64,000 nt of DNA from Cymbomonas tetramitiformis (lineage: Eukaryota; Chlorophyta; Pyramimonadophyceae; Pyramimonadales; Pyramimonadaceae). The stretch is from NCBI GenBank assembly GCA_001247695.2, contig LGRX02029362.1, positions 1 to 64,000 on the forward strand, written 5' to 3'. The position numbers and the translations under genes were made by a program. Below, one piece after another: positions 1 through 64,000 of the stretch. Within the stretch, counting starts at the first letter, position 1. Each line of letters starts with the position of its first letter. Under the pieces are notes generated by a model. It was not told the DNA's origin. It searched no databases and saw nothing but the letters and a program-made list of their open reading frames with translations.

Positions 1-152
1 TGACGGTGATGGATGCTGTGAGGTTAGCCAGCAAATAGCGACGGTGATGGATGCTGTGAGGTTAGCCAGCAAATAGTGACGGTGATGGATGCTGTGAGGT
101 TAGCCAGGAAATAGTGATGGTGATAGATGCCGTGAGGTTAGCCAGCAAATAG
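1..152. repeat. 38-bp minisatellite, 4 copies
   Basis: Four head-to-tail copies of a 38-base unit (starting tgacggtgatggatgctgtg) occupy 1-152, with a few substitutions in the third and fourth copies. The array starts at the window edge, so it may extend further left. No coding role is visible. Confidence 0.93.
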
Positions 153-973
153 TGACGGAAGGCCGCCGCCGCCACCCGAACGGAAACTCTAAAGTTTCGA
201 AGACTCGCGGACCACAGTATCAGAGAACTGTGCGTGGTCCGCCAGTCAACAGAGAAACTATCTAATAACGCACGCAAATCGATACGTACAGTGAGGGGGG
301 GTGAAGGTTAGGCGCTGAGGGGGTGAGGGGCAGGGAGAATTTAGAAGGAATAAGAGAGGCATACCTCGAGCGCTCTTGCAGGGCGCGTGCTACCCACGCT
401 CATCAGTCCTCGCGCCGGAGCAACCCCCTGAAAATACAAAAAAAAAGACAGTATCAGTTTGTGCATGCACTTTTTTGGGAAAGGTTTAATGCGCGATCAA
501 GAACACATTAACCTAGAGCGGATAACCTAAATACATTCAAGTACCTCAATGAAAGCTATGCAACAAACAAAGGCATATGTAGATAAAAAATATGCTAACG
601 GCTTTCAAGCCTAGATTGTAGGCCGCAAGGAGGGCGCCACGCCCGAGCGCTAGAACCTCAAGGGATCTAACCCCCTTACCTCCAGCGCTGTACCTTCAGG
701 CCCACACTGTACAGCGCGCCCATGCAGGGCAACCCCGCGTGGGCCCCTTATCGTGTTTCCCTGCCCCAAAGCCATAAAGCAAGGATTCTCAAAAAACGTG
801 AAAACAAACTTACCAAATCAAAGAGCGAGCAATTCCCCACCCAGTCCACACGCAATACGTACGCGCGTGAGCTATCCGGTCCCTTCTTAGAAGAAAAAAA
901 AAGACTAACCTGCTCGAGTTTCTGACGCTTTTGTAGGTTATCCATATTTTTAAAAATAATTAAAATATCCCGT
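153..973. other. No gene recognised
   Basis: Short open frames only, on both strands, with no family signature. I see no convincing splice structure, RNA gene or repeat here. Confidence 0.5.
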
Positions 974-1018
974 AGGAAGAAGAGTTTTCAAACTCTCCCA
1001 GGTCAAACTCTTCTTCCT
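974..1018. repeat. 14-bp perfect inverted repeat (hairpin)
   Basis: AGGAAGAAGAGTTT at 974-987 is the exact reverse complement of 1005-1018, with a 17-base loop. It may be a structural element or a transposon footprint; nothing coding is attached to it. Confidence 0.8.
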
Positions 1019-1286
1019 TAGAGCGAAGACTGCCAAATTTCCGAAAAACCGTTCGAATGTAAGTAACCTTTCCTCTTGTCATCAGTCATATTGTCATATT
1101 GTCGCGACAAGTACGCGTTCAAAGACGTTCTCGCAATTTATACCCCTCGGCATGGCTTTCTCAGAAATTATATTCAGCGTTCCCTACTCGCTTAGGCCCT
1201 CTCAAAATTTATACACACTTTTTAGGCTCTCGATGTTAGATTCTCGCCATCATTTTCAGACTTCAGCGGTTTCCACAGGGCAAACC

Positions 1287-1342
1287 AGCCCCTAAAAGCC
1301 CCTAAATCCTATTTACCCAGGATTTAGGGGCTTTTAGGGGCT
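1287..1342. repeat. 24-bp perfect inverted repeat, 8-base loop
   Basis: 1287-1310 and 1319-1342 are exact reverse complements built from the motif CCCCTAAAAGCCCCTAAATCC, separated by 8 bases. Related TTTAGG-type words continue to about 1380. It could be a foldback element end or a very stable transcript hairpin. Confidence 0.88.
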
Positions 1343-1373
1343 TCAATGAATTTTTAGGGAACTTTAGGAATTT

Positions 1374-1890
1374 TTAGTGTTTTTTAGTCAGAATCCTTGA
1401 TTTCTTAACGGCACTGGTAGGTGTGGGCGCATTCCTCGCATTCCTCCCAACCCCACCTGCATCTGCCTGCAGCACGCTAGGATCTCTGCTCGGTTTATTC
1501 CCAGTTAACACATTCCATTTATCGACGAACTCCGAGATCTGCCCCGCTAGTTCTGTTGCATGATCCACATTCGTTGGTACAAAAGGAAACTCCAAAGGCA
1601 AGTTGCGCGCCATGTCGCCGAGGCTCATGAGCCATGGCAATACATCCACAAGGTAAGAAGGAGGAGGCATCCCTTTTCGAAAAACGCCACTCATAAGCGG
1701 CAAACATGTAAGGAGTCTACGGGCGAAAGCACGCCTTTAATAAACATGTTTGCATGTCTGAACTTTTAATGAACGGACTCCCACATGCATCAGGAATATG
1801 AATAGTCCTTTCACGAAAAGTATCCGTAGCGTAAGTATCGCCCCCAGGATGGAATGACTGTTGCCGCTGGTTCGATCGTGGGGGCGATTC
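1374..1890. other. Unassigned stretch with weak minus-strand reading frame
   Basis: A 109-codon minus-strand frame (1374-1703) has a fairly gene-like composition, with a segment FPFVPTNVDHATELAGQISE, but matches no family I recognise and has no clear splice partners. It could be an exon of a decayed transposon gene next to the hAT copy. I do not assign a function. Confidence 0.2.
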
Positions 1891-1900
1891 GCCATTTCTT

Positions 1901-2190
1901 GATTTATCACCCGGACATGTCATATTTGACGTAGCGTGTGTATCGCACCCACGATCAACTGCTGCGTCGATCGTGCGGGCGATTCATAAATTTCGATTCA
2001 AGATTCGATCGTGTAATGATTTATCACCCGGACATGTCATATTTCACGTGGCGTGTGTATCGCACCCACGATCAACCAATTCGTCGATCCTGCGGGCGAT
2101 TCATAAATTTCGATTCAAGATTCGATCGTGTAATGATTTATCACCCGGACATGTCATATTTCACGTGGCGCGTGTATCGCACCCACGATT
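1901..2190. repeat. 117-bp tandem repeat, about 2.5 copies
   Basis: The word gatttatcacccggacatgt recurs at 1901, 2018 and 2135, giving an exact 117-base period. Because 117 is a multiple of three, an open frame with a 39-residue repeat appears by chance. The array sits just upstream of the hAT transposase remnant and may be part of that element's subterminal region. Confidence 0.9.
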
Positions 2191-2196
2191 AGGTGA

Positions 2197-2470
2197 TGGG
2201 ATGATCGGGAGGGCGATAATGCATATCAGATAATTTAATTGAAATTCCGTCACGACACCGTAAGCGTGTCAGGCCAAAAGTCCGATACCTGCTCACAGGA
2301 AGCTCGAATCGTCATGTCGGTTCGCCCACACGATCAAAAGATGGGATGATCGGGAGGGCGATACTGTATATCAGAGCCCTCCCCCGACATCTTACAATTG
2401 AACGAAACCCCTAAAAACCGTAAGCATGTCGGACCAAAAGTGCGATTTCTGCTCACTGAGAGCTCGAGTG
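2197..2470. repeat. Diverged direct duplication upstream of hAT
   Basis: Two diverged copies of a roughly 150-base segment are visible: gggatgatcgggagggcgat recurs at about 2197 and 2343, and a ccgtaagc.tgtc block at about 2257 and 2418. They follow the 117-bp array and lead into the transposase remnant. Confidence 0.7.
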
Positions 2471-2471
2471 C

Positions 2472-4032
2472 TTGTATGCGACGATCAGCGATAGTGCATC
2501 AAATATAATCAAGGGGTGGATTTCTTTCGACGGCCACGCGTGTTCTTGCCACCTCTTGGCCCTCAGCACCACGGAATATTTAGAATCTGATGGCGTGAAA
2601 GAAGTCTTCGGTAAAATGCGTGGTATGACCACGCATTTCAACCACTCCGTGATCGGTCGCAACCTATTGCACGATTGCCAGAAGAAGTATAATCTGCCGG
2701 CAACGTCACCGCCACAAGAAAATGCAACCCGAGGTGCTTGGAAGGGCTCCGCTCAGCAATCGTCGTGGTACGCACAACAGCAGGTGTGTTGCGACCTCAT
2801 AGCGTGCCCCTCTCCCTTGTGCGTGCGTGTGCATTCTCCTTGCATAAACATACACATTAGTTATGTACGTACTCGAGTGTATCATGAGACACACGATGCC
2901 TCGTGCTCAAGTGACGGATAGCGTGGTGCGTATGTGTGCAACGTCGTGTAGGAAGCGTTTCAACTTTACGATGTAGAGCAACCACGTAAGGCCTCGAATG
3001 CTGTGGACAATCCTGACGGAAGTCGCTACAATGATCACAAGCTGCAGCTTTTTGAGTGGGACGTGGCTAGGGAGTCGAGCTACATCTTGGCCATGACAGC
3101 GATGGCCATAGACATCCTGCAGTCAACGAAAACTGTCACGAGTAGCTTGGTGTTGCCTGTGATAGGCCGCCTAACCTATAACCTGATGGCGGACACACCA
3201 GTGAAGCACAACGGAAATTTTGTGCAAATCAGATCCCTCGAAGTGCAAGAGGCAAGAGAGCTTGTGCGAAATGATATCATCAGACGGTATGATTCTTTTA
3301 TCCTTTTTTTTTTTCTGGTATGAGAAATGTTGATGCCGCATGACGGAGCCTGTTGTTCCCGAAGTTTTTCCTTGTTCATCAAAGTAGAAAATAAAGACGG
3401 GGACTTTGCTAGGAGATCCCAAGTTCTTGAGCGTGCGGTGTGTGCTTGAATGTATGTAGGTTCTACACGGAGTTGAGCGAATGCAAGCTGGAGGACTTCG
3501 TGCCGTGGCAACATTCGTTGACCCGCGCTACAAGGCCCTCGACTTTCGGGGCCTTGAAGAGTGGCAAAGGGGGAAATTGACGGCGCACCAAGTCATTGAG
3601 TGGGCACGTCAAGCCTACGATGCCGACTGGAAGCCTAAGGCCGCTACGTCACAGCCTGTGGATGCGCCTCAGGTATCGGCACCTAGGTTAAAAGTTTCTA
3701 ACCTAGTATCTTTCTTGGATGAGGAGGAAGATGATGAGGCCGCGATAGTTCAGGAAGAGGTTGAGCTTGTAGGGAGAGAAAGTGAGTTCACATTGCATTT
3801 ATCCATGCCACCTGCTGGAAAGTCGGTTGATCCCTTGCACTGGTGGGGAGATAGAGAGGAGAAGTTGCCTAACTTGTCACGCATGGCACGGCAGTTCGTG
3901 GCACCTCCTGCAAGCACTGCAGGCGTCGAACGCATCTTTAGTGCCTGCGGGCAGTTACACTCTGACTTGAAAAAGAATACCTCAGAGATGACCCTGCAAC
4001 ATTGCATGCTGGCATCCATTAACACCAAGTAA
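2472..4032 (+). pseudogene. hAT-family transposase, 5'-truncated and frameshifted
   Basis: Remnant of a hAT (Ac/Tam3-type) cut-and-paste transposase. Three coding blocks are visible: 2472-2783, ending CAG before a GTGTGT donor; 2952 to about 3286, after a TAG acceptor; and 3460-4032. Block one has SDSASN followed by CSCHLL, the segment carrying the second catalytic Asp of hAT enzymes. Block three has VDPRYK and then the C-terminal dimerisation domain with WW, LPNLSRMA and GVERIFS, which includes the catalytic Glu. The N-terminal BED zinc finger and the first catalytic Asp are missing, and no start codon suits the first block. Blocks two and three do not join in one frame at the most natural splice sites: the frame giving FYTELSE differs from the one giving AGGLRAVATFVDPRYK. 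The copy is probably dead. Confidence 0.85.
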
Positions 4033-4107
4033 ATAATGCGCATGCTTTTAAATAGGTCCTTCCCCTCACCATGTCTTGTAGTGACTGCAACGTGACCTTG
4101 ATTAGGC

Positions 4108-4375
4108 ACACTAGGTATCGATACGTATCGATATCTGGTGTCTTGTGCAATATCGAATTCAATATCGTGATATCGATAGGTTTATCTGTCGATACTTAAT
4201 TTGTAATTATTCATATCTGTCGAGAAGCCACTTGTAATTATCATATCAGTCGATAACTTTTTGTGCCTTATCGTATCAGTCGATAACTTATTACAAATTA
4301 TCATATCACTCGATAGGGAATGAGGAGTTATCAAAACTTATCGATAAATTATTTTAACCTCGATACCGCTCCCTG
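4108..4375. repeat. TCGATA-rich region 3' of the hAT transposase
   Basis: At least nine TCGATA words, several as the palindrome TATCGATA, are clustered here directly downstream of the transposase stop. hAT elements commonly carry short subterminal repeats that bind the transposase, so this may be the element's 3' subterminal array; that role is inference. Confidence 0.6.
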
Positions 4376-4723
4376 GAGGACGCCTCGCGCTTAAGGCGGG
4401 GGGGATTTGTACGAACAGCAAATATTATGACCGGAGAAGCGCGGTGAAAACAAGGTTCCGAGTAGAAATAACAATATGACAGTAGCAATCAGACTAATGG
4501 TATGGCGGCAATGATAATAGTAACATGACGACGGATCACCAATAACACCCTGTCGTAGAACTGAGGATGTAGAGGTGTAGAATCATGCAGACGAATCGAC
4601 AATGCCGAATAAAGGGGAAGGCAGTTACAGCTCATGATGCATAAGTAACCTGAGCTGGACAAGCTCAGGGTCATTTTCATATTGTCTTGTAACATAATTG
4701 TGCCCCCGGTCAGGGGGTCCAGT

Positions 4724-4868
4724 TATACAAACATACAAACATACAAACATGCATGCATACATACATACATACGCACGCACGTACGCACATACATACGTAC
4801 GTACCGTGCGTGCGTACGTACGTACATACGTACATGCATACATACATACATACATACATGCATACATA
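4724..4868. repeat. ACAT/ACGT tetranucleotide microsatellite
   Basis: About 145 bases of imperfect (ACAT)n mixed with ACGT and ATGC tetranucleotides. It is partly palindromic, so open frames appear on both strands (Tyr/His/Thr or Cys/Met/Tyr rich). They are not genes. Confidence 0.95.
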
Positions 4869-5122
4869 TGGTACGGTACAATCGCGCTTGCACCATGTGC
4901 TTTGCGGCCATCGTACGTTGAATTCGAGTAGGCCGATTAAATGATTTCAATCACTCTACACAGCACAACAAATTAAATTCCTACAGCCTAGAGTACGGAA
5001 CCACGGGGAAACGAGGGCAGGGATCAAAGGCCAAACATGGCACTACGATGCAACTCACCTAACACAACCCTTCGTGCTCAAGGTACTGGACCGGTCAAGC
5101 GGACGAAGTCGAAGTCAAGGAG

Positions 5123-5419
5123 ATGGATGAGCTGAACAAGTGCTTTGCGTACCCACTTGCAAAAGACGATGTTAACATTTTGCAGTGGTGGTACACTCAC
5201 AGGAGTGAGCGCCCCAATTTGTCTATTATAATGACTCGTCAGCGGTTCCTAGCAGCACCAGCTTCCTCCGCAGATGGTGAAAGTATTTTTCTCACAGTCA
5301 GCAGTATGCACAGTGACCCCCGCAAAACTTTACAAAATGGAACAATACAGCACACGGTAGTGGCTAAGATGAACACGCACGGAAGAATTCCCTTCGTTGA
5401 TGCTTGTGTTATTGCGTGA
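5123..5419 (+). pseudogene. hAT transposase C-terminal fragment
   Basis: A 98-codon frame aligns by motif to the hAT C-terminal dimerisation domain: ILQWWYTHRSERPNLS, then FLAAPASSADGESIF, where the family consensus has P.SS...ER.FS. The conserved Arg after the catalytic Glu is replaced (GES instead of GER). No upstream transposase exons are visible between the microsatellite and this piece, so it is an isolated, diverged fragment, distinct in sequence from the 2472-4032 copy. Confidence 0.75.
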
Positions 5420-6256
5420 TATGCCCAGTGCAGTGTGATACAGTATGCTGATATGTGTTCTACGGTTTACTATTGAATTTATCTTATTTGATGTGCATTA
5501 CGTATGGCACCGCCGATCTCAGTAGATAATCTCTGCTAGTCCAAGGCGGCGGCCTGTGGTCGCTCGATGAAATTTGGGCAGTGACGTACGGTGATGGTGG
5601 CACACGAGTATATTTTGTCATGAACGACGTCCTAGTAGTCCGGAAATACACCGCCGCTTGATCGCACATTTTTCATTATAAAATTTGCCCGGATGGTCTT
5701 CCAGGGAAATAACTCAGCTTTGGCACCAAGTATTCAAAACGTGCTATTCGAGAATAATTTCTTCACATTTTTCCATGCAGTCATGTTATCATGCACAAGC
5801 ACACAAATATTATTGCGGCGTTATCATCCTGGAAACCTTCTCTGATCAAACAGTTAACACTAAGGAGTAGATATAGCAAGTTTGATGTAAAAGTGTTGTG
5901 ATCATACAACAAATCCCAAAATTATACAAACAAGTAACTTAATAAAGTAAAATCCATGTTGCCGCCTTCAAAATCTGAGTTTGCAGCAAAACAAAATATC
6001 AAAACAAAAAATCAAAACAAAAGCCAAGGCGGTCGTAGTAGCCGCCTGGCAGCATTCATTGAATGCAAAGAGTACATGCCGCTCCAGTTTTTGGTCATGA
6101 TGTGCTCGTCGCTGCCCACAATCATCTTGCAACCACATGAGCACATATCGTATTGAATGCCGTTGGCACATTCACAGAAAATATTCTACTCGACAATAAG
6201 AAGAATTAAATGCATCTGCCTCCCGCTTTCCACATTCTGATCGTACAGTTGTCTTC
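5420..6256. other. AT-rich intergenic stretch, 3' flank of the kinase gene
   Basis: No recognisable coding sequence, RNA gene or clear repeat. It lies downstream of the minus-strand kinase gene and must hold its 3' UTR and polyadenylation site, neither of which I can place with confidence. Confidence 0.5.
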
Positions 6257-9200
6257 TTATATGATAAACAGGTCTTTTCCCGTCCTCGTAGGCGACGAAT
6301 GGGTTGTACTCTTGGCGCTGTCATACCAGTCGATCACTTTTCGGCTCTTGAAAGCAGGATCAAATTGTGGAATGTCATCTGCTGATAACATGGACGAGCT
6401 ATAGTACACATCAATCATTTGACGGAGGCGTTTCTCGACTTCAGAAAAAGACGGTCTTTTTATCGGGTCTTGGGCCCAACATTCTTTCATTAGCTCCGCA
6501 TATGGTTGCAGCACCGATGTGGGCATTTTGGGGCGTTCCTGCTTGTCGACCACCAGTTGTAATACGCGTATATCAGGTAGACCTTGAAACGGGTATTTGC
6601 GTGCGGCGAGCTCATACCTGCACATCGAATCAGAGTTATCGTCATCTACAAACTTACACCATACATGTATCTGAGGTATGCCGGCCAAAGTCAGTCTGGT
6701 GATTGCTCTACATGAGGAATGGCAGAGCGCAATAAGGACTGAGGCTTTGCTGTGCTGACAAGATAACAAACAAACTAAATAGCAAGCGGCATCCGAAAAT
6801 GGTCATTCATTAAACTAATTAAAATTCATGAAAAACGTTCTTCAGAATGTTTCAAGACAGCGGGCGTCATAAGAAGATGTGACATACATGACCATTGCGA
6901 AAGCATACACGTCGGATTGTTTTGTGACGTCAGCTTCTTGTTCAAATAACTCAGGAGCTTTCCAATTGAGTGTCCCTCCACCATGCTTTTGTGTTGCCAT
7001 CGACGCCAAAGTGGATCCGCCCACGGTGCTCTGCACGTCCATCTTCACCGTAGAAAGCCCGAAGTCGCACAACACCAGCTTGGGCTGCACCCCCGGCTTC
7101 CATGGGACTTCCAACAGCACATTTCGACTCTTTAAGTCACCGTGTATAATCGGCGGAGAGCAGCTGTGAAGGTGCGCCATTGCTGTGGCCATGTTGAGCG
7201 CCATGTGAAGGCACATGTCCTCTGTCATCTGTACCTGTGTGTCGCGCAGGAAGTCGTCCAATGCACCGCCGGAGTAATAAGGAAGCACAAGCCCATAATG
7301 AGGCGCCTCCAGGGTCACGCCATACAACCCACACACCAGCGGAGTGCGCAGTAGACTCATTATGTAAGCCTCCTTGTACAACTCTAGAATCTGCATCACC
7401 ACTCATTCACAACCATCAGCCATTTAAAACCATCAGCACCACGTATGCCTGATGCTGCTTTGTCCGATTCCATAAAATGACCGTGTGCGCATCATATTAA
7501 ATGGCGATTGCAACAATATCCCTGGCATGTTAGTGGACATCTGATTGTGTTGCCACAGCCAAATCACAACTTTCTCTTGGTTGCATTCTTTGGTGGACCT
7601 AGGCGACGTGGCGCCATGATGAGAGCTCCGATGGATGGAGTGCCTTTTCATTCCCGATTACGGAGATCGATGTCAGACCCTGTCAAATCACGTGTCTGTC
7701 TCATCCTGATGGTCCTCCATGATTTGAGACTATCTTGCACCATGGCCACACCTGCCTCTTGGAAGCTCTCTCGTTGTTGCTTTCGATGACGATCTCCTTG
7801 TAGGCCACCTCGTTCCCTTGCCAGGTGCCCCAATACACGGTCCCGAAGCCGCCGGAGCCCACCTCCTGCAAGATCCGAAGGTCCGCATAGGGAATTGCCA
7901 GGTGCGGCATCTTCTCCTGTAGAAACCGCCTTTTCGATGAGGTTTTCCGTGGAGCCTTCTTGCCCACGTCGCTATTCGTTCTCAGCAATTCTTCGATCTT
8001 CTTCATCTGCATCTGCATGTCGTCAAAGTTTTGCGAAACGTTGATATTGTACTGATCCAGCTTGCCCTCGATGTGGTCCAGCTTCATCTCCATATGCATG
8101 AAGCCCTTCTCCAAGCTTGCGGCGGTCACTCCTTGTGCCTCCAGCCCAGATTTCATCTCCTGCACGCTGAGGTGGACTGCGGCCAACGATGAAGCCAGCT
8201 CGGTCTGGGACTTCGCGATCGATGCAATCGCCGAAGGCATCATCTGTTTGATAGGCCGTTAGATTGTGCCCAGAACAGTAGAGCGCCCACACCCACCACC
8301 TGAGGATCCTGCTTGAACGAGTGAAGGCTCATTGATTCTGCCTGACACTGGACAATCTCGTTGCAGGCTGCGCGAAGAGGGCGCGCATGCATTCACTGTA
8401 AGTTCACTCTTAGGGTGAGCAAAATCGGCACGATCGTGCTGTAATTTTCGACACTGATTATGTTATATACAATTCCCCACCACACGGGATAATGGATTGG
8501 AAATTGCCGCTCCTCCCGCTGTGAGTTCTGAAGTTAGCCATTCTCTTATGTTATTCTCTGTTGCATCATTCTGCCTCGTGATTCACTGAGCGCAAATAGC
8601 AGCCGCGTGTCTGTTCTGAGAGGCTACCCAACAAAATTGAGAGACTGCAACACACAGGTCCCTATGATAGACACATGCGTACCATGCCGGCAGAGGTATA
8701 CTATTAGGTTTAGAGCAGTGTTAGGTTTGTGAGCGTGAATAGCATTTCTACTGCAAGAGCATCGATGGACAGTTTGCAGCGTGATATCGAGCAATCACAA
8801 TGACCTCATACGTGCTGATCTATGATTGTGTGGCTCATCTTTAAGTGGTAAGGCATCGAAGAGCATGGACTGCTGAAGGCAGATGTGGAAGCGTGCTACG
8901 CACCTGCAGGTCCGCGTGCGAATCCTCCTGGTTTTCTGCCGGCCAGGTGCTTGGATCGGGCAAAGAGATCTGCTTCGTGAACATTTGCAGAATCGCATCA
9001 CCGCGCAGGTCGGCCAGGCAGTCCGACAGCTGCTGGTTGCATTCGAGGAACTCCTCGTGGAAGTGCCGGGATATCAGCGCACGCTTCAGCTTGCCGAAGA
9101 AAGTGTGCTTCGCGCCTCCCCACGCCTGGATCAGGTCGTGGGCACGCTCCATCGATTGCAGCACGCGAATCAGCTGCGTGTTCAGGCTGTGGTAGTCCTC

Positions 9201-9392
9201 CTCCTCCAGCTGCTGGGTTCTAGAGGACGCCTCATGCAGGGTGGCGGCGAAGCGTGCCAACGCAGACTGCAGCGACATCGCGCGCTCGCCCAAGCGCCGG
9301 CAAAGCTGGTGGTTGGCCTTCACGCACCTGTACAATGAATAGATCTCCGCTGCAATTGCGGCCACCGATTTGAGCACTGCAAAAGAGCTCAT
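6257..9392 (-). CDS. MLKL-like protein kinase (HeLo-type helical bundle, coiled coil, TKL kinase)
   Basis: Modelled exons on the minus strand: 9392-8904, 8356-8300, 8243-7752, 7390-6888 and 6617-6257; total 1902 bases, 633 residues plus stop, all phases agreeing. The start is the first ATG after the TATA box. Residues about 1-140 are helical and carry KANHQLCRRLGER, matching the N..QC.RL..R signature of the MLKL/HeLo four-helix N-terminal domain. Residues about 180-275 are heptad-like coiled coil, comparable to the MLKL brace. The kinase domain runs from about 305 to 600: glycine loop VGSGGFGTV (about 310), VAYK lysine (331), HGDLKSRN with Asp 431 (HGD instead of HRD), DFG (455-457) and APE (491-493). 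All key residues are present, so it should be an active TKL kinase, unlike the pseudokinase MLKLs of animals and plants. Membrane or cell-death function is inference from the family. The short second exon and its acceptor are the least certain part. Confidence 0.86.
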
Positions 9393-9566
9393 CGCCGAGC
9401 CCAGCGCCAGCCCCGCAAGCTCCGCCGCAGGTACGAAGCCGGACGTGAAACTCAATGCGGATGATGGATCACCAGCCTTCTGCAGAGCTCCTGTTAGTCG
9501 GCAGGGAATGGGGGCCAGAGCAGTCAGTATGTACCTGAATCTTTGATGGTAAACGATTCCACAGAG

Positions 9567-9574
9567 TTTATATA
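9567..9574 (-). promoter_or_regulatory. TATA box of the MLKL-like kinase gene
   Basis: TATATAAA on the minus strand lies about 175 bases before the ATG at 9392. Transcription would start near 9540, and no other ATG occurs between there and 9392, which supports the chosen start. Confidence 0.7.
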
Positions 9575-9579
9575 TGGTG

Positions 9580-10200
9580 CTACAGGACCGCTTAGACTTG
9601 TACTTCCAGGGTAGAATCGCATGAAACTTATGACATATGCAATAATCACCAGGGTGACAATCACACAGCCAAAAACAAATTAGGTTGAATATAAATTATT
9701 CACTTCTAGAGTCAGCATCCATTCTAGTTCTTAAGTGGTGATAGTGTCAGACTTGACAGGCAAAGAGGTCCCGGGAAGGGTCAGATCGGGTCCTAAACCT
9801 CGGGTCTGACTGTCTAGGCCTAGGCTCCCGGGTTCTCCCCCGTTCCCTTCTTCCTGGCTGAGGGCGAGTGAATGAACAAAATAATTCGAGCATCACACCG
9901 AAATTTCTACTCTGTACATCTCCACCAGTGTGGCAGAAGTCTGAAGCAATTGTTGTTGCACTGCAAAGAGTGAGCTGCAACTCCTAGGCAAGAGTTTTTT
10001 CAACTTCCAAGAAACGACCGCTGGCTTAAAATTGATCCCCAGTCTCTATTCGTCGTAACTTAGTATTACCCACAATTCTATTATTTTGGCCTTCAAAGCG
10101 GTCTCTCAAAGAGGGGGTTGATGAGCGATTGACGATCGCGCACCAAGGCATTTTAAGGCAAAGGTTCGGTTGAAAAACTTTTTGGGTTCAGAGAGGAAGA
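9580..10200. other. No gene recognised
   Basis: A 77-codon minus-strand frame rich in Arg and Pro has no family features. No exon structure is convincing. Confidence 0.45.
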
Positions 10201-10337
10201 GGCATGTCGGTTCGTGGCTACTTGTAATATCCTGTCCTGTGTCACGGGCCTACATGTGTCATTCGGCTCTACTACAGCAGGAGTTGCGGATTCTGAAAGT
10301 CTGAAACCACAAAAATCCGGTTGCACTCCAATTTTAA
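10201..10337 (-). repeat. Dispersed repeat, solo copy of the YR-element direct repeat
   Basis: In reverse complement this matches the two direct repeats at 48981-49142 and 51737-51901 (shared words include aattggagt, gtggtttcaga and gtagccacgaac). No element-coding sequence adjoins it, so it looks like a solo terminal repeat or a fragment. Confidence 0.75.
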
Positions 10338-10864
10338 CATTTCATCTGATAGTGAATAATGGCAGAGCGTGGTATTAGCATCAGCAGAGCTCGGGAGCCT
10401 TACATCCAACACACTGAAAGGGAGTGCCGTGTCGTATGGTAAGGGTGACCGAATGCGTTACGGAAACCGCCATGTCAAGATACCTGACTTCCAACTGTTG
10501 ATTTTACCTCTCATGTTGCGCCAGACCCCCCAAGTATGGACAAGAGGTTAGCAACCTAGAGCTCTCCGGCGATCTTTGAGCACAATATATTCAGGATTTG
10601 GTGTTGGGCTTGAGATCAGTGAAAATAGGGCTCGATTCCGGTCAATTGAGCCCTTGTCTTATCATCGACCGACGAAAACCATCTGCAGCCTTCTCAGCGA
10701 TTTTCACATTTTCGGACTCTTCTGCTCTACACCTTTTCTACCATAGATATACTACACTAGGGGGTGGTTCACGCACATTAGATCATAATCGATCATCCCT
10801 ACAACTTGTGGAACTAATGGGATGATTCTGTTTAAGTGTGGGGCAACATTGCAAGCTATTGCAA
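10338..10864. other. No gene recognised
   Basis: Only short frames of 60-75 codons without motifs. Nothing else identifiable. Confidence 0.45.
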
Positions 10865-11012
10865 ATATATGTTACGTTATGAGCGCGCCGCGCGCATATG
10901 AGTGCCGATTTTAAGCATGAGCGCGCCAGGCGCGCTTGTGCCAGAAACTATTTAGCACAAGCGCGCTAATTGGCGCACTCATGACAAAGCGCGCTCATAA
11001 CGTAACATATAT
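10865..11012. mobile_element. 148-bp foldback MITE, 24-bp perfect terminal inverted repeats
   Basis: 10865-10888 (beginning ATATATGTTACGTTATGAGC) is the exact reverse complement of 10989-11012. Inside, further GCGCGC-rich inverted words (aggcgcgcttgtgc and gcacaagcgcgc) give a nested hairpin. It is too short to code. The superfamily is unclear because the flanking duplication cannot be separated from the AT repeat at the ends. Confidence 0.85.
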
Positions 11013-11139
11013 ATAGGCATGTTTTCTCATGGTTTTAACCTCAGCTTTGATTCAAAGCATCAAGGGTGTGCCGTGTTTAATTTCTTTATTAGCATCGACG
11101 TACATGCAAGGATAAATCACAAGTTTTGTTTCGGCTCAC

Positions 11140-11500
11140 CGTTATTGATCTTTTAGCCGTCAGTGCTCTTTAAACCGCCATTGATGATGATGCTGATTGA
11201 ACCATCATTGATGATGCTGATCTCTAAGCCTTATTGATCTTGAACCGTCGTTCAACTTTAAACCGCCGTTGATCTTTAAACCATCATTGCTCTTGAAACC
11301 GTCATTGCTGATCTTCAAACCATCATTAATTGTTAAATCGTCCTCGATCTTTAACCCGCCATTACCGATCTTTAACCCGCCATTACCAATCTTTTAGCCG
11401 CCATTGCCGATCTTTGAGTCGCCATTGCCGATCTTTGAGTCGCCATTGCTGATCTTTAAACCGTCATTGGCCTTTAAATCATCATTAATATTTAAAGACA
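11140..11500. repeat. Degenerate minisatellite of about 20 bases
   Basis: Around fifteen diverged copies of a unit near GATCTTTAAACCGCCATTG fill this stretch, with length variation between copies. Part reads as a repetitive Ile-Phe-Ser-Pro-Leu frame, a by-product of the period. It lies 3' of the proline-rich membrane gene on the opposite strand. Confidence 0.85.
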
Positions 11501-11626
11501 CTTATCTCTTGGCAGCAACACGTGATCCGTCGTTGCTTTCTTATGGGACATCTGTTTCTATCACGACTATAATTATATCAGTGATAACTACGAGTAGTAG
11601 TAGTTATCTACCACAAGAAATTTGTA

Positions 11627-13021
11627 TTACCGTCCGCACACTTTCTGCACCGCACCTGAATGGTCAAGCTCCATCTGCACGTCCACTTGGGCTGCCGCAG
11701 TGCTTGTCAGCGTTACGTTGTCGACACCTGCAGCAGAGGCGGCTTGTGATATCTCCACCACATGTGCTGACATGTCTCCTGTCTTGTCACCTTCCTGAGA
11801 AGCATCGTCGACTTTGAGTGACCCGTTCTGCTGTACTGATGGCTTCGGACCTTTCTTGTGAATCTGTTGGGTTGAGGGGAGAACTTGGTGCGACCTTCGC
11901 CGTTGATAGTAGTACAGTGCAACAGCAATCGCCACCACAAGGGCAAAACCAGAAGCTGCTCCAGCATATATCACTGGAGATGTAGAAGAGTCAGAGGAGG
12001 AGGAGGATGATGACGGCGCTGACTCAATGGGAAGAGATGGAGGACGTGGCGGTTGCAGTGGGGGAGGAAGACGGGGGGAAGAAGGCGTAGCGGGGAAAGC
12101 TCGAGGTTGTGGTGAAGACGGCGGCGGTGGCTTTTTATTAGATGGGGACGATGGACTTGGAGGCGGCGGTGAGGACGGCGGTGGTGACAAAGGAGCATTA
12201 AAAACATATAATGTACCATCAATGGCCTTATCAGGAGTTCCATCATCAAACACGGCAGTCCCAGAGAGTGTGTATGTACCCAAATTAAAACCACAAATCT
12301 CCAGCTGACAACCACCGTCAATTGCACAGATTTCCACGGCTGACCGGCTGAAGGTGAAGGACGTGGGCCCAGATGCTTCGACGTACATAGAAGTGAGGCT
12401 GCTACTCACGTCAGCGGATAGCACGGCGTACAAGCACGTAGTTGCCGTCGCTCCTTCCCAATAAATTGTAGTTGAGCCCTCGGTGTTGTCATCAGAGGTG
12501 ATGTATACCGTGTGCACCGGAGGTGGAGATGGGGTTGGAGGAGAGGGTGATGGGGGTGGAGGAGAAGGCGGGAATATCGGTGGCGGGGGCGAGTAGATCC
12601 GTGTAACTGTTTGGATGCTGATACCGGCGACGGAAATGTCGCCATAGGTGTCTCCAAAGACGGTGAAGACTGATGTAGGGTCTGAGCTGAGGACAGCGGC
12701 AAATGCAGAGGCAGTGGAGGTTGCGGTATCGAGGAAATACACCGTAGACTGAACTCTAACGCTGCCACTCACGATGCTGGCGATCTCGACCTCAAGAGTT
12801 CCGACCCCCGCGGAATCAGCCAGTTGGGAGGAAAAAGAATTGGTGAAAGAGGTGCTGAACGAGGCAGCATTGAACGCGGAGATGTCCAGTCCAGAGAAAG
12901 ACGTCGTTGCGGTGACTGAGTCGACCAAGATGGTGCCGGGTATAGGTGGCGGAGGTTGCGGAGGAGGGGGTGTATGAGGAGGTGGTGGGGGCGGCGGTGA
13001 GCATGTGCCCGGGATATGCAT
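11627..13021 (-). CDS. Single-pass membrane glycoprotein, Pro-rich stalk with SEA-like region (C-terminal exon)
   Basis: An uninterrupted minus-strand frame of 464 codons. In order: a PPPPPP linker (about 8-27); a Ser/Thr/Ala/Val-rich beta-type region (about 28-145) containing TILVDSVTATTSFSGLD and IASIVSGSVRVQSTVYF, resembling SEA-like extracellular domains; a PPSPPPP linker; a second beta-rich region with paired cysteines (CAIDGGCQLEIC); a PPSSPPP linker with Ser-rich stretch; a hydrophobic helix YAGAASGFALVVAIAVALYYY followed by QRRRS as stop-transfer; and a cytoplasmic tail of about 85 residues. It is an extracellular, probably hydroxyproline-glycosylated type I membrane protein. The ATG at 13021 lies inside the proline run and is unlikely to be the true start; upstream sequence at 13022-13803 belongs to the same protein or gene. 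It may be the 3' end of the LRR gene on the same strand upstream. Ligand and pathway are unknown. Confidence 0.72.
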   Translation of the reverse strand: MHIPGTCSPPPPPPPHTPPPPQPPPPIPGTILVDSVTATTSFSGLDISAFNAASFSTSFTNSFSSQLADSAGVGTLEVEIASIVSGSVRVQSTVYFLDTATSTASAFAAVLSSDPTSVFTVFGDTYGDISVAGISIQTVTRIYSPPPPIFPPSPPPPSPSPPTPSPPPVHTVYITSDDNTEGSTTIYWEGATATTCLYAVLSADVSSSLTSMYVEASGPTSFTFSRSAVEICAIDGGCQLEICGFNLGTYTLSGTAVFDDGTPDKAIDGTLYVFNAPLSPPPSSPPPPSPSSPSNKKPPPPSSPQPRAFPATPSSPRLPPPLQPPRPPSLPIESAPSSSSSSSDSSTSPVIYAGAASGFALVVAIAVALYYYQRRRSHQVLPSTQQIHKKGPKPSVQQNGSLKVDDASQEGDKTGDMSAHVVEISQAASAAGVDNVTLTSTAAAQVDVQMELDHSGAVQKVCGR

Positions 13022-13803
13022 GTATCGGGTGGTGGATTAGGAGGAGATGGTGGAGAAGGAGAGGCAAGGGTGGTGGGGGAGAGGGTGGGGGGCAATGGCG
13101 GGGGGTGATGGTGGTGGCGATGGCGGGGGGTGATGGTGGTGGCGACAAGGGTGGTGGAGGAGAAGGAGGAGGTGGTAATGGTGGTGGGGGAGAAGGAGAG
13201 AAAGGAGAAGACGGGGGAGGAGCTGGAGGGGAGGCTGTGGTGGAGGTGGTGGTGGTAACGGGGAGGAGGTGGTGGAGGTGGAGGCTGTGGTGGCGGAGGA
13301 GATGGAAGGGGCGGAGGAGGAGAAGGTGTCGGCGGAGGAGGCGGTGAGGGGCGGGGAGGAGGTGTCGGCGGGAGGAGGCGGTGGCGGGAGTAGTGGAGGC
13401 GATGGAGGTGGGGGAGATGGAGGTGGAGGTGGAGCGGAGGATGGAGAAGGTGACAGTGGAGGAGGAGGGAGGAGGAGAGAAGGTAACGGCGGAGGAGGTA
13501 ACGCGGAGGAGGAGAAGGTAACGGCGGAGGAGGAGGTAACGGCGGAGGATGAAAAGGTGGCGGTGGAGGATAAAAAGGCGGCGGAGAAGGTGGCGGGGAA
13601 GGAGGAGGTGGTAACGGCGGAGAAGGAGGAGGTGACGGCGGAGAAGGAGGAGGCGGGACTGCAGACAACAGAGGAGGCAGACAGCAGAGGAGATTACCAA
13701 CGGCAGATTGCCCGGTGATCATTACCAACGGCATGTACATTGACGTACAGGAGCTACCAACGAATCCGGCGCGAGCAACACAATATTCAGAAGTGAGCAA
13801 CAC
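13022..13803 (-). CDS. Proline-rich (PPSPPP) stalk region upstream of the SEA-like exon
   Basis: On the minus strand this codes for long PPSPPP and PPPLPPP runs of the pherophorin/extensin kind, but the proline-giving frame changes at least twice (near 13550 and near 13020), so no single frame spans it. Possible causes are slippage-type indels, assembly errors in a low-complexity tract, or small introns. The first part, starting at about 13740, reads MYMPLVMITGQSAVGNLLCC and leads into VPPPPSPP. Its hydrophobic stretch could be a signal peptide, in which case the gene starts here, or the segment after the last LRR. I cannot decide between the two. Confidence 0.45.
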
Positions 13804-13899
13804 GGTAGTGAAATGCTTGCAGCTAACAAGTGACGTAGGCCTTGTTGCTCAGGCCTTGCAAGTGGCCCGTGAATGCCAGTGCAATCACAGTTGCTGTAC

Positions 13900-14134
13900 G
13901 TAGAACAGAAAAACCCACAGCTCTCTTGATTACACCCCAGGTGTAAGCTTACACCCCAAACCCTCCCCCCCCCATGAACGCCAAAATGCAGAATTTGACA
14001 GGCGGGATTTACACCGAAATGGAGGTGGTCATAACACTGGCAGGGTGTGCGATGTGTGCAGAGTGATACAAGAATTTCCGCAAGAACAAACACACAGGGG
14101 ATCCCAGGATTATTCCCAGGAGAGCATCACGGAC
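13900..14134. other. Intron or linker between LRR exon 15 and the Pro-rich exons
   Basis: No clear coding signal on the minus strand apart from a possible short exon after the acceptor near 13890. It includes a C-homopolymer run near 13970. Confidence 0.4.
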
Positions 14135-14200
14135 ACAAGCAGATACGTGTGAGCAATCTCCGTGGGCACCGTGCCTGCCAAGTTGTTGTTAGAAATCGAC
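14135..14200 (-). CDS. LRR exon 15 (66 bp)
   Basis: CAG acceptor; the donor is a non-consensus GTCCGT. At 66 bases it still keeps phase 2-2. SISNNNLA then GTVPTEIAH, so two residues are missing from the standard repeat. It could be the last LRR before a C-terminal cap (a cysteine-bearing stretch NCDCTGIHGPLA starts near 13890 after a TACAG acceptor) or a decayed exon. Confidence 0.5.
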
Positions 14201-17200
14201 CTGCGGCCCACCCAGCAGCCCCACTCACCCTCACTGGTCCGTTTCAGAATTTCACAGTGACTATTTGCAAAAGCCAGCAAAGTATCAATTAACAGAGTTT
14301 TTATAGAGCGTTTCGCGCGGGCGAAACGCCACCAACTATCATGCCCAAGCATTACGTAGCCTTTTGATTGGGTATCTATGTGAGAGTTCGTGATAGCACG
14401 ATCTACGTGTCACTGCATGTTCATAACGACTGCAGTGACATCCTACGATTATTCCCGCCCAATCATTGAATGTGGGCGACTCCTGTTTCTAGCAGTGACT
14501 TTCTGTCTACCCTATGGCCACACTTAGATCTGACGGTCACGATCTATTTTCTAGGGTTTCTTAGGGTTTCTTCAGGGTTTGAGCATACTGACTGCTACAG
14601 AAGGCCTAGACAGTCACGATTTACACCAATCTGATCAGGATGAAGTGTAGATTCTAACAGTCCTCCCCTCCCCTCCGCCGCGCCAGCACCCACCCCTCAC
14701 TCCCCAACACCGCGCACCAGCCATATCCATCCCCCGGCTGCCACTTGTGACAGCGTGCCGCCCTCGCCCGCTCAGCACCACCTTGGGTCCTTCACGGTTC
14801 ATTGCCGTGTCTCACGGAACAGTGCCAACTCTTTCTGCCAGGTGGACTGGACAAAGGAGGCCGACGCCAGAGTTATGGACTTCCGAGCCCCTAAATGCCG
14901 AGGAAACCTTCATTTTCCCGATTTCACTGAGACCATCCAGAACTTTCTGCAGTCTGAGCGACGGCAGCAGACGGTGGCACTGCAGGACCTTCCAAGTCCT
15001 GGTCTAGGAGGGAGTCCTCGGCTACGAGCTGCTTATCTCCCTCCCCGGAGTGTTCAAGGTATTGCGCCGTTGGCCCACACGGAGTAGTACCTCGTTCACA
15101 GCCCCCTCCCCGCAAGGGGGAGGGTGGTCCTATTGGGGGGACACCCGGTGGGCCACCATTGTGGTTCACTGCCGCCCTGTGGAGTGGTCGGACTCGATCT
15201 CCACTCACCGGGGTGATTTGGTGAAACAGCTCAGGAGCTCGACCAGCTGGCAGCCCCGACCGCCGTCTACCATTATGTGTGTTTTGCATTGAACGCACCA
15301 AGAGGCGCCTCTCTTTCCACCATCTTACATCTTCGCCTCTCTTTCCACCATCTTACATCTTCGCCCTTCTTTCCACCGAGTGCGGCGCTTTGTCTCCTTC
15401 TGCGTCTCCGGCAGGCGTAGAGGCTTCCTGGTGATGATGCTCCCGGCGACAGACAATGTCTTGGCGATGTGGATCGTGTTCATAGTGTCTAACTAGAAGG
15501 TCAAGCCATCCACCGCCGTAAAGTACACCTCAAGTGTTCATAGTGTCTAACTAGAAGGTCAAGCCATCCACCGCCGTAACACCTCAGTGTTCATAGTGTC
15601 TAACTAGAAGGTCAAGCCATCCACCGCCGTAAAGTACACCTCAAGTGTTCATAGTGTCTAACTAGAAGGTCAAGCCATCCACCGCCGTAAAGTACACCTC
15701 AAGTGTTCATAGTGTCTAGCTAGAAGGTTCAGCCATCCACCGCCGTAAAGTACACCTCAAGTGTGCATAGTGTCTAACTAGAAGGTTCAGCCATCCACCG
15801 CCGTAAAGTACACCTCAAGTGTTCATAGTGTCTAAGTAGAAGGTTCAGCCATCCACCACCGTACACTACACCTCAAGTTTGCGAGCTTTGCATCTCCAGC
15901 TCGGCTTGGAGTGGAACCCACTGCAGGACTGTGAGCATATTGTTGCATCCCTGCAGGGCTGTGGAAAAAGGTGTGACACCACGACACCCATTCCAAGCAT
16001 GTCATGCTGTGCCGGCGGCTTCGAAGAGCTGTCGAGGATGGCAGCGGTAGAAGACCCCAATAGTCTTATTTAATGAGTTGGTGGTGTTCTCTGCTATGCT
16101 CATTGTCTTCTTCGTCTCCTTCCGGAAGGAAAATGTGTCGGTGGAGATGGGGGGACACGTGCAATCCGAGGGGGCACCTGGTCTGCTCCGATATGTTCTT
16201 CCCGATTGTTACAGATGGTTCTCGCCTGGGGGTGGAGGGTAGAGTTTGGCACTCTAAGACCATCCAAGCGGGGGAGCGCTTCCACTCGGTGAGGCCAGCT
16301 GCAGTCCCTTGCTCCCTCACTTGCCCCCTCGTGGCAATGCAGCGTGTCATGCAGGGGTCCGGCTTGGGCCTGGATGGATGGCTCCCTGTTCTGCACCGAG
16401 GATGCCAAGGACCGTCTTAAGCTCTTCACCCACGCCGTGTTCGGAGACTGGCTGGCAGGGCTGGTTTGGACCCAGCAGCTTACACCGGCCACTCTTCCGC
16501 CAAGGGGAGGCGCACCAGCTTTTAAGCTGCAGGTGCGTGATGCTTTGATCCGGGCCCACGGTGACTCGGCCTCCAAGTGCTACAAGTTGTATTGCCAAGC
16601 TGGATTCCACACAGCAGCCGATTCTCCGGCAATGGCTACTAGCGCTGCAGCCTCCATCCGCGCATTTGAGATGCGAGTGTGACCTAGAATGCGTGCCTCA
16701 CCTTTCTGCTTCCCCCCCCCTCTCTTGCGTGCCGATGGGTGTTGTGGTCTCAGTTGCAGTGCTCCCCTAGCAGCAGGAACCTAGGCATTGCCAGCGTACT
16801 ATGGTGTCCGGTTAAACCCCGTGAGTGCGTTGTTGTACTGCGTCACAGGACTTGAGGCCTTCTGATGTGTTCACCTAGGTGCCTGCCTCTTGTTGGATGA
16901 GAGGAACTTCTTTGCCCCCAGGTCCTTGGCCCGAAGCTGCCTTTTGCCACCACTGCAGAAAGCCACATTACGATAATCGGCTCTTTTGAGTGAGATTGAG
17001 AGACTCTAGACTTGAGATTTGCCTTCCGGACACAGACACGATGAAGCCTCGCCTAATGCCTGGCCAGCTGTGACCAGTAGTACTCGAACAGACCCTCCTA
17101 GCACCCGGAAACACTACTGATTCTGAATGCCCTTCCTGCGTTGTGAGTTTCTGAGTGTGCCCTTGCATCCTGGCCGGATCGCCGGAATGATGCAAGGGCT

Positions 17201-20200
17201 TACGTCTGACCAGTATCACTTCGAACAGCAGAAGTCTAAAGATGAGAGCCCACAGCTGGAGTTGCTCCGGGGAGAAGGTCAGGACCATCTTCGTGCGAGC
17301 GACCTTGCCGTTCTAAGAAACGGGACTCGAGAGCTGGCTGTGATCAGCAATTACGCCGACTATGCTGAAGGCGCCGACGCCGTACGTTGCACATGATCGA
17401 GGGCATGTGGCATCATCAAGACTAGTGATGATAGTCTTGTCATCACCGCGTGTGACAAGAAAGTCACACGTAGTGATGTGTGACTTGCTTGTCACATATC
17501 ACTACAGAGCCGGCGACTGACACGGTGCGCAGACACGCGGAGGCGGCAGATGGGCGTGTAGCCCGGAAGATGCGCACTTCTCAGGCCAAACACCGGGTAA
17601 ATGTGTGTACCGCATGAAGCATAATTATCAGGAGGCATCGTGGCACAGGCAGCACAGCTGGGAGTGCTATCAGGAGGCATCGTGGCACAGGCAGCACAGC
17701 TGGGAGTACTATCTAGCCTGCTGCCGATTTGTCTGCTCCCGAATCAAGTCGATGCTTGATCAATGAAGTGTGCTCACGCTTCCTCGAGATACCACATCCC
17801 AGCTGCAATCCTCAGCATGTGACGCAGTGTGTCATGCCTGCCGCGAAAAGATAGCCAGCGCTCCACATGCATGTGCTTGTCTACAGCTATAGCACTCCCC
17901 TCACCCACTCCACAGGAGCCTCAGCCGATGCCTGCCACAACAAGCGGAGCGTTGCATTCCCACTCAGCAGCAGCGCACCGCCGAACAGCGGAGGCCGCTC
18001 ACGAGACTCTCACGCCTCACGTGGCCGTTGCCTCCCGTCCCAATAACAAACACATGCGCTCGGGGTACGTACAAATATGTCAGCTGAGTGAGCGCCTCCA
18101 TCTCTGTGGGCATTGTGCCTGTCAGGCTGTTGTCGCGAAGAACCCTGTGGCAGGCCCAGCAGCCCACACACTCTCAGTGGTCCTCCCTCCCTCTGCTGCA
18201 CCCGCACCCACCCATAACCCCCCCACACCACGCACCAACCGCATCCATTCCCCGACTGCCGTTTGTCGCAGTGTGCCGCCCTCGCCCACTCGACGCCACC
18301 CATGCATGCATCGCAGCCATGCCACCATTGTCACCATCGGCCATGTTCGTTATGGCAATGAATGGACACTTACTTGCCAGCATGATGTGCACACATACAC
18401 CCGCATGCACACGCGAGTTAACGCAGTGTAAAGAAGTCCGAAGAATTTTTAGAGTTTTGATGGTTGTGACTGAGAGAGAGAACAGAGAGATCGACGATCG
18501 ACAGTTGGACAGAACGAGAGTCGTAGATCGACATTTCGACAGTGTGGGGCACATTGAAAGGCTACAGTTTGGGGAATCGAGATTCGACAGTTTACGGAAT
18601 CGCTATTACTTAGAGACAAAAAAAGCAGAACCCTGTGTAGAATCACGAGGCTTTCTTACGAGCCCGTGACCTTTTGAACTCTCAGAAAGCCGTTCAGTTT
18701 GATTAATTTTAAAGTATAATTTTCGGCTTGTGACTTTGCCACAATAATTATGTTGTCCCCTTCCGCTACCTCCATTTTCAACGCGGACGCTCAGGTCGAC
18801 GTCGACTTACTGGAAGCAGCGTTAGCCGAGATTACACTTTCTCCTCCTCTGCTTCAGAAGATGTTGGACGTTGCCAAGATCGCACTACATAATTTATCTG
18901 AGATCCGACGCTACGAAACCCGCCCTGAAGTAGTACCCGCATCTTTGTTGAAACCTTGGCACGCTACTAGCCTTTTCTTTCATGACCCTGAGGTTTGACC
19001 ACATTTCGAGACACAGGCGCCCGCCCTCATCTCGATTGTGGAGGAAGTTCTCACAGTTTTGTTGGGATCAGGACCATCAGCGTGCGTCTGACCAGTATCA
19101 CTTCGAACAGCAGAAGTCTAAAGATGAGAGCCCACAGCTGGAGTTGCTCCGGGGGGAAGGTCAGGACCATCTTCGAACAGCAGAAGTCTAAAGATGAGAG
19201 CCCACAGCTGGAGTTGCTCCGGGGAGAAGGTCCGGACCAGCTTCGAACAGCAGAAGTCTAAAGATGAAAGCCCATAGCTGGAGTTGCTCCGGGGAGAAGG
19301 TCAGGACCAGCTTCGTGCGAGCGACCTTGCCGTTCTAAGAAACGGGACTCGAGAGCTGGCTGTGATCAGCAATTATGCTGACTATGATGAAAGCGCCGAC
19401 GCCGTACGTTGCATGGCTTCTTGCTTGCCACACATCACTACAGAGCCGGCGACTGTCGCGGTGCGCAGACATGCGGAGGCGGCAGACGGGCGTGTAGCCC
19501 GGAAGATGCGCACTGCTCAGGCCAAACACCGGGTATGCGCACTGTATGAAGCATATCAGGAGGCATCGTGGCACAGGCAGCACAGCTGGGAGTACTATCT
19601 AGCCTGCTGCCGATTTGTCTGCTCCCGAATCAAGTCGGTGCTTGATCAATGAAGTGTGCTCACGCTTCCTCGAGATACCACATCCCAGCTGCAATCCTCA
19701 GCATGTGACGCAGTGTGTCATGCCTGCCGCGAAAAGATAGCCAGCGCTCCACATGCATGTGCTGGTCTACAGCTATAGCACTCCCCTCACCCACTCCACA
19801 GGAGCCTCAGCCAATGCCTGCCACAACAAGCGGAGCGTTGCTTCACAATTATCGCTCGCGATAATTTCGGTTATTCCGAATCAAGAAATCGAGCAGGCGC
19901 GACTTTTGTCGTTCAGGGTTTGCCCCGATCGTGATACGACACAGCTCGAGTGACGTCCCGATCGGGGGTGTCACGGGGTGGCACGAGCCTCACAAAGTGG
20001 CACGGTTGATTGACAACGGCGGACGTTGTCGGAGAGTCAGTTTCCACACTTCCGAACCCCGAAAGCAACCCTGCTTTCTGCTCGAAGTTTGTAAAAAAAA
20101 GTTCGGGGTTTTCCTCTCTGATTGGTAGTTTCTAGTTGATTTTTATCGTAGAATTTTATTTGGATGCCGCCGATCTGGGAGATTCAGCTGAAGTTGGGGA

Positions 20201-23200
20201 AGCGCAACGGTTACACGGGCAAGTTCGAGAAGGAGGTCGCGACACAGACAGAGATCTCTTGCCCGCCTGTGCGAGTTACCGTGACGCCGATTTTTATTCA
20301 GTGTGCTTGCAAGGAAAATTGTTCGTTTTGGTTACCGCGTTTTCCTGCGGATTACTCTGTTCCCAAGCATTGAAGTTCCGTGTTGCGGTTGAGTTCGTGA
20401 GGTCAGTAAGAACGGTTGGAATATTTTTGTCGCTGGGACGCTTTGAGACCTGAGGGTGCTGTTCTAATTTTCGACAAAAATATGGCGACATCGGCGAGCG
20501 GTTTGGCAATTTGGACGGCCCCAGGGATGAAAGTTCACGTGCAGACTCTGCTGAAATGATCGGAGTTGGCAGTTCGTGCTAGGCTGCCGACTTGGCAGAA
20601 GCAACGCGCGCAGATCATGGACTGGGTGACGGAGCACATTTCTGAGCTGCAGGAGATTCCGGAGGTGATGGGATCTCTTACGGACGCGCTGATTGCGGCC
20701 GAGCTTTTCACGGTTGATGCTGCGGGTGCGTTGGCGCTTTGCCTGCGACAGCTGGGGCATGGGCTGCCAGGAAGGCTGCTGAGGCGGAAAAGTTCGGTGA
20801 AGTTTCTGAGTGGGCGCGGGCGATGTTGGCGCAGCGGGTGCCGGTGCTCACGGGTGCATCTCCTGGTGCAGTAGCTGGAGGCGCTGGTGCTTCGGGAAGC
20901 GGAGGTGTTGCACCGTCGGGCGTTCTCATTTCTGCTGCGACAGCGGCAGGCGGAGGCTCAGGCGGCGGTGCTCCTGTTGGGGGGGGTCCCGGTGGCGGCG
21001 TCCCTGCTGGGGCGGCTGGGGCCCATGGGTCCTTGGGTGCCGGGACTATCGCTTCTGCGATAGCGGCCCCAAGTGCGGGTGCGTCAGCACTCACCACGTC
21101 GGTTGCGGCTACCACAGTGGGCACAGGTGCGACGGTGGGATCGACTGCTGGGGGGGGTCCCGGTGGCGGCGTCCCCGCGGGGGCGGCCGGGGCCCAAGGG
21201 GCTTTGGGTGCCGGGACTGTCGCTTCGGCGGCAGCGGGCCCAAGTGCGACATCGGCTTCTGCTGCGTCGATGGACCCACAGGCGATAGCGGCTGCTATCG
21301 CGGCTGCTGTGGGCGCGAAGTTGGATGCGTTGGGGGATCGCTTGGCTACGTTGGAGGCCCAGAGGTCGACGTCTGGTGACAGCTCGGTTGCGGTGCTGAG
21401 CGAGTCCGACCCGCCAGAGGCGGTGGAGCTGAGGCATGCGATGCGCGATTCGGTAGCCACGATGGAGGGTTGGGATGTTCCTCGCTGTAAGCAGGCATGT
21501 GCGGACCTGGTTCATGAAGCTGCGAAGCTTCGGTCGCAGCTCACGGCGTTGAGGACGGTCCACCCGTTCGGCAAGACCCCCATGCGGACGCTGGAGGCGC
21601 ACGCGTTTGACCCGCTGGTTCATGTCCTGCCTGAGCTTCGCGCGGAGGAGTGTGAGTTGGACGAGCTGCCGCCAGGGTGTGAGGCGACAGTGGAGCACTG
21701 GCGTGCATTTGTCCATCTTCTACAAGCTCGGGTGGGGGGAGTTCCAGAGCTTCTTGAAGTCCCAGGTTCCCACTTTCCCCATCTCGGACGTCATGGTCTC
21801 ATCTTTCTTCAGGAAGCGGAAGAGGGTGACCTTCGAGGGCGAGGAGGCGGATGCTCGGGCTGCGGGTGGGGGCCGTGGAGCTTTTCCCCCTCTGGATGCT
21901 TCACGTCGGGACCACCTGGCGGCGCTGGGCGCGGGGTTCCGCACCGTGAACGAGGAGCAGCTAGCAAGGGCACTTCGAGGCGAACTAGCTCCAGAAGATG
22001 TGGTTCGGCCTCCAGGTACGGCCCCCCCGCTCACAGCTGTTCCGAGTCGGGGCCCCCTGGCGGGGATCGACCTGTTGGCATCGCCGGTCCAGCGGCTCCA
22101 GCAGGAGGACGAGGGGAGGCTGAAGCTCAAGGACGGCGATTTGACGATGGTGGCCAAGAAGAGAAAGTGCAAGGACTTCGCGGAGTGGGAACGGGGGTTC
22201 TTGCGCGTTCTGTGTGAGGCGCCGGCGGAGGCACGGGATGATTTGGTGGACTTCATCGAGTGGGCGAGAACGATTGCCGCCGAATTCTCCTTCCACCATT
22301 TCAGCGAATTCTACGAGCATTTGGTGCGGCAGGTGCAGCGGTCCGCAACGGGCATCTCGTTGGACGGGTACGACCGGGTGTGGAGGGTGTACCGGCAGGC
22401 GAACAGCTTGCAGGAGAAGAAGGCGAAGAGGCCACGTGATCGTTACACTTGGCAGCGGGATGCGGCGGAGCAGCGGCCGGCTGTCCCAGAGGATGCTGGT
22501 GGGGGCAAGGGCAGAGGCAAAGGCGCTGGTGGGCGTGGAGGTGGTCGTGGAGGCCGCGGGGGACGAGGCGGCCGTGGAGGCGTGTCGGATGCATGCTACG
22601 GGCACAACGAGGGCAGCAGCGCACTGCGGGTGCATGTGCGCTGCTACGCGCGCTGCGGGTTCCCACTCAGCAGCAGCGCACCGCCGTACAGCGGAGGCCG
22701 CACAGGAGACTCTCACGCCTCACGTGGTCATTGCCTCCCGTCCCTATATCCACATGTGCTCGGGGTGCTTACAATGATTGCAGAAAAATGAGCGCCCCGA
22801 TCTCCGTAGGCACCGTGCCTGTCAAGCTGTTGAAGGAAAGATACCTGCGGCAAGCCCAGCAGCCCACACACCCTCTATGGTCCTCCCTCCCTCCACTGCA
22901 TCCGCACCTCCCCTCATCACCCCCGACAGCACGCACCAGCTGTATCCACACACATATATATACACACACAATGGTGGGAGCATGGCTAGCGCGACTCAGA
23001 GGGTGGATATGAATGGGGGCCATTGGCAAAGTGACAGTGCGCGAGCGGGGCGGTTGCAGAGGCGCTCTAATGGCTGTGCAAGGCTTAGGGGGTCCCATTC
23101 TTCACGACAGAGCTCCGGAAATTCTGGATGAGTGTCCCGAAGTGTGTGTTTATAATCATCCTTTGATCCCCGGCGTGGGTACGTAGTGCAGCTGATCTTC

Positions 23201-26200
23201 TGTGGTTACGGGGTGCCAAAGGAGTCAGTCCAAGGATTAACATACACACACAACGCGAGCAGGGCGGTTGCAGAGACGCTCTAATGGCTGTGCAAGGCTT
23301 AGGGGGTCCCATTCTTCACGACAGAGCTCCAGAAATTCTGGATGAGTGTTCTGAAGTGTGTGTTTATAATAATCCTTTGATCCCCGGCGTGGGTACATAG
23401 TGCAGCTGATCTTCTGTGGTTACGGGATGCCAAAGGAGTCAGTCCAAGGATAAATACACACACAACGTTGTGTGCATGTATATTGTTGAAGATGATTTGG
23501 ATTCCCGTGTACGAGGTATGATTTAAAAGTTCTCGATGAGCACAAAAATATGCAAAGAAAAACAAATGAAAAGTTTAACCCCATTTATATTCGCAAACTA
23601 AGACCCTTTCAGAAGCTTACAAATCTTGTCTATGAAGTTAAGGAACCTGTTATTAAACGGCAAACGTTATTCTTAGTTTGCAGAAATCGCTTGAAAGACA
23701 CAGGGGGTCTGCCACCATGGAACTTTCTGACAGGAAATTTCGGAAATCATGACGACAAATTATGAAGCCGCGATCGCGATGGATTGCGATTGTTGCCTGG
23801 AACTTTGAGTTCTTTTACGGGGTTTGCCCTATTTCTCCCCTTATAGGCTGAGAACTAGAATGATGTTATAAACACGTTGCAAATAATCATGGAACGATTA
23901 ACTGCACAATAGCACTGGTAATAAATTGCTATGAAAATATATATTGTGAATTGTCTAGCTGCACATACGCGGTTTGTCCCAGCCACGGGCACTCGTCAGT
24001 AGGCTTCAGCGAAAAAGGCTTTCCCCCCGTGGTCCCGATACCACTTCACGGTCCTAAGCATATCACAGTACAGATTCAAACAAGTATGTCACGCGGCCAG
24101 CATGTGCTGTACGAAGGAATTGTATGCTTGTACTCTCGAGTAGTGATTGACTAAAAGCAGTGCAGATTAAAATCGCGACATGGAACCATCCCCCTTGCGT
24201 GTGGACAGAACACAAACACCTCTTATCATGGTGTCTGGTGTGTCCACACTTTTAGTCGTCAAAAGGGACTGCATGTAACATAGAAGATTCAGTTAAGCCA
24301 TTTGGGCAAACGCATACGCTTTATAATTTCAAATACTATAGTATTCAATGGCTGAATATGTACCTATGCCATCCCATGCCAGTGTCATAGCCAGTGAGGG
24401 CCAACTAAATTAATTTAGCCAATAATATTTGTGCAATGCACATATGTAGACTATACAGAAGCATAACGGACAGAAAACTAAAAGGAGGGCTAGGCTCCCT
24501 CGGAAGAATTAGCCACACAACCTGAAAAGGTGGCGGTCTTTCATTCATTCATTCTATGTATACTATACATGATCATTAGGGATGTTAAGCAGGAAAATCT
24601 TTACTAAAACACAAAGTTGATATGTACATCCCTTGGCGCTATCTCATTCGAGCCAGCGTCAAAGGTCCACTTGAGCTTTGAGCGCCCGAACTGCACCCGA
24701 ACTGCAAGTGCGTGACCTAACCGGAAATTTATGCCGCATATGTGTACTAGAGTGCACGGCACAACACTAGATGATACAAAACAAGTGAACCGAATAGATT
24801 TGTTGATCCGAATGTCGTGTGATGCTGTGTGTTGAAATTTGCTAGATAGGCGACGCGCTTGCGGGTTCGGGTGAAGTTCGGGATCTCAGAGTTCAATCGG
24901 ATCTTTGGCGCTAGCTAGAATGAGCCAGCACCAGAAGAATGAGAACTTAAACGTACATCAATAATATCAGTTGTAAACTTCAAAGTTTGATGATTACTTA
25001 AATGATATGAAGTTGCGCATGAAGGAGGGCTGAGGTGAGACTCAAGGCCTCGCCAGAGCCCTCAGCGACAACACCCAGGCCGCCCAATGCCAATTCGGAA
25101 ATTTGCCTAAATGATTGCCTCTGAGTCCGTCGTGCCTCTCGAAATAAGTTCAAGTGAGTTCCACGCATGTAAATCCTGATGTACGCCATCAGAATGCCGC
25201 CAGCGCTCCACATGCATGTGCTTGTCTACAGCTATAGCACTCCCCTCACCCACTCCACAGGAGCCTCAGCCGATGCCTGCGACAACAAGCGGAGCGTTGC
25301 ATTCCCACTCAGCAGCAGCGCACCGCCGTGCAGCGGAAGCCGCTCACGAGACTCTCACGCCTCACGTGGCCATTGCCTCCCGTCCCTATATCCACATGCC
25401 CTCGGGGTGCTTACATTTCATTCAGATCAGTGAGCGCCCCGATCTCCGTAGGCACCGTGCCTGTCAGCTTGTTGCCACTAAGATGCCTGCGGCAAGCCCA
25501 GCAGCCCACACACCCTCTATGGTCCTCCCTCCTTCCGCTGCGCCGGACACAGCAGCGCCTCACGACGACCAATACATGTGTTTGGCATGTGTACGGCATG
25601 CGTGCGGCACTCTGCGCTGTTCAGAACGGTGTGCAGTGTAGCTGCCTCGGATCACGCCCGTTCTTATAGAATGGGCCCAGGCACCGTGCCAACGCTCACG
25701 CAGCTCAGGCCACGTGGACATTTATATGTGAATCAATAGAAGCACAAACTTTTATTGAGCTTTCGCCAAATCCTCTTGAGTCTTGCCAAATGCTCGGAGA
25801 GCTTTTGCAACGGTTCGTCAGGTAGGTGAACTAGTATTCATACTTTCAACTGTGCTCGTGCTTCTCGTCATACTCCGACCTGAAGTTCTAAAGGGAACGA
25901 GGGCTTACCTGAGTTGGAAGTTTAGCCCTGAACTGCGATCACGTGAAATTCGACTGTCCGCAGCTATCTCACACTGCCCGGAACAAACGACGTGGTTTGC
26001 CGTGGGACAAGAAGCCTTTGCAAGCGGCCATGCAGAAAGTGTCAGAGGCAATGGAAGTGGTTGAGGAAGCAAGGGGGGCAAATGAGCATTTGCCACCACA
26101 CGTGCCAAAGGCGGATGACGTCAAGAAGTTGAGTGATTACAGCAGGTCTCAAAAGCGTGCCCAACGGGTCTATGCTGCTGTCCTCCACTCTGCAGATTGG

Positions 26201-29200
26201 CTTTGGCTGGCTGGGCAAGTGGGGGCGGCTCGTTTTTCGTGGCTCTTCTCAGTGACCTACAATAGCACCGTCAATTTTGATGGGTGTCTCGTGCTGCCCG
26301 GCATTAGAGCTCAGTTCGGCAGAATATCGGGTGGCCCTACGACACATTCTTCACCCAGAGCAACTCCTCCTTGGTCCAGCGGGGGAGTGCCCCGACTGTG
26401 GGGGAGAGTGGGATTCCACAGGGACACACTTGTTGGCATGCAGAGGAGGATCGGGGACTGGCGGAGGAGACTGGTACTCTTTCATTTACCACAAGCTGCA
26501 GAGGGTGCTCTTTGAGGCGGCCAAGTCTGCTTATCTGTTGGCGTCTGTGGTGCACGATGATTTCGCGGGCCACCTGACATACTCACCGAACCATTGCCAG
26601 GATGTGACAGTGCTTGATGCGAAGGGGCCCAGTCAGCATGTGGTGATCGATGTTGCCACCGGAAGGCTGCACGATGAGGTGGAGACAAGGGCCTTCGCCG
26701 CCGTTTGATGACGAGGTGTCGCTGAGGGACGCAACTCAGCAGCAGCAGAAGTGGCTGGACGCGGAGAAGGAGAGACTTTTGGCGAATATTGCATGGTCGA
26801 TCGAGATCGAAGAGGTCTCACCTTTCTCGCGCCTTTTTAGTACCAAACCGAGTACAAACAATTGGAGACTTGTGGCGGACTTCAGATGGCTAAATCAGTG
26901 GTGCTTGAAGGGCAGGATGCGGATGGAAACACTGAAGAAGCTGCGCAGGCTGGAGAAGCCGCAAGACAGGTGCTTCAGCTTCGACATGCAGGACGGTTTT
27001 CACGCGCTTGAAATTCATCGCGATTTCCAAACGTTCATGCACTTCGACCTCCAAGAAGAGCTCTTCAAAACTCTCGGCGGTCCCCTTTGGATGGAGCGGT
27101 CGATGCGCCGCAGGTGTTTCGCAAATCCGTATGTGCGATGGTGGATGCATTACGTTCCGCCCGCAGGTAGCAGCAGATCGCAAAGCAGTACGACGTCTAC
27201 GGGACGGTTCAATCATACGACAACGGTGGTCTGTTCATCGCAGAGTGGGATGCGCTGGTGGGAATCAGCATGTCGGGATGGGTGTGCTGCCGTACATGGA
27301 CAACATTCCGGCGTCAATAGACTCTCACTGAGAAGGCGTGCAGAAACAGGATCGAGTCCAGTGTGTGCTCCATCGTCTCGGTTCGCAGCGGCACGAAAAG
27401 AAAGGACATCGGGACCCGGTGTGGATCGTCGAGAACCTTGGTCTGGAGGTGGACTTGAAGCAAGGCCAATATCGCGTGACAGAGCAGCGTGTACGCAAGA
27501 TCAACGTCAGGGCAAAAGAGATTCTGTGTGACGCGATAAGAACGCGGAGGTGGATCCGTGCAACGTGAATAACCTTTTTCCGGGGCTCTGTCGATCTGTG
27601 GACCTAGCCGTGCCAGCAACGAGGCTCTACCTACGAGAGTTGTACTTTGTGCTATCAGAGAAGTGCAGCTGGGACGTGAAGGTGAAGATTATTTGAGCGG
27701 CATGGACAGACTTGGAATGGTGGTCTCGCCTACCGGTGATGAGCATGTGGAACGGCCGCAGGATCTGGCGGTCACTGACTCAGGATCTGGCGGTCACTGA
27801 TGCAGGCGAAGCTGCACGCGAATTCCTCGATGATGGCGTAGGGCAGCGTGCTCAACCTCGAGCAATCTGCGAGAGGTTTTTGGCCTAACGAGATGCATAG
27901 TTGGCATATCATACACCTGGAGCTGGAAGCAGTATACAAGACGATGCAAGCGTTTCTGCAAGGGCTTGAGGGCAAGGTTGTACTTCTGAACTGCGACAAC
28001 CAGGCAGTGATGGCCGTGCTCTCCCACTTCACTTACAGGAACCCGGTCTTGATAAGGAGAATGCGAAGACTTTGATCGCTCCTCGACTTACATCGGGCTA
28101 CAGGCTTGTTACATCCGCAGCAAAGCCAGCGTGTGGACTGACAACCTTTCTTGCTGCGAGGATGTGGACGATTGAAGGCCCAAACGGAGGTGGTTTGAGT
28201 GGATGGGCCAGCAAGCAGTGGGGCCCCTACATGGCGAACCGGTTCGCGTCCAAGATCTCTGGGCAGCTCCCGCGTTACTATGCAGCGTGAAAAGATCCTG
28301 GTGTGCGAGGGTGTGGATTCTCTGGCGTACTGCTGGAGGGGGGAGAACAATCTGGTGAACCCCCGTGGGCATTGCTGGACGAGGTGGCTCAAAAGCTGCG
28401 GGAGGAGGAAGCTGCCACGACGCTGATGCCACGAGCATGCAGCCTTGGCTGCTACACCTGCCCTCGGGTACTTACAAGTAAAACAGCCGTGTGGCCGTCC
28501 CCATCTGCGTGGGCACCGTGCCCGTCAGGCTGTTGCTACTAAGATACCTATTGGCACGCACACCAGCCCACGCACCCTCACTCACACGTGGTCCTCCCTC
28601 CCTCCCTTCCTCCCTCTCCCTCCTTGCGCAGCGCCCACAACCACCCACCCCTCAGCCCGCACTGCACTGCTGCAGTACAGTCACGGGTGCGTTGAAGCGC
28701 TGCAAGGACGGATGCCATACATCATTCTGTCCTCTGTCAAGCCCGTGCTGATCCCGCCCGCTCTAAAGCTGGGCTCAATGGTGTGATCATCCATGATGAC
28801 CGTGAACACACCCTTCCTCACCGCTCACCACCTGCTGGACATTCGGTCGTATGCGAGGTGTCCACCTGGGCTGGAGTTTGAGGCAGGACTCGACGACATA
28901 CACACGTCTCAAGCATGCAGCAGGATGTATATGAGCTAAAGCAGGCTTACTTGCAGGGCCTAGTCTGAGACCTCCGAGGGCACCACCCCTGCCCTGTGAC
29001 CCTGCACCTCGAGGGTGGGGCACCCATCCCTGCACGAGCCGGGACTGCACCGCAGAATGGGCACCACTCCCGCAGACTGATGATTGTGCGCACCAGTCCC
29101 GAGGAAGCCCGTCTCGGTGTGGGCAGCCACGAGCACCCGCAAAAGCCAAAGGGCACACATTCATCGCCTCTGAACACTACTCGCAACAACAATGCTGCAC

Positions 29201-32200
29201 ATCCGGCACCCTGGCAGCGGGCATCATCGGAAGCTCTCGGCAGCACAGCCAGAGCGATGCACACCCTGCTGCCCACGGCCATGGGATCCGCCCCCGACAG
29301 GCTGTGGGAGCCGTCCAACCGCATCACCGACATACGCCCCGACTGAGAACAACAAATTGCAGCGAAGCAGCCGAACGGCCCCTGAGGCCCCGCATAGATA
29401 CCGCCCACAGGGGTAGCATGCTTGGGTGCTTGGTCGCTTCCCTTGTCCGGCTTTCCAACACGCCTTCCGCCCCCCTCCCGCACGAGTCTCCGTCCATGCC
29501 ACCGCCCACCCCCACCAGCACTGTACCCTGTCTCAGCATGTCTCAGCATGCAGCCTTGGCCCTGCTGCTACACCTAACCCTCGGGTACTTACAAAGTAGT
29601 CAGCTGTGTGAGCGCCCCCATCTGTGTGGGCACCGTGCCCGTGAGCAAAAGGTCTTCAAGATCCCTGCAGCACGCACACCAGCCCACACACCCTCACTCA
29701 CACGCGGGTCCTCCCTCCCTCCCTCCCTCCCTCCTCAGCGCCCGCAACCACCCACCCCTCAGCCTGCACCGCGCTGCTGTCTCCTCCATCCCCCACCTGC
29801 CCGCCGCTCGTCAGCATCATTGTCCCTCCCTCACCAACCCAGCAATGGCCCTGCATCGTACCCGTTGCCACCATTGCCATCATCGGCTGCTTTACCCTAC
29901 GTGATGCACGGTGATGGGCAAACCCTCGCTTCCACGCCCTGCACAACTGCGCCTACATACACATCCACACCATGCCGCATGCACACCGGCGTTGCTACCG
30001 GGTGTGCACCCTCTACGGACCGCAGCTATGTGAGGTCTGACCGCATCAACGCCGCACTTTGCTCTACACCTCCCGGCACCTCTTCCCCTGGTAGTGCACC
30101 AGAAGCCACCCGACATGCAGACCCCGCAGCACTGTGCCTTCGATCGGACCCGTCATAGCATCATCCAAGATACCAGCCAACCCCCCAGATCCCGTGACGC
30201 CTGCCTGTATGTCGTGACTTTAGCCACTGCCTCAGGCCCCTCCCTCACTCCTGTGAACTGAACGTGCCACCAGGACAGTCACGGGTGCGTTGAAGCGCCT
30301 CAAGGCCGGATGCCACACATCATTCTGTCCTCTGTCAAGTCCGTGCTGATCCCGCCCGCTCTAAAGCTGGGCTCAATGGTGTGATCATCCATGATGACCG
30401 TGAACACACCCTTCCTCACCGCTCACCACCTGCTGGACATTCGGTTGTATGCGAGGTGTCCACCTGGGCTGGAGTTTGAGGCAGGACTCGACGACATACA
30501 CACGTCTCAAGCATGCAGCAGTATGCATGTGAGCTAAAGCAGGCTTACTTGCAGGGCCTGGTCTGAGACCTCCGAGGGCACCGCCCCTGCCCTGTGACCC
30601 TGCACCTCGAGGGTGGGGCACCCATCCCTGCACGAGCCGGGACTGCACCGCAGAATGGGCACCACTCCCGCAGACTGATGATTGTGCGCACCCGTCCCGA
30701 GGAAGCCCGTCTCGGTGTGGGCAGCCACGAGCACTCGCAAAAGCCAAAGGGCACACATTCATCGCCTCTGAACACTACTCGCAACAACAATGCTGCACAT
30801 CCGGCACCCTGGCAGCGGGCATCATCGGAAGCTCTCGGCAGCACAGCCAGAGCGATGCACACCCTGCTGCCCACGGCCATGGGATCCGCCCCCGACAGGC
30901 TGTGGGAGCCGTCCAACCGCATCACCGACATACGCCCCGACTGAGAACAACAAATTGCAGCGAAGCAGCCGAACGGCCCCTGAGGCCCCGCATAGATACC
31001 GCCCACAGGGGTAGCATGCTTGGGTGCTTGGTCGCTTCCCTTGTCCGGCTTTCCAACACGCCTTCCGCCCCCCTCCCGCACGAGTCTCCGTCCATGCCAC
31101 CGCCCACCCCCACCAGCACTGTACCCTGTCTCAGCATGTCTCAGCATGCAGCCTTGGCCCTGCTGCTACACCTAACCCTCGGGTACTTACAAAGTAGTCA
31201 GCTGTGTGAGCGCCCCCATCTGTGTGGGCACCGTGCCCGTGAGCAAAAGGTCTTCAAGATCCCTGCAGCACGCACACCAGCCCACACACCCTCACTCACA
31301 CGCGGGTCCTCCCTCCCTCCCTCCCTCCCTCCTTGCGCAGCGCCCGCAACCATCCACCCTCAGCCCGCACTGCGCTGCTGTCTCCTCCATCCCCCACCTG
31401 CCCGCCGCTCGTCAGCATCATTGTCCCTCCCTCACCAATCCAGCAATGGCCCTGCATCGTACCCGTTGTCATCATTGCCATCATCGGCTGCTTTACCCTA
31501 CGTGATGCACGGTGATGGGCAAATCCTCGCTTCCACGCCCTGCACAACTGCGCCTACATACACATCCACAACATGCCGCATGCACACCGGCGTTGCCACC
31601 GGGTGTGCACCCTCTGCGGCCCGCGGCCAAGTGAGGTCTGACCGCATCAACGCCGCACGTCGCTCTACACCTCCCGGCACTTCTTCCCCTGGTAGTACCC
31701 CAGCAGCCACCCGACATGCAGGCCCCGCAGCACTGTGCCTTCGATCGGACCCGTCATAGCATCATCCAAGATACCAGCCAACCCCCCAGATCCCGTGATG
31801 CCTGCCTGCCTGTCGTCACTCTAGCCACTGCCTCAGGCCCCTCCCTCACTCCTGCGAACTGAACGTGCCACCAGGACAGTCACGGGTGCGTTGAAGTGCT
31901 GCAAGGCCGGATGCCACACATCATTCTGTCCCTGTCAAGTCCGTGCTGATCCCGCCCCCTCTAAAGCTGGGCTCAATGGTGTGATCATCCATGATGACCG
32001 TGAACACACCCTTCCTCACCGCTCACCACCTGCTGGACATTCGGTTGTATGCGAGACGTCCACCTGGGCTGGAGTTTGAGGCAGGACTCGACGACATACA
32101 CACGTCTCAAGCATGCAGCAGTATGTATTTCGGCTGAAGCAGGCCCTGGTCTGAGACCTCCGAGGGCACCACCCCTGCCCTGTGACCCTGCACCTCGAGG

Positions 32201-35200
32201 GTGGGGCACCCATCCCTGCACGAGCCGGGACTGCACCGCAGAATGGGCACCACTCCCGCAGACTGATGATTGTGCGCACCCGTCCCGAGGAAGCCCGTCT
32301 CGGTGTGGGCAGCCACGAGCAGCCGCAAAAGCCAAAGGGCACACATTCATCGCCTCTGAACACTACTCGCAACAACAATGCTGCGCATCCGGCACCCTGG
32401 CAGCGGGTATCATCGGAAGCTCTCGGCAGCATAGCCAGAGCGATGCACACCCTGCTACCCACGGCCATGGGATCCGCCCCCGACAGGCTGTGGGAGCCGT
32501 CCAACCGCATCACTGACATACGCCCCGACTGAGAACAACAAATTGCAGCGAAGCAGCCGAACGGCCCCTGAGGCCCTGCATAGATACCGCCCACAGGGGT
32601 AGCATGCTTGGGTGTTGGTCGCTTCCCTTGTCCGGCTTTCCAACACGCCTTCCGCCCCCCTCCCCCACGAGTCTCCGTTCATGCCACCGCCCACCCCTGC
32701 CAGCACTGTACCCTGTCTCAGCATGTCTCAGCATGCAGCCTTGGCCCTGCTGCTACACCTGCCCTCGGGTACTTACAAGTGATACAGCTGTGCGAGCGCC
32801 CCCATCTGCGTGGGCACCGTGCCCGTCAGGCTGTTGTCATGAAGATACCTGCAGCACGCACACCAGCCCACGCACCCTCACTCACACGTGGTCCTCCCTC
32901 CCTCCCTTCCTCCCTCTCCCTCCTTGCGCAGCGCCCGCAACCACCCACCCCTCAGCCCGCACCGCGCTGCTGTCTCCTCCATCCCCCACCTGCCGCTCGT
33001 CAGCAACATTGTCCCTCCCTCACCAACCCAGCAGTGGCCCTACATCGTGCCCATTGTAACCATTGCCATCATCGGCTGCTTTACCCTACGTGATGCACGG
33101 TGATGGGCAAGCCCTCGCTTCCACGCCCTGCACAACTGCGCCTACATACACATCCACACCATGCCGCATGCACACCGGCGTTGCCACCGGGTGTGCACCC
33201 TCTGCGGACCGCGGCCAAGTGAGGTCTGACCGCATCAACGCCGCACTTCGCTCTGCACCTCCCGGCACCTCCTCCCCTGGTAGTACCCTAGAAGCCACCC
33301 GACATGCAGGCCCCGCAGCACTGTGCCGTCGATCGGACCCGTCATAGCATCATCCAAGATATCAGCCAACCCCCCAGATCCCGTGATGCCTGCCTACGTG
33401 TCCTCACTCTAGCCACTGCATCAGGCCCCTCCCTCACTCCTGTGAACTGAACGTGCCACCAGGACAGTCACGGGTGCGTTGTCACGCTGCAAGGCCGGAT
33501 GCCATACATCATTGTGTCCTCTGTCAAGCCCGTGCTGATCCCGCCCGCTCTAAAGCTGGGCTCAATGGTGTGATCATCCGTGATGACCGTGAACACACCC
33601 TTCCTCACCGATCACTACGTGCTGGACGTTCGGTTATATGCGAAACGTCCACGTGGGCTGGAGTTTGAGGCAGGACTCCATGACATAAGTCTAAACCATG
33701 CAGAAATATGCATATGAGCTAAAGCAGGCTTACTTGCAGGGCCTGGTCTGAGACCTCCGAGGGCCCCACCCCTGCCCTGTGACCCTGCACCTCGAGTGTG
33801 GGTCACCCATCCCTGCACGAGCCGGGAGTGCACCGCAGAATGGGCACCACTCCCGCAGACTGATGATTGTGCGCACCCGTCCCGAGGAAGCCCGTCTCCG
33901 TGTGGGCAGCCACGAGCAGCCGCAAAAGCCAAAGGGCACACATCCATCACCCCTGAACACTATTTACAACAACAATGCTGCACATCTGCCCTCGGGTACT
34001 TACAACTCAACCAGCTGTGTGAGCAACCCCATCTGCGTGGGCACCGTGCCCGCCAGAATATTTGCGATAAAAATGCCTGCAACACGCACACCAGCCCACA
34101 CACCCTCACTCACACGCCGGTCCTCCCTCCCTCCATCCCTACCTGCGCAGCGCCCGCAACCACCCACCCCTCACCCCGCACCGCGCTGCTGTCTCCTCCA
34201 TCCCCCACCTGCCGCTCGTCAGCATCATTGTCCCTCCCTCACCAACCCAGCACTGCCCCTGCATCGTGCCCATTGTCACCATTGCCATCATCGGCTGCTT
34301 TACCCTACGTGATGCACGGTGATGGGCAAACCCTCGCTTCCACGCCCTGCACAACTGTCCCTACATACACATCCACACCATGCCGCATGCACACCGGCGT
34401 TGCCACCGGGTGTGCACCCTCTGCGGACCGCGGCCAAGTGAGGTCTGACCGCATCAACGCCGCACTTCGCTCTGCACCTCCCGGCACCTCCTCCCCTGGT
34501 AGTACCCCAGAAGCCACCCGACATGCAGGCCCCGCAGCACTGTGCCGTCGATCGGACCCGTCATAGCATCATCCAAGATACCAGCCAACCCCCCAGATCC
34601 CGTGATGCCTGCCTACGTGTCCTCACTCTAGCCGCTGCCTCAGGCCCCTCCCTCACTCCTGCGAACTGAACGTGCCACCAGGACAGTCACGGGTGCGTTG
34701 TCACGCTGCAAGGCCGAATGCCATACATCATTCTCTCCTCTGTCAAGTCCGTGCTGATCACGCTCGCTCTAAAGCTGGGCTCAATGGTGTGATCATCCAT
34801 GATGACCGTGAACACACCCTTCCTCACCGCTCACCACCTGCTGGACAGTCGGTTTTATGCGAGACGTCCACCTGGGCTGGAGTTTGAGGCAGGACTCCGC
34901 GACATACTTCTAAAGCATGCAGCAATATTCATACTTGCTTCAAATCACTCGAACAGTCTATTTCGTTTTTAGCGTTAACATAGGCACCTGCATCATCCTG
35001 GCAAGCGGCACTCCTTGATTTTTCATAAAATTTGGATACTTTACGTTTGAAAGGAGTCCATGGGGCCATTCGAGAGCAAAAAATATTTTTGGAAAAAATG
35101 TTTTGTGGTACCCAAGTCTACTAAAGTTGCAAAATATACTGAATATATAGGGTATTTAGGATGTCATTATAGAGAGGGGTGCAAGGGCACGTGATGCGCC

Positions 35201-38200
35201 CCGAGGTGAAAAGTTGGGGGCCAACATCCAATCGAAAGTGCCGAAAACCGTTTTTGGGTGAAATTTGAGGCTGGCCGGAAAGATGCAGATTTACCACAGT
35301 GGAGATTTGCCCTGGGGAAAAATAGGGGAAAATCCAGCCGGAAAAATCGAAATGAGCAAAAAACAATCCAAAGATTTAGTTTGGACCTCCAAACCCATAA
35401 ACCATGGATACTTGAACGCCAAAATCATTTTTTGGAATTTTTTTTGCTCAATTGGATTTTTCCAATTGGATTTTCCCCTATTTTTCCCCAGTGCAAATCT
35501 CCACTTTGGTAAACCTGCATCTTTCCGGCCAGCCTCAAATTTCACCCAAAACAGTTTTCGGCGCTTTCGGTTGAATGTTGGCCCCCAACTTTTCACCTCG
35601 GGGCACATCACGTGCCCTTGCACCCCTCTTTATAATGACATCCTAAATACCCTATATATTCAGTATATCTTGAAATTTCAGTAGATTTGGGTACCACAAA
35701 ACATTTTTTAAAAAAATATTTTTTGCTCTCGAATGGCCCCATGGATTCCTTTCAAACGTTAAGTATCCAAATTTTATGCAAAATCAAGGAGTGCCGCTTG
35801 ACAGGATGATTCAGTTGCTTGGGTAAAAGCTAAAAACGAAATAGACTGTTCCAGTGATTTGGAGGAAGTATGAGCTAAAGCAGGCTTGCTTGCAGGGCCT
35901 AGTCTGAGACCTCCGAGGGCACCACCCCTGCCCTGTGACCCTGCACCTCGAGTGTGGGGCACCCATCCCTGCACGAGCCGGCAGTGCGCCGCAGAATGGG
36001 CACCACTCCCGCAGACTGATGATTGTGCGCACCCGTCCCGAGGAAGCCCGTTTTACTGTGGGCAGCCACGAGCAGCCGCAAAAGCCAAAGGGCACACATC
36101 CATCGCCTCTGAACACTACTCGCAACAACAATGCTGCACATCCGGCGCCTTGGCAGCGGGCATCATCGGAAGCTCTCGGCAGCACAGCCAGGGCGATGCA
36201 CACCCTGCTGCCCACGGCCATGGGATCCGCCCCCGACAGGCTTTGGGAGCCGTCCAGCCGCATCACGGACATACGCCCCGACTAAGAACAACAAACTGCA
36301 GCAAAGCAGCCGAACGGCCCCTGAGGCGAGGCCCCGCATAGATACCGCCCACAGGGGTAGCATGCTTGGGCTTTGGCCGCTTCCCTTGTCCGGCTCTCCA
36401 ACACACCTTCCACCCCCCTCCCCCACGAGTCTCCGTCCATGCCACCGCCCATCCCCAACAGCACTGTACCCTGCCTCAGCATGTCTCAGCATGCAGCCTT
36501 GGCCCTGCTGCTACACCTGCCCTCAGGAATACTTACAAATAAGTCAGCTGTGTGAGCGCCCCCATCTGCGTGGGCACCGTGCCCGTCAGGCTGTTGCTAT
36601 CGAGCCTCCTGCAACACGCACACCAGCCCACGCACCCACTCACATGCCGGTCCTCCCTCCCTCCCTCCCACCCTCCCTCCCTCCTGCGCAGCGCCCGCAG
36701 CCACCCATCCCTCACCCCGCACCGCGCTGCTGTCTCCTCCATCTCCCACCTGCCGCTCGTCAGCATCATTGTGCCTCCCTCACCAACCCAGCAATGCCCC
36801 TGCATCGTGCCCATTGTCATGATTGTCATCATCGGCTGCTACACCCTACGTGATGCACGGTGATGGGCAAACCCTCGCTTCCACGCCCTGCACAACTGTC
36901 CCTACATACACATCCACACCATGCCACATGCACACTAGCGTTGCCTTCAGGTGTGCACCCTCTGCGGACCGCGGCCAAGTGAGGTCTGACCGCATCAACG
37001 CCGCACTTCGCTCTGCACCTCCCGGCACCTCCTCCCCTGGTAGTATCCCAGAAGCCACCCGGCATGCAGGCCCCGCAGCACTGTGCCGTCGATCGGACCC
37101 GTCATAGCATCATCCAAGATACCAGCCAGCCCCCCAGATCCCGTGATGCCTGTCTGTGTGTCCTCACTCTAGCCATTGCTCAGGCCCCTCCCTCACTCCT
37201 GTGAACTGAACGTGCCACCAGGACAGTCACGGGTGCGTTGTCGCGCTGCAAGGCCGAATGCCATACATCATTCTCTCCTCTGTCAAGTCCGTGCTGATCC
37301 CGCTCGCTCTAAAGCTGGGCTCAATGGTGTGATCACCTATGCTGACCGTGAACACACCCTTCCTCACCGCTCACCACCTGCTGGACATTCGGTTGCATGC
37401 GAGACGTCCACCTGGGCTGGAGTTTGAGGCAGGACTCCATGACATAAGTCTAAACCATGCAGCAGTATGCCATGTGCGCTAAAGCAGGCTTGCTTGCAGG
37501 GCCTGGTCTGAGACCTCCGAAGGCACCACCCCTGCCCTGTGACCCTGCGCCTCGAGTGTGGGGCACCCATCCCTGCACGAGCCGGGAGTGCACCGCAGAA
37601 TGGGCACCACTCCCGCAGACTGATGATTGTGCGCACCCGTCCCGAGGAAGCCCGTCTCGGTGTGGGCAGCCACCAGCAGCCGCAAAAGCCAAAGGGCACA
37701 CATTCATCGCCTCTGAGCACTACTCGCAACAACAATGCTGCCCATCCGGCACCCTGGCAGCGGGCATCATCGGAAGCTCTCGGCAGCACAGCCAGGGCGA
37801 TGCACACCCTGCTGCCCACGGCCATGGAATCCGCCCCCGACAGGCTTTGGGAGCCGTCCAGCCGCATCACGGACATACGCCCCGACTGAGAACAACAAAC
37901 TGCAGCAAAGCAACCGAACGGCCCCTGAGGCGAGGCCCCGCATAGATACCGCCCACAGGGGTAGCATGCTTGGGCGTTGGCCGCTCCCCTTGTCCGGCTC
38001 TCAACATTCCGCCCCCCCACTAGTCTCCGTCATGCCACCGCCCATCCCCACCAGCACTGTATCCTGCCTCAGCATGTCTCAGCATGCAGCGTTGGCCCTG
38101 CTGCTACACCTGCCCTCGGGTACTTACAAATTAACCAGCTGTGTGAGCGCCCCCATCTGCGTGGGCACCGTGCCCGTCAGGCTGTTGTAATCGAGCCTCC

Positions 38201-41200
38201 TGCAGCACGCACACCAGCCCACACACCCTCACTCACACGCCGGTCCTCCCAGCCTCCTTGCGCAGCGCCACGACCCTGCCCCACCCCGCACCGCGCTGCT
38301 GTCTCCTCCATCTCCCACCTGCCGCTCGTCAGCATCATTGTGCCTCCCTCACCAACCCAGCAATGCCCCTGCATCGTGCCCATTGTCATGATTGTCATCA
38401 TCGGCTGCTACACCCTACGTGATGCACGGTGATGGGCAAACCCTCGCTTCCACGCCCTGCACAACTGTCCCTACATACACATCCACACCATGCCACATGC
38501 ACACTAGCGTTGCCTTCAGGTGTGCACCCTCTGCGGACCGCGGCCAAGTGAGGTCTGACCGCATCAACGCCGCACTTCGCTCTGCACCTCCCGGCACCTC
38601 CTCCCCTGGTAGTATCCCAGAAGCCACCCGACATGCAGGCCCCGCAGCACTGTGCCGTCGATCGGACCCGTCATAGCATCATCCAAGATACCAGCCAGCC
38701 CCCCAGATCCCGTGATGCCTGTCTGTGTGTCCTCACTCTAACCGCTGCCTCAGGCCCCTCCCTCACTCCTGTGAACTGAACATGCTACCAGGACAGTCAC
38801 GGGTGCGTTGTCACGCTGCAAGGCCGGATGCCATACATCATTCTCTCCTCTGTCAAGTCCGTGCTGATCCCGCTCGCTCTAAAGCTGGGCTCAATGGTGT
38901 GATCATCCATGATGACCGTGAACACACCCTTCCTCACCGCTCACCACCTGCTGGACAGTCGGTTGCATGCGAGACGTCCACCTGGGCTGGAGTTTGAGGC
39001 AGGACTCCGCGACATACTTCTAAAGCATGAAGCAGTATGCCATGTGCGCTAAAGCAGGCTTGCTTGCAGGGCCTGGTCTGAGACCTCCGAAGGCACCACC
39101 CCTGCCCTGTGACCCTGCACCTCGAGTGTGGGGCACCCATCCCTGCACGAGCCGGGAGTGCACCGCAGAATGGGCACCACTCCCGCAGACTGATGATTGT
39201 GCGCACCCGTCCCGAGGAAGCCCGTTTTACTGTGGGCAGCCACGAGCAGCCGCAAAAGCCAAAGGGCACACATCCATCGCCTCTGAACACTACTCGCAAC
39301 AACAATGCTGCACATCCAACACCCTGGCAGCGGGCATCATCGGAAGCTCTCGGCAGCACAGCCAGAGCGATGCACACCCTGCTGCCCACGGCCATGGGAT
39401 CCGCCCCCGACAGGCTTTGGGAGCCGTCCAGCCGCATCACGGACATACGCCCCGACTGAGAACAACAAACTGCAGCAAAGCAGCCGAACGGCCCCTGAGG
39501 CCCCGCATAGATACCGCCCAAAAGGGTAGCATGCTTGGGCGTTGGCCGCTTCCCTTGTCCGGCTCTCCAACACGCCTTCCGCCCCCCTCCCCCACTAGTC
39601 TCCGTCCATGCCACCACCCACCCCCACCAGCACTGTACCCTGCCTCAGCATGTCTCAGCATGCAGCGTTGGCCCTGCTGCTACACCTGCCCTCGGGAATA
39701 CTTACAAATAAGTCAGCTGTGTGAGCGCCCCCATCTGCGTGGGCACCGTGCCCGTCAGGCTGTTTTCAGCAAAATTCCTGCAGCACGCACACCAGCCCAC
39801 GCACCCTCACTCACACGCCGGTCCTCCCTCCCTCCCTCCTCTGTCCTCGCAGCCGCGCCGCCGCCCACCCACCCCACCCACCCCACCCCGCACCCCGCAC
39901 CGCGCTGCTGTCTCCTCCATCTCCCACCTGCCGCTCGTCAGCATCATTGTGCCTCCCTCACCAACCCAGCAATGCCCCTGCATCGTGCCCATTGTCATGA
40001 TTGTCATCATCGGCTGCTACACCCTACGTGATGCACGGTGATGGGCAAACCCTCGCTTCCACGCCCTGCACAACTGTCCCTACATACACATCCACACCAT
40101 GCCACATGCACACTAGCGTTGCCTTCAGGTGTGCACCCTCTGCGGACCGCGGCCAAGTGAGGTCTGACCGCATCAACGCCGCACTTCGCTCTGCACCTCC
40201 CGGCACCTCCTCCCCTGGTAGTATCCCAGAAGCCACCCGACATGCAGGCCCCGCAGCACTGTGCCGTCGATCGGACCCGTCATAGCATCATCCAAGATAC
40301 CAGCCAGCCCCCCAGATCCCGTGATGCCTGTCTGTGTGTCCTCACTCTAACCGCTGCCTCAGGCCCCTCCCTCACTCCTGTGAACTGAACATGCTACCAG
40401 GACAGTCACGGGTGCGTTGTCACGCTGCAAGGCCGGATGCCATACATCATTCTCTCCTCTGTCAAGTCCGTGCTGATCCCGCTCGCTCTAAAGCTGGGCT
40501 CAATGGTGTGATCATCCATGATGACCGTGAACACACCCTTCCTCACCGCTCACCACCTGCTGGACAGTCGGTTGCATGCGAGACGTCCACCTGGGCTGGA
40601 GTTTGAGGCAGGACTCCGCGACATACTTCTAAAGCATGAAGCAGTATGCCATGTGCGCTAAAGCAGGCTTGCTTGCAGGGCCTGGTCTGAGACCTCCGAA
40701 GGCACCACCCCTGCCCTGTGACCCTGCACCTCGAGTGTGGGGCACCCATCCCTGCACGAGCCGGGAGTGCACCGCAGAATGGGCACCACTCCCGCAGACT
40801 GATGATTGTGCGCACCCGTCCCGAGGAAGCCCGTTTTACTGTGGGCAGCCACGAGCAGCCGCAAAAGCCAAAGGGCACACATCCATCGCCTCTGAACACT
40901 ACTCGCAACAACAATGCTGCACATCCAACACCCTGGCAGCGGGCATCATCGGAAGCTCTCGGCAGCACAGCCAGAGCGATGCACACCCTGCTGCCCACGG
41001 CCATGGAATCCGCCCCCGACAGGCTTTGGGTGCCGTCCAGCCGCATCACGGACATACGCCCCGACTGAGAACAACAAACTGCAGCAAAGCAGCCGAACGG
41101 CCCCTGAGGCCCCGCATAGATACCGCCCACAGGGGTAGCATGCTTGGGCGTTGGCCGCTGTCCGGCTCTCCAACACGCATTCCGCCCCCCTCCCCCACTA

Positions 41201-44200
41201 GTCTCCGTCCATGCCACCGCCCATCCCCACCAGCACTGTACCCTGCCTCAGCATGTCTCATCATGCAGCGTTGGCCCTGCTGCTACACCTGCCCTCGGGA
41301 ATACTTACAAAAAAATCAGCTGTGTGAGCGCCCCCATCTGCGTGGGCACCGTGCCCGTAATACGCATATCTTGAATATACCTGCAGCACGCACACCAGCC
41401 CACGCACCCTCACTCACACGCCAGTCCTCCCTCCCTCCCTCCCTCCTCCTTGCGCAGCACCCGCAACCACCCACCCCTCACCCCGCACCGCGCTGCTGTC
41501 TCCTCCATCTCCCACCTGCCGCTCGTCAGCATCATTGTCCCTCCCTCACCAACCCAGCAATAGCCCCTGCATCGCGCCCATTGTCACCATTGCCATCATC
41601 GGCTGCTTTACCCTACGTGATGCACGGTGATGGGCAAACCCTCGCTTCCCCGCCCTGCACAACTGTCCCTACATGCACATCCACACCATGCCGCATGCAC
41701 ACCGGCGTCACCACCGGGTGTGCACCCTCTGCGGACCGCGGCCAAGTGAGGTCTGACCGCATCAACGCCGCACTTCGCTCTGCACCTCCCGGCACCTCCT
41801 CCCCTGGTAGTACCCCAGAAGCCACCCGACATGCAGGCCCCGCAGCACTGTGCCGTCGATCGGACCCGTCATAGCATCATCCAAGATACCAGCCAACCCC
41901 CCAGATCCCGTGATGCCTGTCTGTGTGTCCTCACTCTAACCGCTGCCTCAGGCCCCTCCCTCACTCCTGTGAACTGAACGTGCCACCAGGACAGTCACGG
42001 GTGCGTTGTCGCGCTGCAAGGCCGAATGCCATACATCATTCTCTCCTCTGCCAAGTCCGTGCTGATCCCGCTCGCTCTAAAGCTGGGCTCAATGGTGTGA
42101 TCATCCATGATGACCATGAACACACCCTTCCTCACCGCTCACCACCTGCTGGACAGTCGGTTGTATGCGAGACGTCCACCTGGGCTGGAGTTTGAGGCAG
42201 GACTCCACGACATACACACGATTGTCTCAAGCATGAAGCAGTACATATATGGGCCAGAGCAGGCTTACTTGCAGGGCCTGGTCTGAGACCTCCGAGGGCA
42301 CCACCCCTGCCCTGTGTCCCTGGACCTCGAGGGTGGGGCACCCATCCCTGCACGAGCCAGGAGTGCACCGCAGAATGGGCACCACTCCCGCAGACTGATG
42401 ATTGTGCGCACCCGTCCCAAGGAAGCCCGTCTCGGTGTGGGCAGCCACCAGCAGCCGCAAAAGCCAAAGGGCACACATCCATCGCCCCTGAACATTACTC
42501 GCAACAACAATGCTGCCCATCCGGCACCCTGGCAGCGGGCATCATCGGAAGCTCTCGGCAGCACAGCCAGAGCGATGCACACCCTGCTGCCCACGGCCAT
42601 GGGATCCGCCCCCGACAGGCTTTGGGAGCCATCCAGCCGCATCACGGACATACGCCCCGACTGAGAACAACAAACTGCAGCAAAGCAGCCGAACGGCCCC
42701 TGAGGCCCCGCATAGATACCGCCCACAGGGGTAGCATGCTTGGGCGTTGGCCGCTGTCTGGCTCTCCAACACGCCTTCCGCCCCCCTTTCCCACTAGTCT
42801 CCGTCCATGCCACCACCCATCCCCACCAGCACTGTACCCTGCCTCAGCATGTCTCATCATGCAGACTTGGCCCTGCTGCTATACCTGCCCTCGGGAATAC
42901 TTACAAATAAGTCAGCTGTGTGAGCTCCCCCAACTGCGTGGGCACCGTGCCCATCAGGCTATCGTCGAAAATATACCTGCAGAACGCACACGAACCCACG
43001 CACCCTCACTCACACGCCGGTCCTCCCTCCCTCCCTCCTTGCGCAGCACCCGCAACCACCCACCCCACCCCGCATTATGAGCGATGTCATTAGCCTCGTG
43101 AAGGAGGGCCAGCTCGGGAAGGCGATTCGGCGGCTTGATCCTGGGGTCCTTGCCCCACTGACACCCGAGACTATCGAGGCCTTGCGGGTGTTGCACCCAG
43201 TTGGGGATGGGCTGCCGGCGAGCGTTCAGGCAGCCCCTTTGGTCCTTGAGGAGACGGCGGTGGAGGCGGAGTGCCGGAGGATGCCGGTGGCTTCAGGGCC
43301 TAGGTGCTCTCAGTTGCGGTTTGAGCACCTTGACGCCGTCTTCGGTGCTGGAGATGGGGTGCCGGCCATTCAGCATGCCTGTGAACAGATTGTGTCCAAC
43401 AGGATTCCAGCGGAAGTCCAGCCGTGGATTATGGGGGCGCGATTGGTGGCTCTCCTTAAGCCAGGGGGTGGAGTGCGCCCGATTGCTTGCGGCGAGGTGC
43501 TTAGGAGGCTGGCTGGGAATGTGGTTTGCAGGCAGATGAAGACCCGCTTTGCGGCTCATTTTGGGGCACCTCCGGAGGCAGGCGCGGCTTCGTCGGCGGC
43601 CCAGGTGGGGGTCGGAGTGCATGGAGGTGCAGAGGTGTGCGTTCACTCGGTGCAGGCACTGCTGGGGGCTTTCCCCACGTGGTGTGCCCTCCAACTGGAC
43701 TGCAAGAACGCCTTCAACACGGTGCACAGGCGAGCGATTCATCGGGCAGTGTACGAGGACTTCCCAGAGTTGTTGGGGCTGACGGAGAGCTGTTTCCGCC
43801 ATGAGCCTTGGCTTGGCTGGCGGGGGGCGGATGGACAGTTCGAGTGGATTCGCTCGGCAGAGGGCACTCAGCAGGGGGACCCGCTCGGTCCGTTCTTCAT
43901 GGCGGCACCTTTGCAGCCTGTGCTTCGAGAGTTATTGCGGGCGCACCCGGAGGTGTACATCATTGCCTACCTGGACGACATTCACATTTTGGGGGAGCCG
44001 GAGCGGGTGCGGGAGGCGTATGACGTGGCCGTGCCGTTGCTGGCAGATATTGGACTGGAGCTGAATGTGGGGAAGAGTGCAGTCTTTAGCCCGTCAGGAG
44101 CATGTGAGGCCTTCCAGGATGTGGTGGACGCCGGCGGTGAGCCGATGCCCGGGGCTGTGGTGCCTCTCCAGGGTATCCGGGTGCTGGGGATTCCTGTGGG

Positions 44201-47200
44201 CTCGGAGACCTGGGTTGCGGACCAGTGTCTCGTGATGGCTAGCACGGCAGGGGCCATCCTTCCGAAGTTGGCAAGGTTAAATGATCCCCAGGTCCAGTTG
44301 CTCCTCCTTCGGTATTGTGCCCACCCTCGCTTCATGCACTTGGTGCGGGGGGTGCAGCCACATCTGTTGATGAGGGGGGGCCTTGAGCATGATACGAGCA
44401 TTCAGCGGTGCTTGCAGGAGGTGGCGGGCAGCCCCTACCCCCTTGGTGAGGAGGCGGTGGCTTTGAGTCAGTTGCCGACCCGGTGGGGGGGGTTGGGCTT
44501 GACTTCGGCTCAGCGGCTAGCGCCGGCGGGGTGGCTGGGCTCTTGGGCGCACGTGTGGAAGCGTATTGTGGTGATGTTCCCGGCGGTCAGGGGGTTGCTG
44601 CCGCACCTTGGGGCGCCGGAGGGGACAGATGCAGGTGGACACCCCCTCGTGGCGAGCTTGGTCTCCGCGATGGGGGCTGTGCGCGGTGCGAGGGAGACGG
44701 TGCTGGCGGCGAGGGCGAGGGGGCATGTGCTGCCGGAGGCGCTCAAGGTCCCGGAGGAAGCGCCAAGATGGGAGAGTTTCGGCGACACTCGGCCGGCGAG
44801 TCAGAAGGAGCTAACAATTTGTCAACATGGTTCCGACTGGCTTCGCTTGTTTGATGCGGCCAATTCTTCCGTCCGAGCGCGGCTGCTTAGCCTTTCTCGG
44901 GATGGGGCCACGTGGCACTTGAATGCCTTGCCCATGGAGGGGGGCTTCCGCCTTAAGCCCATCGCCTCGGTGGTCTCCTTGTGTCTCCAGCTTGGTGTCA
45001 CCCTCCCACTTATCCGGGAGGTCTCCGCCGTTGGGACTGGGCGGTGCAGATGTGGTGGGGTGGTGGATGAATTTGGATACCACTACCTTGCATGCAACCG
45101 TATGGGCATGTTTACATATCGTCACGACGCGGTGCAGGACGTGCTTGTTGAGATGTTGCGCAAGGTGTTTGACCCCGCCTCCGTGAAGAAGACGCATGCA
45201 TACCATCACAGTTATTCGCCGAGGTGGAGGCCGGACATCACGGTCCTCAACTACGATGGGCGTGGACGGCATCTCATTATCGACGTCGTTGTGGGGTTCC
45301 CTTGTGCCCCCTCTCACGTGGGGGGAGCATCACAGACACCGTTGCATACGGCGGCGGTGGAGGAGCGGCGGAAGGTGGCTCTCTACGGAGATATCACCCC
45401 ACATCGATTGGTGCCATTTGCAGTGGAGGCTTTTGGAGGCCTTGGTGAGCAGGCGAAGAAGTTCCTTGAGGAGTGCGCGGGTGGAAGGCAAGACCGGCTT
45501 GGGCCGGAACTCATCTCGGCTACGTGGTCTACTCCGATTTTTAAGTCATATTGGGGGCAGAAGATCATGGTGGCGCTGCACGGGGCTCAGGCCTTTGGAT
45601 TGCACAGCAGGGCTCTTGCGGACTTTCCGCAGTGAGTGCTATGTGGAGGGGCTTTGATCTTTGTTTTGCAGGTGGAGAGGCATTGCAGCTTTTGAAGATG
45701 GGAGATGGCTTGAAGAGATTTTGTTCGCATGAAGAAGAGAAGAGTCAAGATAGAATGAAACAGATTGAGACAGAATGTGGCAGATTCATGTTGTTCTAGA
45801 TGGGACATTCCGAGAATTGTTCAAGTTGCTCTTGTTAGGACTTGGTTAGCTTGGGTTTCTCTTTGTTAGAGGTGTTTTCTGTTGAACATTTTAGTCAGGG
45901 TGATTCTGTGGACTTTATATCAGACTCTTTGGACACTTTTTGTAAAATTGCCATTTAATGAAATACCCACCCCACCCCGCACCCCGCACCGCGCTGCTGT
46001 CTCCTCCATCTCCCACCTGCCGCTCGTCAGCATCATTGTCCCTCCCTCACCAACCCAGCACTGCCCCTGCATCGTGCCCAGTGTCACCATTGCCATCATC
46101 GGCTGCTTTACCCTACGTGATGCACGGTGATGGGCAAACCCTCGCTTCCACGCCCTGCACAACTGTCCCTACATGCACATCTGAACCATGCCGCATGCAC
46201 ACTAACGTTGCCTTCGGGTGTGCACCCTCTGCGGACCGCGGCCAAGTGAGGTCTGACCGCATCAACGCCGCAATTCGCTCTGCACCTCCCGGCACCTCCT
46301 CCCCTGGTAGTACCCCAGAAGCCACCCGACATGCAGGCCCCGCAGCACTGTGCCGTCGATCGGACCCGTCATAGCATCATCCAAGATACCAGCCAGCCCC
46401 CCAGATCCCGTGATGCCTGCCTGTGTGTCCTCACTCTAGCCATTGCTCAGGCCCCTCCCTCACTCCTGTGAACTGAACGTGCCACCAGGACAGTCACGGG
46501 TGCATTGTCGCAAGGCCGGATGCCATACATCATTCTCTCCTCTGTCAAGTCCGTGCTGATCACGCTCGCTCTAAAGCTGGGCTCAATGGTGTGATCATCC
46601 ATGATGACCATGAACACACCCTTCCTCACCGCTCACCACCTGCTGGACAGTCGGTTGTATGCGAGACGTCCACCTGGGCTGGAGTTTGAGGCAGGACTCC
46701 ACGACATACACACGATCGTCTCAAGCATGAAGCAGTACATATATGGGCCAAAGCAGGCTTACTTGCAGGGCCTGGTCTGAGACCTCCGAGGGCACCACCC
46801 CTGCCCTGTGACCCTGCACCTCGAGTGTGGGGCACCCATCCCTGCACGAGCCGGGAGTGCACCGCAGAATGGGCACCACTCCCGCAGACTGATGATTGTG
46901 CGCACCCGTCCCGAGGAAGCCCGTCTCGGTGTGGGCAGCCACCAGCAGCCGCAAAAGCCAAAGGGCACACATCCATCGCCTCTGAACACTACTCGCAACA
47001 ACAATGCTGCGCTTCCGGCACCCTGGCAGCGGGCATCATCGGAAGCTCTCGGCAGCACAGCCAGAGCGATGCACACCCTGCTGCCCACGGCCATGGAATC
47101 CGCCCCCGACAGGCTTTGGGAGCCGTTTGACCGCATCACGGACATACGCCAAATGAATGCCATCTGCCATGTTGCTAGATGAGCGCAGTGCGTAGTGGGT

Positions 47201-47341
47201 GAATGCGAGTAGTACTTACAGCCTTGAACAATTTGTCTGTATGCATTCTTGATAATCGCTGTGATTCTCAATGGTGACGGCCGCCGCAGCTTTGAACTGC
47301 ATTGCCCAGCAAAGGATGAAGAGTGCAGAAGGCACCTTCAT
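14135..47341 (-). CDS. Giant LRR receptor-like gene: signal peptide exon plus 14 single-LRR exons
   Basis: On the minus strand, exon 1 (47341-47220) encodes a signal peptide and ends in phase 2 with CT before GTAAGT. Fourteen small exons follow downstream, each starting with one G after a CAG or TAG acceptor and ending two bases into a Leu codon, so every join is phase 2. Twelve are exactly 72 bp and encode one 24-residue plant-type LRR with the core GTVPTQMGALTQL (GTVPTEIGAL in the more 3' copies). Exon 14004-type copy 34004-34076 has one extra base, and the last (14135-14200) is 66 bp. Introns of about 1.6 kb in the middle are nearly identical tandem copies. Single-LRR exons of 72 bp in phase 2 are known from plant LRR receptor kinases. 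The Pro-rich membrane exons at 13803-11627 could supply stalk, transmembrane helix and tail. Whether all exons join in one transcript is unproven; the locus could be several genes or partly decayed. Confidence 0.68.
14210..15475. other. Unassigned region within the LRR locus
   Basis: Plus-strand frames at 14747-15007, 14755-15087 and 15050-15292 have GC-rich, gene-like composition and two similar-looking stretches, FTVHCR and VVHCRPVEWSDS. They are short, mutually frameshifted and match nothing I recognise. They may be remnants of an inserted element. The flank near 14640-14740 resembles the sequence beside LRR exons 12-14. Confidence 0.3.
15301..15366. repeat. Short tandem duplication, about 33 bases
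   Basis: cgcctctctttccaccatct is repeated directly at about 15306 and 15338, followed by a partial third copy. Minor feature just before the 58-bp array. Confidence 0.7.
15476..15876. repeat. 58-bp minisatellite, 7 copies
   Basis: Units start at 15476, 15534, 15587, 15645, 15703, 15761 and 15819, each with gtgttcatagtgtctaacta. The second copy is 53 bases through a short deletion; later copies share a ggttcag variant, showing stepwise duplication. It lies in a presumed intron of the LRR locus. Confidence 0.95.
15877..17193. other. Unassigned coding-like stretch, plus strand
   Basis: Frames at 16073-16420 and 16344-16682 overlap in different registers. The second ends in a gene-like stretch, FKLQVRDALIRAHGDSASKC. 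Together they could be a frameshifted remnant of one mobile-element protein. I recognise no family and assign no function. Confidence 0.25.
17194..17780 (+). repeat. Duplicated segment, copy 1
   Basis: About 590 bases recur with small changes at 19080-19720. The shared reading frame contains DQYHFEQQKSKDESPQLELL and LAVLRNGTRELAVISNYADY. In this copy it is broken by a stop after DAVRC and an inserted stretch with inverted words (tcatcaag...tgtgacaagaaagtcacac). Confidence 0.8.
17829..18450. repeat. Intron-flank repeat around LRR exon 14
   Basis: The plus-strand sequence from cgctccacatgcatgtgctt through the LRR exon to the CT-rich ccctccctctgctgc tract recurs around LRR exon 12 (25200-25550) and, split by an insertion, around LRR exon 13 (19745-19841 plus 22660-22900). 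This is a second cassette family, older than the 1.59-kb array. Confidence 0.8.
18073..18144 (-). CDS. LRR exon 14 (72 bp)
   Basis: CAG acceptor, GTACGT donor, phase 2-2. VLRDNSLT then GTMPTEMEALTQL; ends LTY. Confidence 0.72.
18750..18998 (+). CDS. Hypothetical short ORF
   Basis: 82 codons, leucine/alanine-rich and probably helical (VDLLEAALAEITLSPPLLQK), starting with a good ATG after an AT-rich leader (attttaaagtataatttt). It ends just before the 70-bp repeat and duplicated segment copy 2. No family recognised; it may be the first exon or a remnant of a mobile-element gene. Confidence 0.25.
   Translation: MLSPSATSIFNADAQVDVDLLEAALAEITLSPPLLQKMLDVAKIALHNLSEIRRYETRPEVVPASLLKPWHATSLFFHDPEV
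19080..19720 (+). repeat. Duplicated segment, copy 2, with 70-bp triplication
   Basis: Second copy of the 17194-17780 sequence. Its first part is expanded: cttcgaacagcagaagtcta starts at 19101, 19171 and 19241, giving three 70-base units. As 70 is not a multiple of three the frame shifts at each unit. The last frame (19284-19652) reads LAVLRNGTRELAVISNYADY and on to CRFVCSRIKSVLDQ and stop, without a known domain. Confidence 0.85.
19842..22659 (+). mobile_element. 2.8-kb retroelement fragment inserted in an LRR-locus repeat
   Basis: The intron-flank repeat is continuous elsewhere (25200-25420: ...agcggagcgttgcattcccactc...), but here it stops at 19841 (gcggagcgttgc) and resumes at 22660 (ttcccactcag). 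The intervening 2818 bases carry a gag-like gene and its leader. No clear target-site duplication or terminal repeat is visible, so the fragment may be truncated at both ends. Confidence 0.8.
20739..22620 (+). pseudogene. Gag-like retroelement protein, frameshifted
   Basis: Two overlapping frames make one protein. The first (20739 to about 21715) begins with a helical part, then Gly/Ala/Pro-rich repeats (GGGPGGGVPAGAAGA occurs twice), then a helical region with LDALGDRLATLEAQ. The frame then moves by one, near 21715, and continues to about 22620 with YKLGWGEFQSFLKS, FSEFYEHLVRQVQR and a Gly/Arg-rich run (GRGGGRGGRGGRGG) ending in a Cys/His stretch. Basic RGG and Cys/His tails are typical of nucleic-acid-binding gag proteins. 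The layout resembles the first ORF of DIRS-like retroelements in algae, and an RT/RNase H remnant of that kind lies at 26.7-28.4 kb, but I cannot show that they were one element. Confidence 0.6.
22773..22844 (-). CDS. LRR exon 13 (72 bp)
   Basis: CAG acceptor, GTAAGC donor, phase 2-2. YLSFNSLT then GTVPTEIGALIFL; ends LQS. Its 5'-ward plus-strand flank is interrupted by the 2.8-kb gag-like insertion ending at 22659. Confidence 0.72.
23041..23466. repeat. Two direct tandem copies of 214 bp
   Basis: Copies begin at 23041 and 23255 (gcgagc.gggcggttgcagag) and end in cacacacaac, differing at few positions. They lie in the intron 5' of LRR exon 13. Confidence 0.9.
23470..25190. other. AT-rich intronic stretch, no gene recognised
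   Basis: About 1.7 kb between LRR exons 12 and 13 with only short frames on both strands, no LRR exon and no repeat obvious by eye. It is AT-richer than the cassette introns and could be an inserted, decayed element. Confidence 0.4.
25415..25486 (-). CDS. LRR exon 12 (72 bp)
   Basis: CAG acceptor, GTAAGC donor, phase 2-2. HLSGNKLT then GTVPTEIGALTDL; ends NEM/L because the last two bases are AT. Intron flanks match those of exons 13 and 14, a second, older unit family. Confidence 0.72.
25940..26710 (+). pseudogene. LINE C-terminal fragment (zinc knuckle plus endonuclease-like)
   Basis: Two overlapping frames show the C-terminal end of a non-LTR retrotransposon protein: ECPDCGGEWDSTGTHLLACR (a C..C...H...C knuckle), then YSPNHCQDVTVLDAKG and HVVIDVATGR, which correspond to the D...DV core of the restriction-like endonuclease. 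It belongs to a family different from the LINE at 43075-45965. Frame changes and lack of RT show it is dead. It abuts the RT/RNase H remnant that follows. Confidence 0.65.
26711..28440 (+). pseudogene. DIRS-like reverse transcriptase and RNase H, decayed
   Basis: Successive frames carry RLVADFRWLNQWC (RT motif), CFSFDMQDGFHALEI (catalytic Asp), PFGWSG, PYMDN (YMDD-box equivalent with the last Asp replaced), and KKGHRDPVWIVENLGLEVDL (thumb). The RNase H part follows: IHLELEAVYKTMQAFLQGL, VVLLNCDNQAVMAVL and RNPVLIRRMRRL. The tail NRFASKISGQLPRYYA and NPPWALLDEVAQKL is of the type seen after RNase H in DIRS/PAT elements. At least four frame changes and in-frame stops are present. It lies in the intron between LRR exons 11 and 12. 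Confidence 0.75.
28476..28547 (-). CDS. LRR exon 11 (72 bp)
   Basis: Acceptor is TAG rather than CAG; donor GTAAGT; phase 2-2. Variable part YLSSNSLT, then GTVPTQMGTATRL; ends LFY. It is the last unit of the 1.6-kb array and adjoins the decayed RT/RNase H element on its 3' side. Confidence 0.72.
29593..29664 (-). CDS. LRR exon 10 (72 bp)
   Basis: Canonical splice sites, phase 2-2. Same peptide as LRR exon 9 (DLEDLLLT, ends LTT). Confidence 0.75.
31191..31262 (-). CDS. LRR exon 9 (72 bp)
   Basis: Canonical splice sites, phase 2-2. Variable part DLEDLLLT before GTVPTQMGALTQL; ends LTT. Identical to LRR exon 10, and the two units look like the most recent duplication in the array. Confidence 0.75.
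32777..32848 (-). CDS. LRR exon 8 (72 bp)
   Basis: Canonical splice sites, phase 2-2. Variable part YLHDNSLT before GTVPTQMGALAQL; ends LYH. Confidence 0.75.
34004..34076 (-). pseudogene. LRR exon 7, 73 bp, frame-breaking
   Basis: Same position and splice signals as its neighbours, but 73 bases long: the variable part has one extra base before the ggcacggtgcc core, so inclusion would shift the frame. It also lacks the usual AACAGCCTG Asn-Ser-Leu codons. It may be skipped, use another acceptor, or be a dead cassette. Confidence 0.65.
34934..35868. mobile_element. 935-bp foldback element with long inverted repeats, TA target site
   Basis: The two halves are inverted copies of each other for roughly 430-450 bases (for example ggccattcgagagcaaaaaa near 35072 and its complement near 35725), meeting near 35430-35470. 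Outer ends read CTTGCTTCAAATCACT and AGTGATTTGGAGGAAG, with TA on each side (34932-34933, 35869-35870). Removal restores the unit sequence ...gcagcaatatt.catatgagctaaagc. A TA duplication fits Tc1/mariner-like mobilisation, but no transposase is present. It is non-autonomous. Confidence 0.88.
36537..36608 (-). CDS. LRR exon 6 (72 bp)
   Basis: Canonical splice sites, phase 2-2. Variable part RLDSNSLT before GTVPTQMGALTQL; ends LTY. The following intron carries the 935-bp foldback element. Confidence 0.76.
38128..38199 (-). CDS. LRR exon 5 (72 bp)
   Basis: Canonical splice sites, phase 2-2. Variable part RLDYNSLT before GTVPTQMGALTQL; ends LVN. Confidence 0.76.
39706..39777 (-). CDS. LRR exon 4 (72 bp)
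   Basis: Canonical splice sites, phase 2-2. Variable part NFAENSLT before GTVPTQMGALTQL; ends LTY. Confidence 0.76.
41309..41380 (-). CDS. LRR exon 3 (72 bp)
   Basis: CAG acceptor, GTAAGT donor, phase 2-2. Variable part reads YIQDMRIT before GTVPTQMGALTQL, and the exon ends LIF. The LxxN Asn is Met here. It is very different from the next unit although the surrounding intron sequence is almost identical. Confidence 0.75.
42905..42976 (-). CDS. LRR exon 2 (72 bp)
   Basis: CAG acceptor, GTAAGT donor, phase 2-2. Encodes L-YIFDDSLM-GTVPTQLG with variable residues YIFDD; the conserved Asn of LxxN is Asp. It is the first LRR after the signal peptide exon; the intron between them holds the LINE insertion. 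Confidence 0.75.
43059..43074. repeat. Target-site duplication, 5' copy
   Basis: cccaccccaccccgca, repeated exactly at 45966-45981 on the other side of the LINE. It is present once in comparable units, with small variation. Confidence 0.85.
43075..45965 (+). mobile_element. LINE-type retrotransposon, 5'-truncated, with 16-bp target-site duplication
   Basis: A 2891-base insertion in the intron between LRR exons 1 and 2, opposite in orientation to the LRR gene. It is bounded by identical 16-base duplications. The 5' end is two bases before the first in-frame ATG of the RT frame, so the N-terminal part of the element was lost at integration, as is usual for target-primed insertion. The 3' tail is AT-rich (ccatttaatgaaata) without a long poly-A. 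The single open frame is intact, suggesting a young insertion. Confidence 0.9.
43077..45635 (+). CDS. LINE reverse transcriptase with C-terminal restriction-like endonuclease
   Basis: 852 codons without a stop. The first 120 residues resemble the linker before the RT in algal and protist LINEs (AIRRLDPGVLAPLTPETIEA). RT motifs: LVALLKPGGGVRPIACGE (123-140), LDCKNAFNTVHR with Asp 208, GTQQGDPLGPFF (263-274), YLDD (298-301) and GLELNVGKS (326-334). The C-terminus has a CRCGG...HYLAC zinc knuckle (about 657-675), then RPDITVL and HLIIDVVVGF (about 718-738) and EERRKVALYG (about 765), matching the PD..D..K core of restriction-like endonucleases found in R2-like and related non-LTR elements. The protein copies its RNA into DNA at a nicked target. 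The N-terminal DNA-binding part is missing, so the copy is probably not self-sufficient. Flanking TSDs fix the borders. Confidence 0.9.
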   Translation: MSDVISLVKEGQLGKAIRRLDPGVLAPLTPETIEALRVLHPVGDGLPASVQAAPLVLEETAVEAECRRMPVASGPRCSQLRFEHLDAVFGAGDGVPAIQHACEQIVSNRIPAEVQPWIMGARLVALLKPGGGVRPIACGEVLRRLAGNVVCRQMKTRFAAHFGAPPEAGAASSAAQVGVGVHGGAEVCVHSVQALLGAFPTWCALQLDCKNAFNTVHRRAIHRAVYEDFPELLGLTESCFRHEPWLGWRGADGQFEWIRSAEGTQQGDPLGPFFMAAPLQPVLRELLRAHPEVYIIAYLDDIHILGEPERVREAYDVAVPLLADIGLELNVGKSAVFSPSGACEAFQDVVDAGGEPMPGAVVPLQGIRVLGIPVGSETWVADQCLVMASTAGAILPKLARLNDPQVQLLLLRYCAHPRFMHLVRGVQPHLLMRGGLEHDTSIQRCLQEVAGSPYPLGEEAVALSQLPTRWGGLGLTSAQRLAPAGWLGSWAHVWKRIVVMFPAVRGLLPHLGAPEGTDAGGHPLVASLVSAMGAVRGARETVLAARARGHVLPEALKVPEEAPRWESFGDTRPASQKELTICQHGSDWLRLFDAANSSVRARLLSLSRDGATWHLNALPMEGGFRLKPIASVVSLCLQLGVTLPLIREVSAVGTGRCRCGGVVDEFGYHYLACNRMGMFTYRHDAVQDVLVEMLRKVFDPASVKKTHAYHHSYSPRWRPDITVLNYDGRGRHLIIDVVVGFPCAPSHVGGASQTPLHTAAVEERRKVALYGDITPHRLVPFAVEAFGGLGEQAKKFLEECAGGRQDRLGPELISATWSTPIFKSYWGQKIMVALHGAQAFGLHSRALADFPQ
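45966..45981. repeat. Target-site duplication, 3' copy
   Basis: cccaccccaccccgca, identical to 43059-43074. After it the LRR-unit intron sequence continues (ccccgcaccgcgctg). Confidence 0.85.
47220..47341 (-). CDS. Exon 1 of the LRR gene: signal peptide
   Basis: ATG at 47341 opens MKVPSALFILCWAMQFKAAA, a typical signal peptide with a hydrophobic core and small residues at the likely cleavage site. It is followed by VTIENHSDYQECIQTNCSR, whose two cysteines suggest an N-terminal cap. The exon ends CT before the strong donor GTAAGT (phase 2), which fits the leading G of every LRR exon downstream and rebuilds a Leu codon. An in-frame ATG pair further upstream, at 47425, lies only a few bases from the TATA-like run and would bury the signal peptide. 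Confidence 0.72.
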
Positions 47342-47432
47342 CCGCTGCACGGACCAGCCTGTCAAAGCACACAAATAGCGGAGTAACTTTGTGAAAGGAT
47401 TGCCTCGGACTTTGTCAGGCATCATCTGTAAG

Positions 47433-47440
47433 TATATATA
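47433..47440 (-). promoter_or_regulatory. Putative TATA box of the LRR gene
   Basis: TATATATA lies about 92 bases before the ATG at 47341 on the minus strand. The sequence just after it (tacttacag) could instead be a splice acceptor of an upstream exon, so this call is tentative. Confidence 0.45.
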
Positions 47441-47441
47441 C

Positions 47442-48165
47442 GCATATTGAAGAGAGAGTGCGCTTATCCTTGGACCTCCTTTGGCACACCATGCATAGCC
47501 TCAGAAGACCGGCTACACTATGCACCAACGCCAGGGATCAAATAAAGGATTCAGTACGAAGGCTGGGCATTGGTTTGGTCGATTATTCCATGATCGGAAT
47601 AAGTAGAATAATCAGTATCAATCCGGTTTAGAACATGCGCAGAAACAATCAAATCAGTTTGGGGTTTCAAAGCACACAATCGAATTAGTTTGGGAGATCA
47701 AACCCTACAATAATCGAATTGGGTTGACAACCCAAATAAAGCCCTCAATCGATCCAAGTTGCGAAACTTCAAAACTGATCTTCGTGATCGATTATTGAGT
47801 GCTTTTGAATTGACATGACCCGACTTTCACCATACTTAAGGAGGTAAAATGCGCTTGCTGCGGACGCTTTTAACCGAATCAGTTTGTGTCTTCAAAACCC
47901 ACCATCGAATTGGTGTCTTTCCTCAAAATCCACAATCAAATCAATTTTGGGATAGAAAGCCCTCAATCGAATTGATTGAGCAGTTGAAAGCCCGTAATTG
48001 AATCAGTTCAGCGATGCAACACCTTCAATCGAACCGGTTTCGGATTTTCCATAAGTACTTTGTAATTGATTGCGATTTTAACACCGATAGCCAGCCTTAC
48101 TTAGCACAGCCGGAATCTCCGGAGTCAATAGTCAAGAATAATGAGACCCCCTACACCTTTATACT
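47442..48165. other. Region upstream of the LRR gene; AATCGA-rich irregular repeats
   Basis: From about 47580 to 48050 the words aatcgaat, cagtttggg and ccctcaatcga recur at irregular spacing, suggesting an old, degenerate tandem repeat. No gene is visible. The promoter of the minus-strand LRR gene must lie at the left edge. Confidence 0.5.
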
Positions 48166-48167
48166 GA

Positions 48168-48445
48168 GTCACCTAAGCCCCTCCGCATCTGCACCGCCGG
48201 CGCGCTGTTGCTTTGTCCCTGGACCCGGTTCACCCTTGCACCCCGAACTGCATGAGCTTTCTCTCCACCACCAAGCCTACGCACTGGACCACCCCTTTGC
48301 TCCCTGAGCCCCACCGGGTCACCTAAGCCCTTCGGCAGTTGTGCTACCGATGCACTGTTGTTGTGTCTCTTAAGCTGGCTCACCTCTACCCCTCGAACCA
48401 CTCGCGCCATCTCATCACCACCAAGCCCACACTCTGGACCACCCA
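48168..48445. repeat. Two diverged tandem copies, period 150 bp
   Basis: gtcacctaagccc starts at 48168 and 48318 and the copies stay alignable to caccaccaagcc.ac.c.ctggaccaccc. A further partial copy of the last words lies near 52290-52330. No coding function is evident. Confidence 0.75.
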
Positions 48446-48980
48446 ACCACCCTCTACCCGCCTGAGAGCTTCGTCTCACCACGCTCACCTACCCACGACA
48501 CAGCCGAAATCCCCAAGCCCTGTCTCAAGGGGTTGGGAATGATAGACCAGATTGCCCTCATCCGAACCTGCTCCTGCCACCCTCTACCCCCAGCGCCACG
48601 ACTCTGTGTGACTAAAACCCTTGCACTGAATGCCTTGCAAGGAAGCTGCAAACTTGAGCAATGTGCTCCACACTTGCGCTGTAATTGTCATGTTGCGATG
48701 TTCCTACTGGGGGCCGTATCGATCCCCACATTTCCCTGTGTGTTCCAAGCCCTCCCGATGGCAAATAGTTTACCCAGCAGTCGTTGCCTTCCCGACAGCT
48801 GCTCATCACTCTTAACTCCGGCACGGCCAGCAACCTCTTCTTGTGGCCGGCAACCTCGTCTTGTGGCCAGGGAACGAAGTTGATTGTGTGTGCTTCTCCT
48901 TAGACTGATGCATTTGGCGACTCCAAAGAACAACTGTATTGTTCTTGGCGACACCAAGGGTGGAAATCGATTTGTAATTT
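48446..48980. other. No gene recognised
   Basis: CT-rich sequence with short frames on both strands. Near 48825-48885 two ttgtggcc.g.aac words are directly repeated. Confidence 0.45.
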
Positions 48981-49189
48981 TGTTCAAATTGGAGTGCAAC
49001 AGAATTTTTGTGGTTTCAGAATTTCGGAATCCGTGACTCCTGCTGCAGCCGAGCTGATGACAATGACAAATGTAGGACCGTGACAATAGCAAGAACAGCA
49101 AGGTTACGAGTAGCCACGAACCGACATGCATGTTCAGCTCTGTTCTTTTTGCTCTTGCAAACAGGAACTTCACGGGTACCTAGTATCCT

Positions 49190-50600
49190 GTGAAGCACAC
49201 TGCAATCGGATTTGTAGATTTTCCTTCACTTGTTTCGTTTGTAAACAGTAGAGTAGGTTGTGATTTAACCACTAGGCTGTACGACACCGGTCGGGACTCT
49301 TACAGTAGATTTAGTTTTATCCTGTGCTCTCAACGATGCCGGGTGGCGACTTTTAACTCAAAGAATTTCCCACCCCTCCCACGGAAGTCCGATCCAGACG
49401 GCAAGGATGTTCCTTACCCTGATCTGCCGTCGTCTCAAGAAGACTTGTTGAGGACGATTTTTAATCTGCAACAGCAACAAGCAGAGGAGCAGCGTTTGCT
49501 ACGTGAGCAACTGCTACGACAGGCGCAAATCAATGAGTCACCAGAGGCTCACATCGCAGCTGCGGCTGCAAAATCGGGAACAGCGGATCCCGGCGAAAAC
49601 AGTGGAGCAGCTGTTGGAGCGCCGGAGGAACCTGGCTTACGTTCCAGAAGCCGAGGTAAATCCTTTTCCTCGTAGACCTGCGACACTGACTACGAGGATG
49701 CCTCAACTGTACGATCTATACGGGAACAAGAGTACGACGCACTGGCGAAGAAGTCAAACTCTTCAATGAAGTACGAGAGTTTGCTCCTAGGACCGGCGAT
49801 ATAGTACCTGCATGATGTTGTTGTTTTTGGCAATGATTCTTTGGACAGCGCAGAGGCTGGTGGTGAGACGCTGGCGAGCTTGCACCAGCATTTTCACGAG
49901 TTCAGGGTGTGTATTCAATGCTGTGCAACCGCTGGACAATGCTAGAGCTTCGTGCTCCGGGAGCTGGACCCTTCCTCCACACCGCGGAGGCGCGGAAGCT
50001 TTACGTGCAAAGCTTCAGTCTGTGGAGGATCGTGTGTACCAGGCATCAGAAGATGTGGTTGCGGATGAAGTGTTGCAACAGTGGGTGAACGACTTCGACA
50101 CATCGTGTGGGAAGGCGATGCTGAGCACGAGTGCGAAGCAAGCCGTAAATGCTGAAACACATAATGGTCGCTGGAAACACCGTGATGACACAAGTGGGAT
50201 GAGGAGAAGCCATCTGGTGGTAAGGGCGGTAAGAATGGCCGGAGCGGTAAGCCCGCGGCCGATGATTGATGTGCTTGGGACAACTCCGACCAACGCAACT
50301 GCCCTCTCCAGCCGTTGGTCGGAGCAACCTCGCCGTTCAGCAAAGACTTTGGCGACACCTTAAGGTGACTGTGGGAACTATACTTGAAGTCTTTTGGGTG
50401 GATGATGACAATACCCAGGGATTGTGAAGGGCTTCAACGAAGACGGTGCAGCGCGTGTGGTGTACGACGACGGAGTCTCTGAACTTGTCGGAGGAGAAGT
50501 TTAACATTTTGTGCAGCGTGGGTGTGTCCGAGCAGAACGCCGAGGCAGGGGAAGTGTTGAGCGAGAACACGGATTGAGGAGGCAACTACCAGGAGAACAA
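49190..50600 (+). pseudogene. Gag-like region of the YR element
   Basis: The first frame (49190-49675) has a coiled-coil Gln/Glu-rich stretch (NLQQQQAEEQRLLREQLLRQ) and an Ala-rich part. The following frames up to about 50600 are broken. This position and composition suit a gag-type ORF 1. Function is inferred from context only. Confidence 0.4.
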
Positions 50601-50783
50601 GCGCGGCGGTGGCACACAGAACTTCTTCATTCGTTCACTCTGTGGACGGTGGAGAAATGAGCTGGGTCAGTCATACTTTACTGACCTGGCGATTCTGATG
50701 CAGCGACGGTCGCTGCTGGACTCAACGCTGAGTAACTACGCTCCAAAGGCGGAGAAGTTTGTACAGCTCTGTGAGCGCCAACA

Positions 50784-51680
50784 TTGGCAGTGGTTGCCGG
50801 CATCAGCAGCGACTGCATTGCTGTAAATGGCCTCTCTTCTCAAGACCGGCAACATCAAGTCGACCTCGTTGCAGCCGCACCTCTCGGCGATCAACAACTA
50901 CCACGAGGATTTGGGCCTAACTGGACCGGCAAAAGGTTGTGCTGTGACCCGAGCCGTGAAGGGATCAAGGGAAAGGCTAGGATCCAAGCAGAGGCAGCGG
51001 TGCACGAGGAGAACAGCGTGACGCAGAGGGCTTGGCTTCCAGCCAGGCATGTGCGACGTGTTCACGTGGCGGCTTTGAAGTTGTTGCCGAGGTCTTCAGC
51101 ACCTTCTTTTACTTCGTGTTTCCGCCTACGTGGTCATTGCCTTTGTTACTTTTGGCAGACCACACGGGACATCCTTGTCCCGTGTGCACGTGCAGCACGA
51201 CGGCGATGCACTTTCTGTGGTTCTGCTTCGGGAGAAAGGCCGCCGACATCACCTAGTGAAGAGGCGCCTGTGCATTCCCTGGAGTGGGGTACCACTGTTG
51301 AGAGTACTAGTCTCACACTGGGAAGCACACCGTGATGCAGCGTGGAGCAGAACTTCGAGGACTCAGCCGGATGGTTACTGGCTGCTACCGGAGGACCCGA
51401 AGAACTACAAGGCTTCAGTTGCTAATGACTGGATTGGTTTGGCTCTCAGTGAGCTGGATTGTAGACCTCCGGAAGGTCATTTTTCTTCACACAGTACCCG
51501 GACGGGTGCAACTACTTGCGCTGAAGCTGTGGGCGTGACGATGGAGAAGGAGTGCTTTTTCGGAGGCTGATCACAGCAGTCTTCAGCAGTGCAGCACTAC
51601 ATCAATCCGACAGCTGTGAGGGACATGGACATGGACTACTACTTTCTTTGCTTGGTTGACGTGTTCACAGTAACAGATTT
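50784..51680 (+). pseudogene. Tyrosine recombinase (DIRS/PAT-type), frameshifted
   Basis: Overlapping frames give LSRVHVQHDGDALSVVLLRE (strand region after the first catalytic Arg), GYWLLPED, then GHFSSHSTRTGATTCAEAVG, equivalent to the family's TSHSLRkGAAT box with catalytic His and Arg, and QHYINPTAV, where active enzymes have the YIDPT box near the nucleophile. Frame changes near 51150 and 51570 split it, so it is inactive. Such recombinases insert circular cDNA of DIRS-order retroelements. Confidence 0.65.
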
Positions 51681-51904
51681 TCAGCAGATCTTGCATGCCA
51701 CACTTATGGCAAATGAGGATCCGAGCAAAAGAAAAATGTTCAAATTGGAGTACAGCAGATTTTTTGTGGTTTCAGAATTTCGAAATCCGTGACTCCTGCT
51801 GCAACCGAGCTGATGAAATGGACACATATGGAACGTAGGTCCGTGACATAGAACAGCAAGGTTACAAGTAGCCACGAACCAACACGCCATGTTCAGCTCT
51901 GCGC

Positions 51905-52065
51905 CTCGTCCTATGTGGATTCTTTGCGGAGAGGGCGTCTCGGGAGCCGCTGCAGACGGCTGGTGTGGAGGAGCGGCGGAAGGTTGCCTTGTATGGTAAC
52001 GTCTCTCCGCATAGGCTGGTGCCTTTTGTGGTGGAGGCATTCGGGTGGTAGGGTGTGCATGCTGG
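51905..52065 (+). pseudogene. LINE endonuclease fragment
   Basis: Reads PLQTAGVEERRKVALYG and then PHRLVPFVVEAFGW, closely matching the C-terminal part of the LINE at 43075-45965 (PLHTAAVEERRKVALYG, PHRLVPFAVEAFGG). It adjoins the right direct repeat of the YR element, so one inserted next to the other. Confidence 0.8.
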
Positions 52066-53715
52066 AGGATTTTCCGCAGTATATCGCTTATTAGCGAAGA
52101 ATGGATGGGAATGATCGAAGAGCTCGATGTGCGTGATTTGCTTTGCAGTTAGTGACTTTTGCTTTGAGATATGGTGAGGGTTAGGCTCTGGTGTTTGGGC
52201 ATTTTAGTTAGGGTCTTGTCTTCTTTGGACTCTTGTTGTTCCTTTGCCCAATAGACTCCTTGGACTAACTGCAAATAGCACTTTAATTCAATTCCTCCAC
52301 CAAGCAAGCCCATACTCCAGACCATGCACCCCCCTGCCCTCTCCCCAAAGTGTGTGTGCATGTGTGTGCATGGCTGCGAACAGATTTTGTGCAGCAATAT
52401 ATAATTTTCTCACAGTTGAATAGATACTCGTGGCACACAGGATGGCAATAAATTTGTGAAGTTTTCATGATGGTTTCAAGTTGATGAGCAAGTTGCACAT
52501 TGGATCCGTAGTAGCAATGAAGTTTCAGCTCAACTTTCATGTCATCGGCCAGAGGAAGTTTTTGTATGATCGTTTACATGCGTTGTGGAATGAAGCTGAA
52601 GGAACTTACCTCTAGGGTGTGTCTTTCTCCTTGTGAGATTGTTGCATATGTTGTTCATTGCAGCGGGAGCTCTCATCACCTGCTGAGGAGCAATCACAAA
52701 ATCCTCAAAACTCAGTTGAGTTATATAATAACTTCAGAAAGCTATAACACACTTATCTAGAGCTGCAGACCAACCTAACATCCAGACAGCGCCCGTATGG
52801 GAGCTGAGAGTATTGAGAGCGCACAATGCTAACCGTGAGAACACTGACCAGCAAGTGGGGATGCACATACATGTCTTCGCAGTTAACATTCGAATGTAAC
52901 ATAAAATATGGGCTCTGGCTGCCCCTAAACCTCTATAGCATATGTCAGCAGCCAATGCAACAAGTAGTGTGCATGGCTGGTATGAACACACAAGGGCAGG
53001 CATGTGCGTGGTCATCGATGAGCGGTGTGCAATCCTAAAAGCTCCTTGCTCAACTGTTGTATGCCCCAGTGGTACTACTGCCCATGGCTTTGGTACTGCT
53101 ATCTACCCATGGCAGCGGGATAGATCTGAGAATCCCTCGCAGAGCTCTCACAGAGCACCACCGAGCAAACCACCGTTCCCACGTGTTGCCACTCCCTCTC
53201 CTGCGTGCTATCACCCCCTAGTTGCACCAACCCACCCGCTCCTCCAGAGGCACCTCCCAACACTCCCATTCGTCTGCTAGCCTCCCCTGCACCCTCACCA
53301 TTAGCCCCACGCCCCGCCCCCACCGACGCAGATCCCTCCTAATCCAGCAACCTCCAACCCACGAGCAAGTCTCTCTCCGCATTGCTCCAACATTGCAATC
53401 AACCTTCGCCACCGTGACCTCACTTCTACCAGCCTGCATGATCAAGTGACCATTGAGCTCTGCCGGATCTCTTGGTTCCCTTTTCAAAAAATAACTTGTC
53501 TTTACCGGCGGGTTCCCATCAAAATATGCACTCAAAGTACGTATGTACTCGATCACCACTACTGCCCCCTCCTCCAGCGCCCCCTTTCCCACCCGGCCCC
53601 CGACCCAAGCACGCTCGCCCGGCCAGAACAACTCAGCCCGAGTGCCCACTTGCTTGAAGCACCCCCATCCCCGGGTCTGCGGATCCCACAGGAGGCGCCT
53701 AGCTAGGTAAGCATC
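52066..53715. other. Repeat-derived or intergenic, no gene recognised
   Basis: Includes a short CA/TG-rich tract near 52340-52375 and CT-rich sequence at 53130-53700. A 179-codon minus-strand frame (53218-53757) overlaps the LINE fragment and has no motif. Confidence 0.45.
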
Positions 53716-54115
53716 GGAAATGCTCAACCGGCGAGTCAAAAAGAGCGAACCACGCACGTATCAACATGGTTCTGGTTGGCTTCGCTCGCTTGATGCTGCG
53801 AACAAATCTGTGCGGGCAAGACTTGTGAGCCTTTCTAAGGAGGACGGGGCTACATGGCACCTAAGTGCCTTGTTACAGGAGGGCCGGGCTTCCGCCTCAA
53901 TCCCGGGCTTCGACGGTTATTGCACTTTGGTGTGACCCTTTCATTGCTGCGGGAAGTATCTGCGGTGAGGACTGGGCGGTGCGCATGTCGGGGAGTGGTT
54001 GACCAGTTCGGCTACCACTATCTGCGGTGAGGACTGGGCGGTGCGCATGTCGGGGAGTGGTTGACCAGTTCGGCTACCACTATCTGACCTGCAACCGGCA
54101 GGGCATGTTCACATC
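53716..54115 (+). pseudogene. LINE fragment with a 57-bp tandem duplication
   Basis: QHGSGWLRSLDAANKSVRAR and DGATWHLSALLQEG match the LINE at 43.1-45.6 kb just before its zinc knuckle. The knuckle segment follows (gactgggcggtgcgcatgtc...ggctaccactatctg), and its sequence is directly duplicated from about 53972 to 54085. Frames are broken. Confidence 0.8.
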
Positions 54116-54147
54116 CTGGAGCATTCCGAGTTAAGCTCAATAAGCAT

Positions 54148-55095
54148 ACAGTGTCAGCACCGACGTTACAAAGCGACGTTCTAAAGCGATGAACTTCGAA
54201 CGAGAAAAGAATTTCGTTCATCGTATGTCGAGCCTCAATAATACTTCGAAGACTCAGACTCTCTAGGAAACTCAGACTGGGCGACCTGACGTGTAACACC
54301 GCTCCTTCTTGCCTTAGTAACTCTTCACCATCGAACCTGAAGGCGAGCTCAAGTGAACATTGTGCGTTACGATGCACCAGCTGCCAAGCTGGTCAACGTG
54401 GTGTGACAGAGTCTGTGATCCCTAGTCTCCCAACAAGCCTTCACACCTCAGAGTCTAAGCGGAGCCTCTGAAGCATAACATCACAGTTCCTGAATCTGAA
54501 CACCGCGAACGGCGTGCGACTCAGGTACAACATCTACCAGGCACAAGCTGCGACCTAGCGAATCAGAACGTACACTAGTAACTTTATGGCAGCGTAAGAT
54601 GCCAGGTAGGCGGTTCAGTTTCCAAGAAAAATTCAGTTGTGGCATGCCATTCACCGTTGGAACACTAGCACCTCCGGGGGCTCGACCTTTACCGGATGCT
54701 CCTGGGCGCCTTGTGGTACAGGATTAAATTGTATGGCAGGGAATAATATGAATGACACAAGCGCAGGCTAAACGAAGTAAACAGTCTGAATTCAGAAGCA
54801 CTGCGAGAAGCTCAAATAGTGTACAGTGTCAGCACCGACGTGAGTTTACAGCGATGAACTTCGAACGAGAAAAGAATTTCGGTCATCCTACGTGGGGTCG
54901 AACCTTGCAATAATACTTCGAAGATTCAGAATCTCTGGGAAATTCGGCGTTTGCGATCTTTGGGACGTACGTGGCACCGCTCCGTCTTGCCTTAACACCT
55001 GACCGTCGAAGCAAAGTCGAGCTCAAGTGATGTGCATGCACTGCCACTGGTCAACGTGGTGCATCTGTTTTCCCTAGTCTCCTAACAAGCCTTCA
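54148..55095. repeat. Pair of diverged direct repeats, about 296 and 273 bp
   Basis: 54148-54443 and 54823-55095 share acagtgtcagcaccgacg, gatgaacttcgaacgagaaa, aatacttcgaaga and ccctagtctcc.aacaagcc in the same order. Roughly 380 bases without coding capacity separate them. They could be LTR-like ends of a small non-autonomous element or a simple old duplication. Confidence 0.75.
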
Positions 55096-55489
55096 TTTTA
55101 ATATAGCGCAAACGAACTGACACGCCGAAGGTACAAAATGAAAGACGCAGCTTTACAAGCAACATGTTGTGACTGTTTTCTGAATCAAGGGTACAAACGG
55201 TCATTCGAAATAATGACGGAGATTAGCCTCTTTTTTAGCAACGGCGACGGAATTTACGGCCGCATATATCTACGAAAATATAAATCGGATTCGGATTTTG
55301 AAAAGTGTAGTCGATTCGGCTCGACCTGAACTATCGATTCCGCAAAAAAAATCCAAGAAAAAACTCCGTATGCAAAAAAAGCAAAACAAATTTTTGGGTT
55401 TACACTATGAGCAGGGTTTTGAGTGCAAAGGAGCCCCGTTTTTCAGGGTTATTGTTGAAAACATAATGTAATATACTGCAGTATTCTAC
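55096..55489. other. 3' flank of the UBA/DDE/C2HC gene
   Basis: AT-rich, with several A-runs near 55345-55390. A 63-codon plus-strand frame at 55138 has no features. The 3' UTR of the neighbouring minus-strand gene probably ends here. Confidence 0.45.
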
Positions 55490-58400
55490 TCAAGAGACAG
55501 CAAACTGTTTGAGGAAACTAATTACAAGAGATTTCTCTGCATCCTCATCTAATGAGACTTCCTCCTCATCATCCATGCCCTCATCTGGGTCACTTGTTTC
55601 AGTGCGGTTCACTTCCGGGTCACACGCCACGATGACATTCGCATCCTGCGCCTGAGGTTGCTGAACAGGAGGTACACCGTGCATTTCCATATCTCCCGAA
55701 GTAGGTGCCACACTTGTCTCCATCTTCTCCACAAAAGACAAAACCGAAGCAAGAAAATCAGCCTTCTTACCCACAGGAAGCTCATCAGCGCAATCTTGAA
55801 AATGCATAAGCAACCCTTTTAGCGGGCCCACTTTTAACTTTTTAACATATCCGGCACGGCCACCAGGGCTAAGACTTTTCAGTGCTGCAAAATTCTCTTG
55901 GCTCGCATCAAAAATGGCTTTTCGTTTGGCCGCAACTGCTCTCTGCTTGGCTTGTTCATTCTCTAGGCGTCTGTTGGATGCCGCCGGTGGTGCATCCGGC
56001 CGTGTTGCAACTTGCTGTGGTGCTACGGCTTGTGCTGCTGTTGCGCCCTCTGTGTTTGTTCTCACCCAAGACCCCTCCAAACCCATAAACCACTTTTTCC
56101 ATACAAACAAGAAAGTTTGTTGCACATTGGGTGGGCACACACCTGCAGTAACCGGCTCGCGCTGCCCTTCACCCTGCGTATCCTCGGACACCATCTCCAT
56201 TTCAGTATTTGCAGCTGACTCTGACTGAGCAAGAGCAAGCTCGATCTCCGCCCTCACTCGGGCATTTTTACCTTCCAACACATATTTAGAATACCGTCGG
56301 GAAAACCAACTAGTTATTTGATCCAACCTTAACTGCTTCTGGGGTGCAGACACGGCGTTTATCGCATTCATAACATCCTGATCACTGTCACGACTGCTGC
56401 GGCCTGCTCCTCTTTCCAGTCCCAGTTGGAAAGCTGCTTCAAGCATTTTAATTTGTTCTTCCGTTTTTTGTTGCGGAGTGACGCGAGCCTTCATTGCATA
56501 ACCCTTACGAGGCGTGTCACATCGCGGCCGGTTCAAAATGTAAGTCCACTTCCCTCCACAAGCACTATCACCCACCTCTACGTCCGCCAGTAAAAGGGGC
56601 ATATCAAGCCCAAGTGGCTCGCAACCGTAAGGATTATATTCCTCACCCAGATGCCTGTGATCTGTGCTCTCATAACGTAGAGCAGCTTCAGGTGGTTCTG
56701 ATATGGCGATATCCATGTCGATCTCAGGTCGATATGAGCGGCAACCACGGGAGGGGCCACGCAAAGATTGATCGACAAGAGGAGTAGGGTTGCATCGTTT
56801 TGCATGCCGTTCCATACGGACAACAGTTAAAAAAGGTGCATGGCGGCAGCCAGGGTGTGGACAACTAACAGTTGTCCGATTGGCTTCAATAATCTCACGC
56901 CGCGCGGACACACTTGCCTCAACCGCGGCTGCCTTAGCTTCCCGCCTCCGCAGACGATCCTCACGTTTCGCCCCCTGTAGATCAAGTGCTCTCCTCCCGT
57001 CCTTTACCTTCACCTCGGGTTTTTGTGCCTCACCACATTGGTGTGTCATCACTCCTGCACAAACAAAAACGGCGGGGTTTGAGAAATACACGCATATGGA
57101 AAGCCCACGTAAATACTCGTGACGCACCTGTAGTTGCAGGCAGTTCCTGTTTCTTCAATTTCTTCACGTCTGAATGTGTGAACAATCGACCCTCTCCGAT
57201 CTTGTGTTGCTCCCAACACCGCAACCCGCCTTCCTCATGCCGAAAGTGAGAAAAACGAGTGATCTGCTCCAACGTCCCCAAGTCCAAAGGCGAAGCTGGG
57301 CGCGCAATAGTGATAGTGCGCGCTATCATGCCAAGAATCCCGTGACCTGAGTTTAAAGCTGCGATGAAGTCCACTGCAGTGTTGGCATCAATTTTCCCCA
57401 GGTTCACCAAACGCCTAACATATGCCTTAGCTGTATTAAACGAGCTATCAGTTTCATCTTTACCCTCGCCTGCTTCATTCATACCACATTCTGTAACCTT
57501 TATGCCTGCAACATCAAAACACAACATAAGTACTTAAGAATATAACAAAAAAGGAAACGGGCTCTTTCGTTGCTTACCAGTAGAAGTTTCCATGTTGCTC
57601 AGCATCAACCAATAAAGAGTCCCATGATAGCAAGAGGCGTTATCAGATCGGAGTCGAGCGGTCTCAACCTGCGGCTCAAATTCCTTCACAATCTTTAACG
57701 TTGCCTCAGTCACACTGCTTGCATGCCACTGGTCTTGTTTGTGGTCGTTTGTGGCACCCAACAACACATACCAACGGTTTATGTCCCCCTCCATGTCAAC
57801 TGGCAGCTCACGTAAGAACTTTTGGGGGTCCTCAACCTCACCGCGTGCAATCATCTCTTTCGTTTCCACTGGCAAGGCTCTCACATATACCGTCGCCCCG
57901 TGCACCGATTCACCCGCCTGCCCAAAGGCATCACTAGTAGTTGCCAGATGTTTGTGAGGTAACCATTTGTTCATGTAGTCTAGAATAATGTATGCCTCGG
58001 TGTAACCCATGTCAGAGATCTCCTTACCAGGAACGGCGTTTTGGTGTATGGTTCTCACGCGGTGGCCAATATATTTCGACAGGCGTGATTCACTTTCCTC
58101 CAGCGCAAAGGATAGACGTTCCAGTTCCAGTTCGCTCAAAGCGTGCAAGTCGCGTGCAGACTTCAAAAGACAATGAAGTTCTTGCAGCAAGTGTGTGGCC
58201 AAGTTACAATCCGGACACGACATAGTGTGCTCGTGTGCACAAGTAGTGCGGAAACATGGATCGGTGGAACTGGACAAGGCGTATTGGATACAATGGGTCG
58301 CACACGTCGACTCTAACTGTGCGTGGACATTGAAGTCGGTTCTATAATACGTGCTCACCCTTTTCAGGATAGCTAAGAGGGATTCCCGAAGCCCTTGAAT

Positions 58401-60270
58401 GACGGGCAAGCCAGCCGATACCAAACCAGTAGAAGTGTAAAGGGGGATCACCCCATCCAGACCCGCCTGTGTGCTAGACCGGCTCGTTGCCTGCTCACGA
58501 AGTATATCTGTGACCGTGATTACAAAGCTCTCCATTGCCTCGAAGTTTTCCGTGCCATAAAACAAATCCTGATGACACACGCACGTGCGGGCAGTTTTGT
58601 TCACATACTCGCCGGTGTAAAATATCTTTTCAAAAGCTGAAACCCCAATAGGTTTCAAGTTCAAAAGCTTGCACTCCCTAAGATATTTTTGAAACAAATC
58701 TTGCACGTTATCCTGCAGTTGAAACTTTTCAATAGTCTGTGTCTTATCGGCACGTGTGTATGCTACTGAAGTGACTACGTCATCCCGAGATTTAAACTCT
58801 CGAAAATGAACCAGGGTTTCGAGTGGCAGACGTGACTTGTAGTGACGTTTTTCTCTCTCAGGCACATATTCACCCGCGCCGTTATGAGCGGCGTGCAGCC
58901 GAGCATTGTAAACAGTACGGTCTGAGCAATCAAAAGTTTCCTGGATAACTGCATATGGAAAGTGCGGGGCGGCCAGACTTAACAACTGAACTGCACGTGA
59001 CTTAGCTTGTCTACGAATATTTGGATCGGCCGCTGCCTTCGCCTCACTGACTGCGCTTTTGTAACTTGACACCAAGCCAGCAAAAAACGGAGAGTTCAAT
59101 AATAGGGCTCCCAGATCTAGATGGGGCCACAAGTGCTTTTGCTGAAACCCCTTGTTGTTCACCACGCTGCGCATGACACCTGAAATACAAAACGGGACTT
59201 TAAATATCTAATAAAAACGGGCATCACTGACAATACAAGTCAAATATCACAACATTTCAACAAGAACGATATGTTCACGCGCTCGCACCCTCGGGGTCTT
59301 TGGGATGCACTGTTTTCAAAACTGGTTGCAAGAATGCCATAAAGGTTCGATTAACGTCATACTGCCTCCGAGATCCCATGTTCGTAACGTTCGTGACAAA
59401 GTTCGTGTTAGGGAGGCGTCCCTCTTCGATCTCGAAAAGAGTAGACAGTTCGCTGACGTCAACGTTGTGAGTCGGTTCTGCCGGGATCAACAAAGCTTGC
59501 ACCCTTGGGTTTTTCCAACCGTATTTTTCCGGCCCACTCACAGAAACATTTCTATTCTCGCGAATCAATCTAAGTGCTTGCTTCCAAACAGCTGTCGCAG
59601 AGTCAGAAGAAAACCGAGCGGACTTGTATGTCCCGGGATGGATCTGGGACTTGTAGGAACAGGGATGGAACTCGGGACGGTTAGGATCTAGGGGCAAGTT
59701 GCTAAGCAGTGTGTCCGGGGCGAATACTTCGACAGAATATGTGCGAACATTTTGCGCTTGGGTCACTTCCACACGCCCCACGAGTAACACCGGCTCCCCT
59801 CTCCATGTCATTGAACGTTCCATGCGATACGTGGTAGGAATAACAACGTGTTTCTTGGGGTCAAAAGACTCCCCAACTGAAACGCGGTCATACTTACAAT
59901 CAAATACTGAAAAATTGCCTGACTGTGCTTTCCCTTCACCAATGACTGCAAGCAAAGGCTCCCCGAATGTCGAGACAGGCTGTGATGACGAGGCGAAACT
60001 CAGACAACTCGACAAAGAGCGTTTCCAGGAACCAGAGAAATACATATCTACGGCACGGCCAATATCAAACTGAGCACACTCGAGGATCTGCATGGCAAGA
60101 CTCGGAGGGATATTCGTGAGTTCGGAGAGCTGCTGAGCTTGCTGGGCGTCTCGCTCCTCCTGCCAGTTTATCGGGCCAGTTGGTAACACCATATTCCGCA
60201 GGAGTCCAGTGAGGAGAAGGAGGGATAAAATACCATAAAAAAGCGTGGTTAGGAACGGTGGAATGTCCAT
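55490..60270 (-). CDS. Four-exon gene: UBA-like, DDE-transposase-like and C2HC zinc finger protein
   Basis: Exons on the minus strand: 60270-59289, 59179-57578, 57505-57128 and 57054-55490, all joined in phase 1 with canonical sites (donors GTGCGA, GTAAGC, GTGCGT; acceptors TTTCAG, TTGCAG, GTGCAG). Total 4527 bases, 1508 residues. Residues about 47-80 (LTNIPPSLAMQILECAQFDI...) resemble a UBA-like helical domain. The middle carries Cys-rich stretches (CVCHQD; CAHEHTMSCPDC) and a RNase H-fold-like block with RSDNASCYHG (Asp about 840) and NEAGEGKDETD (about 871-881), recalling a large unnamed family with SDNAGCYH and Q.GKD.CD in sponges, cnidarians and oomycetes. A C2HC finger lies at C1052, C1057, H1071, C1075, followed by LRLDQITSWFSRRYSKYV, a helical DNA-binding-like segment, and an acidic C-terminus. 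It may be a domesticated or active transposase with nuclear function. The N-terminal hydrophobic stretch (5-27) may be intronic. Confidence 0.72.
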
Positions 60271-60330
60271 CGCACCGAACCTGAAAGCAACTTGTCAGGG
60301 TTTTCTGTTCCAGTGTCACAAACACCCCCA
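60271..60330 (-). other. Possible upstream splice acceptor of the UBA/DDE gene
   Basis: Reading towards the gene, the sequence gttgctttcag lies directly before GTTCGGTGCGATGG, so the ATG at 60270 may sit at the start of the second exon, with a 5' UTR exon further upstream. Confidence 0.4.
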
Positions 60331-62692
60331 GTAACTCAAAAGCGGATTCGCCCCCAAATTCGCCCTCATATCTTTAGCTACAGAGCACCTAGAATAAAAA
60401 TAAGTAGATGAGGTGATAGGCCTACTTCACCCCCATCAAATGAGCCATTGCCCGCCCGAACTTCGACAATGGTGGCAAGGCAGTTGATGATCGAAAAAAA
60501 CAGGGCTTCCTAGGTAGCGCGGATAGCTCCGCTCACAAATCTCAAGGAAACGCTCGATTTTGCTCAGCACACACCCCATGGAATGGTTTTAACATTAAGA
60601 AGTAGTTTGTATACGCACCTGTTTCAGGTTTTTGCCTTCATAAACTGGCAAAATTGACTGAATGGGCTAAAAACACATGCTCTGTAACCCCTCTTAAATC
60701 GCCGGGCGCGGCGGTTGCATCTGAATCCGTCATTATTTCGAATGACCGTTTGTACGCTTCACCTGGAAGATTTTCTGTTGTTTTAGGCATTTATTTACTC
60801 TTGTTCCCAGAGTTTCTCCGAGCGCGGCCGCTGCGCGGCCTGCGACACGCGAGGGTCGACGTTACAGTTGATGGAAGAGGCTCGTCTTATGGACCCCACA
60901 GAGTTACAAACCCTAAATGTCTATTTTCGTCCATAAGCTCTGGGGACAAGAGTAGGCATTTATTTGTAAGGTTCAGCTATTTCGATTTTGGGTCGGTTTA
61001 TTTGGACAAGGCAAGGTGTGCCAGGAACACCTGCGCCTGGAGAGGGTTTACTCTGGGGGCCAGAGCCTTCGGATCGGCTATATTTAGATGTTATGACTTA
61101 GGGTTTGTAACTGTCATGGAGTCCGAAGGCTCTGGACTTTTATGTCACGCCCCGAAAAAAGGTTGTTCAAATGGCCTAAAAAATTCAGGGTTCCTTTAGA
61201 CATGTATTCTAAGGTATACACAAGTGTTACTTTTTGGATTCGTGCTTTACTTTCCCTTTTATTGGCCATGAAATCCGCAAAATTACAGAGAAACCAGCAC
61301 AAAAAACTGTGGTCAAGAATATTTGATACAAATTAACATAACTTTTGCAATACTCAATTATTTTCAACCATTCAAATCGCAAAGCAAAATAGTTTTTGTC
61401 AAGGAACCGTTATAAGACAACAATATTATTGAAAGTGATGCCATTCCCACCCTACCAATGTCATTATATAAATAAAGTAAGGGTCCGCTCTCACATGTAT
61501 ATGTCAATCGCTTGGAGATAACTTATGATCCCATATAGGCACTTTGTCTACGCCGTGTATTACGGTACTTTCCACCTTGTCCTTCACTAGCCTTTGGAAT
61601 GTCATTGTGCCGCTTCTTCGTCTTGATACCCTTTGGTTGTGCCCTGCAATTATCGCATTTCAAATTACATGTTTGCATATCAATTTTCTCTGAGCTTCTA
61701 AAATGTAACAAACCTCGATGCTCGAATCATCGATCCTCGATCGCCGCGGCTCAGAGACTCCGGTTCCGGAGTAGAGAGGGTTGGCGTCGACAAGTACTGT
61801 AGTGCTGACCAGTCTGGGAGCAGCAACCTGGAGGATGGTGCGTGTGAAGGGACGCCTCAGCCTCTCACGATCCAGTCGGACGCCGACAGCTTAGGCCCGT
61901 GCTACACCGAAACTTGGGAAAGCAAATGTGTTGATCGCAGCGATTTCATTGGCTCATGTCGCGACTCTCATCCGGCGAGGTCATGCGAGGTCATTATTTG
62001 TCAAATGCCAAAAAGTTAAAGTAAATACTCGTCCAACATTTGACACCTCGATTTCGATCTCGAGTTGGACAACATTTGCACCAAATGTCGCCTGGGACAA
62101 ATCCTGGATCATCAGATCAAAAAGTCGGGTACAGTTCAGAAAGACCACCGGCAAACTGGAATGCCGACATCGTGCATCCCTGGAGTCGAATATGCTGAAT
62201 CTTCCAATCACAGGCACTCTGGAGGAAGGGGTCGTCTAATCCGGAATTATAAATTATAAACTACGCTTGACGCGATCTGTGGGATATATAGTGCTGACTA
62301 TATATTGAGGTGGTGAAAACTCAGAATGCTTACACTTAATAAGATAACATAAGTAGTGAAGTTAGATTGAGTGTCGCTCGGCTAAAGCCCGAAACCCTGA
62401 ACCTATGACAGCCGTACTGTACGGAGTACTAGTACAGACAGAGGACTGTGACACATACGGGGTGTCACATCCAGCACACCACCCTGTACTATTACGGAGG
62501 AAGAGTTAGGGTGGAACAGGCAGTGTTAGGTGAAACAAAACACACCATCTCAAGCGGTGGAAACAAATTTCTAGTGGGGGCCTGTGCTCTTGGCCAGGGC
62601 GGTCCCAAATCTCTAGCTAGCACTACACACTGAAGGCTGCTGTGCCCGTGATACAGATCTAGTCGTGCTACTAGGCTTCCGACAGCAACTCT
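60331..62692. other. Intergenic stretch, no gene recognised
   Basis: A 181-codon plus-strand frame (60654-61199) has no recognisable domain and contains an inverted repeat (CCAGAGCCTTCGGA at 61060-61073 against 61122-61135), so it is more likely part of a foldback-type repeat. Other frames are short. No RNA gene is evident. Confidence 0.45.
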
Positions 62693-63514
62693 TAAGGCTG
62701 CGGGGTAATTTTTTTGGTAAATTACCGGTGCGGTAATTACCGGTAAATTACCTGGTATTACCGACCCTCGTTTCTGAATTACCCTCCATACTTAAGATTT
62801 TACCGGTAAATTACCAATTACCGCATTGGTAATTTACCAATTACCAGGGATTACCTGGTAAATTACCAGTTCCCATTGTGTCAATTATCCCAATTTCAAG
62901 CTATCGAACGTAGGCATGCGGTCAGTTTTAAGTGCACTCTGATTTTTCGAAGAAACCGCAGCTATTTTAACAGCTGCATGTATATATATATATATGATAG
63001 TAGCTACATAAATAATAACATCTGCGTATGTGATTGTGTTGCATATATGAGCATATAGCGTGCCAGAATATGCTCACGCCGGCAACAGAGGTCCCTGGTG
63101 GAGCCTTTACACATTTTGAGGCGCCCTACATACCGCTGTCCTATGAAATATCGTGTCAATATCGGAATGGGCATAGTCAAAATTGGTTTCCGATCATGCT
63201 ACCTCGCAGGGACCCGATCCATAAACCGCACCATGAAGAACTCGGATTTGGGATACTGTCTGTACTTCTGGAAAAAGCAATAGCATGGTGTGTGCACCTT
63301 CATCATCGCAATAGCAATATTACGTGCCGACACAATTCTAATGGCCGATACAAACCCACACGAACTTTTAAAAATGAATTCGGAGCCCTGATGCGAAAGT
63401 TGGGTCATTTTGTGCAGGCGGTAAAATGTTGGTAATACCACTGAAAGTATTACCGGTAAATTACCCGGTATTACCACACCCCATTTTCAAATTACCGGTA
63501 ATTTCGCAGCCTTA
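62693..63514. mobile_element. 822-bp non-autonomous hAT-like element
   Basis: Termini TAAGGCTGCG (62693-62702) and its complement CGCAGCCTTA (63505-63514) match the style of hAT ends. CAACTCT lies directly before the left end (62686-62692) and two bases after the right end (63517-63523), a near-perfect target duplication. Subterminal parts at 62700-62875 and 63425-63505 are filled with TTACCGGTAA and GGTAATTTACC words, typical of dense transposase-binding repeats. The interior (62876-63425) has only a motif-free 133-codon frame. Confidence 0.78.
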
Positions 63515-63521
63515 CCCAACT

Positions 63522-64000
63522 CTAGCCACCTTGAGAGTGGTCCACAGAGTAGAGTTCACAGAGATTGAAGTTGTTGTAGTTCTCAAATTGAAAGTCCAGA
63601 CTGTAGATGCCGAAGCCGTCAGAGTCCAGATTGAAGATGTTGTAGAAGTCAGCCGGTCCAGTGTCCAGAAGGTCAAGGTCAGTGAAGTAGCCCACTGTGC
63701 CATTCTGACAACCCGAGCAGTCACCGTACACCACCGACGGTGGAGCAATCTCCACATCACAAAGTACAGCGGCGGTGACGGTGTCGATCATGGCGATGCT
63801 CACACACAGAAACAAAGCGGGGATAGCTGCTGCCGTGAGGAATGCGCCGATTGAAGGTGTTCGTACACCACCAACCCGTGGAGCGGGTGGTGGGACGGCA
63901 TCATGCAAGTCCCCGTCGTCAGACTCCGTGTCAGCCACGCTGGCCGAATCGTGCGTGGAAGAAATGTACGGAGGCAGGGGGTTGAAGGATTGAAGTGAGA
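63522..64000 (-). CDS. Membrane protein, partial (5' end outside window)
   Basis: A minus-strand frame open from the window edge to a TAG at 63522. Residues at the edge are Ser/Pro-rich (SLQSFNPLPPYISS), then an acidic stretch TESDDGDLHD, a Pro-rich basic part, a hydrophobic helix (SIGAFLTAAAIPALFLCVSI) and an extracellular-like segment with spaced cysteines (CDVEIAPPSVVYGDCSGCQNG) and acidic aromatic sequence. The order suggests a membrane protein with a cytoplasmic N-terminus. The apparent stop follows CTCAAG GTGGCT, a plausible splice donor, so the coding sequence may continue in exons beyond the hAT-like element at 62693-63514, which would then lie in an intron. Family not recognised. Confidence 0.5.
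   Translation of the reverse strand, partial: SLQSFNPLPPYISSTHDSASVADTESDDGDLHDAVPPPAPRVGGVRTPSIGAFLTAAAIPALFLCVSIAMIDTVTAAVLCDVEIAPPSVVYGDCSGCQNGTVGYFTDLDLLDTGPADFYNIFNLDSDGFGIYSLDFQFENYNNFNLCELYSVDHSQGG

Follow-up and report, generated by a model that had tools for sequence, protein, structure and literature searches.

A tandem array of leucine-rich repeat exons with divergent ligand-facing codons in a likely receptor-kinase gene of the green alga Cymbomonas tetramitiformis

Organization of the locus

The window, a stretch of 64,000 nucleotides from contig LGRX02029362.1 of Cymbomonas tetramitiformis (labelled C20041 where contigs are compared), carries ten 72-nt leucine-rich repeat (LRR) exons on the minus strand at 42976-28476 (Table 1). 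This confirms, as a whole, the observation of an earlier note that had placed such an array here. A pattern for the exon core, allowing up to three mismatches, matched 12 times in the window and not once in 100 shuffles. Spacings between consecutive array exons are 1596, 1603, 1578, 1591, 2533, 1227, 1586, 1598, and 1117 bp, such that the proposed unit of 1.59 kb describes six of the nine intervals but not those of 2533, 1227, and 1117 bp. The AG acceptor and GT donor are in place in nine of the ten exons; in the unit at 34075-34004 the AG is shifted by one base (giving 73 nt if it is used), and this unit would therefore be frame-shifted or skipped. When the array is joined with three diverged LRR exons, 12 of the 13 exons are 72 nt long from AG to GT and in phase 2, the exception being again unit 34075-34004, and a last LRR-like stretch (near position 14200) departs from this form. 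Exon 1 and the LRR exons spliced in silico gave an open frame of 352 amino acids that lacked a stop. The joined exons matched the Pfam families LRR_1 (1e-31) and LRR_8 (1.7e-29), and their closest PDB relatives were the plant-type LRRs of PEPR1, GSO1, and FLS2.

A signal-peptide-like exon, the LRR exons, a transmembrane (TM) helix, an MLKL_N domain, and a kinase domain follow in order on one strand (signal peptide and TM helix were assigned by eye), and predicted proteins join subsets of these parts. P0066 (CYMTET_4142) joins an exon similar to exon 1 to LRR repeats, P0012 comprises LRRs, a TM helix, and the start of an MLKL_N domain (21.5 bits, under the Pfam cut-off of 27), and P0001, encoded on the same contig as P0012, comprises MLKL_N and a kinase with the catalytic motifs VAYK, HGDLKSRN, and DFG (read by eye). 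The N-terminus of a Pyramimonas parkeae protein (P0060) also resembles exon 1. The protein searches returned 3, 47, and 666 matches (the best 120 of the 666 were listed), and 13 proteins were read as sequences. The Pro-rich part has a frame break in the window; the copy on contig C626 is open over 763 codons. The kinase of CYMTET_43545 matched PF07714 with an E value of 1.3e-50. Between homologous copies, omega was 0.15 for MLKL_N plus kinase (0.05, 0.26, 0.10, and 0.45 by part), which indicates that the signalling half is under purifying selection. No Roc or COR domain was found in the joined LRR part or in CYMTET_43545, where Pfam returned LRR families, MLKL_N, and kinase. Two observations count against the reading preferred below: the published model CYMTET_43545 begins downstream of the LRR exons and omits the TM stretch, and an in-frame stop follows the final LRR-like stretch, ahead of the stalk. 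A stand-alone LRR gene was considered and rejected, given that exon 1, TM helix, MLKL_N, and kinase share the strand of the array. As judged from predicted parts and their order, the locus is likely a receptor-kinase gene.

Table 1. Features of the window (positions of the whole stretch)
Feature	Position	Strand	Basis or remark
Exon 1: signal-peptide-like start and short N-terminal cap (MKVPSALFILCWAMQFKAAAA VTIENHSDYQECIQTNCSRL), phase-2 donor	47220..47341	-	homologous exon C23394:11076
Non-LTR retrotransposon in intron ahead of first LRR exon	43072..45964	+	852-aa ORF, reverse transcriptase RVT_1 E 1e-14
LRR exon 1 of array (LYIFDDSLMGTVPTQLGELTQLTY)	42905..42976	-	72 nt, AG/GT, phase 2
LRR exon 2 (LYIQDMRITGTVPTQMGALTQLIF)	41309..41380	-	in-frame exon joining
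Intron with 1,116-bp run identical to next intron (39705-38200)	39778..41308	-	intron alignment
LRR exon 3 (LNFAENSLTGTVPTQMGALTQLTY)	39706..39777	-	in-frame exon joining
LRR exon 4 (LRLDYNSLTGTVPTQMGALTQLVN)	38128..38199	-	in-frame exon joining
LRR exon 5 (LRLDSNSLTGTVPTQMGALTQLTY)	36537..36608	-	in-frame exon joining
LRR unit 6, acceptor off by one, downstream flank broken	34004..34075	-	exon joining, unit comparison
LRR exon 7 (LYLHDNSLTGTVPTQMGALAQLYH)	32777..32848	-	identical to one C626 unit; 0/220 differences upstream
LRR exon 8 (LDLEDLLLTGTVPTQMGALTQLTT)	31191..31262	-	in-frame exon joining
LRR exon 9, same sequence as exon 8	29593..29664	-	exon joining, unit comparison
LRR exon 10 (LYLSSNSLTGTVPTQMGTATRLFY)	28476..28547	-	in-frame exon joining
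Diverged LRR exon, PTEIG type, phase as in array	25415..25486	-	exon joining
Diverged LRR exon, PTEIG type, phase as in array	22773..22844	-	exon joining
Diverged LRR exon, phase as in array	18073..18144	-	exon joining
Final LRR-like stretch (SISNNNLAGTVPTEIAHTYLL...), then in-frame stop	14110..14200	-	reading of frames
Pro-rich stalk, extracellular segments, TM helix (near 11970-11890), tail	11627..13700	-	frames; C626 copy
MLKL_N domain (four-helix bundle)	8859..9494	-	PF22215 E 1.4e-10; tblastn of CYMTET_43545
Protein kinase domain and C-terminus, three exons (8246-7749, 7393-6884, 6628-6260)	6260..8246	-	PF07714, tblastn

Divergence at ligand-facing codons, exon core, and introns

The earlier note had singled out the five x residues of LxxLxLxxN (x2, x3, x5, x7, and x8), positions that form the concave binding surface in LRR solenoids. 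Units were compared across five homologous contigs (C20041, C626, C23394, C12412, and C25645), which may represent either alleles in a tetraploid or paralogous genes. It should be noted that the exon-core listings over contigs are a lower bound, as one overlooked a C626 array and one required the exact pattern. Introns as divergent as the x codons would have refuted the observation, but the comparison did not show this: among 28 of 34 units (leaving out C626_37381, C626_35459, C20041_34050, C20041_28522, C25645_17711, and C12412_163), pairwise divergence was 0.484 at x codons versus 0.075 in 540 bp of intron, 0.046 in the exon core, and 0.114 at fourfold sites of the core. The ratio of x to intron divergence was 6.4, with a resampling range of 4.9-8.4 that is no formal test because the units are not independent. 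Within the same exons, divergence was 0.544 at the first two bases of the x codons and 0.114 at fourfold sites of the core. Likewise, pi in the 6-nt window at x2-x3 was 0.579 versus a maximum of 0.275 among 533 intron windows of that size; a profile that included units with broken introns, with intron windows up to 0.46, is superseded by the 28-unit set. Over 1380 bp of intron in 17 of 18 units with intact introns (C20041_29639, which is followed by a shorter interval, was left out), the values were 0.495 for x codons and a mean of 0.062 for introns. A second array with 345-bp spacing on contig C25450 (12 of 14 units) gave 0.355 for x codons, 0.060 for the core, and 0.052 for introns, and the x pattern is therefore repeated outside the first array type.

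Entropy and block counts were based on 53 of 56 exons (C626_37381, C626_35459, and L048 left out; the C25450 array and the diverged PTEIG exons lie outside this set), among which 42 sequences are distinct. The five x sites reach 2.5-3.5 bits and carry 10-15 residue types each; all other positions have 1.08 bits or less. Codons amid the x codons are mostly conserved (L6 in 36 and N9 in 38 of the 42 distinct exons). Where x2 has a fourfold codon, T fills the silent third position in 32 of 37 exons, despite variation at the first two. The ten array exons hold nine distinct x sets because exons 31262-31191 and 29664-29593 are identical. Exons 41380-41309 and 39777-39706, said to differ at most bases of this stretch, do so at exon positions 8-22 (10 of 15 bases) but not in the five x codons (7 of 15) or overall (14 of 72, with 12 in the first 25). 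An excess of amino-acid change at the concave x sites is thus present by both pairwise divergence and entropy, and strong diversifying selection on the x-codon amino acids, suggested in the earlier note, is supported by these comparisons. Against this reading count the likewise high NG86 pS in x codons (0.43) and the variability of the 300 bp upstream of the exons, including a G-rich tract (0.198 over all pairs). A single-sequence structure prediction for P0060 (mean pLDDT 51, low confidence) gave strands that recur about every 24 residues, start by x3, and extend to about x8 (residues placed by hand); the support from it is weak.

Introns had been described as nearly without difference. This is true of the named pair, 41308-39778 and 39705-38200, where 1500 aligned bases show 20 mismatches, with a further 37 columns of gaps, but not of the introns at large, given their mean divergence of 6.2% and the variable G-rich stretch. 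The identical run of 1,116 bp within the pair starts at about intron position 308 and ends some 80-110 bp short of the exon; it represents either a conversion tract or homogenisation during assembly. Units also differ in number among contigs: by array order, C24865 has SLSY-YLHS-ELPD and C18220 has SLSY-YLHS-QLSY-WLSY-ELPD, which may reflect gain or loss of units. Exon halves are reused at the amino-acid level, with five 5'-blocks found with more than one 3'-block and six 3'-blocks with more than one 5'-block. Of the recurring x sets, 6/7 are found on different contigs, and only one of six in-frame C626 units has an x set in common with the ten C20041 units. Four off-length or frame-shifted units (C20041_34050, C626_37381, C626_35459, and L048) count against the reading preferred below.

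Interpretation and alternatives

We consider it probable that the array belongs to one of a family of genes for surface receptor kinases, with diversifying selection acting on the x residues, entire units being gained, lost, and shuffled, and conversion homogenising the introns. The host is a phagotrophic, bacteria-eating green alga, and the ectodomain of the receptor would be a plant-type LRR solenoid built from tandem, interchangeable exons, with exon 1 through kinase on one transcript. Such a receptor may recognise variable molecules of foreign or partner origin (from microbes, viruses, prey, or mates), and selection would drive its binding-site residues apart. Unequal recombination within the near-identical introns could gain, lose, or reshuffle whole units, with the reading frame kept because each unit is 72 nt and in phase 2; gene conversion would homogenise the introns and thereby sharpen the contrast between x codons and introns. 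Because the intron interrupts the variable strand between x2/x3 and x5/x7/x8, each new exon neighbour would create a new strand. A stronger version, in which exchange is so frequent that cells or sexual offspring of one culture differ in receptor specificity, with the receptors coupled to an MLKL-like switch for cell death or feeding, seems rather improbable.

The interpretation in the earlier note is partly supported: conversion fits as a homogeniser of introns, as in the 1,116-bp run, but not as the source of x diversity, and its focused mutational mechanism is not supported. Hypermutation or templated microconversion from donor exons, acting at exon edges, would account for the dense multi-base patches between units (e.g., AACAGCCTG versus CTTTTGCTC, and positions 8-22 of exons 41380 and 39777), for the location of both x blocks at exon ends, and for the reuse of exon halves; it is nonetheless hardly credible, as the silent x2 base is mostly fixed, the intervening L and N codons are mostly conserved, and all eight unit pairs with introns less than 1% apart show 0/15 x differences. 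Four non-independent pairs at 2.2% intron distance likewise show 0/15, which is weak evidence given that about two changes are expected. Concerted evolution of old arrays, in which introns and core are homogenised and old x residues are merely retained since each LRR needs its own surface, with no ongoing diversification, is unlikely but gains from the halt of the identical intron run before the exons and from x differences that jump instead of growing with intron distance. Fourfold sites in the same exons, no more than about 40 bp from x codons, are, however, close to the introns in age (0.114), and with so few x sets common to C626 and C20041, retention alone is insufficient.

The assembly itself could also have generated the pattern, had Illumina super-reads placed on Nanopore data homogenised introns or built chimeric units in a tetraploid, heterogeneous culture. 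The genome is a hybrid MaSuRCA assembly (about 45x Illumina plus 17.4 Gb Nanopore, N50 39 kb) of an organism that is tetraploid by SNP frequencies (PMC10675990), and contigs C12412, C25645, and C23394 terminate within or close to the G-rich tract of a unit. This is very unlikely to be the explanation: several contigs and a second type of array show the pattern, most of the shared x sets are found on more than one contig, and an artefact would not make in-frame x differences at amino-acid-changing bases. We give scarcely any credence to a decaying exon graveyard, or to a working receptor that splices in only subsets of units. The off-length units, the intronic transposon, and alternative splicing in the brown-algal counterparts (PMC11378527) would suit such a scenario, and the conserved core, the splice sites in place in nine of ten array exons, and the open joined frame speak against it.

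Comparison with known systems

Brown-algal LRR-ROCO genes, reportedly the subject of Zambounis et al. 2012, share with the Cymbomonas array one LRR per 72-nt phase-2 exon, exon shuffling, and an excess of amino-acid change at concave sites. In Ectocarpus and Saccharina, each 72-bp phase-2 exon encodes one LRR, exons are shuffled, and four concave sites (14, 16, 18, and 19) are under positive selection; the claim that no algal system of this kind is described does not stand, as these genes are one (PMC11378527). They encode ROC-COR GTPases, in contrast to the TM helix, MLKL_N, and kinase of Cymbomonas, and their four sites appear, from the numbering, to lie in one exon product, whereas the Cymbomonas intron splits x2 and x3 from x5, x7, and x8. 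Tetrahymena has tandem 90-bp phase-2 LRR exons with LINE-like intron remnants, for which shuffling by ectopic recombination was proposed; this is a protist precedent for such arrays, and the paper's text is silent on selection of the concave-site or diversifying kind (PMC6564038). The exons of this ciliate thus differ in size from the 72-nt exons of Cymbomonas.

Lamprey variable lymphocyte receptors carry their diversity on LRR concave residues and are assembled somatically from cassettes. Concave-residue diversity is shared with Cymbomonas, as examined in one assembly of one culture. The plant-type LRR ectodomain, and the predicted TM helix and kinase after it, have counterparts in the land-plant receptor kinases PEPR1, GSO1, and FLS2; land-plant LRR kinases are not known to have either a design in which each repeat has its own 72-nt exon and the introns are repeated, or an MLKL_N domain between TM helix and kinase. 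MLKL and plant MLKL proteins share the order of MLKL_N and kinase, which in Cymbomonas, unlike in those proteins, would lie downstream of the LRRs and membrane span of a receptor. The catalytic motifs read in the kinase of P0001 are a further difference.

Brown algae are thus already known for LRR-exon arrays whose binding faces change, and ciliates for arrays of LRR exons; a green-algal receptor kinase that carries an MLKL-type domain would add another case, differently built. What is new in Cymbomonas is the green lineage, the likely MLKL_N receptor kinase, and introns that split each variable strand across two exons; the exon design matching that of brown algae probably originated independently. 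Variation is nearly confined to residues expected at the target contact, much as other organisms' immune receptors show, and the locus provides a concrete place to ask whether single-celled algae rapidly renew a recognition repertoire directed at viruses, bacteria, prey, or mates.

The intronic retrotransposon

The retrotransposon ahead of the first LRR exon is flanked by an apparent target repeat of 16-17 bp, as read at its junctions. A site-specific element acting as the shuffler of units was considered and rejected: the LINE finds no match in C12412 or C25645, and its match in C23394 is weak and at another place. It lies in the same G-rich tract in or near which these three contigs end.

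Architecture of the putative receptor locus

The locus lies on contig C20041 (86,607 bp, of which the window covers bases 1-64000; the genome assembly comprises 851.7 Mb) of Cymbomonas tetramitiformis, a phagotrophic prasinophyte that is indicated to be tetraploid by SNP frequencies (PMC10675990). Its parts all lie on one strand.

Features of the putative receptor gene on contig C20041
Feature	Position	Strand	E value	Remark
Exon 1	47341-47220	minus		signal-peptide-like start and short cap with two cysteines; phase-2 donor at end
Ten LRR exons	42976-28476	minus		72 nt each
Pro-rich stalk, TM helix and tail	13700-11627	minus		same strand as the LRR exons
MLKL_N	9494-8859	minus	1.4e-10
Kinase	8246-6260	minus	1.3e-50

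The LRR exons are spaced by ~1.59 kb in six of nine intervals, and two of the ten are identical to each other. All are of phase 2: each begins with the last base of one Leu codon and closes with the first two of another, and its product reads x5-L6-x7-x8-N9 ... GTVPTQMGALTQ-L1-x2-x3, where x denotes a variable position. The acceptor of the unit at 34075-34004 is displaced by one base. Odd-length or one-base-shifted exons occur in several units (34004-34075, L033, L034 and L048), and these are either decaying exons or assembly errors.

When exon 1 is joined to 13 LRR exons, an open frame of 352 aa results. An exon 1 homologue lies upstream of the array on the homologous contig C23394 (C23394:11076), and the two copies differ by 10.2 amino-acid-changing versus 0.8 silent differences over 40 codons. 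For the mature part, the counts are 7.2 versus 0.8 over 19 codons. The published protein CYMTET_4142 likewise carries an exon similar to exon 1 joined to LRR repeats.

The stalk-TM-tail segment has a frame break in its Pro-rich part in the window, and the copy on homologous contig C626 is open over 763 codons (pN 0.025, pS 0.034 between the two). For MLKL_N and kinase, the same comparison yields dN 0.0117 and dS 0.0761, with dN/dS by part ranging from 0.05 to 0.45. Individual exons of the published protein CYMTET_43545 agree with the window at 94-100%, and its model is without the LRRs and the TM stretch. A single predicted protein, CYMTET_52869, contains LRRs, a cysteine-bearing cap, a TM and the start of MLKL_N, the last scoring 21.5 bits, under the cut-off of 27. 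A Pyramimonas parkeae protein (P0060; MMETSP, taxid 36894) has a similar signal peptide and cap, followed by 24-residue repeats with variable x residues. At this locus MLKL_N and then a kinase stand behind the putative transmembrane LRR receptor, and similar proteins occur in Cymbomonas and EukProt (P0004-P0011).

Divergence of the variable codons

Divergence was measured in 28 of 34 units from C20041, C12412, C23394, C25645 and C626 (378 pairs), six being left out because their flanks were broken or short, because they were diverged or because their length was odd. The x codons differed at 0.484 of bases (first and second bases 0.544, third base 0.366), versus 0.046 for the 39-nt core, 0.114 for fourfold core sites, 0.042 for the 40 bp upstream of the exons and 0.075 for 540 bp of downstream intron. 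The x/intron ratio was 6.4; resampling of the units, which are not independent of one another, gave a range of 4.9-8.4. In 6-nt windows, x2-x3 reached 0.579 versus a maximum of 0.275 among 533 intron windows, and a longer intron set of 17 units gave 0.062 over 1380 bp versus 0.495 for x codons. Counter to this contrast, the 300 bp upstream of the exons, with a G-rich tract, differed at 0.198 over all pairs, and intron windows rose to 0.46 once units with broken introns were included.

Nine contigs supplied 56 exons, and the 53 of them that were used comprised 42 distinct sequences with 42 distinct x combinations; these 42 sequences held 13, 13, 15, 14 and 10 residue types at x2, x3, x5, x7 and x8, respectively, and every non-x position held at most 1.08 bits. 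A second array, on C25450 (L018-L019; spacing ~345 bp, 14 exons seen), again had an x-codon excess (x 0.355, core 0.060, intron 0.052 in 12 of 14 units).

Selection, mutation or homogenisation

Relaxed constraint is insufficient to account for the x codons, since it would raise them only to the silent level (~0.11) and the observed divergence is several-fold higher. Homogenisation of introns alone is also insufficient, because fourfold sites of the same exons are almost as young as the introns. Of 37 exons with a fourfold x2 codon, 32 have T as the silent base, indicating that x2 changes mostly at the amino-acid level; for x3, x7 and x8, fourfold codons are too few or third bases more mixed. 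NG86 pS within x codons is also raised (0.43), and the excess rests on pairwise divergence rather than a site model.

The x differences bear no smooth relation to intron distance: they number 0 in all eight unit pairs with introns less than 1% apart, 7 of 15 in one pair at 1.5%, and, among 11 pairs at 2-3%, 0 (four pairs), 3 (one), 5 (four) or 8 (two). Introns 41308-39778 and 39705-38200 share an identical run of 1,116 bp that begins near position 308 and stops ~80-110 bp short of the exon, with 20 differences outside it, and the surrounding exons differ at 7 of 15 and 8 of 15 x bases. Such a run is the mark that intron conversion would be expected to leave; a hybrid assembler that homogenised the introns could also produce it, and the published assembly was built by MaSuRCA from Nanopore and Illumina reads together (PMC10675990).

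Known systems and putative function

In brown-algal ROCO genes, too, the LRR exons are 72 bp long and of phase 2, and positive selection acts on four concave residues of the exon product, at sites 14, 16, 18 and 19 (PMC11378527). From their spacing, these sites appear to fall in one exon, whereas in Cymbomonas an intron parts x2/x3 from x5/x7/x8, so that each binding strand is built from two exons. Tetrahymena has arrays of 90-bp phase-2 LRR exons with LINE-like remnants in introns (PMC6564038). Among openly licensed PMC papers, no report of this receptor system was found in the matches listed on prasinophyte LRR receptors (15 of 364), on Cymbomonas prey recognition (10 of 13; also PMC11217555), on MLKL with LRR and on exon shuffling in algae (9 of 9); two such papers name both Cymbomonas and leucine-rich repeat, each term once apiece. 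Architecture and selection suggest that the putative receptor most likely recognises microbes, viruses, prey or partners at the cell surface and signals by way of its kinase; an MLKL-like effect on membranes or cell death may be part of the output.

Turnover of units between copies

Between 5.8 and 26 kb, the window aligns with C626 over ten long blocks (87-97%). The C626 array has eight exons, six in frame at 72 nt, and only one of these six (49949) has an x combination in common with a C20041 exon (32848-32777), with 0 differences in 220 upstream bases. On C24865 and C18220, exons SLSY, YLHS and ELPD occur in the same order, and C18220 has two additional units between the shared exons. These comparisons indicate that units are gained and lost and that x combinations differ between copies, be they alleles or paralogues.

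A young-looking non-LTR retrotransposon (43072-45964) with an intact 852-aa RT ORF is inserted in an LRR intron, within its G-rich tract, and has what looks like a target repeat of 16-17 bp. Further mobile-element-like ORFs and repeats (26675-28408, 50578-51901 and 48137-55030) lie in introns and flanks of the locus, and homologous contigs carry them as well, at ~70-95% identity.
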